In this document: positions 1-64,000 of the stretch, one piece after another
Position numbering within the stretch: position 1 is the first letter of the stretch
Layout: every line of letters begins with the position of its first letter
Origin: Pseudoduganella namucuonensis
Lineage (GTDB): Bacteria; Pseudomonadota; Gammaproteobacteria; Burkholderiales; Burkholderiaceae_D
Reading direction: 5' to 3'
Assembly: GCF_900116645.1 (NCBI RefSeq)
Contig: NZ_FPBO01000013.1
Location: 62,001-126,000, forward strand
DNA: 64,000 nt
Program-made: the position numbers and the translations under genes
Notes under the pieces: generated by a model
What the model was told of the DNA's origin: nothing
The model's input: the letters and a program-made list of their open reading frames with translations, nothing else
Database searches by the model: none

Positions 1-2
1 TC

Positions 3-131
3 GCTTACATTGGCACAGAAGCTGGATCAATGGAGAAACCTGCTTTAGTCGGCGGGCGCGCCCGGCAATGGCAAGAGTACCCCGAAGCTTGGTTGCGCCA
101 CGTTCTGACGCATATCGCCGATCAAATTTCC
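3..131 (+). pseudogene. IS66-like transposase C-terminal relic
   Basis: One frame reads through a segment resembling the C-terminal end of IS66-family DDE transposases: the string PEAWLRHVLTHIAD (about 90-131) matches the usual PEAWLRHVLxRIADHP block. The preceding residues (IGTEAGSMEKPAL) look like a scrambled form of the usual GSDAGGERAA stretch. The expected ending with a DELLPW-type motif is missing, and the frame runs on into unrelated sequence to about 266. This is therefore a decayed fragment, cut by the window edge on its left, and not a functional gene. The family assignment is by eye from one short block, so it is tentative. Confidence 0.4.
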
Positions 132-182
132 ACAGCGCTCAAGACGTCACTGAGCGGACGCTTATCTATCAAGACGCTAGCG

Positions 183-1289
183 CTATTCATCACACTTAAC
201 GGGTGGTGGAAAATTCAATTCACCCGAAGGCGACTTGACTGCAATCAAAAACTTGCCATCTCCTAGCGGCGCCAATTTGGAACCTGTTTTGAGCTTGCAT
301 TCGGTCCCGTGGTACATGTCCAATTCATACACCAATGAGGGAATTTGACGCGCAACCGCTGTCTCATACCAAGCCATCCCTTGTCGGCCGAAGGTAAACA
401 AACCCAAGCCGACTAACGAAAAAAGAAATGTCTGAAAGAAAAGTGTCAATCTGGCGAATCGAACCTTGCTAAATTGCCATTCTCCGGCAAATAGCCAAGT
501 CTGAATCTTGTCAATGTTAGGGAATGTGAACAGTGCCATGAAAAAGGACGAAAAAGCAATCCCAACGGCAGAGAGGAATGCGCCAGCCAGTGTGATCAGA
601 AATGGAATCATCATGATCGCAACTAGCAAATTGGTGTGCGTAAAGTTTTTTGGTGTCACGTGAATGATGCCCGCAATTTTTTGACCTGCAAGCCCATATG
701 CGATAGAAGAAGCACTTGCAAACCCAAGCGCGATGACACCCTTGCCTAGCACAGTTTCAGAAAGGATTCTGTACCACCGAAGTACATCCCGTGCTGCGAC
801 GTATGCAATGAATAGCAGCGAAAGAACCAAGAATTCTTTCATCCATTGCCCGGTTCCAGTCATGAAAACTATCAGCATTATCATGAGCAATACGCTCACA
901 CGAACGTAGAGCCTCTGTTCAATCGTCAATTCCGCAATAGCAGATCTGGCCCAGCGCAGTCGCTGCACGCGCTTTGCGGGTGATAGCAAAATGTATGGAA
1001 CCGAAACAAATATGATGAGCGCGATCAACGCAATGTGAAAGCGTAGCACCTCGCTCTTGGTCGGCGAAGGAATGAAGGCCGACATCAGCAATGATGCCGT
1101 CAGTACCAATGCCATTCCCTTGATGAAACCCCTCAGGAGGGGCATACGCGGGAGCAGCAACATGCGAACCACTTTTCGCTTGAATTTGTCCAATTTTTTC
1201 TCTCCATTGATCGATTTGGCGATGCGGCAGCGCAGCTGAGAAAGGCCGCACTGCCAAGCGCAACCCATGGTGTTCAATATTGCGTGCAA
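183..1289 (-). CDS. orphan multi-pass membrane protein, function unknown
   Basis: I do not recognise a family. The protein (up to 368 aa) has several strongly hydrophobic stretches, including VLTASLLMSAF, IALIALIIFVSVPYILL, VSVLLMIMLIVFM, FLVLSLLFIAYVAA, a pair around TNLLVAIMMIPFLITLAGAFL and FFQTFLFSLVGLGLF, so about six to eight membrane helices are expected. A polar C-terminal tail of about 70 residues follows. The farthest start is a TTG at 1289; ATG codons at 1268 and 1163 are alternatives and none has a clear ribosome-binding site, so the N-terminus is uncertain. Base composition is visibly poorer in GC than the rest of the window. It lies between two transposase relics, which suggests acquired DNA. 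Confidence 0.6.
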   Translation of the reverse strand: MHAILNTMGCAWQCGLSQLRCRIAKSINGEKKLDKFKRKVVRMLLLPRMPLLRGFIKGMALVLTASLLMSAFIPSPTKSEVLRFHIALIALIIFVSVPYILLSPAKRVQRLRWARSAIAELTIEQRLYVRVSVLLMIMLIVFMTGTGQWMKEFLVLSLLFIAYVAARDVLRWYRILSETVLGKGVIALGFASASSIAYGLAGQKIAGIIHVTPKNFTHTNLLVAIMMIPFLITLAGAFLSAVGIAFSSFFMALFTFPNIDKIQTWLFAGEWQFSKVRFARLTLFFQTFLFSLVGLGLFTFGRQGMAWYETAVARQIPSLVYELDMYHGTECKLKTGSKLAPLGDGKFLIAVKSPSGELNFPPPVKCDE

Positions 1290-1317
1290 GATCTTAGGTT
1301 AGGATTGTCTTGCTTCG

Positions 1318-1425
1318 TTAGACCTGCGGCAAGCTTTCGGCCACGCCTTTGGCACAGGCCGTACTCATGTCCATGCAGACCTGCTTGATCTCGGAGGCGC
1401 CGCCACTGCCATCCAGCAGTCCTGC
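1318..1425 (-). pseudogene. ISL3-like transposase fragment
   Basis: Reading the minus strand from about 1425 to a TAA at 1318-1320 gives LLDGSGGASEIKQVCMDMS followed by TACAKGVAESLPQV. This is the signature of the ISL3-family DDE transposase, whose catalytic region normally reads VCIDMSxAFxKGVxExLPxA. The frame is interrupted by a stop just upstream (near 1433) and ends right after the motif, so only about 35 residues survive. No terminal inverted repeats could be paired. It is an internal scrap of an insertion sequence and evidence of past mobile-element activity next to the vapBC locus. Confidence 0.55.
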
Positions 1426-1499
1426 CTACAAGGCACCATATGCTGAGAAGTCGCGGCTGTGGCAGGCGCTACGTGGATATTGACTGACGCACATGGCCA

Positions 1500-1930
1500 T
1501 TAGCCGATCAGGCAAAGAGCGCGCGCCCCACCATGAACGGCGGTGGTGACGAGGCGGCGGTCAAGCGTTGCTAGCTGACCGCCATGGGTTTGCGCGAGCG
1601 CGAGCAGATAACTATCTGTAGTCTGCGACGAATTGAGCAGGCGAGTCGTGTCTACTTTTCCCTCGTCCAGAAGACTGATGTCATCGCTCCAAAATACATG
1701 CCCGTCGAGCGCGCGCATGGCCCGCAACAAGGGTGCCACAGCGGCCGGATTTCCCGGCGAGTTGGGATAGCTGGCGTGACCAATAATGCGTAATACGGCG
1801 TTCTCCGTGATGGGACAGGTGGTTCAGCCCCCATCCCGCTCCTCGCGAACCAGCGATGCGCAATGTCGTGCTGGACGTGGCCAGGGTCAATCAGTGCAAT
1901 CAGGACATTCACGTCAAGCAGGTATGTCAT
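1500..1930 (-). pseudogene. broken VapC-like PIN-domain toxin
   Basis: The N-terminal part (MTYLLDVNVLIALIDPGHVQ) and the C-terminal part (SSQTTDSYLLALAQTHGG, LATLDRRLVTTAV) are clear halves of a VapC/PIN ribonuclease with its acidic residues (D6, the TTDSYL Asp and the LATLD Asp). They lie in different frames. The middle, TCPITENAVLRIIGHASYPN, is in the C-terminal frame. Two lesions explain this: a one-base deletion near 1843 and a TGA at 1824-1826 where the family usually has Trp (GW before TCPITE). No full-length toxin can be made. The start ATG overlaps the antitoxin stop by 4 bases, the usual vapBC arrangement. Confidence 0.8.
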
Positions 1931-2160
1931 CCCTGGAGCTCATCGCGTAATTTGTTTACCATTTCCAGTGTGACGGGCATGTTTCCCGTTTGCGTTGGGA
2001 GTAGTGGCACGCCGTTGCGCGTGGTGTGACTTGGGCCTTGCGGTTGTAGCGCCTGTCGGGCGAGCGCAGAGATAACTTCACCGACGCTTTTGCGATGAAG
2101 CAATGCAAGCCCTTTGGCCGCAGCGAGGACATCGTCGTCGATCGTTAAAGTGGTCCGCAT
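1927..2160 (-). CDS. VapB-like ribbon-helix-helix antitoxin
   Basis: A 77-residue protein beginning MRTTLTIDDDVLAAAKGLA, typical of the ribbon-helix-helix antitoxins (CopG/VapB type) that bind their own promoter and neutralise a PIN-domain toxin. The start at 2160 is preferred because GAAGGTG lies at ribosome-binding distance; an ATG at 2184 would add eight residues. The gene is intact and overlaps the toxin start by 4 bases, but the toxin is a pseudogene, so the antitoxin is now an orphan. It may persist as a DNA-binding protein or simply not have decayed yet. Confidence 0.75.
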   Translation of the reverse strand: MRTTLTIDDDVLAAAKGLALLHRKSVGEVISALARQALQPQGPSHTTRNGVPLLPTQTGNMPVTLEMVNKLRDELQG

Positions 2161-2182
2161 CGTTTTCACCTTCAGGTTTCGC

Positions 2183-2203
2183 ATCAATCATCAATCATCA
2201 ATT
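2183..2203 (-). promoter_or_regulatory. three tandem 7-bp repeats upstream of vapB
   Basis: Three consecutive copies of ATCAATC (the last ending in T) lie directly upstream of the antitoxin start; on the minus strand they read ATTGATG-type units. Antitoxins of this class autoregulate through short repeated half-sites near their promoter, so this is a candidate operator. The repeats are seen; their role is inferred. Confidence 0.4.
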
Positions 2204-2349
2204 ATCATACGCCCCTTGAATTCACACGTCCCTGCGTAAACTCGGTCGCGCTTACCGGATATGGCCAGTGCCTGGCCGAACCGCGATTTTCCCCGCGACA
2301 GACCCACTCGGCGCTACACTAGCTTTCTGGCATCCTTTCGGAGTAAACG

Positions 2350-4902
2350 ATGGCGACGCTGTTGCCAGTGGAAAACTTGCCCCTGCTGCCAACCATGCCA
2401 GTGGAACCCCATGCGCGCAGGTTGGCGATGCTGGTCGTGCTGACCTCCATCGTCGTTTTCCTCGCGGTCGTTCCGTTCGCGAAGGTGAAGCTGGCGCCGG
2501 TCCACGCCTTCATTCCCATCTACGAATCCGCGCTGCTGCTGAACGACCTGATCACCGCGGCGATGCTGTTCGGCCATTTCAGCATTCTGCGTTCCCGGGC
2601 CTTGCTGGTGCTGGCCTGCGGCTACCTGTACACCGGCGTCATCACCATCCCCCACGCGCTGACCTTCCCGGGCGTGTTCGCCCCCGCCGGACTGCTGGGG
2701 GCGGGGGCGCAAAGCACCGCGTGGCTGTACGTGTTCTGGCATGTGGGTTTTCCCCTCTGCGTCATGGCCTACGCCTGGTCCAGCCGCCGGGAGCGCGGCC
2801 AGCCCCGGCTGATACAACGCCCCCGCCTGGCCGCCGCCGCCGGGATCGCCGTGGCGCTGGCCATGGTGGGCGCGGCCACGCTACTTTCCACCGTCCACCA
2901 CGACGCGCTGCCCCCCATCCTGGAGTCCGGCCGGTACACGCTGGCGGGCAACGTGGTGCTCACCAGCACCTGGATCTTCAGCGCGGTCGCCGTCGTCATG
3001 CTGTGGCGCTACACCCGCCATTCCATGCTCGACCTCTGGCTGTTCGTCGTCATGTGCGCGTGGATCTGCGATGTCGCCCTGTCCGCCGTGCTGAACGGGG
3101 GGCGTTTCGACGTCGGCTTCTACGCGGGCCGGATCTACGGGCTGCTGGCGGCCAGCTACGTGCTGGTGGTGCTGCTGCTGGAGAGCAACCGGCTGTACGC
3201 GCGGCTGGCCGTGTCCCATGGCGAGGCCCTGCGGCGCAGCGGGGATTTGCAGCGGCTGCACGCCCAGAGCGAGGAACGGGCGGGGCAATACGCCTGCGCG
3301 CTGGATGAGCTCCATTACAAGGACGAGGAGATCCGCGCGGTGGTCCAGAACATCGTCGACTGCGTCATCACGCTCGACGCCAAGGGCGTGGTGCGCAGCG
3401 CGAACCCGGCGGTGCGGCAGGTGTTCGGCTACGCGGCGGACGAGGTCGTCGGCCGCGATATCCTGACGCTGATCCCCGAGCTGGAGTACGACGCGTATTT
3501 CCGGCCGCGCGAAACGCAAGACCATGCGCAAGGCCTGGACGCCAGCGGCGAGGTCGAGGGATTGCACAAGAATGGCCAGCGCATCCCGCTCGAGCTGGCG
3601 ATCAATGAATTCGAGGTGCACGACGAACGGCTGTTCATCGGCGTGCTGCGCGAAATCAGCGAACGCAAGCGCTTCATCAGCGAGCTCTGGCAGGCGCGCG
3701 CGAACGCCGAGGAGGCGAACAAGGCGAAGTCGGCCTTCCTGGCCAATATGAGCCACGAACTGCGCACGCCGCTGAACGCGATCCTGGGCTTCGCGCAGAT
3801 TCTCGTGTCCGACACCTTGCCGCTGACGGCGGACAAGCGGCGGCATTTCACCACCCACATCCTGAAGGCCGGCAAGCATTTGCTGGAGCTGATCAACGAG
3901 GTGCTGGATCTGGCCAAGGTCGAGTCCGGAACCTTGTCACTGTCGCCCGAGCCGGTGGAGCTGGCCGAACTCATCGTTTCATGCCAGCAGATGATAGAAC
4001 CCATCGCCGACAAGCGCGGCATCGGCCTGGTGTTTTCGGTCGACGCCGGCCTGCACGTGCTGGCCGACCGCACCCGCTTGAAACAGGTGTTGCTGAACCT
4101 GATGTCGAACGCGGTCAAATACAACCGGCCGGGCGGCGCCGTCCATCTCGGCTGCACGTCCCCGGCGGCTGGCCGGGTGCGCATCACGGTGCGGGACGAC
4201 GGCGAGGGCCTGGCGCCCGCGCAGCTGGAGCAGCTCTTCCAGCCATTCAGCCGGCTGGGCCGGGAAGCCGACACCGAGGAGGGCACCGGGATCGGACTGG
4301 TGGTGACCAAGCGCCTGGTCGAACTGATGGGGGGCGAGATCGGCGTGAGCAGCACGGAGGGCGTGGGCAGCGTGTTTTGGGTGGAACTGCGCTCGGCCAT
4401 CGCGGTGCTGAACATCGGCATGGGCGAGGCCTTGGCCAGGGCCAAGGCCAGCGCGCCCGCCGGCGACAAGCCGCTCGCCCAGCCTGTGCGCACCCTGCTG
4501 TATGTGGAGGACAACCCGGCCAACCTGGCCCTGGTGCGGGAGATCCTGGCCTTCCGCAGGGACCTGGTGTTGATGACGGCCACCGACGCCGGGCAGGGCC
4601 TGGAGATGGCGCGGCGGCACCAGCCGGTCGTGATCCTGATGGACATCAACCTGCCCGGCATGAGCGGCAACGAGGCCATGGAGATCCTGCGCGCGGACCC
4701 GGAAACGGCGCACGTGCCGGTGATCGCGCTGTCGGCCAACGCCATGCCGAGGGACGTCGCCAAGAGCATGGCGACGGGTTTCCACCGCTATCTCACCAAG
4801 CCGATCGACATCGACGAGTTTTTCGCGGCGCTCGATGGCGCGCTGGAATTGGCGCAGGAGGAGCCCTGCGGGAAATCGCGGAAAAAGAGGCTGCAGGGCT
4901 GA
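2350..4902 (+). CDS. hybrid sensor histidine kinase (MASE4-like, PAS, kinase, receiver)
   Basis: An 850-residue membrane-bound signalling kinase. Residues about 25-280 form a multi-helix membrane region resembling the MASE4 sensory domain, followed by a short linker helix. A PAS domain spans about 330-440. The HisKA block SHELRTPLNAILG places the phospho-acceptor at His469. The ATPase domain has the N box near Asn587 and GTGIGL near 644. A C-terminal receiver starts at LLYVEDNPA (about 718), with the phospho-accepting Asp765 in ILMDINLPG. No output domain follows, so the phosphoryl group is presumably passed to a separate regulator, which is not adjacent. GGAG sits 7 bases before the ATG. The signal sensed is unknown. 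Confidence 0.9.
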   Translation: MATLLPVENLPLLPTMPVEPHARRLAMLVVLTSIVVFLAVVPFAKVKLAPVHAFIPIYESALLLNDLITAAMLFGHFSILRSRALLVLACGYLYTGVITIPHALTFPGVFAPAGLLGAGAQSTAWLYVFWHVGFPLCVMAYAWSSRRERGQPRLIQRPRLAAAAGIAVALAMVGAATLLSTVHHDALPPILESGRYTLAGNVVLTSTWIFSAVAVVMLWRYTRHSMLDLWLFVVMCAWICDVALSAVLNGGRFDVGFYAGRIYGLLAASYVLVVLLLESNRLYARLAVSHGEALRRSGDLQRLHAQSEERAGQYACALDELHYKDEEIRAVVQNIVDCVITLDAKGVVRSANPAVRQVFGYAADEVVGRDILTLIPELEYDAYFRPRETQDHAQGLDASGEVEGLHKNGQRIPLELAINEFEVHDERLFIGVLREISERKRFISELWQARANAEEANKAKSAFLANMSHELRTPLNAILGFAQILVSDTLPLTADKRRHFTTHILKAGKHLLELINEVLDLAKVESGTLSLSPEPVELAELIVSCQQMIEPIADKRGIGLVFSVDAGLHVLADRTRLKQVLLNLMSNAVKYNRPGGAVHLGCTSPAAGRVRITVRDDGEGLAPAQLEQLFQPFSRLGREADTEEGTGIGLVVTKRLVELMGGEIGVSSTEGVGSVFWVELRSAIAVLNIGMGEALARAKASAPAGDKPLAQPVRTLLYVEDNPANLALVREILAFRRDLVLMTATDAGQGLEMARRHQPVVILMDINLPGMSGNEAMEILRADPETAHVPVIALSANAMPRDVAKSMATGFHRYLTKPIDIDEFFAALDGALELAQEEPCGKSRKKRLQG

Positions 4903-5061
4903 GAGGCTGAGAGTCTTTCGATCATGCCCGCTCATCACGCCAGAAAGTGCCCGCTCGTCGTTGCAAATGCTCGCCATAGCCCGAGCTATGGCTGTGCTTT
5001 GCGCCTTGATCGGCCACTTTCTGGCGCGCTGCTCTGGCACGCCCGAAAAACTCTCAGCCTC
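4903..5061. repeat. long palindromic intergenic element (type 1, copy A)
   Basis: The element starts immediately after the kinase stop. Its ends, 4903-4914 and 5050-5061, are perfect 12-bp inverted copies (GAGGCTGAGAGT). A second nested pair, CGCCAGAAAGTG at 4938-4949 and 5015-5026, is also perfect. The centre has a GCCATAG/CTATGGC stem enclosing CCCGAG. A similar centre and the flanking AAGGCGCAA string recur in the element at 7895-8057, so the two are related. It separates two convergent genes and could fold into a long hairpin that ends transcription from both sides. Confidence 0.75.
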
Positions 5062-5068
5062 TGAACGC

Positions 5069-5320
5069 TCAGTCCCGGTAAAACGCCTCGACCTTGCCCT
5101 TCAGCTTGATCAGCATGGGATTGCCCTTGCGGTCCAGCGCCTTGCCGGCGGGAACCTTGATCCAGCCTTCGCTGATGCAGTATTCATCCACGTCCAGGCG
5201 TTCCTTGTCGTTGAATTTGATGCCGACGTCGTGTTCGAACACGGCGGCGACGTGGAATTTGCTGCGTGGGTCGATCGACAGGTGGTCGGGCAGCGGGGGG
5301 CGGGTAGTGGTATCGGTCAT
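5069..5320 (-). CDS. DUF3297 family small protein
   Basis: An 83-residue soluble protein (MTDTTTRPPLPDHLSIDPRS start, then a HDVGIKFNDKERLDVDEYC block) that resembles the DUF3297 family, a short conserved bacterial protein of unknown function. It is full length for that family and has no signal peptide or membrane segment. It stands alone, facing the histidine kinase across the palindromic element, with the diguanylate cyclase gene downstream on the same strand. No function can be assigned from sequence. Confidence 0.75.
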   Translation of the reverse strand: MTDTTTRPPLPDHLSIDPRSKFHVAAVFEHDVGIKFNDKERLDVDEYCISEGWIKVPAGKALDRKGNPMLIKLKGKVEAFYRD

Positions 5321-5384
5321 GGGCGTAATTATCCATTAGAAACGGCTTGGGGACAATGTCCGCGCCCGGCCGGGGGGCGGACGG

Positions 5385-6329
5385 TCAGGCCGAGCACACG
5401 CGATTGCGGCCCGCGCTCTTGGCCTTGTACAGCGCGGTGTCGGCGCGTTCCAGCATGCGCTCCAGCGTGTCGCCGGGCCGCATCTGCGTGTCGCCCAGCG
5501 AGATGGACAGGCCGGGCAGGTCGGCGGCGAGCGGCGCCTTCGGCTCGGCCACCGCGCGCCGCAGGCGCTCGGCGATGGCCACCGCTTGCGGCGCGCCGGT
5601 GTCCGGCAGCAGCACGGCGAATTCCTCGCCGCCGTAGCGCGCCAGCAGGTCGCCCGGCCGCAGGTTGTCGTTCAGGGCCAGCGCCACCGCGCGCAGCGAG
5701 CGGTCGCCCGAGACGTGGCCGTGGGTGTCGTTGAAACGCTTGAAATGGTCGATGTCGATCATCAGGATGGACAGCGGCTTGCCGTCCAGCAGGCCGCGCT
5801 CGAGCTGGCGCCGGAAGGCCTGGTCCAGCCAGCGCCGGTTGTGCAGGCCGGTGAGGCCGTCGACGAAGGCCAGGCTTTCGAACTCGCTCTGGCGGTGGAT
5901 GCTGTCGCGCACGGCGTCGTTGCCCTGGCGTACCCGCCCGGACAGGGTGACGAGCATGTTGCGCGCCAGTGCGTGGGAGGCGTTGATGAGCGACCACATG
6001 GTGTCGCGCGTGAGCACCAGCATGCGGCTCCTGCTGCTCACCATCACATAGGCGGAGGTCTCGCGCGCCTCGATCATCGACATTTCGCCCACGCATTCGC
6101 CGGCCCCCAGGCGCATGTAATACGGCTGGGACAGCGTGGTCAGGTGGACGTCGACCTGGCCGTCCAGCAGCACGTACAGGTGCTCGTTGGGAACGGCGGG
6201 GTCGAGCAGCACGGTATCGGCGGGGACTTCGACGACGCGGCAATGCTCGAGCAGGCGCTCGATCGCGTCGAAGCTGACGCCGGCGAACAGCCTGGTGCTG
6301 GCTAGTTCGGCGTGAAGACTGTTCAGCAT
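5385..6329 (-). CDS. diguanylate cyclase with N-terminal cyclic-nucleotide-binding-like domain
   Basis: A 314-residue cytoplasmic protein. Residues about 12-125 resemble a cNMP-binding (Crp-like) fold (LLDGQVDVHL, GAGECVGEMSMIEARETSAYV). Residues about 150-314 form a GGDEF domain with the intact active-site motif GGEEF at 233-237, and a product-inhibition I-site RPGD at 224-227 with the canonical five-residue spacing. It should therefore make cyclic di-GMP with feedback inhibition, tuned by whatever the N-terminal domain binds. Whether that is cAMP, cGMP, c-di-GMP or nothing cannot be told; the usual RxA-type phosphate-binding cassette is not obvious, with RETSAYV in that position. The gene is monocistronic. 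Confidence 0.88.
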   Translation of the reverse strand: MLNSLHAELASTRLFAGVSFDAIERLLEHCRVVEVPADTVLLDPAVPNEHLYVLLDGQVDVHLTTLSQPYYMRLGAGECVGEMSMIEARETSAYVMVSSRSRMLVLTRDTMWSLINASHALARNMLVTLSGRVRQGNDAVRDSIHRQSEFESLAFVDGLTGLHNRRWLDQAFRRQLERGLLDGKPLSILMIDIDHFKRFNDTHGHVSGDRSLRAVALALNDNLRPGDLLARYGGEEFAVLLPDTGAPQAVAIAERLRRAVAEPKAPLAADLPGLSISLGDTQMRPGDTLERMLERADTALYKAKSAGRNRVCSA

Positions 6330-6495
6330 GGCAATACGGTGCGGGGTGGCGAATGTAAAAGATTATACATAGGAAATTGTAACAAGCGGACGTGGCAATT
6401 CCGCACCATTTTTCCGCCGCCGCGCCGACATTGCTTGACCGCAAGAGAAAGAGGCGCGGATACTGCAAGGATATTAACTTTCTTGCAAGCCCACC

Positions 6496-7881
6496 ATGAG
6501 CAAGCTTTCCTTACTCGATCTCGGCTTCCTGATCGCCGAATCCGAGGCCAGCCCCAAGCACGTCGCCGGCCTGCTGATCTTCAAGCGTCCCGCCGGCGCC
6601 CGCGCCGGCTTCGCGCGCAAGGTGTACGAGTCGCTGCTGGCCGCCACCGACGTGCAGCCGCCGTTCAACCGGGTGCTGGCGTTTTCGCTGGCGGCGCTGC
6701 CGCACTGGGCCGAATGCGACGGGATCGACATGGCGCAACACGTGTTCTTCCACAAGCTGGAGAAGGGCGCCAACACCCGCGCCGACCTGTACCGGCTGGT
6801 GGCGGACCTGCACACGCCGGTGCTGGACCGTTCGCGCCCGATGTGGGAGGCGCACGTGATCGACGGCCTGGAGGGCGGCCGCTTCGCCCTGTACCAGCGC
6901 CTGCACCACGCCTACGCGGACGGCGTGACGATGTCGCGCTGGATCGCGCAGGCGCTGAGCGACACGCCGGACGACAAGGAACTGCGCCCGGTCTGGACCT
7001 TGCCGCACAACGGCGGCGCCGAGGGCCGCCGCCTGCGCCTGCAGCGGGACATGCTGCAATCCGCCGTCGGCAACCTGAAGGGCACGGCCGCGCGCCTGCT
7101 GGGCGTGAGCCGCCTGAGCGCCATGCTGCTGCTGGAGGGCGTGAAGCTGACCAAGAACGCGATCGCGCTGCCGTTCGCCGCCAGCCGCCACACGCCGCTG
7201 ACCGGCCAGGTGACGCCGGGCCGCCAGTTCACGGCGGTGGCGGTGCCGATGGAGCGCATCGCCCGCATCCAGGCCGTCACCCGCTCCACGCTGAACCACG
7301 TGGCGCTGACCTGCCTGGACGGCGCGCTGCGGCGCTACCTGGAGGAGCAGGGCGTGCAGCTGGCGCAGCCCATCGTCATCCAGATGCCGGTCAACCTGCG
7401 CAAGGATGGCGAGAAGACCACCGGCAACAAGATCGGCATCATCCAGGTGGAGCTGTCGCCGCCGACGGACGATCCCTACGTCCGCCTGCGCAACATCGGT
7501 TTCTCGCTGCGCAACGTCCGCACCATGGTGGACAGCGTGGCGCCGGCCGCCATCGAGACCTACACCATCGTCACCGGCCTGCTGGGCCAGCTGGCCGAGA
7601 TGGCCAGGCTGTCGGACCACATGCCGCCCACCGGCAACACGCTGGTGTCGAACGTGCCGGGCCCGCCGGAAACGCTGTACATGCAGGGCGCGCCGCTGGA
7701 GGAGATGCATCCGATCAGCACGCTGCCGCCCAGCAACCTGCTGAACATCACGCTGTTCAGCTACGCCGGCACGCTCAATTTCGGCCTGATCGCCACCGAC
7801 GCGCTGCCGGGGCTGGAGCGCATCGGCGAGTACGTGCTGGCCGCGTTCGAGGAACTGGAACAGGCGGTGCGCGCCGCCTGA
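6496..7881 (+). CDS. wax ester synthase/diacylglycerol acyltransferase (WS/DGAT)
   Basis: A 461-residue member of the bacterial WS/DGAT family, which transfers acyl groups from acyl-CoA to fatty alcohols or diacylglycerol to make storage lipids. The catalytic HHxxxDG motif is present as HHAYADG (137-143), and the family's C-terminal motif appears as NVPGPPETLYMQGAPL. Length is normal for the family. It is a single gene, transcribed away from the divergent diguanylate cyclase. Some members esterify other alcohols, so the exact substrate is open. Transcription probably ends in the palindromic element that begins at 7895. Confidence 0.88.
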   Translation: MSKLSLLDLGFLIAESEASPKHVAGLLIFKRPAGARAGFARKVYESLLAATDVQPPFNRVLAFSLAALPHWAECDGIDMAQHVFFHKLEKGANTRADLYRLVADLHTPVLDRSRPMWEAHVIDGLEGGRFALYQRLHHAYADGVTMSRWIAQALSDTPDDKELRPVWTLPHNGGAEGRRLRLQRDMLQSAVGNLKGTAARLLGVSRLSAMLLLEGVKLTKNAIALPFAASRHTPLTGQVTPGRQFTAVAVPMERIARIQAVTRSTLNHVALTCLDGALRRYLEEQGVQLAQPIVIQMPVNLRKDGEKTTGNKIGIIQVELSPPTDDPYVRLRNIGFSLRNVRTMVDSVAPAAIETYTIVTGLLGQLAEMARLSDHMPPTGNTLVSNVPGPPETLYMQGAPLEEMHPISTLPPSNLLNITLFSYAGTLNFGLIATDALPGLERIGEYVLAAFEELEQAVRAA

Positions 7882-7894
7882 GTTTCCGGGGTTC

Positions 7895-8057
7895 CTAGTA
7901 CTCCGTTTCGACAAAATATTTACAAATAAAACCGATGGATTTTTTCGCATGGCAAGGCGCAAGGAGGCCGCATAGCGAGCTATGCAACGACGCGCAACGC
8001 AGGCAGGCGGAAAAAGACACGGTTTTATGTAAATATTTTGGAGAAACGGAGTACTAG
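7895..8057. repeat. long palindromic intergenic element (type 1, copy B)
   Basis: The ends CTAGTACTCCGTTTC (7895-7909) and its inverted copy (8043-8057) match perfectly over 15 bp. Internal stretches rich in A/T (AAAATATTTAC / GTAAATATTTT) also pair, and the centre holds GCATAG-CGAG-CTATGC. The centre and the neighbouring AAGGCGCAA resemble copy A at 4903-5061. The right end supplies the stop codon (8054-8056) of the chemoreceptor gene on the minus strand. The element lies between convergent genes, consistent with a two-way terminator. Confidence 0.8.
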
Positions 8058-9937
8058 ACCTTGAAGAAGGCCACCACCTGCTGCAGGGTCCCGGCCTGGC
8101 CGCTGAGCTCCTCGGCGGTGGCGGCCAGCTGCTCGGACGAGGCGGCGTTGGTCTGCGTGCTGTGGGCCAGCTGGCCCATGGCGTCGTTGATCTGGCTGAT
8201 GCCCACGCTCTGCTCGTCGGACGCGGCGCTGATCTCCTGCACCAGGTCCGAGGTCTTGGCGATGCCGGGCACGATCTGGTCCAGCAGCGCGCCGGCCTGT
8301 TCGGCCATGCGCACGCTGTTGCCCGCCACTTCGCCGATCTCCTGCGCCGCCACCTGGCTGCGCTCGGCCAGCTTGCGCACCTCGGCCGCCACCACCGCGA
8401 AGCCCTTGCCGTGCTCGCCGGCGCGCGCCGCCTCGATGGCCGCGTTCAGCGCCAGCAGGTTGGTCTGGTAGGCGATATCGTCGATGATGACGATCTTCCT
8501 CGCGATCTGGCGCATCGCCGCCACCGTCTCGGCGACCGCCCCGCCGCCGGACTTGGCGGCGGTGGCGGCGCCGGCCGCGATGTCGGATGTCACCTTGGCG
8601 TTGGCCGAGTTCTGCTGCACCGAGGCGGTCATTTCCTCGATCGAGGCGCTGGTCTGCTCCACGCCGGCCGCCTGGTGGCTGGCGTTCTCGCTCAGCGACT
8701 GGGCGGTGGCGCTGGTCTGCTGCGCCGCGTCGCTGATGCCGTCGGCCGCCTCGCGCACCTGGCCCACCGTGGCGGCCAGGTGCTCGACCATCATCTTCAG
8801 CGAGTGGGCCATGCTGCCCTCGGCGTCGCGGCCCAGCGCGATGCGCTGCGTCAGGTCGCCTTCGGCCACGCGCAGCAGCGCCTCGTTCACGTAGGCCGGC
8901 TCGCCGCCCAGCTGCCGTATCATGCGGCGGCTGATGGCCCAGCCGATCAGCGCCGCCAGCGCCGCCACCGCCGTCACCGCCGCCGTCAGCAGGTTGCGGG
9001 TGCGGCGCTGCTCGTCCACGCGCGCCTGGATCAGGCCGGACAGCTCGGCCAGCGCGGCGTAGGCGGCCTCGAACTGCACGTCGATGGCGCGGGTGGTGAA
9101 GGCGATGTATTCGGCCGCCGGGAAGTCCAGCGCCGCCGCGTTGGCCACCTTGGCGCGCGCCAGCTCGCCGGCCTCCGTGGCCAGCCGGGTCGCGTTGCCG
9201 ACCCGGGCGGACAGCTTCCCCTCGAGCGCGGGATTGGTCTGGTAGCTTTTCTGGAACGAGCGCGCCGCCGCCTCGCTGGACACGCGGGCCTTGGCCAGCA
9301 GGCCGAACATGGTGGCGCGGCCGTCGGCGTCGATCTGCTTCGCGGCCAGGTAGCCGGCGCCCTTGGCGCGCAGCTGGCCCGTGTTCTCGGTCAGGTGCGG
9401 CAGGTCGAACAGCACGCCGCGCATCAGGTAATAGCTGTCCGCGTCGGGATCGAGCGCCAGGCCGTAGCGGTCGGCCACGCCCTCGATCAGCAGCAGCAAT
9501 ACTTCACTCAGCGCGGTGTGGCCCTGGTAGCTTTCGGCCGTGCTCAGCGAGCGGGCCGCCACCCGGGCGTGCAGCGTGTTCCAGTCGCCGCGCGCCTGCG
9601 CCAGCGTCCGGGCGGTGGCGGGGTGCTCGCCCTTGAGCAGCGTGTCGATCTCGGCGAAGGTCCGGTTCACCTCCTCGGCCTTGGCGGAGCGCTGGTCGGC
9701 CAACTGGCCGGTGGTGACGTAGGCGGCCGACAGGCCGCGGTGCTGCTGCACGCGCTGCAGCAGGCGCAGCGCCGTCTCGCCCGGTTTCAGGCCGGCCTGC
9801 TCGGTCGACGAGAAGGCGATGTTCTTGTTGCTGCCCTCGATGAACAGGGCCATGGGCGGCAGCACCAGCAGCAGGCCCATGAAGCCCAGCAGCGCGAAGC
9901 GCTGCCACATTTTCATATTGTCGAGTAGTTTGGTCAC
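8054..9937 (-). CDS. methyl-accepting chemotaxis protein with NIT-like helical sensor
   Basis: A 627-residue chemoreceptor. A first membrane helix (about 14-33) is followed by a long helical periplasmic domain (about 40-310) with the [19 protein letters not shown] block typical of nitrate/nitrite-sensing-type (NIT) and related sensors. A second helix lies at about 318-338, then a HAMP domain and a signalling domain with the hairpin tip [20 protein letters not shown] that contacts CheA/CheW. There is no C-terminal CheR-docking pentapeptide. The chosen start is a GTG at 9937 with GGGAG upstream; ATG 9916 is an alternative without a site. Its stop codon is contributed by the adjacent palindromic element. 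Ligand unknown. Confidence 0.88.
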
Positions 9938-10022
9938 GCACGCTCCCGTTGTTGGCCGAATGTTTGGCGGCTGGATAAGCCAGACTACCGCCTGGCGGCC
10001 GCGCTGTCACGGGGGCGCTGGA

Positions 10023-11996
10023 TCAATCTCCAGGGAGTACCTGCAACGCAACACCGGAGGCCATGCCCGGCGCGCGGTGGACGCGCTGGGTGGCCTTCTG
10101 GAAGTCCTCCGGCCTGGCGTTCGGGATGTCGGTGAACGTCTGGGGATTGAGGTCGGTCAGCGGGAACCAGGAGCTTTGCACCTGCACCATGATGCGGTGG
10201 CCGCGCCGGAAGGTGTGGTGGACCTCGCCGATGCTGAAATCGAGCGCCTCCACCTTGCCCGGCGCGAGGGGCAGCGGCTGTTCGAAGCCGTGGCGGAACC
10301 TGGCGCGCAGCGGATTGCCGCGCACCAGTTGCTGGTAGCCGGCCATGACGGGCTTGGGCGGGCCGACGTCATGCTCCTCCTCCTCGTCCTTGGCCCGCTC
10401 CGGCGCCGGATAGTCGTCCGGATAGACGTCGATCAGCTTGACCACCCAGTCGCCGTCCGTGCCGGTGCTGGAGACGAACAGCCTGGGACGCACCGTGCCG
10501 GTGACCGTCACGTCCCGCTCCAGCGGCTCGCTGCGGTAGACCAGCACGTCCGGCCGGCTGGCGGCGAAGCGCTGGTCGGACACCATGTATTCCTTCGGCA
10601 CGCCGGTGGCGGGGTAGCCAATGAAGGGCACCGGCCTGGCGGGATCGCTGACGTATTCGTCGTAGGCGGCGCCGGCGGCGGCGGGGGCCGCGCCCTGCTG
10701 GGTCCAGTGCAGCGTGCCGTCCGCGCCGAAGTACAGCGTGCGGGCCTGCGCCTCGCGCGGCGGCCAGGCGCCGTAGCCGCGCCACACGTTGGTGCCGGTC
10801 TCGAACACCCGCACCGGCGGCGCCGGCTTGGCCGCCACGCCCTTCAGGTGCCGCTCGAAGAAGGGCAGCAGGATCTGCTCGCGGAAGTAGTCCGAGGTGT
10901 CCGCGTCGAAGCGCACGTGGCCCAGGCGCCTGCCCCGGTCGCCCGCCCAGCCGCCATGCACCCAGGGGCCGATCACCAGGCCGTTGTAGATGCCCGGGTT
11001 GTGGCGGCCGATGGCCTGGTGGGTGGAGAAGGGACCCTGCGGGTCCTCCGCGTCGTACCAGCCGCCGACCGTCAGCACGGCGGCGCGGATGTTTCTCAGG
11101 TGCGGCGCGATGTTGCGGACCCGCCAGAACGCGTCGTAGCTGCTGTGCTCCACATTGGGCCAGAACAGCGCGCGCTGCTTGGGCGTCATCTCGGCGGCGA
11201 TGTTTCGCAGCGTGCGGCGCTTGAGGAAGAAGTCGTAGCCGTCGCTCACGCCGTAATCGAAATCGTTCCAAGTGGCCGGCAGCGCCGTGGGGTTGGCCTC
11301 CTCGTTGAAGGCGGCGTAGAAGTCGAAGTTCGCCGCCAGCATGAAGGCGCCGCCATGGTAGGAGTCGTCGCCCATGTATAGGTCCGTCACCGGCGCCTGC
11401 GGCGAGGCGGCCTTGATGGCCGGGTGCGAGTCGATGATGCTGGCGCTGGTGTAAAAGCCGGGATAGGACACGCCGTGGATGCCGACCTTGCCGTTGTTGT
11501 TGGGGATGTGCTTGAGCAGCCACTCCACGGTGTCGTGCATGTCCTGGCTTTCGTTGCCCTCGCCCGGCTTGCGTTGCGGGTTCACGTGCGGCGTCATCTC
11601 CTGCCACTTCCCCTCGGACATGTAGCGCCCGCGCACGTCCTGCTTGACGAAGATGTAGCCGCTGGTCTCGAACCCGCGCCCGGGGCCGATGGCGTCCGGA
11701 TAGAAGTCCACGCCGTAGCGCATCTTGCCGTCCACCTGCGCGCCGGCGCCGTAGGGCGTGCGCTGCACCAGGAAGGGGTGGGGGCGGGAGGCGTCCTTGG
11801 GCACGTACACGGCCGTGAACAGGCGCGCGCCGTCGCGCATGGGGATGCGGTATTCGTATTTGGTGTAGTGCTCGCGCAGCGACCATGTGTCGGCGGCGGG
11901 CGGCGCGGGCGCGGCGGCGTTGGCGGCCGGGCCGGCGGCCAGCAGCAGTCCCGCCAGCAAAGCGTGGACGGCGGATTGGATCAGGGGGACGGTCAT
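10023..11996 (-). CDS. secreted CocE/NonD-type hydrolase (peptidase S15 family)
   Basis: A 657-residue alpha/beta hydrolase with an N-terminal signal peptide (hydrophobic stretch ending AAGPAANAAA). The catalytic nucleophile is Ser177 in GVSYPGF, the GxSYxG form typical of cocaine esterase and X-Pro dipeptidyl peptidase relatives. The C-terminal part (about 430-650; GTVRPRLFVSSTGTDGDWVVKL then PLAPG...GHRIMVQVQSSWFP) is the jelly-roll domain of the family. Substrates in this family range from X-Pro peptides to esters and acylated beta-lactams, so only a general acyl hydrolase role, probably periplasmic or extracellular, can be stated. It follows the TPR lipoprotein gene by 46 bases on the same strand. 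Confidence 0.85.
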   Translation of the reverse strand: MTVPLIQSAVHALLAGLLLAAGPAANAAAPAPPAADTWSLREHYTKYEYRIPMRDGARLFTAVYVPKDASRPHPFLVQRTPYGAGAQVDGKMRYGVDFYPDAIGPGRGFETSGYIFVKQDVRGRYMSEGKWQEMTPHVNPQRKPGEGNESQDMHDTVEWLLKHIPNNNGKVGIHGVSYPGFYTSASIIDSHPAIKAASPQAPVTDLYMGDDSYHGGAFMLAANFDFYAAFNEEANPTALPATWNDFDYGVSDGYDFFLKRRTLRNIAAEMTPKQRALFWPNVEHSSYDAFWRVRNIAPHLRNIRAAVLTVGGWYDAEDPQGPFSTHQAIGRHNPGIYNGLVIGPWVHGGWAGDRGRRLGHVRFDADTSDYFREQILLPFFERHLKGVAAKPAPPVRVFETGTNVWRGYGAWPPREAQARTLYFGADGTLHWTQQGAAPAAAGAAYDEYVSDPARPVPFIGYPATGVPKEYMVSDQRFAASRPDVLVYRSEPLERDVTVTGTVRPRLFVSSTGTDGDWVVKLIDVYPDDYPAPERAKDEEEEHDVGPPKPVMAGYQQLVRGNPLRARFRHGFEQPLPLAPGKVEALDFSIGEVHHTFRRGHRIMVQVQSSWFPLTDLNPQTFTDIPNARPEDFQKATQRVHRAPGMASGVALQVLPGD

Positions 11997-12042
11997 GGCG
12001 ATACAAGGTCGGGAATGGGCCCGACAGTGTATCGCAACCGTT

Positions 12043-13218
12043 TCAATTCGAATAAGTATCGCGTTTGCGCTCGTACGATTTCAGGCGGTCGAGCTTGCCG
12101 GCGTACAGCGCCGAGTCGTTCTTGGTGGTGCTGTTGTCCAGCGCCAGTTTCATGTGCTTGTCCGCCATCTTCAGGTCGCCCAGGCGCAGCGACGCGATGG
12201 CCAGCCAGAAGTGGAACTCGTGGTAATGGGGCGAGCGGTCCACCTCGCGCGCGAACAGGCTGCGGGCCTTCTTGTAGTCGCCCTCTTGCATCGCTTTCTG
12301 GCCCAGGTTGAAGTAGTGGAACGGCGGATTGGGCTCCAGCCGCGCCAGCTGGGCCTTCAGCGCGTCCGCCTCCGCCGAGCGGCCCTGGCCGGCCAGCACC
12401 TGCGCCAGGTTGAACATGGCGATGGTGCTGTTCGGCTGCAGCGCGTAGGCGTGCCGCAGCGCCGTCTCGGCCTCCGGCAGGTTGCCGTGGTGCTGGTAGA
12501 TGATGCCCAGCGTGTTGTACGAATTGAAGAAGGCGGGATCGTGCTCGATGGCCTTGCGCGCCCACCAGTAGGCGCTGTCCAGGTCGTGCCGCACCAGCGA
12601 TTCGGCGGCGCGGTTGTTCATGAACATGGCCACCACGGTGCGTTCCTCGATGGGCGTGGTGACCAGGTTCGCGATCTCCTCGGGCGGCTGGAAATCGATC
12701 ACCATGAACTTGTTGCGGTCGTAGCTGCGGGTGTCGTCGATGCGGTTCTTGCCCAGCACCAGGTTGACGTGGCCGCTGGCGAAGTACAGCGTGCCGGTGC
12801 GGCTCCAGGTCTCCTCCACCGTCACGTTCTGGAACTGCACGTTCATGTCCATCTCGCGCGCCAGCGCGGCCGTCATGATCACCAGCGACAGGCAGTTGCC
12901 GCGGCGCGCGGCGAAGGTCTGGGCGGCGTTGCGGGTCATCGCGGAATCGTATTCGAGCTGCAGCTTTTCCTTCTTGTACAGCGCGTCGAACAGGGCCACC
13001 TGGCGGTCCTTCTTCTCCTCGCCGCGCACGATGTCCTGCGCGTACTTCTTCATTTCCGGCGTGACGGCGAAGATCTGTTCGGCGCCGATGTCGGGGCCGG
13101 CTTTGGCGAACAGCTGGTCCTTGAACAGATGGGCCGTGGGCGGCGGCGCCATGCCGGCGCAGCCGCCCAGCAGCAGCGAGAAAATGGCGGGTAGCAGAAC
13201 AACAACGAGTCGTTTCAT
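12043..13218 (-). CDS. TPR-repeat lipoprotein with transglutaminase-like segment
   Basis: A 391-residue protein. The lipobox LLLGGCAG near residue 20 marks it as a lipoprotein. A middle region has RRGNCLSLVIMTAALAREM and SGHVNLVLG, resembling the Cys and His motifs of transglutaminase-like folds. Residues about 200-370 contain at least four tetratricopeptide-like repeats (for example AYWWARKAIEHDPAFFNSYN and ALRHAYALQPNSTIAMFNLA) for protein contacts. The start at 13218 is chosen because GAGAGGTG lies at proper spacing; an ATG five codons upstream exists. Its role is unknown. Similar transglutaminase-plus-TPR proteins occur in envelope maintenance. Confidence 0.8.
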   Translation of the reverse strand: MKRLVVVLLPAIFSLLLGGCAGMAPPPTAHLFKDQLFAKAGPDIGAEQIFAVTPEMKKYAQDIVRGEEKKDRQVALFDALYKKEKLQLEYDSAMTRNAAQTFAARRGNCLSLVIMTAALAREMDMNVQFQNVTVEETWSRTGTLYFASGHVNLVLGKNRIDDTRSYDRNKFMVIDFQPPEEIANLVTTPIEERTVVAMFMNNRAAESLVRHDLDSAYWWARKAIEHDPAFFNSYNTLGIIYQHHGNLPEAETALRHAYALQPNSTIAMFNLAQVLAGQGRSAEADALKAQLARLEPNPPFHYFNLGQKAMQEGDYKKARSLFAREVDRSPHYHEFHFWLAIASLRLGDLKMADKHMKLALDNSTTKNDSALYAGKLDRLKSYERKRDTYSN

Positions 13219-13297
13219 GATGGCACCTCTCATGAAACCAGTATCCTCGGCCGCCCCGGCGCTGTCAAACGCCAGTTATGCGGCGGTGCAGCGTGGC

Positions 13298-14542
13298 TCA
13301 GGCCAGGGGTTGCGGGTCCACCGGCCGGCCCTGCGCGTCGTAGAGGGACGCCACCGAGATGGCGTCCGCCGGCAGGCCGATGGTGGCCAGCGCGTCGGCC
13401 ACGTCGTCCACTTCCAGCTGCAGGTCGCAACCGAGGTCGATCGGCTTGTCGCAGGAGGCCAGCGGCTGGCCGTAGCCGTCGCCGGCGGGATACAGGTTCA
13501 CGCGCAGCATCATGTCGCCGCGCGCGTCGGCCGGGGCGATCACCGCGCGGGCGCCGTCCTGCCCGGCCAGCGCCTGGCCCAGCTGCGCCATCATTTCCAG
13601 GGTCGCGTGCTCGGCCAGCGCCTGTTCGCGCGCGCTGAAGAACAGGTCCTGGTACAGGAAATTCAATCGCAGCGCGGCGGCGCGCTCGCCGCGCGCCAGG
13701 CAGCGCCGCACCAGCGGCGCGGCGTCCACCGTCCACTGGCGGTAGCGCTCCATGCGGGCGGCGTAATAGTCGTCCTGGCCCTGCTCGTCCTCCGGCGCCT
13801 GGTAGAAGGCGTCGTCCACCCGCTTCAGCGCGAAGCCCAGCAGCATGCGCAGTTCGACCGCGCTGTCGCCGGGGCCGAAGGCGGTGGCGGACCAGCCGCC
13901 CATGCTGCGCTCCAGCGCCGGCGCGGCGGACAGTTTTTTCTCCGTCATCGAGGCCGCCGCCTCGCGCACCATGGCGTTCAGCTGGCCGAAGGTGACGCGG
14001 TTGATCTCGCCCAGGTCGTAGGCGTGGCGCACCAGCACCACCTTGGCGTCCGGGCTTTCCAGGCCGGCGGCGTTGAAGCTGGCGCGCAGCGCGTCGAACG
14101 CCTCCTCGTCCTGGAACTCGTCCGCCTGCGCCAGGCCGCCCGCGCTGTGCACGAACACCGGGATGGCGAAGGCGTTCACCTCCAGGTCCGGCGCGCCCTC
14201 GCGGCGGATGTGGATGGTGCCGGCCGCCTCCTCGACGGTGTCGCTCAGCAGCCGGTAGGCGCCCACGTCCTCGAAGCGCGCCAGCTCGACGGCGCTGTAC
14301 AGCAGCTCGTCCTTCTGCTGCTGCACGTACTTGCGCACCTGGCGCACGAAATCGTTCTGCTTCTGGCGCAGTTCCGCGGCCAGCGCGTCGCCGCCGCGTT
14401 GCTTGCCGGCGGGGCCGGTGTCGTCCTCCTCGCGCTCGGCCAGCTCCAGGGCCAGCGCGCACAGGGCGGCGCTCAGGGTTTCGTCTTTGTCTTCGGGGGG
14501 CGTGCTGTTCTTGCGCGGGGCGGGGCGCTTATTCTTGGGCAT
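13298..14542 (-). CDS. conserved hypothetical protein, possibly DUF2863
   Basis: A 414-residue cytoplasmic protein without signal peptide or membrane helix. The first 60 residues are low-complexity and charged (MPKNKRPAPRKNSTPPEDKD start). The rest is a globular alanine-rich domain with LLSDTVEEAAGTIHIRREG, an AFAIPVFVHSAGG block and MMLRVNLYPAGDGYGQPL. Its size and order resemble the Burkholderiales-specific DUF2863 family, but I could not confirm this. It lies 18 bases downstream of the HDOD gene on the same strand, so the two are probably co-transcribed. No catalytic motif is evident. Confidence 0.7.
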   Translation of the reverse strand: MPKNKRPAPRKNSTPPEDKDETLSAALCALALELAEREEDDTGPAGKQRGGDALAAELRQKQNDFVRQVRKYVQQQKDELLYSAVELARFEDVGAYRLLSDTVEEAAGTIHIRREGAPDLEVNAFAIPVFVHSAGGLAQADEFQDEEAFDALRASFNAAGLESPDAKVVLVRHAYDLGEINRVTFGQLNAMVREAAASMTEKKLSAAPALERSMGGWSATAFGPGDSAVELRMLLGFALKRVDDAFYQAPEDEQGQDDYYAARMERYRQWTVDAAPLVRRCLARGERAAALRLNFLYQDLFFSAREQALAEHATLEMMAQLGQALAGQDGARAVIAPADARGDMMLRVNLYPAGDGYGQPLASCDKPIDLGCDLQLEVDDVADALATIGLPADAISVASLYDAQGRPVDPQPLA

Positions 14543-14560
14543 GTGCTTGTGTGTGGTGGA

Positions 14561-15430
14561 TCATTGATGGTCGATGTGGAAGGTCTCGTGCAGCTCGTCC
14601 AGCAGGTCGTCGGTCTCGTCCTCGGTCAGGCCGAGGTGGGCGCAGGCGGCCTCGCCGCCCTTGTCCCATTCCAGCGAGTCGCCGTTGCCGTTGTAGCGCT
14701 GTATGCCCTTCTCGGCCAGCACCGACAGCGCGATCAGCGAGCGCACCGCGTCGTCGGTGGCGTCGTCGTCCATGACCTCGTAGTCGTGGTGGTGCAGGAT
14801 GGCCCACGACACGTCCGGCGACAGGCCCCAGTTGCGCGCCAGCAGGCAGCCGATGGCGGCGTGGTTGGTGCTGTGGCGGGCGTCCTCGATGGCGGTGATC
14901 TTGCGCGCGGGGTCGTGCTGCGCGGCGGCGAAGGTGTCCTGGTAGTCCGGGAAGCGCTGCATCAGCAGCGGCACGCCGATGTCGCAGAACAGGCCGAAGG
15001 TGTGGGCGATGTCCGGCGGCGCGATGCGCAGCTTGCGCGAGGTGAACACCAGCGCCTGGGCGCGGCGCGCCGAGGTCTCCCAGAAGCTGTCCAGCGCGGC
15101 GTCGTCGCCGGCGATGGCCTGGCGCGCCAGCAGCCCGGTCAGCAGGGCTGCGCACTGGTTGATGCCGAGGAAGTTGATGGCCTGCTCCACCGACTTGGCC
15201 TTGCGCGCGGCGCCGAAATAGGGCGAATTGGCCAGCTTGAGCAGCGCGCCGGACATGCCGACGTCGTTGCCGATGATGCGGGCGATGCGGCGCGGCGACG
15301 GGTCCGGGTCGGCCAGTTCGCGCTGCAGGTCCACCAGCAGGCTGGGACGCGGCGGGATGCGGATGGAGCGCAGCAACGCGTCTTCTACCGTCGTCTCGAT
15401 TACCGGGGCTGGGGCGGCTACTGTGGTCAT
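14561..15430 (-). CDS. HDOD domain signalling protein
   Basis: A 289-residue protein made almost wholly of an HDOD domain, the catalytically inactive relative of HD phosphohydrolases. IPPRPSLLVDLQRELADPD, a run ending in IARIIGNDVGMSGALLKLAN, and FGLFCDIGVPLLMQRFPDY are characteristic blocks. Such proteins act as scaffolds in signalling, often near chemotaxis or cyclic-di-GMP components. It is full length for a stand-alone HDOD protein and lacks a receiver or GGDEF partner domain. It is the first gene of a two-gene unit with the hypothetical protein downstream; partners are unknown. Confidence 0.85.
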   Translation of the reverse strand: MTTVAAPAPVIETTVEDALLRSIRIPPRPSLLVDLQRELADPDPSPRRIARIIGNDVGMSGALLKLANSPYFGAARKAKSVEQAINFLGINQCAALLTGLLARQAIAGDDAALDSFWETSARRAQALVFTSRKLRIAPPDIAHTFGLFCDIGVPLLMQRFPDYQDTFAAAQHDPARKITAIEDARHSTNHAAIGCLLARNWGLSPDVSWAILHHHDYEVMDDDATDDAVRSLIALSVLAEKGIQRYNGNGDSLEWDKGGEAACAHLGLTEDETDDLLDELHETFHIDHQ

Positions 15431-15620
15431 GGCGTGCGGATGAAAACGATGTCAACCTGAACTATAGCCTACAAAAGCTTGCGCTGGCGTAAGTATGAAC
15501 CCTGATTATCGCCCGGGATTGGCGGCCGTGGCGCAAAAAGCCGAGGTAAATTCCCACAAAGGTGGCGAATTCGTGGAAATCGCATCGGAATAGTGGCGCT
15601 TCGATAATGATGGCTTCGGT

Positions 15621-16217
15621 ATGATTGCCAACATGACCAGCCGAAACACCACCGTCCTCGCGGGCATCGACTTCAACGCGCCGTCCTTCGTCGTGGCTCC
15701 TCAATTGATAGGCACCACCGTGCTGGTGAACGGCGCCGGCGGGCGCATCGTGGAAGTGGAGGCCTACGACCGCGACGATCCCGCCTCGCACACCTACGGC
15801 GGACCGAGCGCGCGCAACGCCGCCATGTTCGGGCCGCCCGCGCACGCCTATGTGTACCTGTCGCACGGCATCCACTGGTGCTTGAACTTCGTCTGCCAGG
15901 AGGAGGGGCACGGGGCGGGGGTGCTGATCCGGGCGATCGAGCCGCTGCGCGGGCTGGAGGCGATGCGGGTCCGCCGCGGGCAACTGGACGAGCGCATGCT
16001 GTGTTCCGGGCCGGGCAAGCTGTGCCAGGCGATGGCGGTCACGCGGGAGCACAACGGGCTGTCGCTGGCGGGCGCGCCGTTCGCGCTGGCGGCGCGCGAT
16101 CCGGCGGTGGAGGTGGCGGTGGTGGCGGGGCCGCGCATCGGCATCTCGAAGGCGGTCGAGGTGCCATGGCGGTTCGGCGAAGCCGGCTCGCGTTTCCTGA
16201 GCCGGCCGTTCCGCTGA
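15621..16217 (+). CDS. mpg: DNA-3-methyladenine glycosylase (AAG/Mpg family)
   Basis: A 198-residue base-excision repair enzyme of the AAG family, which removes alkylated purines such as 3-methyladenine and hypoxanthine. The catalytic glutamate lies in GRIVEVEAYDRDDPASHTYG, and the substrate pocket tyrosine/His region in AYVYLSHGIHWCLNFV. RAIEPLRGLEAM, CSGPGKLCQAM and RIGISKAVEVPWRF are family blocks. The length is normal. The start is either ATG 15621 or ATG 15633; a TATGAT string overlaps the first, so the second may be used if that is the -10 element. The gene ends at the GGGGTCAGACCC element shared with the convergent chemoreceptor gene. Confidence 0.9.
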   Translation: MIANMTSRNTTVLAGIDFNAPSFVVAPQLIGTTVLVNGAGGRIVEVEAYDRDDPASHTYGGPSARNAAMFGPPAHAYVYLSHGIHWCLNFVCQEEGHGAGVLIRAIEPLRGLEAMRVRRGQLDERMLCSGPGKLCQAMAVTREHNGLSLAGAPFALAARDPAVEVAVVAGPRIGISKAVEVPWRFGEAGSRFLSRPFR

Positions 16218-16282
16218 AAACCAGAGGCGGCGGCCGGGGTCAGACCCGCCGGGTCTGACCCCAGAAGTTCGCCCGCGGTTTT
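16217..16282. repeat. GGGGTCAGACCC palindrome (type 2) overlapping a gene end
   Basis: A perfect inverted repeat, GGGGTCAGACCC at 16236-16247 and its complement at 16251-16262 with three bases between, sits inside a weaker outer palindrome (AAAACCAGAGGCGG ... GCGGTTTT). It lies between convergent genes. The minus-strand chemoreceptor gene stops inside it at 16240-16242. Related elements occur at 52851 and 57508 and, in a GGGGACAGACC or longer form, at 28355 and 33012. Confidence 0.85.
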
Positions 16283-17916
16283 GGCGCGCCGGCCTGGGAA
16301 GGGTCGCCCAGCACCCGCGGCGGCCTCGCCGCGGCGTGGCGCTCCGGTAGTTCCCCGCCGGCGCCGGCGTCCTCGTCGAGCTTGAAGACGCCCACCGCCC
16401 GCGACAGGTTCTCCGCCTGGTCCTGCAGGCTTTCCGCCGCCGCCGCCGCCTGTTCCACCAGCGCGGCGTTCTGCTGCGTCACGTCGTCGATCTGGGTGAC
16501 CGCCTGGTTCACCTCCGCGATGCCGCGCGCCTGGTCGGCGCTGGCCTGGCTGATGCGCTCGATGATCTCGTTCACCCGCCGCACCGAGGCGACGATGTCG
16601 CCCATGCTGCCGCCGGCCTGGTTCACGCACGCGCTGCCGCTGTCGATGGTGGCGACCGAGGCCGAGATCAGCCCCTTGATCTCCTTGGCCGCCGCCGCCG
16701 AGCGCTGCGCCAGCGTGCGCACCTCCGCCGCCACCACGGCGAAGCCGCGGCCGGACTCGCCCGCGCGCGCCGCCTCCACCGCCGCGTTCAGCGCGAGGAT
16801 GTTGGTCTGGAAGGAAATGCCGTCGATCACGCCGATGATCTCGACGATCTTGCGCGAGCTGGAACGGATCGATTCCATGCTGGCCACCGCCTGCGCCACC
16901 GACGCGCCGCCCTGGCCAGCCAGGCTGCTGGCGTTGGCCGACAGCTCGCAGGCCAGGCGCGCGTTGTCGGCGTTCTGGCGCACGGCCCGGGTCAGGTCCT
17001 GCATCGCGCTGGCGGTCTCCTCCAGCGAGCCGGCCTGGCGCTCGGTGCGGGTGGACAGGTCCAGGTTGCCGCTGGCGATCTCGTGCGAGGCGGTGTCGAT
17101 GGAATGCACCGCGCCCAGGATCGTGCGCAGCGTCTGGTTCAGGTTGGCGATGGTCTGGTCCAGCACGCGCGCCGTCTGCGCGATCTCGTCGCGGCCCTCG
17201 TTGGGCCGGCCCCGCAGCAGGCGGCCGGCCGCCATGCCGCGCACCGTGTCGGCGATGGCGCGGATGTCGCGCAGCAGCGCCGCGCGCACGCGCATCGTCG
17301 CCAGCAGCGACACCACGATGGACAGCAGCACCAGCGAGGCCATGGTCCGTCCCAGCGCCTGGAACTCGGCCTGCGCCCGCGCGTGGGCCTCTTCGCCGAG
17401 CGCCTTTTCGGTGGCCGCCAGCTTGCCCAGCTCCTCGTTCAGGCGCACGAACTGCGCCTCGGCCTTTTGCATGGAATTGGTGGCGATGGACTGGTCCACC
17501 TGCGCCAGTTCCATGGTCTCCAGCACCGCCTTGCGGTAGCCCGCCAGCGCCTGCGCGCCGGCGTCCAGGATCGGGCGTTCGGACGGCCCGGCCAGCTTGG
17601 CCAGCTCGTCCAACTGCTGTCCCACGCCGGCGTGGCGCGTGCGGATCTGCGCGCTCAGCGCGTCGAGCCGCGACTGCGCGAAGCTGCCGTTGACCCAGGC
17701 CAGCAACTGATAGATGTTGGCGTGCGCGTGGCGCGCGTCGGCCGTCACGTTGGCGGTGGCCTGCAGGCGGGCGGCGCGCACCCGCACCAGGTTCTCCATC
17801 GATGCGTTCTGGCGCACCATGCCGTAGTAAGCGCTGGCGGACACCGCCGCCAGCAGCACCAGCACGAGGCCGGGCGCCAGCAGCAGTTTGGGGCCGATAC
17901 GTAGTCTGTTCAGCAT
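16240..17916 (-). CDS. methyl-accepting chemotaxis protein, four-helix-bundle sensor type
   Basis: A 558-residue chemoreceptor. It has a membrane helix near 12-32, a helical periplasmic sensor (about 35-185, Tar-like four-helix bundle type), a second helix near 188-208, a HAMP domain and a signalling domain with the hairpin tip [20 protein letters not shown]. The C-terminus ends NFWGQTRRV, and these last codons lie within the GGGGTCAGACCC repeat, so the tail was probably gained from the repeat rather than conserved for CheR binding. GGGAGCGC upstream of ATG 17916 serves as the ribosome-binding site. It lies 21 bases after the Cache-domain gene and is probably co-transcribed with it. Confidence 0.88.
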
Positions 17917-17937
17917 GATGCGCTCCCGGGGCGGTGG

Positions 17938-18408
17938 CTACTTTTTGTAGATGCCGGCTTCCAGCACCACGTCGCCCACCCGCAGGATGTAGGTGGTCTT
18001 GGGCTCGATCTTGCCGCTGGTGGGGTTCTTGTACATGTAGTCGACCCAGCCCTTGCCCTTCTTGGCGGCCAGCTCGATGATCTCGCGCCGGTACTTCTTG
18101 CCGCTGGCGTCGGGCACGTCGGTGAGGTCCTTGCCGACGATGGAGGGGTTGATCGGATGCGCCAGCACGATGCCGGTCTGCAGGTCGCGCATGTCCACGT
18201 ACAGCGAGCCCTGGACGAAGTCCGGGTCCTTGGCCGTGATCTTCTTCATCATCTCCTCCTTGCCGTGCGCCTTCATGTAGGCGGCGCCGCGCTCGGCCAT
18301 GGCGATCGCGTCCTTCTCGGTCGGCTCGGCGCTGGCGGCCGCGTAGGCCGTGGCGAGGCACAGCAGGGTGCCGGTCAATATGCGGGTCGTAACGGGTTTC
18401 ATATCCAC
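17938..18408 (-). CDS. secreted single Cache-domain protein
   Basis: A 156-residue protein with a signal peptide (ILTGTLLCLATAYAAASAEP) followed by one small ligand-binding Cache-type domain, seen in DPDFVQGSLYVDMRDLQTGIV, HPINPSIVGKDLTDV and KGWVDYMYKNPTSGKIEPKT. This block order is the same as in the sensor part of many single-Cache chemoreceptors and kinases. Here it is a stand-alone periplasmic protein. Its stop is 21 bases before a chemoreceptor start, so it may deliver a small organic acid signal to that receptor. This is inferred from context only. The start is at 18408 or, two codons later, at 18402. Confidence 0.82.
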   Translation of the reverse strand: MDMKPVTTRILTGTLLCLATAYAAASAEPTEKDAIAMAERGAAYMKAHGKEEMMKKITAKDPDFVQGSLYVDMRDLQTGIVLAHPINPSIVGKDLTDVPDASGKKYRREIIELAAKKGKGWVDYMYKNPTSGKIEPKTTYILRVGDVVLEAGIYKK

Positions 18409-18610
18409 TCCTTTGGGTTGGTTGGCGCATGGCTAATGTACGCCGCTTGCCTTGCTGAAAAATTGCGCAAACGCAAAGTTGAGATGCGGCACTAACTTGC
18501 ATCAAGGCATGGACCTTATTTCCATATGGATATTGATATTGGGCAATTCGACCGGGTGTGCGCCGCCTACGATGAAGTTCCCGACGCACCCAACCCACAG
18601 GAGAACCGCG

Positions 18611-20011
18611 ATGTCCGACACAGCGCCCGAGAAGTTCAAGCCCTACACACGCCAGACCATCAAGCAGGCCCGCCAGTGGGAATGGATGGACGAGGAGTTG
18701 CGCGAGGCCGTGCAGGTGGTGTCGCACGTGCTGCCCTTCCGCACCAACGAGTACGTGCTGGACCGGCTGATCGACTGGAACAACATCCCCGACGATCCGA
18801 TCTACCGCCTGGTGTTCCCGCACCGCGACATGCTGCCGCCGCAGGAGTACGCCCACCTGCGCGACCTGGTGCTGGTGCAAAAGGACGAGCGGGCCATCGC
18901 GCAGTACGTGCACGGCATCCGCATGCGCATGAACCCGCACCCGGCCGGGCAGATGACGCACAACGTGCCGCGGGTGAACGACGCGCCGCTCAAGGGCCTG
19001 CAGCACAAGTACAAGGAAACCGTGCTGTTCTTCCCCAGCGCCGGCCAGACCTGCCACGCCTATTGCACCTTCTGCTTCCGCTGGCCGCAGTTCGTGGGCA
19101 TGGACGACATGAAGTTCGACGCGCGCGAGACCACGCAGCTGGTGTCCTACCTGCGCACGCATCCGGAGGTGACGGACGTGCTGATCACCGGCGGCGACCC
19201 GCTGATCATGAACACCCGCTCGCTGGCCGAGTTCATCGAGCCGCTGCTGGCGCCGGAGCTGGCGCACATCCAGAACATCCGCATCGGCACCAAGTCGGTG
19301 GCGTACTGGCCGCAGCGCTTCGTCAGCGACAAGGACGCCGACGACCTGCTGCGGCTGTTCGAGCGGGTGGTCGCGTCGGGCAAGAACATGGCCATCATGG
19401 GGCACTACAACCACGCGGTGGAGCTGCGCCAGGAGATCGCGCAAAAGGCCGTCAAGCGCATCGTCGGCACCGGCGCCACGCTGCGCATGCAGGGCCCGCT
19501 GATCCGCCACATCAACGAGGACCCGAAAAGCTGGGCCGAGCTGTGGACCACCGGCGTGCGGCTGGGCGCGATCCCTTACTACATGTTCGTCGAGCGCGAC
19601 ACCGGGCCGCGCGAGTACTTCGCGCTGCCGCTGGCACGCGCGCACGAGATCTTCCAGCAGGCCTACCAGATGGTGTCCGGCCTGTCGCGCACCGTGCGCG
19701 GGCCGTCGATGAGCGCCTTCCCGGGCAAGGTGGCGATCGACGGCGTGGCCCACATCGGCGGCGAGAAGGTGTTCGCGCTGCAGTTCCTGCAGGCGCGCAA
19801 CCCGGACTGGGTGCGCCGGCCCTTCTACGCCAAGTTCGATCCGGACGCCACCTGGCTGGACCACCTGGTGCCCGCCTTCGGCAAGGAGCGGTTCTTCTTC
19901 GAGGAGGACGAGCCCATGCCGCGCAAGGTGATCCACCTGGCCACGGCGCACGCCCCGACACCCGCCGCGCGCACCGAGGAGCCAGCCCTCGCCGCGAGCA
20001 ACGCCGCATGA
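18611..20011 (+). CDS. KamA-like radical SAM protein
   Basis: A 466-residue radical SAM enzyme related to lysine 2,3-aminomutase. The [4Fe-4S] cysteines are C148, C152 and C155 in the CHAYCTFC motif, preceded by the family string KETVLFFPSAGQT. VTDVLITGGDPLIMN is the GGD-type motif that contacts S-adenosylmethionine. Many KamA relatives are PLP enzymes; a clear PLP-lysine signature could not be picked out here, so aminomutase activity is uncertain. The start at 18611 follows CAGGAGAAC and fits the family N-terminus; an in-frame upstream extension has no such site. The MFS gene begins 13 bases after its stop, implying joint transcription and possibly export of the product. Confidence 0.85.
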   Translation: MSDTAPEKFKPYTRQTIKQARQWEWMDEELREAVQVVSHVLPFRTNEYVLDRLIDWNNIPDDPIYRLVFPHRDMLPPQEYAHLRDLVLVQKDERAIAQYVHGIRMRMNPHPAGQMTHNVPRVNDAPLKGLQHKYKETVLFFPSAGQTCHAYCTFCFRWPQFVGMDDMKFDARETTQLVSYLRTHPEVTDVLITGGDPLIMNTRSLAEFIEPLLAPELAHIQNIRIGTKSVAYWPQRFVSDKDADDLLRLFERVVASGKNMAIMGHYNHAVELRQEIAQKAVKRIVGTGATLRMQGPLIRHINEDPKSWAELWTTGVRLGAIPYYMFVERDTGPREYFALPLARAHEIFQQAYQMVSGLSRTVRGPSMSAFPGKVAIDGVAHIGGEKVFALQFLQARNPDWVRRPFYAKFDPDATWLDHLVPAFGKERFFFEEDEPMPRKVIHLATAHAPTPAARTEEPALAASNAA

Positions 20012-20024
20012 GAAGGAGCGCCCC

Positions 20025-21524
20025 ATGGCACATGCCGATTTTCCGGGCGGCGCGCGCGCCGCCACCACGAACGGCCGGGACCGCGCCGCCGCGCAGGGCG
20101 GGCCGGTTCCAGCGGCCGGCCGCCCCGCCGGGGCGCCGGCGCGGTCCTGGCTGGAGTACGGCGTGCCGGCCGTGATCGGCCGCGTGCGCGAACCGGGCAC
20201 CCTGTCCGGCCTGGCCATGTTCTGCCTGGTGTTCATGCCGTTCGCGCTGGGCCACTTCCTTTCCAGCCTGCTGCGCAACATCAACGCGGTGCTGGCGCCG
20301 CAACTGCTGACCGAACTGGCGCTGACGCCGGGCCAGCTCGGCCTGTTGACCAGCGCCTGCTTCCTCACCTTCGCCCTGGTGCAGCTGCCGATCGGCATGG
20401 CGCTGGACCGCTTCGGCCCGCGCCGCGTGCAGTTCGCCATGCTGATGGTGGCCGCCATCGGCACCATGGCCTTCGCCGGCAGCCGCGAGTTCACCCAGCT
20501 GATGGTGGCCCGCGCGGTGATGGGGGTGGGGCTGGCGGGCTGCTTCATGGCCGCCGTCAAGGCCATCTCGACCTGGATCTCGCCGGCCAAGCTGCCCTCG
20601 GTGCAGGGCTACCTGATCGCCGTCGGCGGCCTGGGCGCGGCCAGCTCCACGCTGCCGGTGCGCCTGGCGCTGCAGTACACGGACTGGCGCTGGCTGTTCA
20701 TCCTGCTGGCGGGCGGCTGCGCCATCGTCGCGCTGCTGATCTACCTGCTCGCGCCCACGCCGCCGGCCGCGCCGCCCAAGCCCTTCACGCGCCGCATGCT
20801 GGGCGAGATCTGCGGCCACCCCGCCTTTCGCGAAACGGCCGGCCTGGTGCTGCTGCCGCACGCGGTGTTCTTCGGCATCCAGGGCCTGTGGATCGCGCGC
20901 TGGCTGGCCGACGTGGCGCGCTTCCCCGAGCAGGCCATCGCCTGGCTGCTGTACCTGGGCATGGCCGGCGTGATTTTCGGCGCCATCTCGGTGGGCATGA
21001 TCACCGAGTGGGCGGCGCGGCGCGGCATCGCGCCGTTGACGGTGGCCGCCGCGGGCATCGCGCTGTTCATCGCCATCCAGTGCGGCTTCGTGCTGAACTG
21101 GCGGCCCAGCTACCAGCTGCTGTCGGTGCTGTTCACGCTGGTGGGCACCATCACCGGCATCGAGTACGCCATCGTCGCGCAGGCCATGCCGCCGGCGCTG
21201 ACGGGGCGCGCCTCGACCTGCTTGAACCTGTTCATCTTCCTGGCCGCCTTCGCGGTGCAGGCGGGCTTCGGCCTGGTGGTGGGATTGTGGTCGCCGGACC
21301 TGACGCGGCACCATCCGGCCATCGCCTACCAGACCGCGTTCGGCTTGCTGGTGCTGCTGCAGCTGCCCGGACTGGCCGTGTTCTGCTGGCGCCGCTGGAC
21401 GCGAAGGCGGCGCGATTCGGGCACGCCCGCGCCATCCGGTAAAATGGCGGCGTTAATCTCGAAGGAAGAATATGAAACTGGTTCGTTATGGCCGTCCCGG
21501 CAAAGAGAAACCCGGCCTGATTGA
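20025..21524 (+). CDS. MFS transporter
   Basis: A 499-residue major facilitator with about twelve membrane helices from residue 65 to 470. The motif between helices 2 and 3 reads GMALDRFGPRRVQFAML, the classic G-x3-D-x2-G-x-R-R signature. A disordered, charged N-terminal tail of about 55 residues comes first. AGAAGGAG lies before the ATG. The substrate is unknown; pairing with the upstream radical SAM gene suggests an amino acid or related metabolite. The reading frame runs 53 bases into the next gene, giving an odd polar tail (EYETGSLWPSRQRETRPD) that is unlikely to matter for transport. Confidence 0.85.
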   Translation: MAHADFPGGARAATTNGRDRAAAQGGPVPAAGRPAGAPARSWLEYGVPAVIGRVREPGTLSGLAMFCLVFMPFALGHFLSSLLRNINAVLAPQLLTELALTPGQLGLLTSACFLTFALVQLPIGMALDRFGPRRVQFAMLMVAAIGTMAFAGSREFTQLMVARAVMGVGLAGCFMAAVKAISTWISPAKLPSVQGYLIAVGGLGAASSTLPVRLALQYTDWRWLFILLAGGCAIVALLIYLLAPTPPAAPPKPFTRRMLGEICGHPAFRETAGLVLLPHAVFFGIQGLWIARWLADVARFPEQAIAWLLYLGMAGVIFGAISVGMITEWAARRGIAPLTVAAAGIALFIAIQCGFVLNWRPSYQLLSVLFTLVGTITGIEYAIVAQAMPPALTGRASTCLNLFIFLAAFAVQAGFGLVVGLWSPDLTRHHPAIAYQTAFGLLVLLQLPGLAVFCWRRWTRRRRDSGTPAPSGKMAALISKEEYETGSLWPSRQRETRPD

Positions 21525-22323
21525 TGATGAGGGCAAGCTGCGCGACCTGTCCGGCGTGATCGACGACATCGGCCCCGAGCAGCTGTCGGACAAGGCGCTG
21601 CGCAAGCTGTCCAGGATCGAGCCAGCCTCGCTGCCGGCGGTGCGCGGCAATCCCCGCATGGGCGTGCCGGTGGCCAGGGTGGGCAAGTTCATCGGCATCG
21701 GCCTGAACTACCACGAGCACGCGCGCGAGATGGACTTGCCGGTGCCGAAGGAACCCATCGTGTTCATGAAGGCCGTCACCAGCCTGTCCGGCGCGGACGA
21801 TCCGGTGATGCTGGCCAAGGGCTCGCGGAAGACCGACTGGGAAGTGGAGCTGGGCGTCGTCATCGGCACCCGCGCGCGCCACGTCTCCGTGGAGGAGGCC
21901 GAGAAGCACATCGCCGGCTACTGCGTGGTGAACGACGTGACCGAGCGCGAGTACCAGCTCGAGCGCGGCGGCCAGTGGGACAAGGGCAAGGGCTGCGACA
22001 CCTACGGCCCGGTGGGCCCGTGGCTGGTCACGCGCGACGAGGTGTACCGGCCGGACCGGCTGGACCTGTACCTGGAGGTGAACGGCAAGCGCATGCAGAC
22101 CGGCAGCACCGAGGACATGATCTTCTCGGTGCCGCAAATCGTCAGCTACCTGTCGCGGTTCATGACGCTGGAGCCGGGCGACGTGATCGCCACCGGCACG
22201 CCGCCCGGCGTGGGCAACGCGCGCAAGCCGAAGCGCTTCCTGAAGAAGGGCGACTTCATGCGCCTCGGGATCGCGGGTTTGGGCGAGCAGCAGCAGGATG
22301 TGATCTCCTTCCAGCAGTATTGA
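21472..22323 (+). CDS. fumarylacetoacetate hydrolase family protein
   Basis: A 283-residue FAH-superfamily enzyme. The metal-binding carboxylates lie in DWEVELGVVIG and VVNDVTEREYQ, and the substrate-binding Tyr/His region in GIGLNYHEHAREM. SVPQIVSYLSRFMTLEPGDV and ATGTPPGVG are family blocks. Members cleave or hydrate acylpyruvates, 2-keto-3-deoxy sugars or fumarylacetoacetate, and the exact reaction cannot be read from sequence. GAAGGAAG is 4 bases before the ATG. The 3' end of the MFS gene overlaps it out of frame, and a TAAAAT string about 30 bases upstream could be a separate promoter. Confidence 0.88.
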   Translation: MKLVRYGRPGKEKPGLIDDEGKLRDLSGVIDDIGPEQLSDKALRKLSRIEPASLPAVRGNPRMGVPVARVGKFIGIGLNYHEHAREMDLPVPKEPIVFMKAVTSLSGADDPVMLAKGSRKTDWEVELGVVIGTRARHVSVEEAEKHIAGYCVVNDVTEREYQLERGGQWDKGKGCDTYGPVGPWLVTRDEVYRPDRLDLYLEVNGKRMQTGSTEDMIFSVPQIVSYLSRFMTLEPGDVIATGTPPGVGNARKPKRFLKKGDFMRLGIAGLGEQQQDVISFQQY

Positions 22324-22334
22324 GCGGGGCCGTG

Positions 22335-23657
22335 TCATGCCAGGGCGCGCGCCAGCGCGTCCCCGAGCCGCGCCACGATCTCCCCCAGGTCGTCCTCGGT
22401 GGCGATGAACGGCGGCGCCAGCAGCACGTGGTCGCCCCTTTCGCCGTCGATGGTGCCGCCCATCGGGTACACCATCAGCCCGCAGGCCATGGCCTGCGCC
22501 TTCACCGCCGCGTGCAGTTTCAGCTCCGGCGCGAAGGGCTCCTTGCTGTCGCGGTCCTTCACCAGCTCCAGCGCCCAGAACAGGCCGCGGCCGCGGATGT
22601 CGCCCACGTGCGGATGGTCGCCGAAGGCGTCGCGCAGCATGCGGCGCAGGGCCGCGCCGCGCACGGTCACGGCGCCCAACAGGCAGTCGCGCTGTATCAC
22701 GCGCTGCACCGCCAGCGCCGCCGCCGCCGCCACCGGATGGCCGACGTAGGTGTGGCCGTGCTGGAACACGCCGCTGCCGCCGCGCATGCGCTGCACCACG
22801 TGGTTGCGCGCGACCACCGCGCCGATCGGCTGGTAGCCGGCGCCCAGCCCCTTGCCCAGGGCGACGATGTCCGGCAGGATGTTCTCCTGCTCGAAGGCGT
22901 ACAGGGTGCCGGTGCGGCCCATGCCGCACATCACCTCGTCGGCGATCAGCAGCACGCCGTGGCGGTCGCACACTTCGCGCACCGCCTTGAAGTAGCCCGG
23001 CGTGGCCGGGATCGCGCCGCCGGTGGCGCCCACCACGGTCTCGGCGCAGAAGCCGATCACGTTCTCGGGGCCGGCCGCGACGATCGCGGCGTCCAGCTCC
23101 GCCGCCAGCGTGGCGGTGTAGTCGCCCAGCGTCTGCCCCTGGCCGCGGTCGCGGTATTCGTAGCAGGCCGACACCCGCTTGACGTCCATCAGCAGCGGCG
23201 CGAAGGGCTTGCGGCGGAACTCGTTGCCGCCCAGCGCCAGCGCGCCCAGCGTGTTGCCGTGGTAGCTCTGGCGGCGCGCGATGAACACGCTGCGCTGCGT
23301 CTCGCCCGCCTCGACGAAGTACTGGCGCGCCATCTTCAGCGCCGTCTCGATCGCCTCCGAGCCGCCCGACACCAGGTACACGTGATCCAGGTCGCCCGGC
23401 GCGTCGTAGGCCATGCGCGCCGCCAGTTCCTCCGCCACGTCGGTGGTGAAGAAGGAGGTGTGGGCGTAGGCCAGCCTGTCGATCTGCTGGTGCATCGCCT
23501 CCAGCACGTCGCGGTGGCTGTGGCCCAGCGAGGAGACGGCCGCGCCGCCGCTGGCGTCCAGGTAGGTGCGGCCGCGGCTGTCGACGATGGTCATGCCGTG
23601 GCTGCCGACGGCGACGGGAGGCGTCTGGCGCAGGTTGCGGTGGATGATGTAGGTCAT
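22335..23657 (-). CDS. class III aminotransferase
   Basis: A 440-residue fold-type I PLP enzyme of aminotransferase class III. LLIADEVMCGMGRTG carries the cofactor-binding aspartate and ALGKGLGAGYQPIGAV carries the PLP-binding lysine. LYVFLVSGGSEA-type motifs appear as YLVSGGSEAIETALKMARQY. Likely donors are omega-amino acids or diamines; specificity is not readable. The start at 23657 (MTYIIHRNL) is chosen because GAGGGAC precedes it and it matches the usual N-terminus; a start 11 codons earlier is open but has no support. It is convergent with the FAH-family gene, only 11 bases away. Confidence 0.88.
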   Translation of the reverse strand: MTYIIHRNLRQTPPVAVGSHGMTIVDSRGRTYLDASGGAAVSSLGHSHRDVLEAMHQQIDRLAYAHTSFFTTDVAEELAARMAYDAPGDLDHVYLVSGGSEAIETALKMARQYFVEAGETQRSVFIARRQSYHGNTLGALALGGNEFRRKPFAPLLMDVKRVSACYEYRDRGQGQTLGDYTATLAAELDAAIVAAGPENVIGFCAETVVGATGGAIPATPGYFKAVREVCDRHGVLLIADEVMCGMGRTGTLYAFEQENILPDIVALGKGLGAGYQPIGAVVARNHVVQRMRGGSGVFQHGHTYVGHPVAAAAALAVQRVIQRDCLLGAVTVRGAALRRMLRDAFGDHPHVGDIRGRGLFWALELVKDRDSKEPFAPELKLHAAVKAQAMACGLMVYPMGGTIDGERGDHVLLAPPFIATEDDLGEIVARLGDALARALA

Positions 23658-23774
23658 GGCGTCCCTCGTGTTGATTGTCGGAAAGGGCACGATAGACCCC
23701 GGGGCACCGGCGGTTTTTGATTTTTCGCCAATCCTGTGCGAATATTTTCATTCCTACAACAACGAGGGAAGTCC

Positions 23775-24398
23775 ATGCCAGGCAAGCCTACCGCCATAGA
23801 CCGGCTGCCGCCGATACCGCCGGAGCGGCTCACGCAGGCGCAACGGGTCGCCGCCCAGGCCATCATCGACGGCCCGCGCGGCGCGCTGTACGGGCCGTTC
23901 GTGCCGCTGATCCGCAGCCCGGAATTGATGGAGTGCGCCCAGCGCATGGGCGAATACCTGCGCTACCGCAGCGCCATCGGCCTGCGCCTGTCGGAACTGG
24001 CCATCCTGGTCACGGCGCGGCAGTGGGACCAGCAGGTGGAGTGGGCCATCCACGCGCCGATCGCCGAGGCGGAGGGCGTTGCGCCGGACACCATCGCCGC
24101 CATCGCCGCCGGCCGCCGGCCCGGCGCCATGCCGGACGACGAGGCGCTGGTGCACGACTTCTGCGTCGAGCTGCACCGCGCCAAGCGGGTGGCCGAGCCG
24201 ACCTACCAGGCCGCGCTGGCCCGCTTCGGCGAGCAGGGCGTGGTGGACCTGATGGGCTTGAACGGCTACTACACCTTCCTGGCCATGGTGATGAACGCGG
24301 CGCAGTCGGCCGCGCCGCCGTCGGCGGCCGCCCCATTGCCCGATATCAACGCCGCTATGTGTGGCAGCGTACAGATGGACGCGCCCCCGCCCGGATAA
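23775..24398 (+). CDS. carboxymuconolactone decarboxylase-like protein
   Basis: A 207-residue protein of the CMD/AhpD-like fold. SELMECAQRMGEYLRYRS-like helices (here SPELMECAQRMGEYLRYRSA) and LSELAILVTARQWDQQVEW are the typical blocks. The CxxC peroxidase motif of AhpD is absent, and ARQWDQQVEWAIH replaces it, as in gamma-carboxymuconolactone decarboxylase relatives. The start at 23775 is preferred because CGAGGGAAG precedes it. It begins an apparent operon, with the molybdo-enzyme small subunit 25 bases downstream. It could process a product of that oxidoreductase, which is an inference from position. Confidence 0.82.
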   Translation: MPGKPTAIDRLPPIPPERLTQAQRVAAQAIIDGPRGALYGPFVPLIRSPELMECAQRMGEYLRYRSAIGLRLSELAILVTARQWDQQVEWAIHAPIAEAEGVAPDTIAAIAAGRRPGAMPDDEALVHDFCVELHRAKRVAEPTYQAALARFGEQGVVDLMGLNGYYTFLAMVMNAAQSAAPPSAAAPLPDINAAMCGSVQMDAPPPG

Positions 24399-24423
24399 TC
24401 GTCCGCATCCCTATGGAGGCGAG

Positions 24424-25107
24424 ATGGATGACACCGATGAAGGCCGGCCCGCTCCGGACCCGTTGCCCGAGGCCGGACCGGCGCTGACGCGGCGCGGCTT
24501 CCTGCAATCGGCGCTGGCCGCGGCGGCCGCCGCGCGGGCGCCGGCGGCGCCGGCCGCGCCGCGCGACACGGCGGCCGCCACGCCGCTGGCGCCGCGCCGG
24601 CCGGTGCGGCTGAACATCAACGGCAAGGAGCACAGCCTGTCGCTGGAGCCGCGCGTGACGCTGCTGGACGCGCTGCGCGAATCGCTGGGCATGACCGGCA
24701 CCAAGAAAGGCTGCGACCGCGGCCAGTGCGGCGCCTGCACCGTGCTGGTGAACGGCCGCCGCGTCAATGCCTGCCTGTCGCTGGCCGTGATGCACGAGGG
24801 CGACGAGGTGCTCACCATCGAGGGCCTGGCCATGGAGGGCGAGCTGTCGCCGCTGCAGGCCGCCTTCATCGAGCACGACGCCTTCCAGTGCGGCTATTGC
24901 ACGCCGGGCCAGATCTGCTCGGCCACCGCGCTGCTGGCCGAGGTGCGGGCGGGCGAGGCCAGCGCGGTGACGCCGGACGTGCGCCGGGCCGTCAGCGCCT
25001 GGACCGACGACGAGATCCGCGAACGCATGAGCGGCAACCTGTGCCGCTGCGGCGCCTATCCCAACATCGTGGCCGCGATCCGCAGCGTCGCCATCGTCAA
25101 GACCTGA
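24424..25107 (+). CDS. paoA: periplasmic aldehyde oxidoreductase, [2Fe-2S] subunit (PaoA-like)
   Basis: A 227-residue iron-sulfur subunit of a xanthine-oxidase-family molybdenum enzyme. It begins with a twin-arginine signal ([13 protein letters not shown]), so the folded complex should be exported by Tat. Two [2Fe-2S] clusters are visible: [16 protein letters not shown] for the plant-ferredoxin type, then [10 protein letters not shown] and [11 protein letters not shown] for the second. The same architecture is found in E. coli PaoA (YagT). The start at 24424 is preceded by GGAGGCGAG; an upstream in-frame start inside the previous gene is less likely. Confidence 0.9.
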
Positions 25108-25118
25108 GCGGGACCGCC

Positions 25119-26135
25119 ATGGAATCGATCTATTACGAGCGCGCCAGGGACCTGCGCCACGCCCTGCAGCTGGGCCGCCAGCCCGGCGCGCGCTACATCG
25201 CCGGCGGCACCAACCTGCTGGACCTGATGAAGGGCGGCGTCGAACGGCCGATGCGGCTGGTGGACATCGGCCGCGCGGGCCTGGACCAGATCTTCGAGCA
25301 GCCCGACGGCACCATGCGCCTGGGCGCCACCGTGCGCAACAGCGACACCGCCAACCACGCGCTGATACGCGAGCGCTATCCGCTGCTGACGCGGGCGCTG
25401 CTGTCCGGCGCCTCGCCGCAGCTGCGCAACATGGCCACCACCGGCGGCAACCTGCTGCAGCGCACCCGCTGCCCCTACTTCACCGACACCGCCTTCGACA
25501 AGTGCAACAAGCGCATGCCCGGCTCCGGCTGCGCGGCCAGGGAGGGCTACAACCGCATCCACGCCATCCTGGGCGCCAGCGACGCCTGCATCGCCGTCAA
25601 CCCGTCCGACATGAGCGTGGCCCTGGCCGCGCTGGAGGCCGTGGTGCTGGTGGCCGGCGGCGACGCGGGGGCGGACAATCCGCGCCGCGTCCCCATCGCC
25701 GACTTCCACCGCCTGCCCGGCGCCACGCCGCAGCAGGACACGGCGCTCCGGCCGGGCGAGTTGATCGTCGCCGTCGAGCTGCCCGCGCCGCGGCACGACC
25801 GCCACCACTACCTGAAGGTGCGCGACCGCGCCAGCTACGCCTTCGCGCTGGTGTCGGTGGCGGTGCTGCTGCGCATGGAGGGCCGCGTGGTCCGCCAGGC
25901 CCGCGTGGCGCTGGGCGGCGTGGCGCACAAGCCGTGGCGCGTGCCGGAGGCGGAGGCGATGCTGCAGGGCGTGCCGCCGAGCGACGAGGTCAGCCGGCAG
26001 GCCGCGGCGCGCATGCTGGCCGGCGCCAACGGCTACCGGGACAACCAGTTCAAGATCGAACTGGCGCAGCGCGCCATCGTGCGCGCGGTGCGCGAGGCGG
26101 CGGAATCGGCGGAATCGGCGGGGGGAACGGCATGA
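25119..26135 (+). CDS. paoB: periplasmic aldehyde oxidoreductase, FAD subunit (PaoB-like)
   Basis: A 338-residue FAD-binding subunit of the CO-dehydrogenase medium-chain type. [14 protein letters not shown] and [15 protein letters not shown] are the flavin-binding blocks. The stretch [20 protein letters not shown] plus the next Cys carries the extra cysteines that hold a [4Fe-4S] cluster in the PaoB group, which ordinary xanthine dehydrogenase subunits lack. Electrons from the molybdenum site pass through it to an acceptor. It lies 11 bases after paoA, and its stop overlaps the next start (ATGA). Confidence 0.9.
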
Positions 26136-28348
26136 GCGCACGCACGGGCATACTCGGCACCGGCATGGACCGCAGCGACGGCCGCCTCAAAGTCACCGGC
26201 GCGGCGCGCTTCTCGGCCGAGCACCCGGTGCCGCGCGCCGCGCACGCCGTGATCGTGCAGAGCGCCATCGCCAAGGGCCGGATCGCCTCCATCGACGCCC
26301 GCGCGGCCGAGGCCATGCGCGGCGTGCTGCTGGTGATGACGCACAAGAACGCGCCCGACCTGCCGGCGCCCAGGCCGCCCGCCCAGGACGGGCAGCCGCC
26401 CGGTCCCAAACTGAGCCTGCTGCAGGACGACGAGGTGTTCTACAACGGCCAGCCCATCGCCGTGGTGGTGGCCGACACGCTGGAGCACGCGCAGGACGCG
26501 GCCCGCCGCGTCAAGGTGCGCTACGCGCCGCAGAAGGCGCTGCTGGACTACAAGCTGGCCAGGCTGGAGGGGCGCAAGCCGGCGTCGCGGCCGGAGCGCC
26601 CGGCGGACACCAGCCGCGGCAACGTGCCCGGCGCCATGGCGCGCGCCGCCGTGAAGGTGGACGCGCTCTACACCACGCCCATCGAGAACCACAACCCGAT
26701 GGAGCCGCACGCCACCATCGCGGCCTGGGAGGGCGACACGCTGACGCTGTACGACTCCACGCAGAACGTCTCCGGCGTGCGCAAGACGGTGGCGGCGAGG
26801 CTGGGCATCGCGCCGGAAAATGTGCGCGTGATCTGCCCCTACGTGGGCGGCGGCTTCGGCTGCAAGGGCAACACATGGTCGCACGTGGTGCTGGCCGCGA
26901 TGGCGGCCAGGGAGGCGGGATGCCCGGTCAAGCTGGCGCTGGAGCGCACGCAGATGTACGGCCCGGTCGGCGCGCGGCCCATGACGGAGCAGCACCTGGG
27001 CCTGGGCGCGGCGGCCGACGGCAAGCTGGCCGCCGTCACGCACGACACCATCTCGCACACCTCCTTCCTGGACGACTTCACCGAGCCATGCGGCGCGGCC
27101 ACCCGCATCCTGTACGCCAGCGACAGCCTGCGCACCACGCAGCGCCTGGCCACCATGAACCTGGGCGTGCCGACCTATATGCGCGCGCCGGGGGAGGCCA
27201 GCGGCAGCTTCGCGCTGGAGTCCGCGCTGGACGAACTGGCCTACGCGCTGGGGATGGACCCGGTGCGGCTGCGGCTGCGGAACTACGCCGAGCGGGACCC
27301 CGAAAAGGACCTGCCCTGGTCCAGCAAGTCGCTGCGCGAATGCTACCGGGTCGGCGCGGAGCGCTTCGGCTGGGCCAGGCGCTCGCCGGCGCCCGGGTCG
27401 ATGCGCGCCGGCCGCGCGCTGGTGGGCTGGGGCATGGCGACGGCCACCTATCCCGCCAACCGCCAGCCCGCGAGGGCCTCCGCGACCATCCTGGCGGACG
27501 GCACGGCCGTGGTGCGCAGCGGCTCGCACGAGCTGGGCACCGGCACCTACACGGTGATGACGCAGATCGCGGCCGAGGCCCTGGGCCTGCCGGTGGACCG
27601 GGTGAGGTTCGAGCTGGGCGACACCGCGATGCCGCAGGCGCCGGTGTCGGGCGGCTCGATGACGGTGGCCAGCGTCGGCCCCGCCGTGCACGCCGCGGCC
27701 AGGACCGCGCGCGACGCGCTGGTGGCCATGGCGGTCGCCGATCCGGCCTCGCCGCTGCACCGCGCCGACGACGTGACGGTGGAAAACGGCTGGCTGCTGC
27801 GGCGCGGCGCGCCGGACACGCGCGAGCCGGTGGCGGCGGTCATCGCCCGCCACGGCGGCGAGGCGGTGCACGCCGACAGCCAGGCCGCCCCGGGCGACGA
27901 GCGCAAGCAGTACTCCATGCACTCCTTCGGCGCCGTCTTCGTGGAGGTGCACGTGGACCCGGACCTGGGCACGATACGCGTGCCGCGCGTGGTGGGAGCC
28001 TATGGCGTGGGACGGCTGATGAACGCCAAGACGGGGCACAGCCAGCTGATGGGCGGCATCGTCTGGGGTCTGGGCATGGCGCTGACGGAAAAGACGGAGA
28101 TGGACTGGCGCACGGGGAGGGCGGTCAACGCCAACCTGGCGGACTACCACGTGCCCGTGAACGCGGACGTGGGCGCGATCGACATCACGGTGGTGGACGA
28201 GCACGACCCGCACATCAACGCGCTGGGCGCCAAGGGCATAGGGGAGATAGGGATCACCGGCGTGGCGGCGGCCGTGGCCAACGCCGTCTACCACGCGACC
28301 GGCAAACGCTTCCGCGATTTGCCGATCACCCCGGACAAGATGATCTAA
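26132..28348 (+). CDS. paoC: periplasmic aldehyde oxidoreductase, molybdenum subunit (PaoC-like)
   Basis: A 738-residue catalytic subunit that binds molybdopterin cytosine dinucleotide. [20 protein letters not shown] and [20 protein letters not shown] are cofactor-binding blocks, [20 protein letters not shown] is typical of the family, and the base glutamate lies near the C-terminus in [20 protein letters not shown]. Members of this subgroup oxidise aldehydes, often aromatic, to acids in the periplasm. No dedicated PaoD/XdhC-type maturation gene is in the window. The start overlaps the paoB stop by 4 bases. The gene ends in a GGGGACAGAC inverted repeat. Confidence 0.9.
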
Positions 28349-28354
28349 AAAAAC

Positions 28355-28422
28355 GGGGACAGACGGGGGCGCCGAGTCCACGTTTTTCGAGAAATATTTC
28401 CTCGAAAACGTGGTCTGTCCCC
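28355..28422. repeat. GGGGACAGAC / GTCTGTCCCC inverted repeat (type 2 variant)
   Basis: GGGGACAGAC at 28355-28364 pairs with GTCTGTCCCC at 28413-28422, and an inner pair (CCACGTTTTTCGAG at 28378 against CTCGAAAACGTGG at 28401-28413) forms a second stem around an AT-rich loop. It fills the space between the convergent paoC and esterase genes and is flanked by A-runs and T-runs, so it could end transcription from both sides. It shares the CCACGTTTTTCG string with the element at 33012-33076 and with the tandem copies near 52910-52940. Confidence 0.8.
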
Positions 28423-28426
28423 GGTT

Positions 28427-29095
28427 TTACGCCAGCACGCGTTTCAGCCAGGCGCCGATGTGCTCGACCTCTTCCTGGCACAGCGAGTGCTGCATGTAGT
28501 AGTCGTGCCACTCCACGTCGTAGCCCAGCGACTTCAGCAGGTCGCGCGAGGCCTCGGCGCGGGCCACCGGGATCACCGGGTCCATGCGGCCGTGCACCAT
28601 GAAGATCGGCGTTTGCAGGCTCGCCTCGCTGCGCTCGGCCGCCACCACGTTCGCCAGCGGCACGTAGCCGGACAGGCACATCAGCCCCGCCAGCTTCTCG
28701 GGATGGCGCAGGCCGGCCTGCAAGGTCATCGCGCAGCCCTGCGAGAAGCCCGCCACGATGATGCGCCCGGCCGGAATCCCGCGCGCCTTTTCACGGGCGA
28801 TCAGCGCCTCCACCTGCAGCTGCGAGGCGCGCAGGCCCTTCTCGTCCTCCTGGCGGCCCAGGTCGGTGTGGATGATGTCGTACCAGGCGCGCATCACGTA
28901 GCCGTTGTTGATGGTCACCGGCATGGTGTTCGCGTGCGGGAAGATGAAGCGGATGGCGGGCAGGCCGCTCAGGTCCAGCTCGTTCACCATGGGCACGAAG
29001 TCGTTGCCGTCGGCGCCCAGGCCGTGCATCCAGATGATGGACACGGTGGGATTGGCGCCCGATTCGATTTCAATGTTTTCCAGCAGTGCGGTCAT
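28427..29095 (-). CDS. carboxylesterase/lysophospholipase-type alpha/beta hydrolase
   Basis: A 222-residue serine hydrolase of the bacterial carboxylesterase (EstB, acyl-protein thioesterase-like) family. The nucleophile serine lies in IVAGFSQGCAMTL, the acid residue in FMVHGRMDPVIP, and the histidine in WHDYYMQHSLC. WMHGLGADGNDFVPMV is the oxyanion-hole region. The protein is cytoplasmic with no signal peptide. Likely substrates are short-chain acyl esters or lysophospholipids. GAGGAAAG is 4 bases before the ATG. It is the last gene of a darP-mogA-esterase run with 10 bases between it and mogA. Confidence 0.87.
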   Translation of the reverse strand: MTALLENIEIESGANPTVSIIWMHGLGADGNDFVPMVNELDLSGLPAIRFIFPHANTMPVTINNGYVMRAWYDIIHTDLGRQEDEKGLRASQLQVEALIAREKARGIPAGRIIVAGFSQGCAMTLQAGLRHPEKLAGLMCLSGYVPLANVVAAERSEASLQTPIFMVHGRMDPVIPVARAEASRDLLKSLGYDVEWHDYYMQHSLCQEEVEHIGAWLKRVLA

Positions 29096-29105
29096 AAGGC
29101 TTTCC

Positions 29106-29714
29106 TCAGTTGGCGGGGGCGGGCTTCAGGGCCGATTTGGGCCGGAACGCCTTGCACACCGCCGGATTGGTTTCCATGTACGGGCCGCCGATCAGGTCCA
29201 CGCAGTAGGGCACGGCGGCGAAGATGCCGCCCACCAGCTGCTTGCCGTCGGCGTCCCTCAGGCCTTCCAGGGTTTCCTTGATGGCCTTGGGCTGGCCGGG
29301 CAGGTTCATCACCAGGGCGGCGTGGTCGGGCGTTTCGCGGATCACGGCGGTCTGGCGCGACAGGATGGCGGTCGGCACGAAAGCGAGGCTGATCTGGCGC
29401 ATCTGCTCGCCGAAGCCCGGCATTTCCTTGGTGGCGATGGCCAGCGTGGCCTCCGGCGTCACGTCGCGGCGCGACGGGCCGGTGCCGCCGGTGGTCAGCA
29501 CCAGGTGGCAGCGCGCGCCGTCCACCAGTTCCACCAGCGTGGCCTCGATTTGCGCGCGCTCGTCGGGGATCAATCGCGTCTCGACGCGGAAGGGCGTGGT
29601 CAGCGCGGACTTCAGCCAGTCCTCCAGCGCGGGAATGCCCTGGTCCTGGTAGACGCCGCCGCTGGCGCGGTCGGAGACCGACACCAGGCCAACCACCAAA
29701 ACGTCACTCGTCAT
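29106..29714 (-). CDS. mog: molybdopterin adenylyltransferase
   Basis: A 202-residue MogA, which adenylates molybdopterin ahead of molybdenum insertion. VGLVSVSDRASGGVYQDQGI, the LVLTTGGTGPSRRDVTPEAT block and MNLPGQPKAIKETLEG are diagnostic. Length is normal. It overlaps the end of darP by 11 bases, so translation is probably coupled. It lies about 750 bases from the end of the PaoABC-type molybdenum enzyme genes, though on the opposite strand. This is a suggestive but not operonic link, because Mog also serves other molybdoenzymes. Confidence 0.92.
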   Translation of the reverse strand: MTSDVLVVGLVSVSDRASGGVYQDQGIPALEDWLKSALTTPFRVETRLIPDERAQIEATLVELVDGARCHLVLTTGGTGPSRRDVTPEATLAIATKEMPGFGEQMRQISLAFVPTAILSRQTAVIRETPDHAALVMNLPGQPKAIKETLEGLRDADGKQLVGGIFAAVPYCVDLIGGPYMETNPAVCKAFRPKSALKPAPAN

Positions 29715-30315
29715 CTTGTTCGCTGTCCTCGTCTTCCAGCTCTTCGCCGTCGGCGGCCGCCTTGGCCTTGCGGTGCTTGGCGTCGATCTGCTTGAGGATC
29801 TGGAAGATCTCGCGGTAGGCCTTGGGCGGCTTGTTCTCGGCCTGTTCCTTGCGGGCGTTGCGGATCAGGGTGCGCAGGTGCTGCACGTCCAGTTCCGGGT
29901 TTTCCGACAGCAGCGTGGTCAGCGCGTTGTCGTCGGCCAGCAGCTTGTCGCGGCGGCGCTCCAGCGCGTGCATGGCGGCGGTGTCGGCCTTGGAGGCGCC
30001 TTTCCAGCCCTCGATGGCGCGCTGGATGACGGCGACCTCCTCCTCGTCCAGGGTGCGCATCTTCTTGCCCACGAACTGCATCGCGCGGCGGCGGCCTTCG
30101 TGATTGGTGATCGATTGGCAAGTCAGAATGGCTTCCAGCACATCCTCGGGCATCGGCACCCGCTTGACGCGGTCGCGCGGCGCTTCCACCAGGTCGGCGC
30201 CCAGCTGTTGCAGCGCGTCGGACTGGCGTTTGAGTTCGGTTTTGGAGGGGCGCTCGTATTCCTGTTCGAATTCGGACGATTGGAACCCGCAGGCGCCCCG
30301 GTTTGGATTTGGCAT
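29704..30315 (-). CDS. darP: ribosome-associated protein DarP (YjgA, DUF615)
   Basis: A 203-residue homologue of E. coli YjgA/DarP, which helps late assembly of the 50S ribosomal subunit. PSKTELKRQSDALQQLGADL, a CQSITNHEGRRRAMQFVGKK block and HLRTLIRNARKEQAENKPPK are family blocks. It ends in a strongly acidic tail (GEELEDEDSEQDDE). It is divergent from pmbA, the same pairing as in E. coli and many other proteobacteria, which supports both calls. The likely start is ATG 30315; the first 20 residues are less conserved. Confidence 0.92.
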   Translation of the reverse strand: MPNPNRGACGFQSSEFEQEYERPSKTELKRQSDALQQLGADLVEAPRDRVKRVPMPEDVLEAILTCQSITNHEGRRRAMQFVGKKMRTLDEEEVAVIQRAIEGWKGASKADTAAMHALERRRDKLLADDNALTTLLSENPELDVQHLRTLIRNARKEQAENKPPKAYREIFQILKQIDAKHRKAKAAADGEELEDEDSEQDDE

Positions 30316-30407
30316 GATAAGAGGGGGCCAGGTGCGAACCCGGCCTGTAAAAACAGTAAACGACTGCTATGATAACTGTTTTACCGGCCACCCGAAGAAA
30401 ACACCAC

Positions 30408-31760
30408 ATGAGCGACTCCGTCTTCACCCACAGTCAGGACCAATTAAAACAGCTGGCGCGCGACGTTCTGGCGTACGCGAAGGAGAAGGGCGGCACCGAC
30501 TCCGCGGTGGAGATCAGCGAGGGATTCGGCCTGTCGGTGTCGGTCCGCAAGAGCAAGATCGAGACCATCGAGCAGAACAAGGACAAGGGCCTGGGCGTGA
30601 CGGTGTTCATCGGCCAGAAGCGCGGCAACGCCAGCACCTCCGACTTCTCCGCCGCCTCGCTGCGCGCCACTGTGGACGCGGCCTACAACATCGCCAACTT
30701 CACGGCCGACGACGACTGCGCCGGCCTGCCCGACGAGGACCAGCTGGAACTGAATCCGCGCGACCTGAAGCTGTTCTACCCCTGGCACATCAGCACCGAG
30801 GAGGCCGTGGTGCTGGCGCAACGCGCCGAGGCGGCCGCCTTCGCGGTCGACCCGCGCATCACCAACAGCGAGGGCGCCGGTGTGCACGTGCAGCAATCGC
30901 ACTTCGTGGCGGCCAACTCGCGCGGCTTCATCGGCGGCTACCCGTATTCGCGCCACACGCTGTCGGTGGCGCCGATCGCCGGCAAGGGCGCCAAGATGCA
31001 GCGCGACGACTGGTACAGCTCCGTGCGCGACGCCGCCAGGATGGCGCAGCCGGAAGCCATCGGCCGTTACGCCGCCGAGCGCGCGCTGGCCCGCCTGAAC
31101 GCGCGCAAGCTGGACACCCGCACCTGCCCGGTGCTGTTCGAGGCGCCGCTGGCGGCCGGCCTGCTGGGCGCCTTCGTGCAAGCCACGTCCGGCGGCGCGC
31201 TGTACCGCAAATCCACCTTCCTGCTCGACAGCCTGGGCAAGCGGGTGTTCCCGTCCCACATCCAGATCAAGGAAGACCCGCACGTGGTCGGCGCGGTCGG
31301 CTCCGCCCCGTTCGACGAGGAGGGCGTGCGCACCGAGCGCCGCGACGTGGTCAAGAACGGCGAGGTGCAGGGCTATTTCCTGTCCACCTACTCGGCGCGC
31401 AAGCTGGGCATGAAAACCACCGGCAACGCCGGCGGCTCGCACAACCTGTCCATGACCTCGTCCCGCACCAAGAAGTCGGACGATTTCGAGGCCATGCTGC
31501 GCAAGATGGGCACCGGCCTGCTGGTCACCGAACTGATGGGCCAGGGCACCAACTACGTGACGGGCGACTACTCGCGCGGCGCGTCCGGCTACTGGGTCGA
31601 GAACGGCGTGATCCAGTACCCGGTGGAGGAGATCACCATCGCCGGCAACATGAAGGACATGTTCCAGCAGATCGTCGGCATCGGCTCGGACGTGCTGGTG
31701 CGCGGCACCAAGCAGACCGGCTCCATCCTGATCGAAAAAATGGTCGTCGCCGGCGGCTGA
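30408..31760 (+). CDS. pmbA: metalloprotease-like protein PmbA (TldD/PmbA family)
   Basis: A 450-residue PmbA (TldE). With TldD it forms a protease that matures small peptides and degrades unfolded ones; PmbA itself lacks the metal-binding HExxxH of TldD, as here. GFGLSVSVRKSKIETIEQNK, SRGFIGGYPYSRHTLSVAPI, ARKLGMKTTGNAGGSHNLSM and GDYSRGASGYWVENGVIQYP are diagnostic. The start at 30408 is chosen because the upstream in-frame ATG at 30369 lies within a TATGATAA promoter-like stretch. A CTGTAAAAACAG palindrome lies just before that. tldD is not in the window. Confidence 0.92.
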   Translation: MSDSVFTHSQDQLKQLARDVLAYAKEKGGTDSAVEISEGFGLSVSVRKSKIETIEQNKDKGLGVTVFIGQKRGNASTSDFSAASLRATVDAAYNIANFTADDDCAGLPDEDQLELNPRDLKLFYPWHISTEEAVVLAQRAEAAAFAVDPRITNSEGAGVHVQQSHFVAANSRGFIGGYPYSRHTLSVAPIAGKGAKMQRDDWYSSVRDAARMAQPEAIGRYAAERALARLNARKLDTRTCPVLFEAPLAAGLLGAFVQATSGGALYRKSTFLLDSLGKRVFPSHIQIKEDPHVVGAVGSAPFDEEGVRTERRDVVKNGEVQGYFLSTYSARKLGMKTTGNAGGSHNLSMTSSRTKKSDDFEAMLRKMGTGLLVTELMGQGTNYVTGDYSRGASGYWVENGVIQYPVEEITIAGNMKDMFQQIVGIGSDVLVRGTKQTGSILIEKMVVAGG

Positions 31761-31814
31761 GCGCCCGCGGTATAAGCCGCTGTGCATATGCTGCACGGCG
31801 GCATCATATTTTCG

Positions 31815-31843
31815 TTGCAAGCTTGTAGTTGTTTCCATACACT
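31815..31843 (+). promoter_or_regulatory. sigma-70-like promoter of TRAP solute-binding gene A
   Basis: TTGCAA (31815-31820) and TACACT (31838-31843) are separated by exactly 17 bases and lie 37 bases before the start codon. The same hexamers with the same 17-base spacing, and the same GCTTG after the first hexamer, precede the paralogous gene at 37785. That duplication of the arrangement is the main support. Confidence 0.65.
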
Positions 31844-31880
31844 GTCTCCGGCATAACACCACCTACCAGGAGACAAAAGC

Positions 31881-32972
31881 ATGGAACGTCGTTCCTTTCT
31901 GACGAAGGCTGCTGTAGGCGCCTCTGTGGGCGCGATCGCCGCGCCCGCGCTGGCGCAGTCCCAACCGACCATCAACTGGCGCCTGGCGTCCAGTTTCCCG
32001 AAATCGCTGGATACCATCTTCGGTGCGGCGGACACCTTCACCAAACGCGTTTCCCAGCTCACCGGCGGCAAATTCAACATCCGCTCCTTCGCGGGCGGCG
32101 AGATCGTCCCCGGCCTGCAGGTGATGGACGCGGTGCAGGCCGGCACCGTCGAGTGCGGCCACAGCGCCTCCTACTACTACTTCGGCAAGGACGCCACCTT
32201 CGCCTTCGACTGCGCGGTGCCCTTCGGCTTGACCTCGCGCCAGCACACCGCCTGGTACGACCAGGGCGGCGGGCGCGAACTGACCCGCGAATTCTTCAAG
32301 GGCTACGGCATCATCAACTTCCTGGGCGGCAACTCCGGTACCCAGATGGGCGGCTGGTTCCGCAAGGAAGTCAAATCCGTGGCCGACCTGAAGGGCACCA
32401 AGATGCGCGTCGGCGGCTTCGCCGGCAGGGTGCTCGAGCGCCTGGGCCTGGTGCCGCAGCAGCTGGCCGGCGGCGACATCTACCCGGCGCTGGAAAAGGG
32501 CACCATCGACGCGGCGGAATGGGTGGGCCCCTACGACGACGAGAAGCTGGGCTTTCACAAGGTGGCGCCGTTCTACTACGCGCCGGGCTGGTGGGAGGCG
32601 GGCGCCTCGTTCTCGTTCTACGTGAACATCAAGGAATGGGAAAAGCTGCCCAAGGAATACCAGGCCGCGATCGAATGCGCGTCCTACGAGGCGCACGTGG
32701 TGATGCAGGCCGAGTACGACTTCCGCAACCCGGCCGCGCTGGCGCGCCTGCTGAAGAGCGGCGTCAAGCTGCGCAACTTCCCGAAGGACATGATGGACGC
32801 CTGCTACAAGGCGGCCACCGACGTGATGAACGAGGAAGCGGCCAAGAACGCCAAGTTCGCCAAGATCTACGAACCGTGGAAGCGCTTCCGCCAGGACCAG
32901 AACCAGTGGGCCTCCGTGGCCGAGGCGACGATGCAGAACTTCCTCATCAACGCGGGCCGCGGCGGCAAATAA
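31881..32972 (+). CDS. TRAP transporter solute-binding protein (DctP/TakP type), paralogue A
   Basis: A 363-residue periplasmic binding protein. It starts MERRSFLTKAAVGA..., with an alanine-rich signal ending PALAQS; the ERRSFL string resembles a twin-arginine signal. FDCAVPFGLTSRQ, NFLGGNSGTQMGGWFRKE and WVGPYDDEKLGFHKVAPFYY are typical of the alpha-keto-acid/lactate-binding TakP group. No DctQ or DctM membrane subunit lies nearby, so it must use a transporter encoded elsewhere. It is roughly three-quarters identical by eye to the protein at 37785. CAGGAGAC precedes the ATG, and a long inverted repeat follows the gene. Confidence 0.9.
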   Translation: MERRSFLTKAAVGASVGAIAAPALAQSQPTINWRLASSFPKSLDTIFGAADTFTKRVSQLTGGKFNIRSFAGGEIVPGLQVMDAVQAGTVECGHSASYYYFGKDATFAFDCAVPFGLTSRQHTAWYDQGGGRELTREFFKGYGIINFLGGNSGTQMGGWFRKEVKSVADLKGTKMRVGGFAGRVLERLGLVPQQLAGGDIYPALEKGTIDAAEWVGPYDDEKLGFHKVAPFYYAPGWWEAGASFSFYVNIKEWEKLPKEYQAAIECASYEAHVVMQAEYDFRNPAALARLLKSGVKLRNFPKDMMDACYKAATDVMNEEAAKNAKFAKIYEPWKRFRQDQNQWASVAEATMQNFLINAGRGGK

Positions 32973-33011
32973 GCCCCGATAGCTTGTGCGAAACCGGCAC
33001 GCGCCGGGCTC

Positions 33012-33076
33012 AAAACCGGGGTCAGACCACGTTTTTCGGAAACATTGCCCGGAAATCGTGGTCTGACCCCGGTTTT
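33012..33076. repeat. 20-bp perfect inverted repeat (type 2 long form), bidirectional terminator candidate
   Basis: Left arm 33012-33031 (AAAACCGGGGTCAGACCACG) and right arm 33057-33076 are perfect complements over 20 bp with a 25-base loop. The arms begin and end with A-runs and T-runs, so either strand yields a GC-rich stem followed by U residues. It fills the junction between the convergent TRAP protein and lipoprotein genes, ending one base before the latter's stop codon. Confidence 0.85.
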
Positions 33077-34186
33077 TTATCGGCACGCCGCGCTGCGCGG
33101 CTGGCCGCAGCCGATCAGGCCCGCCACGTCCGGGTTTTCCAGGTAGCGCAGGTGCGCCAGGTCCGGCCGCTCGAAGGCGCCGAACCAGGTGCCGGCGTTG
33201 GACACCAGCACGTTGAACACCTCCACGTCCTTGCGGGCGTAGCGCTCGCGCTCCAGCGTGTACGACAGCAGGTCGTTGGGATCGGTGTAGGCCACCACCG
33301 TCAGGCGCGCGAGGCCGGCCGCCCGGAGCGCCGGGCCGCGCCGCCGTAGCAGCAGGCGCTGCAGGCTGTCGTGCGCCGTCACGGCGAGCGCGCCCGGGCT
33401 GGGCAGGCGCTGGTCCGCCAGCGCCAGGGTGGGGATCTGGTTGGCCGCCATGTTCAGGTAGCCCAGCCGGTCCACCGTCCGCTGCGCGGCGGCCGCCGCG
33501 TGGCTGGCGGCCGGTTCGTCCAGCATGTCGTTCAGGGTGTCGAACAGGATCTTGCTGCCCAGGCTTTCCGAGATCACCACCAGCGGGGCCGGTGGCCCGG
33601 ATTGCGCGGATTGTTCAGTTTGCGCCGTCGCGCGCAGGATCGCCTCGCGCATCTGCCGCTGGATCTCGCCGCGCGCCGCGCCCTGGTAGATCATCGCGTC
33701 GGCCAGGCAGTCGTCCAGCAGCAGGTCCTTCAGCCGCGCGTTGAGGCTGGCGCGCCGCGGCTGGAAGGGCTCGGAGCCCTGGCAGATCGGCGACTTGTCG
33801 GTCTGGTCGTAGCACAGCTGCGTTTTCAGCGGCGTCGTGAGCGGGGACCAGATCAGGGACTGGAAGCGGATCTCGCCCTGAGGTGTGCGCACCGTGGCGG
33901 GGATGATCTCGATCCCCGTCCCCGTTTCGGCCGCGCGCGCGGGGGCCGGCGCGGTGTTCGCGGCCAGCGCGGTGGCCAGCGTCCGCACCGTGTCCGCCGC
34001 CCAGCGCGCGTCGTGCGTGCACATGCCGTGCACCAGCATCACGTCCACCGTGCGCGCGGGCGCCTCGCGCACGAAATCGATCAGCCCCGGAAACCGCGCG
34101 TCGGCCTCCATGAATCGCGGCGGATGGTAGGGCGTGGTGCAGGCGCTCAGCGACAGCAGCAGCGGCAGGACGGTCAGCTTGATCAT
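33077..34186 (-). CDS. hypothetical lipoprotein with alpha/beta-hydrolase-like features
   Basis: A 369-residue protein starting MIKLTVLPLLLSLSACTTPY, a clear lipobox with Cys16. VDVMLVHGMCTHDARWA resembles an oxyanion-hole HG motif, and LVVISESLGSKILFD has the position and form of a nucleophile elbow (S-E-S-L-G). This points to a serine hydrolase fold anchored in the envelope, but overall I do not recognise a family. The start at 34186 gives the proper signal peptide; a start 10 codons earlier does not. The TonB receptor gene precedes it on the same strand with a stop at 34261, so the two may be co-transcribed. Confidence 0.72.
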   Translation of the reverse strand: MIKLTVLPLLLSLSACTTPYHPPRFMEADARFPGLIDFVREAPARTVDVMLVHGMCTHDARWAADTVRTLATALAANTAPAPARAAETGTGIEIIPATVRTPQGEIRFQSLIWSPLTTPLKTQLCYDQTDKSPICQGSEPFQPRRASLNARLKDLLLDDCLADAMIYQGAARGEIQRQMREAILRATAQTEQSAQSGPPAPLVVISESLGSKILFDTLNDMLDEPAASHAAAAAQRTVDRLGYLNMAANQIPTLALADQRLPSPGALAVTAHDSLQRLLLRRRGPALRAAGLARLTVVAYTDPNDLLSYTLERERYARKDVEVFNVLVSNAGTWFGAFERPDLAHLRYLENPDVAGLIGCGQPRSAACR

Positions 34187-34260
34187 GGCGGTCTCCGGTG
34201 GTGGAAAAACCATCATGGCAAGCCGGAGCGGGCCCCGGCTTGCGTTGGCTCAGGGACAGC

Positions 34261-36492
34261 TTAGAACTTCATCTCCATCAGCGCCCGCACGACCGCCACG
34301 GTCGGCGTGATGGTGGTGTCGCTGGTGGCGCCGCGCGGGGTGGTGAAACGCGATTGCGCCAGGTTGTCCTGGTGCAGGGCGTTCGACAGCGAGACGCGCA
34401 GCTGGTTCCTGGGATTGAATTTCCACAGCCCGTACAAGTCCAGCGAGCGCTTGGGCACCGTGTAGGCGTACTGGTTCAGCGCGATCCGCACCGGGCCGCC
34501 GCTCTGGAAGCTGTAGCTGCCGCCGGCCGTCAGCGGCAGCGCGTCCATCTTGTAGTCCAGGCCCAGCGTGCCGCTGACCGGGGTTTGCTGGTCCAGGCGG
34601 TTGTCCGGGCCGGGCACCGAGTTCAGTTTCGACCAGTTGCGGGCGACGTTGGCGCGCACCTCGACGGCGGGCGCCTTCGGATACAGGGAACGCAAAGGCA
34701 GCTTCGCCTCCAGCTCCACGCCGCGGGTCCAGGCCACGCCGTCGTTGATCGGGCGCGACACCCACTGGCCGTCGATCTCCGTCACCGTGTTGTGCGTGAT
34801 GTCCTCGATGCGGCGCACGAAGGTGCTGGCCGTCAGCAGGCCGCCGTTCGGCAGGTAGTGCTCGTACGCCAAGTCCAGGCCCCAGGCCAGTTCCGGCTTC
34901 AGTTGCGGATTGCCCATCTGGTCCGGCGTGGTCGGGCTGTTGTTGTTGGAGACGAAGCGGCGCGGAATCAGGCTGTTCACGCCGGGCGCCTTGTAGGTGC
35001 GCGTGAGGCCCAGGCGCAGCTGGTCGTTTTTACTGTCCGGCAGCTTCCACAGCGTCTGGAACAGCGGGCTCCAGACGCTGGACTTGTTGTCCACCGGCGC
35101 GTAGCCCGTGCCCTCGCTCTTGGTCCGGATGCCCTCCCAGCGCAGCCCCAGGTACACCGACCAGCGCTCCGTCACCTGCCACTCGTCCTGGCCGAACAGG
35201 GCCAGGCGCGTGACGTCCGCGTTGTACAGCTGGTCCAGGTCGACGGGCTTGATGTGGGCCGGGTCCGCGGGGCTGATGTGGGAGCGTTCGCGCTGGATGC
35301 GGTCCTCGTAGCGGGTGCTGTACGCCGCGTCCCAGCCCATGGACAGCGCGTGGCGCTCGATCAGCGGCGTGGCGTACTTGCCGGTGGTGCTGAAGCCCTT
35401 GTCGCTGGACTCCGAATCGACGGTGCGGCTCATGGCCAGCGTGCGGTCCCGGTAGTACTGCCGCGAAGGCGCCTCGATGACGCGGCGGTTGTAGTTCACG
35501 CCGCCCTTCACCTCCAGCCTGGCGCCCCGCGCCAGCTTGCGCGTCCAGGTCAGGTCGCTGCGCAGCATGTCCATGTCCGAGCGCACGCCCAGGTCGGTGC
35601 CGCTGTAGCGCGGCGCGCCGCCCAGCAGGGTGGCGATGCGTTCCGTGTTGCTGGCGCGGAAGCGGTTCAGGTTGATGAAACTCTGCGAGGTGACGATGTC
35701 GCCCGGCCCCAGGTTGATGTTCACGCGCGGCGACAGGCCGAAGCCCTTGAACACGCCCTCGCTCTCCAGCGCCGCGTGGCGCAGCAGGTTGGGGGCGCCG
35801 GCCGGGTCCTCGCCGGTGGTGACGATGCGCGACGGCCGGTCGAACTTGCCGTAGCTGAGGTTGCCGCCGATGGCGTACGACAGCGCGCCGCTGCGGTCCG
35901 ACAGCTGGAAGTTGGAATTGGTGCCGAACTTGCCGTTGTCGTCCTGCAGGCCGATCTTCAGTTCCTTCTGCGCGGTCTGGATCGCCTTTTTCAGCACGAT
36001 GTTGATGCCGCCGGCGATGGCCTGGGTGCTGTATTCGGCGGTGGCGGCGCGCATCACCTCGACGCGCTCGATCATGTCCGGCGACAGCGAGTCCAGCGAG
36101 AAGCCGGGCGGCGCCGGTTCGCCGTTCAGCATGATCTGCGTGTAGCCGCTGCCCAGGCCGCGCATGCGGATGTCGCCGCCGCGGCCCTGCACGCCGCCCA
36201 TCGTCACGCCCGGCAGGCGCTTGAGCACCTCGCCGATGGTGGTGTCGCCGTTCTTCAGGATCTCCTCCTGCGTCACCACGATCTTGGTGGCGGTGTCGTT
36301 GCGGCGCGCGTCGTAGCCGGCCGCCGCGCCCTTGACCTCGACCTGCTGGATGGCGGGCTTGGCCTCGTCGGCCGCGTGGGCGTGCTGCGCGGCCAGCAGC
36401 GCGGGGACGGCGGCGAGCATGCGCAGCAGGGAGTGGGAGGGGAGGGAGGGGCGGGTGGGACGGGTCATTGTTGTTGGCTTATCGTTGGACAT
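34261..36492 (-). CDS. TonB-dependent outer-membrane receptor
   Basis: A 743-residue receptor. A signal-like stretch (LLRMLAAVPALLAAQHAHAAD) is followed by a plug domain with TIGEVLKRLPGVTMGGVQGR and RGLGSGYTQIMLNGEPAPPG, then a 22-strand-type barrel ending in the usual aromatic residue (MEMKF). The plug has the form seen in receptors for siderophores and other large ligands; the substrate is not readable. The start may be ATG 36492, whose upstream region is a terminator hairpin, or ATG 36468. Neither has a strong ribosome-binding site. Confidence 0.87.
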   Translation of the reverse strand: MSNDKPTTMTRPTRPSLPSHSLLRMLAAVPALLAAQHAHAADEAKPAIQQVEVKGAAAGYDARRNDTATKIVVTQEEILKNGDTTIGEVLKRLPGVTMGGVQGRGGDIRMRGLGSGYTQIMLNGEPAPPGFSLDSLSPDMIERVEVMRAATAEYSTQAIAGGINIVLKKAIQTAQKELKIGLQDDNGKFGTNSNFQLSDRSGALSYAIGGNLSYGKFDRPSRIVTTGEDPAGAPNLLRHAALESEGVFKGFGLSPRVNINLGPGDIVTSQSFINLNRFRASNTERIATLLGGAPRYSGTDLGVRSDMDMLRSDLTWTRKLARGARLEVKGGVNYNRRVIEAPSRQYYRDRTLAMSRTVDSESSDKGFSTTGKYATPLIERHALSMGWDAAYSTRYEDRIQRERSHISPADPAHIKPVDLDQLYNADVTRLALFGQDEWQVTERWSVYLGLRWEGIRTKSEGTGYAPVDNKSSVWSPLFQTLWKLPDSKNDQLRLGLTRTYKAPGVNSLIPRRFVSNNNSPTTPDQMGNPQLKPELAWGLDLAYEHYLPNGGLLTASTFVRRIEDITHNTVTEIDGQWVSRPINDGVAWTRGVELEAKLPLRSLYPKAPAVEVRANVARNWSKLNSVPGPDNRLDQQTPVSGTLGLDYKMDALPLTAGGSYSFQSGGPVRIALNQYAYTVPKRSLDLYGLWKFNPRNQLRVSLSNALHQDNLAQSRFTTPRGATSDTTITPTVAVVRALMEMKF

Positions 36493-36519
36493 AAAAAAGC
36501 CCTGCCGCCTGGGCAGGGC
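36493..36519 (-). terminator. intrinsic terminator after the M14 peptidase gene
   Basis: On the minus strand GCCCTGCC-CAGGC-GGCAGGGC folds into an eight-base-pair GC stem followed by TTTTTT. It lies 20 bases after the carboxypeptidase stop (36539) and directly before the TonB receptor start (36492), so the T-run abuts the start codon. It is a textbook intrinsic terminator. Confidence 0.85.
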
Positions 36520-36538
36520 CGGTGCCGCGCGGGACGGA

Positions 36539-37666
36539 TCAGGCGCGCAGCGATTGCAGCACGGGCTGCAGGATGGACGCGCCCAGGGCGGCGCTGCGGG
36601 CACCGTCCCAGCCGGCCACCGGGTCGGGATCGTTGGCGTTGTCCTTGAACGGCATCTCCAGGGTCAGCGACAGGCAGCCGAAGGCGTGGGTGACGTGCGG
36701 CGAACCCATGGTCAGCGTCTCGGCGGTGTAGGGCGTCGCGCCGTAGCCGTGCAGGTCCTGGAAGTCCGGGCTGGCGATCTTGAAGTCGGCGATGAAGCGG
36801 TCCTGCGCGGCGCGCTGCGCCTCGGTGAAGTCCGGCAAGGACTCGCTGCCCGCCACGAACACGTAGGGCAGGCCCTCGTCGCCGTGCACGTCCAGGCACA
36901 GGTCGACGCCGGTCTCGTGCATTTTTCGCTTGACCAGGAACACCTCGGGGCTGCGCTCCATGGTCGGATTCAGCCACTCGCGGTTCAGGTTGGCGCCGGC
37001 CGCGTTGGTGCGCAGGTTGCCGCGCACCGAGCCGTCCGGATTCATGTTCGGCACCACGTAGAACACCGCCTCCTTCAGCAGTTGGCGGCCGAAGGGGTTG
37101 GCGTCGTCCAGCAGCGCGTCCAGCATGCCCTCGACGAACCACTCGGCCATCGTCTCGCCGGGATGCTGGCGCGCGATGACCCAGACCTTCTTCTTGCCGT
37201 CGACCGGCTCGCCGATCACCAGCAGGTTCATGTCGTGGCCGTCGATGGTCGAGCCCAGGTCCACCTGGCGCACGTGCGGCGACAGCTGGGCGCTGTCCAG
37301 CAGGGCCAGGTGGCGCTCGTACGAATACGGCTCGAAATAGGCGTAGTACACGCTGTCGAATTCGGGCGTGTGGTTGATGGTCATGGTGTCGCCGTCGAAG
37401 CTGGTCGGCACGCGGAACCAGCTGGCGCGGTCGTAGCTGGCCACGGCCTGGTAGCCCTCCCAGCCGGCCGGATACGCGGCCTTGCCGGCGTTCAGGAAAT
37501 TCATGGTCAGCGGGGTCGCCCTGGCGCCCTGCACGCGGAAGTAGAACCACTGGATGATATCGGCGTGGGAGTCCTTGCGGATGTTCAGGTCGATCGCGGA
37601 AGGGTCGTCCGCGCGCAGAACGTCGATGGCGCCAGCATCGAATTGGTGGCTGATTTTGATCGTCAT
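36539..37666 (-). CDS. M14-family zinc carboxypeptidase
   Basis: A 375-residue metallocarboxypeptidase of the cytosolic-carboxypeptidase-like M14 branch. The zinc ligands are His168 and Glu171 in RQHPGETMAEW and His261 in LDVHGDEG. NMNPDGSVRGNLRTNAAGAN supplies the substrate-binding Asn/Arg pair. A beta-rich N-terminal domain of about 120 residues (ADIIQWFYFRVQGARATPLT) precedes the catalytic domain, as in the bacterial members of this branch. There is no signal peptide, so it is probably cytoplasmic. The gene ends at an intrinsic terminator and is divergent from TRAP paralogue B. Confidence 0.9.
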   Translation of the reverse strand: MTIKISHQFDAGAIDVLRADDPSAIDLNIRKDSHADIIQWFYFRVQGARATPLTMNFLNAGKAAYPAGWEGYQAVASYDRASWFRVPTSFDGDTMTINHTPEFDSVYYAYFEPYSYERHLALLDSAQLSPHVRQVDLGSTIDGHDMNLLVIGEPVDGKKKVWVIARQHPGETMAEWFVEGMLDALLDDANPFGRQLLKEAVFYVVPNMNPDGSVRGNLRTNAAGANLNREWLNPTMERSPEVFLVKRKMHETGVDLCLDVHGDEGLPYVFVAGSESLPDFTEAQRAAQDRFIADFKIASPDFQDLHGYGATPYTAETLTMGSPHVTHAFGCLSLTLEMPFKDNANDPDPVAGWDGARSAALGASILQPVLQSLRA

Positions 37667-37725
37667 TGCTCAAATCCCGGATTGGTGAGAGACGCCATGA
37701 TACTAGCTTTGCAGCAAGCTTGTGA

Positions 37726-37754
37726 TTGCAAGCTTGCCAATTCGGACATACACT
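37726..37754 (+). promoter_or_regulatory. sigma-70-like promoter of TRAP solute-binding gene B
   Basis: TTGCAA (37726-37731), a 17-base spacer and TACACT (37749-37754) match the promoter of the paralogue at 31815-31843 in both hexamers, spacing and the GCTTG after the first hexamer. An extra copy of GCAAGCTTG lies just upstream at 37713, giving a repeated AAGCTTG string that might bind a regulator. Confidence 0.65.
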
Positions 37755-37784
37755 CGCTGGACAACCTGACCGGAGACCCACCCC

Positions 37785-38870
37785 ATGGAACGTCGTTCTT
37801 TCCTGAAAAAAGCATCGGCAGGCGCCGCCGCCGGCGCGCTGGCCGCCCCCGCGCTGGCGCAAGCGCAGCCCGCCGTGACCTGGCGCCTGGCCTCGAGCTT
37901 CCCCAAGACGCTGGACACCATCTACGGCTCGGCCGAGCAGTTCGTCAAGCGCGTGGCCGAGCTCACGGGCGGAAAATTCCAGATCCGCCAGCACGCGGCC
38001 GGCGAGATCGTCCCCGGCCTGCAAGTGATGGACGCGGTGCAGGCCGGCACGGTGGAGATGGGCCACACGCCGTCCTACTACTACTTCGGCAAGGACCCCA
38101 CGTTCGCCTTCGACTGCGCGGTGCCGTTCGGCCTGACCTCGCGCCAGCAGACCGCCTGGTTCGACCAGGGCGGCGGGCGCGAACTGTTGCGCGAGTTCTA
38201 CAAGGGCTACGGCATCATCAACTTCCTGGCCGGGAACACCGGTACCCAGATGGGCGGCTGGTACCGCAAGGAGATCAAGACCGTGGCCGACGTGAAGGGC
38301 CTGAAGATCCGCATCGCCGGCTTCGCCGGTCGCGTGATGGAGCGCATGGGCGCGGTGCCGCAGCAGATCCCGGCCAACGACGTCTACGCCGCGCTGGAGA
38401 AGGGCACGATCGACGCCGCCGAGTGGGTCGGCCCCTACGACGACGAAAAGCTGGGCCTGCAAAAGGTGGCGCCGCACTACTACGCGCCGGGCTGGTGGGA
38501 GGCCGGGCCGCAGTTGTCGTTCTACATCAACATCAAGGAATGGGAAAAGCTGCCCAAGGAATACAAGGCCGCGATCGAATGCGCCAGCTACGAATGCCAC
38601 GTCATCATGCAAGCCGACTACGACGCCAAGAACCCGGCGGCGCTGGCGCGGCTGCTGAAGAACGGCGCCAAGCTGCACAGCTTCTCGAAAGAGATCATGG
38701 ACGCCGCCTACAAGCACTCGACGGCGGTGATGGAAGAGGAAGCCGCCAAGAACGCCAAGTTCAAGAAGATCTACGACCCCTGGAAGCGCTTCCGCCACGA
38801 CCAGAACCAATGGGCCTCGGTGGCCGAAGCCACGATGCAAAACTACCTCATCAGCCTCGGCCGCAAATAA
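37785..38870 (+). CDS. TRAP transporter solute-binding protein (DctP/TakP type), paralogue B
   Basis: A 361-residue periplasmic binding protein with the same signal (MERRSFLKKASAGA) and blocks as the gene at 31881, including NFLAGNTGTQMGGWYRKE and EWVGPYDDEKLGLQKVAPHY. Differences cluster around the likely ligand pocket (for example HTPSYYYF versus HSASYYYF), so the two may bind different keto or hydroxy acids. It too lacks DctQ/DctM neighbours. GGAGACC precedes the ATG. A perfect 29-bp inverted repeat begins 12 bases after the stop. Confidence 0.9.
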   Translation: MERRSFLKKASAGAAAGALAAPALAQAQPAVTWRLASSFPKTLDTIYGSAEQFVKRVAELTGGKFQIRQHAAGEIVPGLQVMDAVQAGTVEMGHTPSYYYFGKDPTFAFDCAVPFGLTSRQQTAWFDQGGGRELLREFYKGYGIINFLAGNTGTQMGGWYRKEIKTVADVKGLKIRIAGFAGRVMERMGAVPQQIPANDVYAALEKGTIDAAEWVGPYDDEKLGLQKVAPHYYAPGWWEAGPQLSFYINIKEWEKLPKEYKAAIECASYECHVIMQADYDAKNPAALARLLKNGAKLHSFSKEIMDAAYKHSTAVMEEEAAKNAKFKKIYDPWKRFRHDQNQWASVAEATMQNYLISLGRK

Positions 38871-38881
38871 TTAACACTTTT

Positions 38882-38963
38882 ACATCGGTGTCAGGCGCGA
38901 CATTCGGACATTCCGGGAGGTACGGACGAGTCCGTGTCCGAATGTCGCGCCTGACACCGATGT
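38882..38963. repeat. 29-bp perfect inverted repeat (type 3)
   Basis: The arms 38882-38910 and 38935-38963 are perfect complements over 29 bp, built around GGTGTCAGGCGCGACATTCG, with a 24-base loop that contains a smaller CGGAC stem. It lies between the convergent TRAP paralogue B and amidohydrolase genes. The core GTCAGGC resembles the GTCAGACC of the type 2 elements in position and length, but the sequence is otherwise different. Confidence 0.85.
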
Positions 38964-38975
38964 GGTTTTGATAAG

Positions 38976-40277
38976 TTATTCGGACTTGGCGACCGCGCCG
39001 GCCATCATGACGAAGCGCACGCGCTTGAGCTCGGTGATGTCGCGCAGCGGGTCGGCGGCGACGGCGATCAGGTCGGCGCTCTTGCCCGCCTCCAGCGTGC
39101 CGGCCTGCGCGCCCACGCCCAGCAGGTCGGCGGCGTTCACCGTCGCCGCCTTGATCGCTTCCATCGGGCTCATGCCGTACTGGACCATCAGTTCGAATTC
39201 ATCGGCGTTGCGGCCGTGCTTGGACACGCCCGCGTCCGTGCCGAAGGCGATCTTCACGCCGCGCGCGTGCGCCAGCTTGAGCGACTTGCCGGTGATGCCG
39301 ATGCGCCAGTCGATCTTGGCCCGCACCGCCGGCGCATAGGCGTCCGGATTGGCGGCGATGCGCTCCTTGTAGCCGTTCACCGTGGACAGCGTCGGCACGT
39401 AGTACGCGCCCGATTTCAGGAACAGCTGCACGCCCTTCTCGTCCAGCAGCGTGCCGTGCTCGATCGAGTCGGCGCCCGCCGCCAGCGCGAGGTTGATGCC
39501 GCCGTCGCCGTGCGCGTGCACCGCCACCTTTTTGCCGTACAGGTGGGCGGTCTCGATCAGCGCCCTGGCCTCGTCGTCGAACATCTGCCTGGCCACGCCC
39601 GCGCCCACCATGCTGTTCACGCCGCCCGTGGTGGCGATCTTGATCACGTCCACGCCGCGCCCGATCTGCTTGCGCACCGCGCGCCGGCAGCTTTCCACGC
39701 CGTCGCACAGGTTCTCGTCGCTGACGCCGTGCCGCACCCAGTCGGCGTAGCCGAGGCGGCCGTCCATGTGGCCGGCCGTGGTGGAGATGGACGTGCCCGC
39801 GTCCAGAATGCGCGGGCCTTGCACCCAGCCCTTGTTGACCGCGTCGCGCAGCGCCAGGGTGACGCCGTCCGGGCCGTCGCCCAGGTTGCGCACGGTGGTG
39901 AAGCCGGCCGCCAAGGTCTTGCGGGCGTTCATTTCGGCCTCGTAGGCCCAGGCCGCCGGGCTGGTGTTGACGTTGGCCAGCGCGCCCTCGGCGCCGGCGC
40001 GGTCCGACACCAGGTGCACATGGCTGTCGATCAGGCCGGGCAGCACGAAGCGCTCGCGCAGGTCGACGATCGTCGCGCCGGGATACATGTCCACGCCCAC
40101 ATGTCCGTCCAGCACGGCGCTGATCTTGCCGTTTTCCACCACCAGCGTGGCCGCCCCGCGCGGCGCGTGGCCGGGACGGTCCAGCAGTTTCCCGGCCTGG
40201 ACCAGGATGACCCCCGCCGCCAGCGCGGCGCCGGGCGCGAGCAGGGAGAGCAGGACGGTGGCGGTGGCGAGCTTCAT
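38976..40277 (-). CDS. secreted amidohydrolase (imidazolonepropionase/prolidase-like)
   Basis: A 433-residue metal-dependent amidohydrolase with a signal peptide (TATVLLSLLAPGAALAAG). FVLPGLIDSHVHLVSD carries the HxH metal pair, VIKIATTGGVNSM the bridging lysine, VAVHAHGDGGINLALAAG a further His, and IAFGTDAGVSKHG the catalytic Asp. This arrangement is typical of the periplasmic amidohydrolases that include Xaa-Pro dipeptidases and organophosphate-active enzymes. The natural substrate is unknown. The start at 40277 is chosen because it begins directly at the signal peptide; an upstream in-frame start would bury it. Confidence 0.88.
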   Translation of the reverse strand: MKLATATVLLSLLAPGAALAAGVILVQAGKLLDRPGHAPRGAATLVVENGKISAVLDGHVGVDMYPGATIVDLRERFVLPGLIDSHVHLVSDRAGAEGALANVNTSPAAWAYEAEMNARKTLAAGFTTVRNLGDGPDGVTLALRDAVNKGWVQGPRILDAGTSISTTAGHMDGRLGYADWVRHGVSDENLCDGVESCRRAVRKQIGRGVDVIKIATTGGVNSMVGAGVARQMFDDEARALIETAHLYGKKVAVHAHGDGGINLALAAGADSIEHGTLLDEKGVQLFLKSGAYYVPTLSTVNGYKERIAANPDAYAPAVRAKIDWRIGITGKSLKLAHARGVKIAFGTDAGVSKHGRNADEFELMVQYGMSPMEAIKAATVNAADLLGVGAQAGTLEAGKSADLIAVAADPLRDITELKRVRFVMMAGAVAKSE

Positions 40278-40425
40278 GGGGGCGCTTTCGGGGGACGGGG
40301 AGAGCGGCGAGCATAGCACGCGACGCACCGGTGAGAAAGATCAAGGCCGGCGCGCGCGGGTTTGATAAGTTGGCTTGCGGCCCTCCGCATTGTGCGGCCG
40401 CGCCGCGTTATCGAGGAGCATCATC

Positions 40426-40686
40426 ATGGACTCTTGCGGACCCGAGCACATCGAAGTGCTGGACAAGAAAATCAACGCCCTCGGCGACGCCCTGGCGCAC
40501 CTGGGGCAGGGCACGTCGCTGAAGGAACTGCTGCGCATCATCCGTTTCCCCGGCTACACCACGCCGGCCGAATTCGCCTTCAGCGTCGCCATGCTGGATT
40601 CGATGGCGCTGCAGACGCGCATGCTGGAGCAGATGGGCGACCACCTGCTGAGCGCGGCGAAACAGGTCGGCCGGGAACAGCGTTGA
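40426..40686 (+). CDS. small hypothetical protein (86 aa)
   Basis: An 86-residue, mostly helical, soluble protein beginning MDSCGPEHIEVLDKKINALG. I do not recognise a family. Heptad-like leucines in VLDKKINALGDALAHLG suggest a short coiled coil. GAGGAGCATCATC precedes the ATG with a good ribosome-binding site, which supports real translation. It sits between the amidohydrolase and a chemoreceptor and faces the latter, 36 bases away, without a repeat element in between. The third-position GC bias looks like that of its neighbours. Confidence 0.6.
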   Translation: MDSCGPEHIEVLDKKINALGDALAHLGQGTSLKELLRIIRFPGYTTPAEFAFSVAMLDSMALQTRMLEQMGDHLLSAAKQVGREQR

Positions 40687-40722
40687 CGGCGCGGCGGCCG
40701 GTAGCGCCGGCCCGCCCGGGCC

Positions 40723-42402
40723 TCAGAACCGCGTGAAGCTGCCGTTGGCCGCGTCGAGGTCCCGGCCCATCACGACTTGCCGCAGCGGCGCCTTGCGGCG
40801 GCTGGCCGCGAGCTTGGCCGGCGCCGGTGCGAACGGTTCGGCGGCGCGCTCGGCGCGGGTCTTGAAGAAGCCCATCGCCTGCTGCAGTTCGCCGGCTTGC
40901 GCGCTCATTTCCTCGGCCGTGGCGGCCAGCTGTTCGGAGCCGGCGGCGTTTTGCTGGGTGGTCTGGCTCAATTGGCTCAGCGCGACGTTGATCTGCGCCA
41001 CGCCGGCCGATTGCTCGTCCGAGGCGCCGCTGATTTCCTGCACCAGGTCCGAGGTCCGCTTGATGTTGGGCACCATGGAGTTGAGCAGGGTGCCGGCCCG
41101 CTCGGCCAGGCTGACGCTGCCGCCCGCCACTTCGCCGATCTCCTGCGCCGCCACCTGGCTGCGCTCGGCCAGTTTGCGCACCTCGGCCGCCACCACGGCG
41201 AAGCCCTTGCCGTGCTCGCCGGCGCGCGCCGCCTCGATGGCCGCGTTCAGCGCCAGCAGGTTGGTCTGGTAGGCGATGTCGTCGATGATGGCGATCTTGC
41301 GCGCGATCTCGCGCATCGCCACCACTGTCGAGCCGACCGCCGTGCCGCCCTCCACCGCCTCGGTCGCGGCCTGGCTGGCCATGGTGTCGGTGACGCGCGC
41401 GTTCTCCGTGTTCTGCGCGATCGAGGCCGTCATTTCCTCGACCGAGGCGCTGGTCTCCTCCACGCTGGCGGCCTGCTCGCTGGCGGCCTGCGCCAGCGAC
41501 TGCGCGGTGCTGCTCACTTCCTCGGACGCGCTGGCCAGCGCGTGGGCGCTGTCGTTGACGTTGCCCACCACCGCCGCCAGCCGCGTCACCATGGTCTTCA
41601 TGCAGAACAGCAGGCTGCTGTTGTCGTGCTCGCCGGTATGGATTTCCACCGACAGGTCCCCGGACGCCACCCGGTTGACCACCTCGGCCGCGTAGGCCGG
41701 GTCGCCGCCCAGCTGGCGCAGCGTGGCCGTCAGGATGAGCAGGCCCAGCGTCACCACGATGGCGGCGGCCGCGCCGAATATGACGGCCATGTGGCGCTGC
41801 GCGTCGGCCATGTCGTCGCGCGCGGCGGCGGTCGCGGCGGCGGCCAGGCGCAGGTTCAGTTCCAGCACCTTGTCCAGCGCCACGCGCACGTGCTCGATAT
41901 GGGGACCGGCCGCGTTCGCCGCCAGGCGGAATTCCTCGAGCGCCTCCTTGTGCGCGGCGGCGTCCCTGGCCTGGGCCAGCCGTTCGGCGGCCGCGATCAC
42001 GCGCTGGCCGCTTTCCTGGCGCGGCGCCCAGGCGGCGAGGAATTCCCTGTACAGCTCGGCTTCCTCGCTGCTTTGCGGCAGCGGCTCGTAGATCTTGCGC
42101 CCGCCCGCGACCTCGGCGAAGCCGTTCCGCATCGCCGTGACTTGCGCCGCGATCTCGCCCTGCGCCCGCATGTCGTCGGCGTGGCGGAACACGCCCAGCG
42201 CGCCGATGCGGATCGCGCGGTTGCCCAGCTTGATCTGGTACAGGCCGGTCACCGACGGCAGGCGCACGTCCGCCACTTCCGTGAATCCGTGGTTCGCGCC
42301 GCGCAGGCCGGCATAGCCGGCGGCGCCGACCAGCGCGATGCCCAGCACCGCAAGACCCAGCAACAGGGACAGCTTTACTTTGATGGTAAGGCGATTCAGC
42401 AT
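40723..42402 (-). CDS. methyl-accepting chemotaxis protein
   Basis: A 559-residue chemoreceptor with a first helix ([20 protein letters not shown]), a four-helix-bundle-like sensor, a second helix near 190-210 ([19 protein letters not shown]), a divergent HAMP region and a signalling domain with the hairpin tip [20 protein letters not shown]. After it comes a basic, alanine-rich tail without a docking pentapeptide. The start at 42402 ([11 protein letters not shown]) is favoured because GAGGA lies at correct spacing; ATG codons at 42408 and 42414 are also in frame. It is on the same strand as paaX but 185 bases after it, so it may have its own promoter. The ligand is unknown; aromatic acids are a guess from position. 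Confidence 0.87.
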
Positions 42403-42587
42403 GGTCATCCTCATCGGTTAACGTGGCCGTTCAACGTCGCGGAACGATCCACTTTACGACTGGGTTTGCATGCGATCAAGAGAAGATTTCCGATGCGAAA
42501 TAAACAACACCGGGGCCGCGCGGCTTGACAAGGCGATACGCCGGTTTGCCGGGCGCGGCGCGGCCGGCGCTAGCATCCGGCTAGCCC

Positions 42588-43535
42588 CTACCCTCGGTCC
42601 GGGGACGGGCGCAGGCCGCCGAAACGCTCGTCCAGGCTGGGGTCCGCCTCGGGCGCGTCCGGGTCTTCGCGGCGCAGGGTGGTGGTGATGTGCGCCTCGG
42701 CCGCCTCGTACACCAGCACGTAGAGCCGCCGCGCCAGCTCGTAGGCCTTGGCGCCCGGCCAGGGTTCGGGCAGCAGTTCCATCGGCAGGTGCGGGTCGTG
42801 CAGCTGGACCCGGCGGTAGGCGTGCGCCAGCAGGGTGCGGATCACGAAGGCCTGCTCCGGCTCGGGCGCCGGTCCGCCGTCCAGCAGGGCCAGCAGCGGC
42901 TGGAACTGGGCGATGAACCGCTGGTAGCCGTCGATCACGCCGCCCAGGTCCCAGCCGTCCACGATCAGCTCGCGCAGCGGGCGGCCGTGGCGCACGCCCG
43001 GCATGCTGGCGCCCCGGCAGACGAAGACCTTGTCCTGCGTGCCGGTGCGGGCCAGCAGGTCGTCCAGCGTGTCGGCGTCGCCGGCCGGATGGCCGAACAC
43101 GCCCGGCGACACCAGGCTGTAGCCCTCCCACAGCAATTCCTTGCGCAAGGTGCCGCGCTCGGCGGCGCTGATGTTGCCGTTGCCGCTCAGGACGAAGGTC
43201 CAGTTGCCGTCCCACTCGCGCTGCGGTGGCGCGTACACGCGGCGGTAGGCGCGCGTGAAGCGGCCCTGCGCGGACGGCGGCACCGCGTACGAGGAGCGGC
43301 GTCCGTCGCGCTGCGAGGCCAGCCAGCCCTCCTGGGCCAGCCGGAACACGGAGGTGCGCACCAGCCGGTCGTTGACGCCGAGCGGGGCCAGCAGCTCGAT
43401 CAGGCTGCCCAGCCAGACGGTGCCGCCGTGCGGCACGATGCTGTCGCCGAAAATGGTCATCACCAGGGATTTGGAGCGGGGCGGATCGCTGGCCAGGAAG
43501 TGGGCGATCCATTCGTTGCTGTTCAGGTTGTTCAT
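42588..43535 (-). CDS. paaX: phenylacetate pathway repressor PaaX
   Basis: A 315-residue transcription repressor. The N-terminal winged-helix part reads SLVMTIFGDSIVPHGGTVWL and NDRLVRTSVFRLAQEGWLAS, and the C-terminal effector part GKRRRY-type region appears as WDGNWTFVLSGNG with PGVFGHPAG. PaaX in E. coli represses paa promoters and is released by phenylacetyl-CoA. It is divergent from paaA with about 200 bases between, so it probably controls both directions from that region. Length and blocks are normal for the family. Confidence 0.93.
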   Translation of the reverse strand: MNNLNSNEWIAHFLASDPPRSKSLVMTIFGDSIVPHGGTVWLGSLIELLAPLGVNDRLVRTSVFRLAQEGWLASQRDGRRSSYAVPPSAQGRFTRAYRRVYAPPQREWDGNWTFVLSGNGNISAAERGTLRKELLWEGYSLVSPGVFGHPAGDADTLDDLLARTGTQDKVFVCRGASMPGVRHGRPLRELIVDGWDLGGVIDGYQRFIAQFQPLLALLDGGPAPEPEQAFVIRTLLAHAYRRVQLHDPHLPMELLPEPWPGAKAYELARRLYVLVYEAAEAHITTTLRREDPDAPEADPSLDERFGGLRPSPDRG

Positions 43536-43681
43536 CGTTGCGGACTACGCGTGATTTCTCTCAAGACGGGAGTTTACTTTGCTCCGGCTTCGGCGCAGCA
43601 TTATTTTTCTTCTACGTGGACAAAACGGCAGTATTGCGCCGTAAAAGGATACGGATTTTTAATTTGAGTCAAAAAAAACGT

Positions 43682-43709
43682 ATGCAAAGTTAAATTTGTA
43701 TCGTATTAT
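43682..43709 (+). promoter_or_regulatory. candidate operator and -10 element of the paa operon
   Basis: An imperfect palindrome, ATGCAAA-GTTAAA-TTTGTAT (43682-43701, one mismatch), is followed by TATTAT (43704-43709), a good -10 element about 30 bases before the paaA start. The surrounding AT-rich stretch contrasts with the genes. The 204-base paaX-paaA gap has no other convincing -10. A binding site here would overlap the promoter and block it. It does not match the E. coli PaaX consensus closely, so the regulator could be PaaX or another protein. Confidence 0.45.
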
Positions 43710-43739
43710 CGATCCATACCTTGAACGAGGAGACAGATC

Positions 43740-44729
43740 ATGTACGCACAGATGGTGGAAACGGGGCTGAAAAACGTCCGTTCCCTCGACGACATGGGCG
43801 CCGAGGAGCGCGCCTTCCAGGCCAGGATCGACGACGGCGTCAAAATCGAGGCCAAGGACTGGATGCCGGACGCCTACCGCAAGACGCTGATCCGCCAGAT
43901 TTCCCAGCACGCCCATTCGGAAATCGTCGGCCAGCTGCCCGAGGGCAACTGGGTGACCCGCGCGCCCACGCTGAAACGCAAGTCCATCCTGCTGGCCAAG
44001 ATCCAGGACGAGGCCGGCCACGGCCTGTACCTGTACAGCGCCGCCGAGACGCTGGGGGTGTCGCGCGACGAGCTGCTGGCGGCCCTGCACAGCGGCAAGG
44101 CCAAGTATTCGAGCATCTTCAACTATCCGACCCTGAGCTGGGCCGACATGGGCGCCATCGGCTGGCTGGTGGACGGCTCGGCCATCATCAACCAGATCCC
44201 GCTGTGCCGCTGCTCGTACGGCCCGTACGCCCGCGCCATGATCCGCGTCTGCAAGGAGGAATCCTTCCACGCGCGCCAGGGCTACGACATCATGATGTCG
44301 CTGGCCAAGGGCACGCCGGAGCAGAAGGCCATGGCGCAGGACGCGCTGAACCGCTGGTGGTGGCCGTCGCTGATGATGTTCGGCCCGTCCGACGCGGAAT
44401 CGGTCAACAGCGCGCAGTCCGCGCAGTGGCGCATCAAGTTGTTCTCGAACGACGAGCTGCGCCAGCGCATGGTGGACCAGACCGTGCCCCAGGCCGAATA
44501 CCTGGGCCTGACCATCCCCGACCCGGACCTGCGGTTCAACGCCGACACCGGCCACTATGAATTCGGCGAGATCGACTGGAGCGAGTTCCAGGCCGTCCTG
44601 AAGGGCAACGGCCCGTGCAACCGCGACCGCCTGCGCACCCGCGTCAAGGCCTGGGACGACGGCGAGTGGTTCCGCGACGCGCTGGCGGCGCACGCCGACA
44701 AACACAAAGAAGACAAGGCCGCGGCCTGA
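43740..44729 (+). CDS. paaA: ring-1,2-phenylacetyl-CoA epoxidase subunit PaaA
   Basis: A 329-residue catalytic diiron subunit of the epoxidase that attacks the ring of phenylacetyl-CoA. Iron ligands fall in the carboxylate-rich helices: [20 protein letters not shown] and [17 protein letters not shown] (both E-x-x-H forms). It forms a heterotetramer-type complex with PaaC and needs PaaB and the reductase PaaE. GAGGAGAC lies at a good distance before the ATG. It is the first gene of the cluster, followed 11 bases on by paaB. Confidence 0.95.
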
Positions 44730-44740
44730 GGAGACATGAG

Positions 44741-45025
44741 ATGAGCAAAGAATGGCCATTGTGGGAAGTATTCATCCGTAGCCAGCACGGGCTGGCGCAC
44801 AAGCACGTGGGCAGCCTGCACGCGCCCGACGCCGCCATGGCGGTCAACAACGCGCGCGACGTCTACACCCGCCGCAACGAGGGCGTGAGCATCTGGGTGG
44901 TGCGCGCCGCCGACATCGTCGCCAGCAGCCCGTCCGACAAGGAGGCGCTGTTCGAGCCGGCCAACAGCAAGGTCTATCGCCACCCCACCTTCTTCCCGAT
45001 GCCGGAAGAAGTGAAGAACCTGTAA
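44741..45025 (+). CDS. paaB: ring-1,2-phenylacetyl-CoA epoxidase subunit PaaB
   Basis: A 94-residue small subunit. EWPLWEVFIRSQHGLAHKHV and NARDVYTRRNEGVSIWVVRA are diagnostic. It bridges PaaAC units in the epoxidase complex and has no catalytic residues. ATG 44741 is preceded by GAGGAGAC within the end of paaA. The length equals the family norm. Confidence 0.95.
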   Translation: MSKEWPLWEVFIRSQHGLAHKHVGSLHAPDAAMAVNNARDVYTRRNEGVSIWVVRAADIVASSPSDKEALFEPANSKVYRHPTFFPMPEEVKNL

Positions 45026-45038
45026 GCGGGCGGACACC

Positions 45039-45791
45039 ATGGACGATATCGTTACTTATCTCCTGCGCCAGGGCGACAACGCCCTGATCCTGAGCCAGCG
45101 CCTGTCGGAGCTGTGCGGCAAGGGCCCGGCGCTGGAGGAGGACATGGCGCTGACCAACGTGGCGCTGGACCTGCTGGGCCAGACCCGCATGTGGTACGCC
45201 TACGCCGCCGAACTGGAAGGCGCGGGCCGCGACGAGGACCGGCTGGCCTACCACCGCGACGCGCACGATTTCAGGAACTGCCTGCTGGTGGAGCAGAACA
45301 ACGGCAACTACGCCGACACCATGATGCGCCAGTTCTTCTTCGACACCTGGCACTACTTCCTCATCGGCGCGCTGACCAGGTCCGGCGACGCGCGCGTCCG
45401 CGAGATCGCCGAGAAGTCGCTCAAGGAAGTGACCTACCACCTGCGCCGCAGCGGCGACCTGATCGTGCGCCTGGGCGACGGCACGGACGTCAGCCACGCC
45501 AAGACGCAGGCGGCGGCCGACGAGCTGTGGATGTACACGGGCGAATTCTTCAACTACGACGCGGTGGACCAGGCCATGGTGGCCGCCGGCGTGGCGCCCG
45601 CGGCCGAGCCGCTGCGCGCGCAATGGCTGGCGCACGTGGGCGACATCTTCGGCGAGGCGACGCTGGCCATGCCGTCGCCGGAAGCGTGGATGCAGAAGGG
45701 CGGCAAGCAAGGCCGCCACAGCGAGCACCTGGGCTACCTGCTGGCCGAGATGCAGTTCCTGCAGCGCGCCTATCCCGGGGCGGAGTGGTGA
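45039..45791 (+). CDS. paaC: ring-1,2-phenylacetyl-CoA epoxidase structural subunit PaaC
   Basis: A 250-residue partner of PaaA with a ferritin-like fold. It starts MDDIVTYLLRQGDNALILSQ, and MRQFFFDTWHYFLIGALTRS and KEVTYHLRRSGDLIVRLGDG are family blocks. PaaC is structurally like PaaA but its metal site is degenerate, and it acts as a scaffold. Its stop overlaps the paaD start by one base (TGATG), implying translational coupling. Confidence 0.95.
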   Translation: MDDIVTYLLRQGDNALILSQRLSELCGKGPALEEDMALTNVALDLLGQTRMWYAYAAELEGAGRDEDRLAYHRDAHDFRNCLLVEQNNGNYADTMMRQFFFDTWHYFLIGALTRSGDARVREIAEKSLKEVTYHLRRSGDLIVRLGDGTDVSHAKTQAAADELWMYTGEFFNYDAVDQAMVAAGVAPAAEPLRAQWLAHVGDIFGEATLAMPSPEAWMQKGGKQGRHSEHLGYLLAEMQFLQRAYPGAEW

Positions 45792-46339
45792 TGAGCGCCG
45801 CCGCCGCCGGCGCGGTCGGCGTGGACCAGGTCTGGTCCTGGCTGGCCGAGGTCCCCGATCCCGAAATCCCCGTGATCTCGGTGGTGGACCTGGGCATCGT
45901 GCGCGACGTCGCCGTCGATGGCGACGGCGGGTGCACCGTCACCATCACGCCGACCTACTCGGGCTGCCCCGCCATGCAGGTCATCGCGGACGCCGTCACG
46001 GACGCGCTGCGCGAACGCGGCGTCCGGCGCGTGGAACTGCGCACGCGGCTGTCCCCCGCCTGGACCACCGACTGGATGAGCGAGGAGGGCAAGGCCAAGC
46101 TGAAAGGCTACGGCATCGCCCCGCCCGCGCAGCGGGTCGTCGACATCAGCGGCCTGCGCAAGGGCGGCGACCTGGCGGCCGGCGTGAAAAGAGGCGCCAT
46201 CGCCAAGCCGAAAGTCGTTTGCCCCCACTGCGGCTCCAGCCACACCGAAAACACCAGCCAGTTCGGCTCCACGCCCTGCAAGGCGCTGTACAAGTGCCTC
46301 GATTGCCGCGAGCCCTTCGACTACTTCAAGTGCCACTAA
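45791..46339 (+). CDS. paaD: PaaD, iron-sulfur-type maturation protein for the epoxidase
   Basis: A 182-residue protein. The N-terminal half is a DUF59/MIP18 domain (EVPDPEIPVISVVDLGIVRD, TYSGCPAMQVI) related to Fe-S assembly factors. The C-terminal tail is a zinc-ribbon-like segment with CPHC, CKALYKCLDC and a last FKCH. PaaD is needed for an active epoxidase, probably for metal or cluster loading of PaaE or PaaA. The start overlaps the paaC stop by one base. The length is normal. Confidence 0.93.
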   Translation: MSAAAAGAVGVDQVWSWLAEVPDPEIPVISVVDLGIVRDVAVDGDGGCTVTITPTYSGCPAMQVIADAVTDALRERGVRRVELRTRLSPAWTTDWMSEEGKAKLKGYGIAPPAQRVVDISGLRKGGDLAAGVKRGAIAKPKVVCPHCGSSHTENTSQFGSTPCKALYKCLDCREPFDYFKCH

Positions 46340-46343
46340 AAAC

Positions 46344-47420
46344 ATGAGCAAATTCTATCCGCTGTCCGTCGCCGGGGTGAGCCAGGAAACGCGCGACTGC
46401 ATCGCCGTCACCTTCGCCGTGCCGCCCGAACTGGAAGAGAGCTTCACATACCAGCAAGGCCAGCACCTCACGCTGCGCGCCCGGATCAATTCGGAGGACG
46501 TGCGCCGCTCGTACTCGATCTGCTCGGCCGTGCAGGACCATGCGCTGCGCGTGGCCATCAAGCGCACCGCCGGCGGCCTGTTCTCCACCTGGGCCAACGA
46601 CGTGCTGAAACCCGGCGCGGTGATCGAGGTGATGCCGCCCATGGGCCACTTCAACGTGCCGCTGGACGCCGCCAACCGCAAGAACTACATGGCCTTCGCG
46701 GCCGGCAGCGGCATCACGCCCATCCTGTCCATCATCAAGACCACGCTGCTGGCGGAGCCGGACAGCCGCTTCACGCTCTTCTACGGCAACCGCGCCTCGT
46801 CGTCGGTGATCTTCAAGAACGAGCTGGCGGACCTGAAGGACATTTACACGGAGCGCCTCAACATCGCCTACGTGATGAGCCGCGAGCAGCAGGACATCGA
46901 ACTGTTCAACGGCCGCATCACCAAGGAGAAGGCCCGGCAGTTCCTGCAACACTGGGTGCGCGTGGAGGACTACGACACCGCCTTCATCTGCGGCCCGGAG
47001 GACATGATGCACGGCGTCTCGGAGGCGCTGCAGGAAGCGGGCATGCCGAAATCGCACATCAAGGTCGAGCTGTTCGCGGCCAGCATCCCCAAGCACCAGC
47101 ACAAGCCGCGCCCGCAGGCCGAACTGGGCGCCGGCCTGACCGAAGTGACCGTCGTCATGGACGGCAACCACAGCACGTTCATGATGGACAAGGACAAGGA
47201 GTCCATCCTGGACGCGGGCCTGCGCGCCGGCATCGACATGCGCTACTCCTGCAAGGGCGGCGTGTGCTCCACCTGCCGCTGCAAGGTGCTGGACGGGAAG
47301 GTGGACATGGACGTGAACTACGCGCTGGAGGACTACGAGATCGCGCGCGGCTTCGTGTTGAGCTGCCAGAGCTTCCCGGTGACCGACAAGGTGGTCGTGG
47401 ACTTCGACCAGCACGAATAA
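46344..47420 (+). CDS. paaE: phenylacetyl-CoA epoxidase reductase PaaE
   Basis: A 358-residue NADPH-dependent reductase that feeds electrons to PaaA. The FAD-binding part has RRSYSICSAVQDHALRVAIK, and the NAD(P)-binding part has FAAGSGITPILSIIKTTL and FICGPEDMMHGV. A plant-type [2Fe-2S] domain at the C-terminus has CKGGVCSTCRCKV and LSCQSFP. The order is FAD, then NAD(P), then [2Fe-2S], as in the family. It begins four bases after the paaD stop. Confidence 0.95.
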   Translation: MSKFYPLSVAGVSQETRDCIAVTFAVPPELEESFTYQQGQHLTLRARINSEDVRRSYSICSAVQDHALRVAIKRTAGGLFSTWANDVLKPGAVIEVMPPMGHFNVPLDAANRKNYMAFAAGSGITPILSIIKTTLLAEPDSRFTLFYGNRASSSVIFKNELADLKDIYTERLNIAYVMSREQQDIELFNGRITKEKARQFLQHWVRVEDYDTAFICGPEDMMHGVSEALQEAGMPKSHIKVELFAASIPKHQHKPRPQAELGAGLTEVTVVMDGNHSTFMMDKDKESILDAGLRAGIDMRYSCKGGVCSTCRCKVLDGKVDMDVNYALEDYEIARGFVLSCQSFPVTDKVVVDFDQHE

Positions 47421-47440
47421 GAACCATAGGAGGAGACGCC

Positions 47441-48232
47441 ATGAACTATGAAAACATCCTGTTTGAGATCAAGAACGGCATCGCCAAGCTGACGCTGAAC
47501 CGTCCCGACAAGTTGAACAGCTTCACCCAGGCCATGCACCTGGAGGTGCGCGACGCGCTGGGCCAGGTGGAGCGGGACAAATCGGTGCGCGTGTTCGTGC
47601 TCACCGGCGCCGGGCGCGGCTTCTGCGCCGGCCAGGACCTGTCCGACCGCGCCGTGGAGCCGGGCGCTCAGGGCGTGGACCTGGGCGAGTCGGTCGAGAA
47701 GTTCTACGCGCCGCTGGTGCTCGCGCTGCGCAACCTGCCCATGCCGGTGATCTGCGCCGTCAACGGCGTGGCCGCCGGCGCGGGCGCCAACCTGGCGCTG
47801 GCCGCCGACATCGTCATCGCCGGCAAGTCCGCCAGCTTCGTCGAGGTGTTCTGCAAGCTGGGCCTGATCCCCGACACCGGCGGCACGTGGATCCTGCCGC
47901 GCCTGATCGGCATGGCGCGCGCCACCGGCCTGGCCATGCTGGGCGAGAAGCTCACCGCCGACCGCGCCGAGCAATGGGGCCTGATCTGGAAGGCCGTGCC
48001 GGACGAGGTGCTGATGACCGAGGCCATGGCCATGGCCGGGCACTTCGCCGCCGCGCCCACCAAGGGCCTGGCCTTCACCAAGAGGGCGCTGCAGGCCAGC
48101 TATGGCAATTCGCTGCCCGAACAGCTCAAGCTGGAGGGCGAGATGATGCGGGAGCTGGGCCACAGCCACGACTACCGCGAAGGCGTCGCCGCCTTCATCG
48201 CCAAGCGCACGCCTGAATTCAAGGGGGAGTGA
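47441..48232 (+). CDS. paaG: 1,2-epoxyphenylacetyl-CoA isomerase PaaG
   Basis: A 263-residue crotonase-fold enzyme. It converts the ring epoxide to the seven-membered oxepin-CoA. FVLTGAGRGFCAGQDLSDRA, CAVNGVAAGAGANLALAADI and FCKLGLIPDTGGTWILPRLI match PaaG rather than PaaF, as does the order next to paaE and paaH. The catalytic Asp lies in the LIPDTGGTW block. CATAGGAGGAGACG precedes the ATG, a very strong ribosome-binding site. Confidence 0.9.
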   Translation: MNYENILFEIKNGIAKLTLNRPDKLNSFTQAMHLEVRDALGQVERDKSVRVFVLTGAGRGFCAGQDLSDRAVEPGAQGVDLGESVEKFYAPLVLALRNLPMPVICAVNGVAAGAGANLALAADIVIAGKSASFVEVFCKLGLIPDTGGTWILPRLIGMARATGLAMLGEKLTADRAEQWGLIWKAVPDEVLMTEAMAMAGHFAAAPTKGLAFTKRALQASYGNSLPEQLKLEGEMMRELGHSHDYREGVAAFIAKRTPEFKGE

Positions 48233-48234
48233 CC

Positions 48235-49797
48235 ATGGCCGCATTGGACAGGAACAGCGTCGTCGCCATTATCGGCAGCGGCGCCATGGGCGCGGGCATC
48301 GCCCAGGTGGCGGCCGCCTCCGGCCACACCGTCATGCTGTACGACACGCGCGCCGAGGCGGTGCACAAGGCCATCGCCGACATCGCCAAGGTGTACGCGA
48401 AACTGGCCGAGAAGGGCCGCATGACGGCGGCCGACGCGGACGCCGCCATCGCGCGCCTGCGGGCCGCGCCGGCGCTGGGCGACGTGGCCGGCGCCGCGCT
48501 GGTGGTGGAAGCCATCATCGAGAACCTGGACGTCAAGCGCGCGCTGTTCGCGGACCTGGAGGGCGTCGTCGGCGACGGCTGCATCCTGGCCACCAACACC
48601 TCGTCCATCTCGGTGACCGCCATCGCCGCCAAGTTGCGCCGTCCGCAGCGCCTGGTGGGCATGCACTTCTTCAATCCGGTGCCGCTGATGGCGCTGGTGG
48701 AGGTGATCAGCGGCCTGGCGACCGACGCCGCCGCGGCGCAAACCGTGTTCGACACCGCCGCCGCCTGGGGCAAGAACCCGGTGCACGCCAAGTCCACGCC
48801 CGGCTTCATCGTCAACCGCGTGGCGCGCCCCTATTACGCCGAGGGCCTGCGCCTGCTGAACGAGCGGGCGGCCGATCCCGCCACCATCGACGCGGTGATG
48901 CGCGAGGCCGGCGGCTTCCGCATGGGCCCGTTCGAGCTGATGGACCTGATCGGCCACGACGTGAACCATTCCGTCACCCAGTCCGTCTTCAGCGCCTACT
49001 ACAACGACCCGCGCTTCACGCCGTCCGTGATCCAGCAGGAACTGGTGAACGCCGGTTTCCTGGGCCGCAAATCGGGGCGCGGCTTCTACGCCTACGGTGA
49101 AGGCGCGGAAACGCCGCGGCCGCGGTCCGAGGCCGCGCAGCCCAAACCGGAATTCGTCAGCTACAGCCTGGAGCCGGGAACCGGCGCTTCCGCCAACACC
49201 GATGCCGTGCTGGCCCGCTTCCAGGCGCATGGCATCGAGGTCAGTCAGCGCACGCTGGTGGAGAGCCACAGCCATACGCACGACGCGGCGCCGGCCTTCC
49301 ACTGCAACGGCGCCGCCGTCTACCTGACCGATGGCCGCAGCGCCACCCAGCGCGCGCGCGACAACAAGCATCCGGACACCGTGGTCTTCGACCTGGCGCT
49401 GGACTACGCCCAGGCCACCCGCATCGCCATCGCGGCGTCGGACCAGTGCAAGCCCGCCGCCTGCCAGGCCGTGGTGGGCCTGTTCCAGGCCTGCGGCTTC
49501 ACCGTGACGAAACTGGACGACGTGCCCGGCCTGGCCGTGATGCGCACCGTCGCGATGCTGGCCAACGAGGCGGCGGACGCCGTCCACCAGGGCGTGTGCA
49601 GCGCCGAGGGCGCGGACATCGCCATGCAAAAGGGCGTGAACTACCCGCGCGGCCCGCTGGCCTGGGCCGACGCCGTCGGCATCGGCCACGTGGTGGCCGT
49701 ATTGAACAACCTCGCGGCGAGCTACGGGGAGGACCGTTACCGCGTGTCGCCGCTGCTGCGCCGCAAACTGGCCGCGGGAGCGAAATTCCATGCGTAA
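48235..49797 (+). CDS. paaH: 3-hydroxyacyl-CoA dehydrogenase PaaH
   Basis: A 520-residue NAD-dependent dehydrogenase that oxidises 3-hydroxyadipyl-CoA. The Rossmann motif is VAIIGSGAMGAGIAQVAA. VGMHFFNPVPLMALVEVISG carries the catalytic His, and a duplicated C-terminal domain follows as in PaaH. The ATG at 48235 is chosen over an in-frame GTG two codons earlier because AAGGGGGAG then lies at a proper spacing. It follows paaG by two bases, and its end overlaps paaI by 8 bases. Confidence 0.92.
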   Translation: MAALDRNSVVAIIGSGAMGAGIAQVAAASGHTVMLYDTRAEAVHKAIADIAKVYAKLAEKGRMTAADADAAIARLRAAPALGDVAGAALVVEAIIENLDVKRALFADLEGVVGDGCILATNTSSISVTAIAAKLRRPQRLVGMHFFNPVPLMALVEVISGLATDAAAAQTVFDTAAAWGKNPVHAKSTPGFIVNRVARPYYAEGLRLLNERAADPATIDAVMREAGGFRMGPFELMDLIGHDVNHSVTQSVFSAYYNDPRFTPSVIQQELVNAGFLGRKSGRGFYAYGEGAETPRPRSEAAQPKPEFVSYSLEPGTGASANTDAVLARFQAHGIEVSQRTLVESHSHTHDAAPAFHCNGAAVYLTDGRSATQRARDNKHPDTVVFDLALDYAQATRIAIAASDQCKPAACQAVVGLFQACGFTVTKLDDVPGLAVMRTVAMLANEAADAVHQGVCSAEGADIAMQKGVNYPRGPLAWADAVGIGHVVAVLNNLAASYGEDRYRVSPLLRRKLAAGAKFHA

Positions 49798-50263
49798 CGA
49801 CGCACCCTTGAACGATGCGGCTGTGAGCGCGGCCGACGAAGCGCTGGCGCTGGCGCGGGCGGCGGGCAACTCCATGTTCGCCCGCGACCGCGCCACCCAG
49901 GCCATGGGCATGCAGCTCGCCGAGATCCGGCCGGGCTATGCCCGCATGACCATGCCGGTGCGCTTCGACATGATCAACGGCCACAACACCTGCCATGGCG
50001 GCTACATCTTCGCGTTGGCGGACAGCGCCTTCGCCTTCGCATGCAACAGCCACAACCAAAACACGGTGGGCGCGGGCTGCACGATCGAGTACCTGGCCGC
50101 CGGCCGCCACCACGACGTCTTGACCGCCGAGGCGGTGGAGCTGGCGCGGGCCGGCAAGAGCGGCGTCTACGACGTCCGGGTCAGCAATCAGGATGGCGTC
50201 ACGCTCGCCCTGTTCCGCGGAAAATCGCTCCGCGTGACGGGCGAGGTGGTGCAGCAGTCCTAA
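49790..50263 (+). CDS. paaI: PaaI hotdog-fold acyl-CoA thioesterase
   Basis: A 157-residue hotdog thioesterase. INGHNTCHGGYIFALADSAF holds the conserved HGG motif and acidic residue of the PaaI group. It hydrolyses ring-hydroxylated phenylacetyl-CoA and so releases trapped CoA from dead-end products. It overlaps the end of paaH by 8 bases, which indicates coupled translation. The protein is slightly longer than E. coli PaaI at its N-terminus. Confidence 0.92.
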   Translation: MRNDAPLNDAAVSAADEALALARAAGNSMFARDRATQAMGMQLAEIRPGYARMTMPVRFDMINGHNTCHGGYIFALADSAFAFACNSHNQNTVGAGCTIEYLAAGRHHDVLTAEAVELARAGKSGVYDVRVSNQDGVTLALFRGKSLRVTGEVVQQS

Positions 50264-50297
50264 GAATTAGTTCGAGAAGAAAACCGAGGAGACAGCA

Positions 50298-51617
50298 ATG
50301 GTTCAACGTAATCCCGCCCCGGGCGACCTGGAGCCGATAGAGCGCGCCGGCAGGGACGAGCTGCAGGCGCTGCAACTGGAGCGCATGAAATGGTCGCTGA
50401 GGCACGCCTATGAGAACGTGCCGCACTACCGCGCCGCGTTCGACGCCGCCGGCGTGCACCCGGACGACTTGAAGACGCTGGCGGACATCGCCAAGTTCCC
50501 CTTCACCGACAAGAAGACCCTGCGCGACAACTACCCCTTCGGCCTGTTCGCCGTGCCGCGCGAGAAGGTGGTGCGCATCCACGCGTCCAGCGGCACCACC
50601 GGCAAGGCCACCGTGGTCGGCTATACCCAAAACGACATCGACACCTGGGCCAACGTGGTGGCGCGCTCCATCCGCGCCGCAGGCGGCCGCGCCGGCGACA
50701 TGGTGCACATCTCCTACGGCTACGGCCTGTTCACCGGGGGGCTGGGCGCGCACTACGGCGCCGAGCGCCTGGGCTGCACCGTGATCCCCATGTCCGGCGG
50801 GCAGACCGAAAAGCAGGTGCAGTTGATCCAGGACTTCAAGCCCAGCATCATCATGGTCACACCGTCGTATATGCTGAACATCATCGAGGAATTCCAGCGC
50901 CAGGGACTGGACGCGGCCGATTCCTCGCTGAAGGTGGGCATCTTCGGCGCCGAGCCGTGGACCGACGCCATGCGCGCCGAGATCCAGGCCCGCGCCGGCA
51001 TCGACGCGGTGGACATCTACGGCCTGTCCGAGGTGATGGGCCCCGGCGTGGCCAGCGAATGCATCGAATCGAAGGACGGCCCGGTGATCTGGGAAGACCA
51101 TTTCTACCCCGAGATCATCGATCCCGAAACCGGCGAGGTGCTGCCGGACGGCTCGGACGGCGAGCTGGTGTTCACGTCGCTGTCCAAGGAGGCGCTGCCC
51201 ATCATCCGCTACCGCACGCGCGACCTCACGCGCCTGCTGCCCCCCACCTCGCGCTCCATGCGCCGCATCGGCAAGATCACCGGCCGCTCCGACGACATGC
51301 TGATCATCCGCGGCGTGAACGTGTTCCCGACCCAGATCGAGGAACTGATCTGCAAGATGCCGAAACTGGCGCCGCAATACCAGCTGGTGGTGAGCCGCGA
51401 CGGCCACCTGGACAAGCTGGACGTGATCGCCGAGCTGCGGCAGGAAGCGGGTCTGTCCGCGAACGAGGTGGAGGCGCTGGCGCGCGAACTGGAACACCAC
51501 ATCAAGACCCATGTCGGCGTGACCACCCGCGTCAGCCTGCAGGCCGCGAACAGCATCGAACGCACGCTGACCGGCAAGGCCAAGCGCGTGATCGACAAAC
51601 GCCCCAAAACCACTTAA
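50298..51617 (+). CDS. paaK: phenylacetate-CoA ligase PaaK
   Basis: A 439-residue adenylate-forming ligase that makes phenylacetyl-CoA. The nucleotide-binding loop is HASSGTTGKATVVGYTQ, followed by ISYGYGLFTGGLGAHYGAER and YGLSEVMGPGVASEC; the C-terminal swing domain has GRSDDMLIIRGVNVFPTQIE. Length is typical. CGAGGAGACAGC precedes the ATG. It lies 34 bases after paaI, a slightly larger gap than elsewhere in the operon but with no repeat element. Confidence 0.95.
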   Translation: MVQRNPAPGDLEPIERAGRDELQALQLERMKWSLRHAYENVPHYRAAFDAAGVHPDDLKTLADIAKFPFTDKKTLRDNYPFGLFAVPREKVVRIHASSGTTGKATVVGYTQNDIDTWANVVARSIRAAGGRAGDMVHISYGYGLFTGGLGAHYGAERLGCTVIPMSGGQTEKQVQLIQDFKPSIIMVTPSYMLNIIEEFQRQGLDAADSSLKVGIFGAEPWTDAMRAEIQARAGIDAVDIYGLSEVMGPGVASECIESKDGPVIWEDHFYPEIIDPETGEVLPDGSDGELVFTSLSKEALPIIRYRTRDLTRLLPPTSRSMRRIGKITGRSDDMLIIRGVNVFPTQIEELICKMPKLAPQYQLVVSRDGHLDKLDVIAELRQEAGLSANEVEALARELEHHIKTHVGVTTRVSLQAANSIERTLTGKAKRVIDKRPKTT

Positions 51618-51626
51618 GGAATGAAG

Positions 51627-52832
51627 ATGAACGAAGCCTTTATCTGTGACGCGGTACGCACGCCGTTCGGCCGCTACGGTGGCGCCCTGGCCGGCGTGCG
51701 CGCCGACGACCTGGCGGCCGTGCCCATCGCCGCGCTGATGGCGCGCAATCCGGGCGTGGACTGGACCCAGGTGGACGACGTCCACTACGGCTGCGCCAAC
51801 GGCGCCGGCGAGGACAACCGCAATGTCGGCCGCATGGCCGCGCTGCTGGCGGGCCTGCCGGTGGAGGTGCCGGCCAACACCATCAACCGCCTGTGCGGCT
51901 CCAGCCTGGACGCGGTGGGCATCGCCGCGCGCGCCATCAAGTCCGGCGAGGCGCAACTGGTGATCGCGGGCGGCGTGGAATCCATGACGCGCGCGCCCTT
52001 CGTGATGGGCAAGGCCGACAGCGCCTTCTCGCGCAGCGCCAAGATCGAGGACACCACCATAGGCTGGCGCTTCGTCAACCCGCTCATGAAGGCCATGCAC
52101 GGCATCGACTCCATGCCCGAGACGGCGGAGAACGTGGCCGAGCAATTCAACATCGGCCGCGCCGACCAGGACGCGTTCGCCGTGCGCAGCCAGCGGCGCT
52201 GGGCCGCCGCCCACGCGGCCGGTCACTTCAAGAGCGAGATCGTGCCGGTCACGATACCGCAACGGAAGGGCGAGGCCAAGGTGGTCGACACCGACGAGCA
52301 TCCGCGCCCGGACACCACGGTCGAAATGCTGGCCAAGCTGAAAGGCGTGGTCAGGCCGGACGGCTCCGTCACCGCCGGCAACGCCTCCGGCGTGAACGAC
52401 GGCGCCTGCGCCATCCTGCTGGCCTCCGCCGTCGCGGTGGACAAGTACGGCTTGAAGGCGCGCGCCAAGGTGCTGGGCATGGCCACGGCCGGGCTGGCGC
52501 CGCGCATCATGGGCTTCGGCCCGTCGCCCGCGTCGAGGAAGGTCCTGGCGCAGCTGGGGCTGACCATCGGGCAGATGGACGTGATCGAATTGAACGAGGC
52601 GTTCGCCGCGCAGGGCCTGGCCGTCACCCGCGACCTTGGCCTGGCCGACGACGCGCCGCACGTCAATCCCAACGGCGGCGCCATCGCCATCGGCCACCCG
52701 CTGGGCGCGTCCGGCGCGCGGCTGGTCACGGCGGCCCTGAACCAGCTGGAACGCACCGGCGGCCGTTACGGCCTGTGCACGATGTGCATCGGCGTGGGGC
52801 AGGGCATCGCGCTGGTGATCGAACGCGTTTAA
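51627..52832 (+). CDS. paaJ: 3-oxoadipyl-CoA/3-oxo-5,6-dehydrosuberyl-CoA thiolase PaaJ
   Basis: A 401-residue thiolase. The acyl-accepting cysteine is in INRLCGSSLDAVGIAA, the His in IAIGHPLGASGARLV and the second Cys in GRYGLCTMCIGVGQG. In this pathway it acts twice, shortening the C8 and then the C6 acyl-CoA. The start at 51627 is preferred to ATG 51621 because AAGGA ends directly at 51620, leaving no spacing for the earlier codon. A composite type 2 repeat follows and separates it from the transporter genes. Confidence 0.93.
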   Translation: MNEAFICDAVRTPFGRYGGALAGVRADDLAAVPIAALMARNPGVDWTQVDDVHYGCANGAGEDNRNVGRMAALLAGLPVEVPANTINRLCGSSLDAVGIAARAIKSGEAQLVIAGGVESMTRAPFVMGKADSAFSRSAKIEDTTIGWRFVNPLMKAMHGIDSMPETAENVAEQFNIGRADQDAFAVRSQRRWAAAHAAGHFKSEIVPVTIPQRKGEAKVVDTDEHPRPDTTVEMLAKLKGVVRPDGSVTAGNASGVNDGACAILLASAVAVDKYGLKARAKVLGMATAGLAPRIMGFGPSPASRKVLAQLGLTIGQMDVIELNEAFAAQGLAVTRDLGLADDAPHVNPNGGAIAIGHPLGASGARLVTAALNQLERTGGRYGLCTMCIGVGQGIALVIERV

Positions 52833-52980
52833 AACCAACCGCGTAAAGCAGGGGTCAGACCCATTGGGTCTGACCCCGGAATTTGCCTCTGGTTTGCAGC
52901 ACGAAAAACGTGGTCTGTCCCTGGTTTTACGAAAAACGTGGACTCGGCGTCCCCGTCTGTCCCCGGTTCTACCCGGTTTT
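52831..52980. repeat. composite type 2 repeat region between paaJ and the ABC transporter genes
   Basis: GGGGTCAGACCC (52851-52862) and its complement (52866-52877), three bases apart, form a hairpin, followed by the outer half GGAATTTGCCTCTGGTTT. Directly after it come two tandem copies of ACGAAAAACGTGG (near 52901 and 52929), each followed by a CTGTCCC/GTCTGTCCCCGG piece of the GGGGACAGACC variant. So two sub-types are stacked in one gap. Here the flanking genes point the same way, unlike most other copies. Confidence 0.8.
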
Positions 52981-53023
52981 AAAGCATTTTTTGATCATTC
53001 TAATAATTAATGGAGACACAAAA

Positions 53024-54172
53024 ATGTTCACGAACTTCCTCAAGAAATCCGCCATCGCCGCCGCCATGCTCCTCGCCGCGGGCAGTGCGCTGGCGCAGAA
53101 CATCAAGATCGGTTCCGTGCTGTCCGTCTCCGGCCCGGCCGCCTTCCTGGGCGACCCCGAGTTGAAAACGCTGCAGATGTACGTCGAGAAGATCAACGCC
53201 GAGGGCGGCGTCCTGGGACGCAAGCTGGAGCTGGTGCATTACGACGACGGCAGCGACGCCGCCAAGGCCAACGGCTTCACCAAGCGCCTGATCGAGTCCG
53301 ACAAGGTGGACGTGCTGATCGGCGGCACCACCACCGGCGCCACCATGGCCATGGCCCCGCTGGTGGACAAGGCCGGCCTGCCCTTCATCTCGCTGGCCGG
53401 CGCCGTGGTGATCATCGACCCGGTGAAGAAATGGGTGTTCAAGACTCCCCACACCGACCGCATGGCCGCCGAGAAGGTGTTCGAGGACATGAAGAAGCGC
53501 GGCATCGCCAAGGTGGGCCTGCTGTCGGAGACCAGCGGCTTCGGCGCCTCCGGCCGCAAGGAATCGCAGGCGGTCGCCTCCAAGTATGGCATCACGCTGG
53601 TGGCCGATGAAACCTACGGCCCCAAGGACACCGACGTCACCGCCCAGCTCACCCGCATCAAGAACACCGCCGGCGTGCAGGCGGTGTTCGTGTTCGGGCT
53701 GGGGCAGGGGCCCGCCGTCGTCACCAAGAACTACGGCCAGCTGGCGATGACCGCGCTGCCGATGTACCAGTCGCACGGTGTCGCGTCGGACGAGTACATC
53801 AAGCTGTCCGGCAAGGCCGCCGAGGGCGTGCGCCTGCCCACCCCGTCGCTGCTGATTGGCCAGATGCTGCCGGCGGGTGACGCGCAGAAGGCCATCGTCA
53901 CCGGCTACGACAAGGCCTACCGCGACCGCTACAAGGTCGAACCCTCCACCTTCGGCGGCTACGCGCTGGACGCGCTCAACCTGTCCGTCGACGCCATCAA
54001 GCGCGCCGGCGGCACCGACAAGGAAAAGGTGCGCTCCGCGCTGGAGCTCACCAAGGGCTTCGTCGGCACCACCGGCGTGTTCAACATGAGCGCCGCCGAC
54101 CACATGGGACTGGACCTGTCCGCGTTCCGCATGGTCGAGGTCAAGAACGGCGACTGGCAGTTGCTGAAATAA
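53024..54172 (+). CDS. Liv-type ABC transporter substrate-binding protein
   Basis: A 382-residue periplasmic binding protein of the branched-chain amino acid type. The signal is FTNFLKKSAIAAAMLLAAGS, ending ALAQN, and KIGSVLSVSGPAAFLGDPEL opens the mature fold. VIGGTTTGATMAMAPLVDKA and SETSGFGASGRKE are typical blocks. Its position inside the paa cluster suggests that it binds phenylacetate or a related aromatic acid rather than leucine, but this is inferred. ATGGAGACAC precedes the ATG 53024. Confidence 0.88.
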   Translation: MFTNFLKKSAIAAAMLLAAGSALAQNIKIGSVLSVSGPAAFLGDPELKTLQMYVEKINAEGGVLGRKLELVHYDDGSDAAKANGFTKRLIESDKVDVLIGGTTTGATMAMAPLVDKAGLPFISLAGAVVIIDPVKKWVFKTPHTDRMAAEKVFEDMKKRGIAKVGLLSETSGFGASGRKESQAVASKYGITLVADETYGPKDTDVTAQLTRIKNTAGVQAVFVFGLGQGPAVVTKNYGQLAMTALPMYQSHGVASDEYIKLSGKAAEGVRLPTPSLLIGQMLPAGDAQKAIVTGYDKAYRDRYKVEPSTFGGYALDALNLSVDAIKRAGGTDKEKVRSALELTKGFVGTTGVFNMSAADHMGLDLSAFRMVEVKNGDWQLLK

Positions 54173-54184
54173 ACGGGACCAGCC

Positions 54185-55060
54185 ATGCTCGCCCAGTTCC
54201 TCCAGTTCCTGTACTCGGGAATGACGGTCGGCTCCGCCTATGCGCTGGCGGCGCTCGGCTTCACGATCATTTACAACACCAGCGGCGTGATCAACTTCGC
54301 CCAGGGTGAATTCATCATGCTGGGCGGGATGCTGGCCGCCATGATGGCGGGCGCCGGCGTGCCGCTGCCGCTGGCCATCATCGGCGCCGTCATCCTCACC
54401 GGCGTGGTCGGCCTGGTGATGGAGAAGGCGGTCATCGAGCCGGCGCAAAACGCGCAGGTGGTCACCCTGATCATCATCACCATCGGCGCCTCGCTGGTGA
54501 TACGCGGCCTGGTGCAGATCTGGCTGGGCAAGGGCACGCACGCGCTGGCGCCGTTCTCCGGCGACACGCCCATCATGATCCTGGGCGCCAGCCTGCTGCC
54601 GCAAAGCCTGTGGGTGCTGGGCGTGACGCTGCTCATCGTCGGCGCGCTGGGCTGGTTCTTCGGCCGCACGCTGCTGGGCAAGGCCATGCTGGCCACTTCG
54701 CACAACAAGCTGGCGGCGCAGCTGGTGGGCATCAACACGCGCCGCGTGCTGCTGCTGTCCTTCGGCCTGGCGGCGCTGCTGGGGGCCCTGGGCGGCATCC
54801 TGGTCGCGCCCATCACCTACACCTCCTACGACGCCGGCATCATGCTTGGCCTGAAGGGCTTCGTGGCGGCGGTGCTGGGTGGGCTGGGCGGCGGCGTGGG
54901 CGCCATCGCGGGCGGGCTGATACTGGGCGTCGCCGAGGCCATGACGGCGGGCTACATCTCGTCCGCCTACAAGGACGCGGTGCCCTTCGTGCTGATCCTG
55001 CTGATCCTGTTCTTCATGCCGCGCGGCCTGTTCGGCGCCAAAGTCTCGGAGCGCGTATGA
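54185..55060 (+). CDS. Liv-type ABC transporter permease (LivH-like)
   Basis: A 291-residue membrane protein with about eight helices. YALAALGFTIIYNTSGVINF, AQGEFIMLGGMLAAM and AVLGGLGGGVGAIAGGLILG are signatures of the LivH branch. It forms a channel with the next gene product. It begins 12 bases after the binding-protein gene, and its stop overlaps the next start (ATGA). Confidence 0.9.
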   Translation: MLAQFLQFLYSGMTVGSAYALAALGFTIIYNTSGVINFAQGEFIMLGGMLAAMMAGAGVPLPLAIIGAVILTGVVGLVMEKAVIEPAQNAQVVTLIIITIGASLVIRGLVQIWLGKGTHALAPFSGDTPIMILGASLLPQSLWVLGVTLLIVGALGWFFGRTLLGKAMLATSHNKLAAQLVGINTRRVLLLSFGLAALLGALGGILVAPITYTSYDAGIMLGLKGFVAAVLGGLGGGVGAIAGGLILGVAEAMTAGYISSAYKDAVPFVLILLILFFMPRGLFGAKVSERV

Positions 55061-55992
55061 GTAACGCCTTGTTCCCACGCCATCGCGGCCTGCTGATCCT
55101 GGCCCTGGTGCTCGCGCTGCTTCCGCTGGCGCTGCCCAACGCCTATTACTTCGACGTGGCGATCCGCATCGCGCTGAACGCCGTCGTCGTCATCGGCCTG
55201 AACCTGCTGATGGGCTACACGGGCCAGATCAGCCTGGGCCACGCCGGCTTCTACGGCCTGGGCGCCTACGCATCGGCGGTGCTGACCACGCATTTCAACT
55301 GGCCGCCGCTGGGCGCGCTGGCCGCCGGCGCCGCCGCCACCGGCCTGCTGGCCTTCGCGCTGGCGCGTCCCGTGCTGAAGCTGAAGGGACACACGCTGGC
55401 CATGGCCACGCTGGGCCTGGGCATCATCATCTCCATCGCCATCAACAACGAGGGGCAATGGACGGGCGGCCCGGACGGCATCGCCGTCAACGCCTTCTCC
55501 GTGCTCGGCCTGGAAGTGGCGGGCGAGAAGCAGTGGTACGCGGTGGCCGCCGCCTTGCTGCTGCTGGTGACCTGGCTGGCGCTGAACCTGATCGATTCGC
55601 CGGTTGGCCGCGCGCTGCAGGCCATCCACGGCTCGGAGGTGGCGTCGCGCGTGGTCGGCATCGACACCACCCGCTTCAAGGTGCGGGTCTTCGTGCTGTC
55701 GGCGGTGCTGGCCAGCATCGCGGGCAGCGTCAGCGCGCACTACATCGGCTTCATCACGCCGGGCATGGCGGGCTTCTTCCATTCCATCGAACTGGTGACG
55801 ATGGTGGTGGTGGGCGGCATGGCGTCCGTGTTCGGTTCCATCCTGGGCGCGGCGCTGCTTACCCTGCTGCCGCAGGTGCTGTCCGCCTTCGAGGGCTGGG
55901 AAGTGGTGGTGTTCGGCGCGATCCTGATGGCCACCATGATCTTCCTGCCGCGCGGCCTGGTGCCCAGCCTGGCGCGGCGCGCGAAAGGCTGA
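55057..55992 (+). CDS. Liv-type ABC transporter permease (LivM-like)
   Basis: A 311-residue membrane protein with about nine helices. VVIGLNLLMGYTGQISLGHA and FYGLGAYASAVLTTHFNWPP are the LivM signature, and GMASVFGSILGAALLTLLPQ follows near the C-terminus. It is the partner of the LivH-like permease. The start overlaps the previous stop by four bases, and the LivG-like gene starts four bases after its stop. Confidence 0.9.
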   Translation: MSNALFPRHRGLLILALVLALLPLALPNAYYFDVAIRIALNAVVVIGLNLLMGYTGQISLGHAGFYGLGAYASAVLTTHFNWPPLGALAAGAAATGLLAFALARPVLKLKGHTLAMATLGLGIIISIAINNEGQWTGGPDGIAVNAFSVLGLEVAGEKQWYAVAAALLLLVTWLALNLIDSPVGRALQAIHGSEVASRVVGIDTTRFKVRVFVLSAVLASIAGSVSAHYIGFITPGMAGFFHSIELVTMVVVGGMASVFGSILGAALLTLLPQVLSAFEGWEVVVFGAILMATMIFLPRGLVPSLARRAKG

Positions 55993-55996
55993 CCCG

Positions 55997-57490
<1,494 letters not shown>

Positions 57491-57492
<2 letters not shown>

Positions 57493-57555
57493 ACCAACGG
57501 CAAATTCCGGGGTCGGACCCAACGGGGTCTGACCCCGGCCTCTGCCTCTGGTTTT
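57491..57555. repeat. GGGGTC-GACCC palindrome (type 2) between livF-like gene and paaY
   Basis: CCGGGGTCGGACCC (57508-57521) and GGGTCTGACCCCGG (57525-57538) pair with one G-T mismatch over three loop bases. Outer halves AAACCAACGGCAAATT and GCCTCTGCCTCTGGTTTT extend the palindrome weakly. With the copies at 16217 and 52831 it defines a roughly 60-bp consensus with AAAACCAGAGGC ends. The flanking genes are co-directional, so it sits inside the paa transcription unit. Confidence 0.82.
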
Positions 57556-57571
57556 GAATGAAGGAACAACT

Positions 57572-58183
57572 ATGGTCAAGGTTTATGAACTGAACGGCAT
57601 CCGCCCCGTGGTCGATCCCACGGCGTATGTCCATCCCACGGCGGTGCTGATCGGCGACGTCATCATCGGCCCGCGCTGCTACGTCGGCCCGCTGGCCTCG
57701 ATGCGGGGCGACTTCGGCCGCCTGATCCTGGAGGCCGGCGCCAACCTGCAGGACGGTTGCGTGATGCACGGCTTCCCGGGCTGCGACACGGTGGTGGAGG
57801 TGGACGGCCACATCGGCCACGGCGCCGTGTTGCACGGCTGCCGCGTGGGCCGCAACGCCCTGGTGGGCATGAACGCCGTGGTGATGGACAACGCCGTCAT
57901 CGGCGCCGAGAGCATCGTCGCGGCGATGAGCTTCGTGAAGGCCAACATGCAGGTGCCGCCGCGCAGCATGGTGGTGGGCACGCCGGCGCGCGTGATGCGC
58001 CAGGTGTCCGACGACGAAATCAAATGGAAGAGCGCCGGCACCGCCCAATACCAGGAACTCACCGACCGCTCCCTCGCCACCATGCGCGAGGTGGAGGCGG
58101 CGACCGAAGTGGAACCGGACCGCAAGCGCATGGAATGGGAAACCTCCCTGCCGCTGCATCTGCACAAGAACGCGACTGAATAA
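57572..58183 (+). CDS. paaY: PaaY, gamma-carbonic-anhydrase-fold thioesterase
   Basis: A 203-residue left-handed beta-helix protein made of hexapeptide repeats (IGDVIIGPRCYVGPLASMRG, VEVDGHIGHGAVLHGCRVGR). Metal-site histidines lie in GCVMHGF, GHIGHGAVLHGC. PaaY in E. coli is a thioesterase that clears 2-hydroxycyclohepta-1,4,6-triene-1-formyl-CoA, an off-pathway product. The C-terminal 30 residues are extended and charged, as in PaaY. ATG 57572 follows AAGGAACAAC; an in-frame TTG six codons earlier is not needed. Confidence 0.9.
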   Translation: MVKVYELNGIRPVVDPTAYVHPTAVLIGDVIIGPRCYVGPLASMRGDFGRLILEAGANLQDGCVMHGFPGCDTVVEVDGHIGHGAVLHGCRVGRNALVGMNAVVMDNAVIGAESIVAAMSFVKANMQVPPRSMVVGTPARVMRQVSDDEIKWKSAGTAQYQELTDRSLATMREVEAATEVEPDRKRMEWETSLPLHLHKNATE

Positions 58184-58204
58184 ACTCACATTGGAGAACT
58201 AGTA

Positions 58205-60250
58205 ATGGCACCAACTCTGCAAAGCCTGATCGCCGGCCAATGGCATGGCAAGGAAGCCGCCACGCCGCTGCACAGCGCCCTGAACAACAGCCTGATCTAC
58301 CACACCCACGCGGAGGCGATCGACTTCGCCGAAGCCGTGACCTACGCCCGCAAGACCGGCGTGCCGGCGCTGATGAAACTGGACTTCCAGCAGCGCGCGC
58401 AGCGCCTGAAGGCGCTGGCCACCTACCTGATGGAGCGCAAGGAGGAGCTGTACAAGATCTCGCACCTCACCGGCGCCACCCGCGCCGACAGCTGGGTGGA
58501 CGTGGAAGGCGGCATCGGCACCCTGTTCGCCTACGCCAGCATGGGCAGCCGCGAACTGCCCTCGTCCAACGTGCTGCACGAGGGCCCGGCCATGGCGCTG
58601 GGCAAGCGCGGCGGCTTCGCCGGCACCCACATCCTGGTGCCGCGCGGCGGCCTGGCGGTGCACATCAACGCCTTCAACTTCCCCATCTGGGGCCTGCTGG
58701 AAAAGTTCGCGCCCAGCTTCCTGGCCGCCATGCCCTGCATCGGCAAGCCCGCCACCGCCACCAGCTACCTGACCGAGGCGGTGGTGCGCATGGCGCATGA
58801 ATCCGGCCTGCTGCCGGAAGGCGCGCTGCAGCTGGTGATCGGCAGCACCGGCGACCTGCTGGACCGCTTGTCCGGCGCCGACGTGGTGACCTTCACCGGC
58901 TCCGCCGACACCGCCGCGAAGCTGCGCACCAACCGCAACCTGATCGCCAACTCGGTGCCTTTCACCGCCGAGGCGGACTCGCTGAACTGCGCCATCCTGG
59001 CGCCGGACGTGACGCCGGACGATCCCGAGTTCGACCTGTTCGTCAAGGAAGTGGCGCGCGAGATGACCGGCAAGGCCGGCCAGAAGTGCACCGCCATCCG
59101 CCGCATCATCGTGCCGCGCGACCGCGTGGACGCGGTGGCCGAGCGCCTGCGCGAGCGGCTGGCGAAGGTCACCGTCGGCGACCCGTCGGTGGAGGGCGTG
59201 CGCATGGGCGCGTTGGCCTCCAGGGACCAGCAGCGCGATGTCGCCGAGCGTGTGGCCTTGCTCTCGCGGGGCAACGAGGTGGTGTTCGGCGCGAACGACG
59301 GCTTCAAGTTGATCGGCGAGGGCGTGGCCGAGGGCGCGTTCTTCCCGCCGACGCTGCTGCTGTGCCGCGACGCGCGCGCCAACGACGCGGTGCACGACGT
59401 GGAGGCCTTCGGCCCCGTCAGCACCATGATGACTTACGAGGGCATCGATGAGGCGCTGGACCTGGCCGCGCGCGGCAAGGGCAGCCTGGTGAGCACGCTG
59501 GTGACCAAGGATCCGAAGATCGCCGCCTACGCGGTGCCGATGGCGGCGGCCTCGCACGGCCGCGTGCACATCCTGGACCGTGAGTCGTCGGTGGACTCCA
59601 CCGGCCACGGCTCGCCGCTGCCGCAGCTGAAGCACGGCGGTCCCGGCCGCGCGGGCGGCGGCGAGGAGCTGGGCGGCATCCGCGCTGTGCGCCACTTCCT
59701 GCAGCGCGCGGCGGTGCAGGGCTCGCCGACCATGCTGGCGGCGGTGACGGGTGAATACGTGCGCGGCGCGGCCGTGCGCGAAAGCGAGCTGCATCCCTTC
59801 CGCAAGCACTTCGAGGACCTGCAAATGGGCGACTCGCTGCTGACGCACCGCCGCACCGTGAGCGAGGCGGACATCGTCAACTTCGGCGGCGTCTCGGGCG
59901 ACTACTTCTACATGCACTTCGACGAGATCGCCGCCAGGGACACGCAGTTCGGCAAGCGCATCGCGCACGGCTACTTCGTGCTGTCGGCGGCGGCGGGCCT
60001 GTTCGTGTCGCCCGCGCCGGGTCCGGTGCTGGCCAACTACGGCCTGGACAACCTGCGCTTCATCACTCCGGTGGCGATCGGCGACACCATCCGCGCGCGC
60101 CTCACCTGCAAGCGCAAGGTCGACCGCAACCGCACCGACGACAAGGGCGTCGGCCAGGGCGTGGTGGCGTGGGACGTGCAGGTTACCAACCAGAACGACG
60201 AGCTGGTGGCCAGCTACGACATCCTGACGCTGGTGTCGAAGAAGGCTTGA
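58205..60250 (+). CDS. paaZ: bifunctional oxepin-CoA hydrolase/semialdehyde dehydrogenase PaaZ
   Basis: A 681-residue fusion. The N-terminal aldehyde dehydrogenase domain (about 1-525) carries Glu256 and nucleophile Cys295 (GQKCTAI), the same numbers as in E. coli PaaZ. The C-terminal MaoC-type hydratase domain (about 535-681) has Asp566 and His571 in VSGDYFYMHF, matching the E. coli D561/H566 pair. It opens the oxepin ring and oxidises the resulting semialdehyde. The intact aldehyde dehydrogenase half means no reactive aldehyde need accumulate. It lies 21 bases after paaY and ends the cluster. Confidence 0.96.
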   Translation: MAPTLQSLIAGQWHGKEAATPLHSALNNSLIYHTHAEAIDFAEAVTYARKTGVPALMKLDFQQRAQRLKALATYLMERKEELYKISHLTGATRADSWVDVEGGIGTLFAYASMGSRELPSSNVLHEGPAMALGKRGGFAGTHILVPRGGLAVHINAFNFPIWGLLEKFAPSFLAAMPCIGKPATATSYLTEAVVRMAHESGLLPEGALQLVIGSTGDLLDRLSGADVVTFTGSADTAAKLRTNRNLIANSVPFTAEADSLNCAILAPDVTPDDPEFDLFVKEVAREMTGKAGQKCTAIRRIIVPRDRVDAVAERLRERLAKVTVGDPSVEGVRMGALASRDQQRDVAERVALLSRGNEVVFGANDGFKLIGEGVAEGAFFPPTLLLCRDARANDAVHDVEAFGPVSTMMTYEGIDEALDLAARGKGSLVSTLVTKDPKIAAYAVPMAAASHGRVHILDRESSVDSTGHGSPLPQLKHGGPGRAGGGEELGGIRAVRHFLQRAAVQGSPTMLAAVTGEYVRGAAVRESELHPFRKHFEDLQMGDSLLTHRRTVSEADIVNFGGVSGDYFYMHFDEIAARDTQFGKRIAHGYFVLSAAAGLFVSPAPGPVLANYGLDNLRFITPVAIGDTIRARLTCKRKVDRNRTDDKGVGQGVVAWDVQVTNQNDELVASYDILTLVSKKA

Positions 60251-60259
60251 GGCGAGGCC

Positions 60260-60616
60260 TCAGGCGGCCGGTTCGGGGTCCAGCGCGGCCTGGAGCCGCG
60301 CCATCGCGTCGGTGACGACTTCCACGGGCGCCGCTTCCACGAATTTGGCGTTGCGGGCGCGGTAGTCGAGAAAGCGCGCCTGGCTGACGATGGCCACGCC
60401 CTGGGTTTTCGTGCCGCTGCCCATCAGCGAAGTGGCCCAGCCGCGCACGCGGTCATAATTCCCGCCTTGCGTAATGGGCGCGACCAGGGCGCGGCCCTGC
60501 CGGTTTGATTCGGCGTTGGACAGGACCAGCACCGGGCGGCTGCCCTGGATTTCCGTGCCGAGAACCGGGTCCAGCGCCAACTGCAGTATATCGCCCTGCC
60601 GGGGGGCGCGCTTCAT
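60260..60616 (-). CDS. MazF/PemK-type endoribonuclease toxin
   Basis: A 118-residue toxin of the MazF/PemK/ChpB fold. RQGDILQLALDPVLGTEIQG and RPVLVLSNAESNRQGRALVA carry the conserved catalytic-loop residues, and VAPITQGGNYDR follows as in ChpB. It is expected to cleave mRNA when the antitoxin is lost. It is intact, and its start overlaps the antitoxin stop by four bases. It is convergent with paaZ, nine bases away, and the pair has no functional tie to phenylacetate metabolism that I can see. Confidence 0.88.
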   Translation of the reverse strand: MKRAPRQGDILQLALDPVLGTEIQGSRPVLVLSNAESNRQGRALVAPITQGGNYDRVRGWATSLMGSGTKTQGVAIVSQARFLDYRARNAKFVEAAPVEVVTDAMARLQAALDPEPAA

Positions 60617-60870
60617 TTCACTTCACTGCCGACGGCCGGCATCTCGTCCCATTCCCGTAGATCCTCTGGCATGGGGGCGGCCGGATCGCACATCGCATTC
60701 AGTTCGGCCGCCGTGTAGCGCGGCCGCTTGGCACGGATCAGCAGGCCGTCCGGCGTCGCTTGCAGCGATACCGTCTGACCGACCGTGAATCCCAGTTCGC
60801 GCAGCAGAGGTTGCGGCAAGCTGATGCCGACCGAATTGCCTTGCCGTCGTATGGTTGCTTCGCCTTCCAT
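60613..60870 (-). CDS. MazE/PemI-type antitoxin (AbrB fold)
   Basis: An 85-residue antitoxin. EGEATIRRQGNSVGISLPQP is the swapped-hairpin AbrB DNA-binding motif, and LLRELGFTVGQTVSLQATPD completes it. The C-terminal half (TAAELNAMCDPAAPMPEDLR) is the flexible toxin-binding part. It overlaps the toxin gene by four bases and probably represses its own promoter through the direct repeats just upstream. Confidence 0.88.
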   Translation of the reverse strand: MEGEATIRRQGNSVGISLPQPLLRELGFTVGQTVSLQATPDGLLIRAKRPRYTAAELNAMCDPAAPMPEDLREWDEMPAVGSEVK

Positions 60871-60887
60871 TTCATTCCCCCGCCGTC

Positions 60888-60906
60888 ATGTAATACGATG
60901 TAATAC
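60888..60906 (-). promoter_or_regulatory. direct repeats upstream of the mazE-like gene
   Basis: ATGTAATAC occurs twice, at 60888-60896 and 60898-60906, with a 10-base period that puts both copies on one face of the helix. They lie just upstream of the antitoxin start at 60870 and are the only AT-rich stretch in that gap. They are a candidate operator or extended -10 region for autoregulation; the function is inferred. Confidence 0.4.
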
Positions 60907-60982
60907 AGTTTAGGCGGCGGGTCTCGGGAAATCAAATGTGACGGCGACGTTATTGCGCAATAGCAAGAACATGGCCTCAGAG

Positions 60983-62212
60983 CTACCTGTTCAGCCCGAA
61001 CGGATCGTCGATGCTGTGGGCCGGTTCGGTGAACCATTTGGGGCCGCCGGCCGTCATGTGGAAATGGTCCTCGTGGCGGATGCCGAATTCGCCGGGGATG
61101 CAGATCATCGGCTCGTTCGAGAAGCACATGCCCACGTCCAGCGGCGTGGCGTCGCCGCCCACCAGGTAGGGCCATTCGTGGACGTCCAGGCCGATGCCGT
61201 GGCCGGTGCGGTGCGGCAGGCCTGGCAGCTTGTAGCCGGGACCGTAGCCGTCCTCCTCCAGCGCGCGGCGCGCGGCGAAATCCACCTCCTGGCAGGGCAC
61301 GCCCAGCCGCGCGGCGGCGAAGGCGGCGGCTTGCGCCTTCTTCTCGCTGTTCCACACGCCGCGCTGACGCGCCGTCGGCTCGCCGTACACGTAGGTCCGG
61401 GTGATGTCCGAGATGTAGTTGTGCACCTTGCAGCCGGTGTCGATCAGCACCATGTCGCTCTGTTTCAGCGTCTGCACGTAGCTCACGCCGTGCGGATAGG
61501 CGGTGGCCTCGCCGAACAGCACGATCACGAAATAGGAACCGGAGGCGCCCACCTTACGGTGCGCGCGGGCGATGAATTCCTCCACCTCCACGGTGGTGAT
61601 CCCCTCGCGTAGCATGCTGGCGGTGGCGACGTGCACCGCCAGCGTCATGTCCTTGGCGCGCTGCATCAGCGCGATCTCGGCGGCCGATTTGCGGGTGCGA
61701 CAGTGCGCCGTGACGGCACGCGCGTTCTCCAGCGCGTAGCCTTCCGCCAGCGGACGGATGCCGTCGTAGATGAAGAAGGCGGCGCTTTCGCAGATGCCCA
61801 CGCGCGGCGGCCGCGCGGCGTCGGGCGCGACGCCCATGCGCGCCAGCGTGGCGATGAACAGCTGGTAGGGGCTTTCGTGCTCGTCCCAGCCATTGACATT
61901 GCCCTTCACCAGCATGAAGTCCAGCAGCGTGCTTTCCTCGAACGCGGGCGCGATGTATTCGAGTTCGCCCTGCGCCGGCAGGATGGCGCCGACCATGCGT
62001 TCGCTCGGATGCCAGCGGGTGCCGGTGAAGTACAGCAGGTTGGAACCCGCGTTGATGTAGATGGCGGCGATGCCCTGGGCGCGCATGAAGGCCTGCGCCT
62101 TGGCGATGCGTTGCAGGTGTTCGTCCTTGCCGATAGGGGTGGCGCCTTCCATCATGTTGGACAGGGACGCCAGTGCTTGTTCCGCGGTTTTGCCGCCTAC
62201 GCCTATGGTCAT
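60983..62212 (-). CDS. M24-family metallopeptidase (Xaa-Pro type)
   Basis: A 409-residue pita-bread-fold enzyme. The N-terminal creatinase-like domain covers about 1-165. The metal ligands are visible as MVLIDTGC, ISDITRTYVYG, RTGHGIGLDVHEW, FSNEPMICIPGEFG and IRHEDHFHM (Asp, Asp, His, Glu, Glu). Members include Xaa-Pro aminopeptidases and ectoine hydrolases, so the true substrate is open. Start 62212 is chosen because GGAGGAG lies at the right spacing; an in-frame start 21 codons earlier lacks one. It is divergent from no gene, following the pseudopilin run on the same strand after 92 bases. Confidence 0.88.
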   Translation of the reverse strand: MTIGVGGKTAEQALASLSNMMEGATPIGKDEHLQRIAKAQAFMRAQGIAAIYINAGSNLLYFTGTRWHPSERMVGAILPAQGELEYIAPAFEESTLLDFMLVKGNVNGWDEHESPYQLFIATLARMGVAPDAARPPRVGICESAAFFIYDGIRPLAEGYALENARAVTAHCRTRKSAAEIALMQRAKDMTLAVHVATASMLREGITTVEVEEFIARAHRKVGASGSYFVIVLFGEATAYPHGVSYVQTLKQSDMVLIDTGCKVHNYISDITRTYVYGEPTARQRGVWNSEKKAQAAAFAAARLGVPCQEVDFAARRALEEDGYGPGYKLPGLPHRTGHGIGLDVHEWPYLVGGDATPLDVGMCFSNEPMICIPGEFGIRHEDHFHMTAGGPKWFTEPAHSIDDPFGLNR

Positions 62213-62303
62213 GTGCTTCTCCTCCTGATAAGTGGCGAGGATGATAGCAGTTCCGGCGCGGCGAAAAAACGCCATCGGCGCGGTTTTCGAGGTCCTGTGC
62301 CGA

Positions 62304-62834
62304 TTAGGTTTTTGGCGGTGCGGAATTCGGCATAGCGGGCGCGTTCGGCCCGGCCGGTGGCGCGTTCGTGAACATGTCGGCCGGATAGGTGAACAGCCAG
62401 TCGGCGTAGCGCGCCTTCTTGTGCAGCATGCGGTCCTCCTCGTGGAAGCCGCCCTGCTTGATGGGCTGCAGCTCGGACAGCGAATGCACGCCGACGATGC
62501 GGCCCTGCTGTCGTATCAGCCCCCATTCGGCCTTGCCGGTGACGGGGTCCGCGTACAGGCGGCGCAGGTGGCGTTTGGCGCCGGGATAGCGCGGGTCCTT
62601 CAGCAGTTCCTCCAGCGTGAGCGGATACTGGGCCACGCCGCCCGCGCCCTTGGCCTCGTGGTAGCGGCCCAGCGCCTGGCGGAACTCGTGGCCGACGAAC
62701 AGCAGTTGCGCCTCCTTGTCGCGCCGCGCGGCGGTGGCGTACAGCTCGGAGCCGATGACCAGGCTGGCGCCCATGAAGCCGATCAGCATCAGGGTCCAAA
62801 TGTAGGCGAAGCCGCCGCAGTGCCGTCGCCTCAT
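62304..62834 (-). CDS. minor pseudopilin-like protein of a type II secretion-like system
   Basis: A 176-residue protein with an N-terminal hydrophobic helix (GGFAYIWTLMLIGFMGASLV) like a class III signal, then a globular domain with FRQALGRYHEAKGAGGVAQY and a LTLEELLKDPRYPGAKRHL block that resembles pseudopilin-associated proteins. The processing site reads G-FAYIW and lacks the Glu at position +5 seen in major pseudopilins, as in GspK-like minor ones. Its start overlaps the previous gene's stop by four bases (ATGA), so it is translated with it. Confidence 0.72.
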   Translation of the reverse strand: MRRRHCGGFAYIWTLMLIGFMGASLVIGSELYATAARRDKEAQLLFVGHEFRQALGRYHEAKGAGGVAQYPLTLEELLKDPRYPGAKRHLRRLYADPVTGKAEWGLIRQQGRIVGVHSLSELQPIKQGGFHEEDRMLHKKARYADWLFTYPADMFTNAPPAGPNAPAMPNSAPPKT

Positions 62835-63226
62835 AGCTGCGCGTAGGGCGTGCCGTCGCGCGCGTTGCCCTTGGCGCCGCTGCGCACGTCGGCGATGCCG
62901 GACTTTTCGCTGTCGCGCGGGTTCACGGGCTGCCAGGTCTTGTCGGACTCCGTCACGGGATCCAGCGGAATGGCGCGGAAGTAGTGGTGCGTGACCAGGT
63001 CCGCCAGCGCGGCCGGATACTCGCCCTTGTCGGCGTAAAACCGGTCTATGCCCACGCGCAGCACCTTGAGGTTTTCCTTCAGCGCGGCCTCCCTGGATTT
63101 TTCGACCGAGCCGAAATAGCGCGGCAGCGCCACCGTCAGCAACAGGGAAATAATGGCCAGCACCACCAGCAATTCGATCAGCGTGAATCCCCGCTCGCGG
63201 ATTCGTATGCGCATATGTTTCACCAT
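62831..63226 (-). CDS. GspG-like pseudopilin
   Basis: A 131-residue protein with a canonical prepilin site, RERGFTLIELLVVLAIISLL, including the Glu at +5. The C-terminal domain has LKENLKVLRVGIDRFYADKG, EYPAALADLV and a DPVTESDKTW block as in GspG. It should be cleaved and methylated by a prepilin peptidase and assemble in a pseudopilus. ATG 63226 overlaps the end of the upstream gene; an ATG at 63214 gives a 127-residue form. Confidence 0.85.
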   Translation of the reverse strand: MVKHMRIRIRERGFTLIELLVVLAIISLLLTVALPRYFGSVEKSREAALKENLKVLRVGIDRFYADKGEYPAALADLVTHHYFRAIPLDPVTESDKTWQPVNPRDSEKSGIADVRSGAKGNARDGTPYAQL

Positions 63227-63690
63227 GATTTGAGGGGAATGCCGTTCAGGCCCGTCTTGTCCGAGCGCGACGACACGTCGAACACGTCCTCGCCCTCCGA
63301 TGGATTGTCCGGCGGCGAGGCGTAGGCGCGCTTGGCCCAGGTGGCGGCGGCGGCGGTGTCGGCCGGGGCGAATGGATCGCGTGGAACGCGGCGCAGGAAG
63401 TAGAGCATCTGCTTGCGCGGGTGGCGCTGGTCCGGCACGCCCTCCACCAGGTCCTCCAGCTTCTTCGGGAAGCCGGATTCGCCCAGGTTCAGCTTGATGT
63501 TGCCGTTGTCCGCCGCGCGCTTGTAGGCGTCGATGGCTATACGCAGCTCCACCAGCGCGCCGCGCAGCTCGCGCTCCTTCTCGCGCTGCACGGCCACCTG
63601 CGCCATCGGCACGGCGACCGAGGCCAGCACGCCCATGATGGCCAGCGTCACCATCAGTTCGATAAAGGTGAAGCCGCGCTGCGCATGCAT
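63220..63690 (-). CDS. GspG/GspH-like pseudopilin
   Basis: A 156-residue protein with the prepilin site QRGFTFIELMVTLAIMGVLA (Glu at +5). Its C-terminal domain has LVELRIAIDAYKRAADNGNI, YFLRRVPRDPF and a DVSSRSDKTGLNGIPLKSW ending. The block order matches type II secretion-type pseudopilins found in Burkholderiales clusters. The start at 63690 lies one base after the previous stop (TGACATG); an upstream start at 63714 would overlap that gene and lacks a better site. Confidence 0.83.
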   Translation of the reverse strand: MHAQRGFTFIELMVTLAIMGVLASVAVPMAQVAVQREKERELRGALVELRIAIDAYKRAADNGNIKLNLGESGFPKKLEDLVEGVPDQRHPRKQMLYFLRRVPRDPFAPADTAAAATWAKRAYASPPDNPSEGEDVFDVSSRSDKTGLNGIPLKSW

Positions 63691-63691
63691 G

Positions 63692-64000
63692 TCACTGGCC
63701 CTTCTTCGGCGCATTGGGCGCGGGGCCTGCGGGCTCCGGCTTGGCCGAGGTGGGTGGCTGGGCGAAGGCGCCCGCCGCTTCCTCGCCGCCGGTCATGGGA
63801 TTGGGGCGCGGCGGCGGCGGTTCGGCGGGCGCCTGGAGCGCCTGCATCGGTGTCTGGGCCTGCGGCACTTGCTGGGTTTGAAACGCCGGCGCGGCCGCAA
63901 CGTCGCCGGCCAGCGGGCCGCGTCCACCCACGTTGGCCTCGGTCCCGGACAGGAATTCGGCGTCGCCCAAGTCTGGACGTCGAATGGAGCGCAACAGGCG
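63692..64000 (-). CDS. C-terminal end of a secretion-associated protein, probably a secretin
   Basis: Only the last 100 or so residues are in the window; the gene continues beyond 64000. The visible part has IRRPDLGDAEFLSGTEANVG, then a proline/alanine/glutamine-rich low-complexity tail ending APNAPKKGQ. The AEFLSGTE block resembles the end of cohesin-linked GspD-like secretins of this bacterial group, and a secretin directly upstream of pseudopilins would fit. With no core domain visible the call is tentative. Confidence 0.4.
   Translation of the reverse strand, partial: RLLRSIRRPDLGDAEFLSGTEANVGGRGPLAGDVAAAPAFQTQQVPQAQTPMQALQAPAEPPPPRPNPMTGGEEAAGAFAQPPTSAKPEPAGPAPNAPKKGQ

Follow-up and report, generated by a model that had tools for sequence, protein, structure and literature searches.

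The window analyzed here, 64,000 nucleotides of Pseudoduganella namucuonensis (C54:62001-126000), carries two genes for TRAP solute-binding proteins, SBP1 and SBP2, that are very likely to encode the periplasmic receptors of one dispersed TakP-type (2-oxo-acid) TRAP transporter, with the DctQM pair of contig C13 as its membrane part. SBP1 and SBP2 are therefore probably not functional orphans. The evidence computed directly comprises family membership, pocket residues, the lack of QM genes nearby, the presence of just one unpaired QM, co-inheritance, and the position of this QM type next to orthologous SBPs in relatives. As a dispersed two-receptor TakPQM-type system, the transporter is a variation on a known type; the surprise is that two QM lineages alternate as its partner.

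Two Binding-Protein Genes from a Probable Old Duplication

SBP1 (31881..32972, + strand) encodes a TakP-like TRAP solute-binding protein of the DctP family (363 aa), and its paralogue SBP2 (37785..38870, + strand) a protein of 361 aa. Scores against Pfam DctP (PF03480) are 203.4 and 209.8 bits, respectively (cut-off 23.4), and both proteins have a twin-arginine signal (19.4 and 24.2 bits with an NCBIfam profile, cut-off 16.7). The initial annotation described two very similar TRAP genes unaccompanied by DctQ or DctM, and this description holds: both open reading frames are in place, the proteins are identical at 280 of 360 residues, and contig C54 (172,836 bp) has no match to DctQ (PF04290) or DctM (PF06808).

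The flanking genes are synteny anchors rather than transporter parts. A PmbA/TldD-family gene (30369..31760, + strand) is the conserved left neighbor of SBP1, and an M14 carboxypeptidase gene (36539..37666, - strand) is divergent from SBP2. A terminator-like hairpin of 11 pairs (31776..31802, + strand) follows pmbA ahead of the SBP1 promoter, which fits a separate transcription unit for SBP1.

In the tree of binding proteins, the SBP2 clade has 18 rows and an SH-aLRT support of 98, and the SBP1 group has 37 rows with a support of only 88 and is drawn open. One of 112 rows, a gene truncated at the end of its locus, is absent from the tree as well as from the pocket and promoter comparisons. The topology fits an old duplication close to the base of the Massilia/Pseudoduganella group. 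A recent duplication or gene conversion was rejected, as SBP1 and SBP2 form separate groups across the Massilia group and the spacers between their promoter hexamers differ.

A Single Unpaired DctQM in the Assembly

Four DctP genes (one on C32, two on C54, and one on C7) and two DctQM pairs (C7 and C13) are present in the assembly. The C13 pair (C13:30695-32961, - strand; outside the window) has DctQ and DctM above the Pfam cut-offs, with no binding protein among seven genes scanned around it and no DctP match nearby. Its surroundings are OmpA-like, alpha-galactosidase-like, and Hsp20 genes, two acetyltransferases, a CAAX-type protease, and an aldehyde dehydrogenase. Because the C7 pair has its own SBP directly upstream and the C13 pair has none, the latter is the sole unpaired permease found, and complete TRAP operons do not account for all DctQM, which is the check that the initial annotation had proposed.

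The binding proteins and the C13 pair are on different contigs, and contig ends allow a distance of no less than ~100 kb, so SBP and QM do not cluster in a single operon in this genome. Since the 8.49-Mb assembly (98.9% complete) is in 103 contigs and has an estimated contamination of 5.36%, a further QM may have escaped assembly, or C13 may be foreign DNA. A contaminant origin of C13 is not supported by its GC content (0.668 vs. 0.677 in the window), its tetranucleotide composition (r = 0.990), or its placement among genus members in the DctM tree.

Docking of both receptors on the C13 permease, substrate range, direction of transport, and ion coupling are what we infer. Each receptor would capture a 2-oxo monocarboxylate along with a cation, which in TakP is sodium; the loaded receptor would deliver its ligand to the C13 DctQM complex, and the complex would import the keto acid on an ion gradient. 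With the same head-group and cation site but a different side-chain cavity in each, the two receptors would probably allow a single permease to be supplied with a broader set of keto acids.

Binding Proteins and Permease Are Co-Inherited

A search of 145 genomes of the family with DctM (query P0003, E <= 1e-30) and with SBP (query P0001, E <= 1e-60) gave matches to both in the identical 57 genomes and to neither in the other 88. Within the genus (74 genomes), 39 have both, 33 have neither, one has only the SBP, and one has only QM; the two discordant genomes are incomplete (G194, SBP only, 60%; G195, QM only, 83%). These co-occurrence counts are inflated by relatedness among genomes, which are phylogenetically nonindependent, and the DctM searches pool two types of QM, the C13 type being present in only 8 of the 57 family genomes; presence and absence are nevertheless concordant within the genus. 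As a control, the C7-type SBP (E <= 1e-100) was found in 27 of 145 genomes, 20 within the 57 and 7 outside, and 37 of the 57 are without it.

The control also bears on whether SBP1 and SBP2 serve the C7 DctQM, the only other QM in the assembly. We regard this as extremely unlikely, given that the C7 permease is already equipped with a binding protein, that this protein is only 30% identical to SBP1, and that its distribution differs from that of SBP1 (27 vs. 57 of 145 genomes, with 20 in common).

The organization of genes in relatives points to the same partner. In genomes G030 and G084 of one genus and G100 of another, a C13-type QM faces two tandem SBPs beside pmbA in convergent orientation, with 177-195 bp between the match ends of QM and SBPs and DctM 76-78% identical to the C13 type. 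In 28 genomes of the genus, SBP and QM share a contig, and in every one the two are convergent at 17-37 kb, an approximate distance measured from the first listed DctM segment; 5 of these genomes have the C13 type and 23 the other type. SBP and QM are on separate contigs in 11 more genomes. The close relatives G182 and G183 have distances above ~680 kb and ~510 kb, respectively.

Among 75 named loci, an esterase-mogA-yjgA order divergent from pmbA-SBP is recurrent, and in 28 loci a convergent QM comes after one to four SBPs in tandem. These 28 include most of the loci from Noviherbaspirillum, Paucimonas lemoignei, and several Oxalobacteraceae assemblies. In this survey, no QM was found in the available stretch of loci from Massilia, Pseudoduganella, Duganella, Rugamonas, and Janthinobacterium. 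In the synteny and upstream comparisons, DctM and DctQ were searched without their first residue.

The initial annotation offered two readings of the paralogues, a retained duplication feeding one transporter encoded elsewhere or a pair of sensors. The sole unpaired DctQM on C13, co-inheritance, and adjacency in three genomes of two genera favor the former. As sensors, the SBPs would, when loaded with keto acids, interact with a two-component kinase or a chemoreceptor, and a methyl-accepting chemotaxis receptor gene with a four-helix-bundle sensor module (40723-42414) is indeed located ~1.9 kb downstream of SBP2. Such pairings may exist, as the C32 DctP gene lacks QM and is divergent beside a PAS/histidine-kinase gene. 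Nonetheless, no sensor kinase or response regulator was found in the 10 neighboring genes scanned by Pfam. A sensor would also need no QM, yet 39 of 40 SBP-bearing genomes in the genus have one, and the exception is the genome that is 60% complete. That the SBPs are so strictly inherited along with a permease favors transport over sensing, and we consider a sensory role very improbable.

Genes for "orphan" TRAP and TTT binding proteins without local membrane genes have already been described, according to the available parts of two reports (PMC12344293, PMC5812351). Unlike for those proteins, a likely partner can be named here through co-inheritance and a conserved convergent position in relatives. 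We found no report of the dispersed arrangement, and none joining "TRAP transporter" with "Massilia," in the literature searched, which left most subscription journals outside. TRAP receptors are usually assigned to adjoining QM genes, and unpaired ones are left without a function; the present case illustrates that a partner can be assigned through co-inheritance and ancestral position.

Two Permease Lineages Alternate behind One Receptor Family

The permeases accompanying these SBPs are of two types. DctM of the C13 type (type A) is 76-89% identical to its relatives over nearly full length. DctM of the other type (type B) aligns to the C13 type in two segments with 51-68% identity in the genus, and A and B are ~45% identical overall. 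In the DctM tree, they fall in separate groups, with the 12 rows of type A forming a clade with support of 100/100. Four rows (L098, the outgroup, and L109, L094, and L107) are long, the tree came with a warning of long-branch joins, and the support for the A clade applies to the rows compared. Additional types of DctM may be represented by L107 and L109.

Type A was found in 8 of the 57 family genomes (G023 has both types), and the matches in the remaining 49 are all of other kinds. Of the 39 genomes in the genus, 14 have type A, 25 have type B, and none has both. Because each type accompanies the same SBPs in different genomes, A and B alternate behind one SBP family, either through replacement or through differential loss from an ancestor with two QMs. 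It is a real though slightly less than even prospect that two receptors with different side-chain pockets serve a single membrane complex, and that the receptors were kept while DctQM was swapped between two well-separated lineages. If so, docking of receptor and permease would be interchangeable in this TRAP subfamily, amounting to a natural permease-swap experiment. With two permease lineages behind one receptor family, natural material from environmental bacteria can be used to test directly what determines receptor-permease specificity, and the rearranged transporter is a natural test of how freely receptor and permease parts recombine.

A Conserved Ligand Site and a Divergent Side-Chain Cavity

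By sequence, the closest solved structures to SBP1 are 4yzz/4yic, 2hzk, and 7ug8. The predicted models of SBP1 and SBP2 have mean pLDDT values of 89.2 and 89.3, respectively, and in a structure search, the SBP1 model matched 4yic, 2hzl, 4yzz, 7ug8, and 2hzk with Z scores of 47.0-48.8 and rmsd of 1.2-1.4. The closest is the SBP encoded by BB0280 of Bordetella bronchiseptica (4yic/4yzz), with 4yic having a Z of 48.8, an identity of 55%, and an rmsd of 1.2. TakP (SmoM) of Rhodobacter sphaeroides (2hzk/2hzl, with titles that refer to sodium-alpha-keto-acid binding) has the same fold (Z of 47.0 and 48.7) and is 54% identical when structurally aligned. The solute receptor of Synechococcus CC9311 (7ug8) shares the fold and subfamily of SBP1 (Z of 47.7, 49% identity), and its entry title names alpha-ketovaleric acid and calcium, where TakP has sodium. 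The monomer model of SBP1 has long C-terminal helices at 324-347 and 349-360. TakP-type 2-oxo-acid SBPs have a long C-terminal helix that is swapped in the dimer.

In the available part of the TakP study (PMC1839085), Arg177 and Tyr100 hold the carboxylate of the ligand, and the cation ligands are Gln156, Glu214, Trp215 (main chain), and Glu240. The present SBPs keep all six of these sodium/pyruvate residues, and Y100, Q156, R177, E214, W215, and E240 are found together in 111 of 111 aligned SBPs. Because of this conservation, the best inference is that both SBPs should bind a 2-oxo monocarboxylate together with a cation. The same part of that study places homologues of dctQ and dctM immediately downstream of takP and reports that a TakP mutant had no growth phenotype on keto acids. 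The present system differs by its duplicated SBPs, the location of QM on a separate contig, and variation at cavity residues 96, 152, 242, and 244.

Near-fixed differences between the SBP1 group (37 rows) and the SBP2 clade (18 rows) were found in 17 of 361 columns, and they are concentrated in the side-chain cavity. Four of nine published TakP cavity positions differ (A96P, S152T, A242P, and F244L, from SBP1 to SBP2), each fixed in 37 of 37 versus 18 of 18 sequences, compared with 13 near-fixed differences among the remaining 352 columns (Fisher p = 0.0004; p = 0.003 when the ion site is counted in). The two groups stem from a single duplication, so the p value describes concentration in the cavity and not repeated evolution. 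Cavity positions follow the available part of PMC1839085, in which the list and the printed TakP sequence match at eight of the nine positions and disagree at one (A213 in the list, T213 in the sequence). Judging from the outgroup, S152 and F244 would be innovations of SBP1 and P96 one of SBP2, with 242 being ambiguous. The cavity differences suggest that the two receptors would have different side-chain preferences.

Alternatively, SBP2 (or SBP1) could be a redundant copy without a distinct substrate. Ten of the 39 genomes in the genus that have both SBP and QM give only one SBP match, so the second is either dispensable or missing from the assembly, and SBP2 has the longer terminal branch of the window pair (0.046 vs. 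0.0094 for SBP1). Against this, the SBP2 clade is old, its frames are open, and fixed differences are concentrated in the cavity, unlike random decay. We consider redundancy unlikely.

A Shared Promoter Layout and Its Limits

Promoter-like sites of the form TTGCAAGCTTG-N12-TACACT precede SBP1 (31815..31843, + strand) and SBP2 (37726..37754, + strand), and both contain the TTGCAA-17-TACACT with GCTTG beside its first hexamer that the initial annotation had pointed out. These two promoters are the only occurrences without mismatch in the entire assembly; the remaining eight matches have three mismatches each, and a reversed control pattern gave three matches in all. Both sites agree with the sigma-70 consensus at 8 of 12 positions (manual count), and a promoter scan that needs 9 of 12 did not list them. 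The spacing from TACACT to ATG is unequal (37 nt for SBP1 vs. 30 nt for SBP2).

Among relatives, 36 of 37 genes of the SBP1 group have TACACT upstream, and 25 of 37 have the whole motif when up to three mismatches are allowed. At this threshold, the motif is present in 8 of 18 promoters of the SBP2 clade and wanting in 10, present in neither of two further SBP2-like rows and in none of 50 outgroup genes, and present in all four long-branch rows (L077, L082, L089, and L092), three of which directly adjoin pmbA. TACAAT is found in 10 of 18 SBP2-clade promoters. Given a motif found in the SBP1 group and part of the SBP2 clade and in none of the 50 outgroup genes, the shared layout is a property confined to the Massilia group that was partly lost or replaced at SBP2.

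As a separate observation, and one that speaks against a single transporter, no promoter motif is common to QM and SBPs in this genome. A pattern search of the assembly gave no TTGCAAGCTTG-type site before C13 dctQ. The best candidate read by eye, TAGCAA-17-TAATAT, is not such a site, and we rejected membership of the C13 QM in the same promoter family.

Shared regulation of the two genes, also suggested in the initial annotation, thus stands insofar as the promoter is common to both in this lineage, and falls short in that 10 of 18 SBP2-clade promoters are without the motif and dctQ has none. Active co-regulation would involve one regulator acting at the palindromic TTGCAAGCTTG core that overlaps the -35 region. 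The restriction of exact copies to the two promoters is in keeping with such a regulator, as is an 11-base core that is unmismatched in 7 of 18 SBP2-clade promoters though spacers differ. A half-site (TTGCAAG/CTTGCAA) is also present in 8 of 39 distinct dctQ upstreams and nearly absent from those of four control genes. However, the motif is wanting at three mismatches in the SBP2-clade, SBP2-like, and outgroup promoters enumerated above; the dctQ half-sites are at varying distances, with 31 of 39 upstreams having none and dctQ of this genome having no exact one; and plain inheritance of a basal promoter explains much of the layout. A common regulator of SBP1 and SBP2 is possible, but we hold active co-regulation to be rather doubtful.

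Its varying position and its inexact copy in this genome make the enrichment of the half-site at dctQ promoters no more than a lead. In the control upstreams, it was found in 0 of 41 for pmbA, 0 of 63 for yjgA, 2 of 64 for mogA, and 0 of 64 for the esterase, and it was found in 2 of 39 dctM upstreams; upstreams shorter than 100 bases were skipped in these counts. The M14 upstreams, with the half-site in 5 of 24, were left out as a control because their intergenic region is common with that of SBP2.

The half-site TTGCAAG/CTTGCAA, part of the promoter core shared by the paralogous TRAP solute-binding protein genes SBP1 and SBP2, is present upstream of 8 of 39 distinct dctQ genes (loci L167, L168, L169, L166, L100, L048, L060, and L064) and is rare at control genes. 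In the P. namucuonensis assembly, the corresponding dctQ upstream sequence reads CTTGCGA in place of CTTGCAA. In the complete TRAP operon on contig C7 of this assembly, the halves of DctM (L098:6081-8393) are parted by a long Ala/Pro/Gly-rich insertion.

Contig C32 (C32:409546-410391; in extracted locus L097, 6487-7569 on the minus and 7556-9634 on the plus strand) has a DctP gene without any DctQ/DctM pair, divergent from an adjoining gene for a 692-aa PAS/histidine kinase. Instead of belonging to a transporter, this DctP may act as a genuine co-sensor.

Directly after SBP1 is a palindromic element of ∼66 bases (window positions 33016-33081), with a further copy site at 28375-28428. Alignment to the assembly yielded 18 matches (both strands counted), located on contigs C7, C33, C35, C39, C45, C47, C48, C54, and C66, and GGTCAGACC occurs seven times in the window versus 0.39 expected. 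The long inverted repeat just after SBP2 (38888-38957), with arms containing GTGTCAGGCGCGAC, differs from this element. Farther downstream of SBP2 (40723-42414 and 42588-44729) are genes for a chemoreceptor and a PaaX-family regulator, together with a gene that, read by eye, resembles paaA of phenylacetate breakdown.
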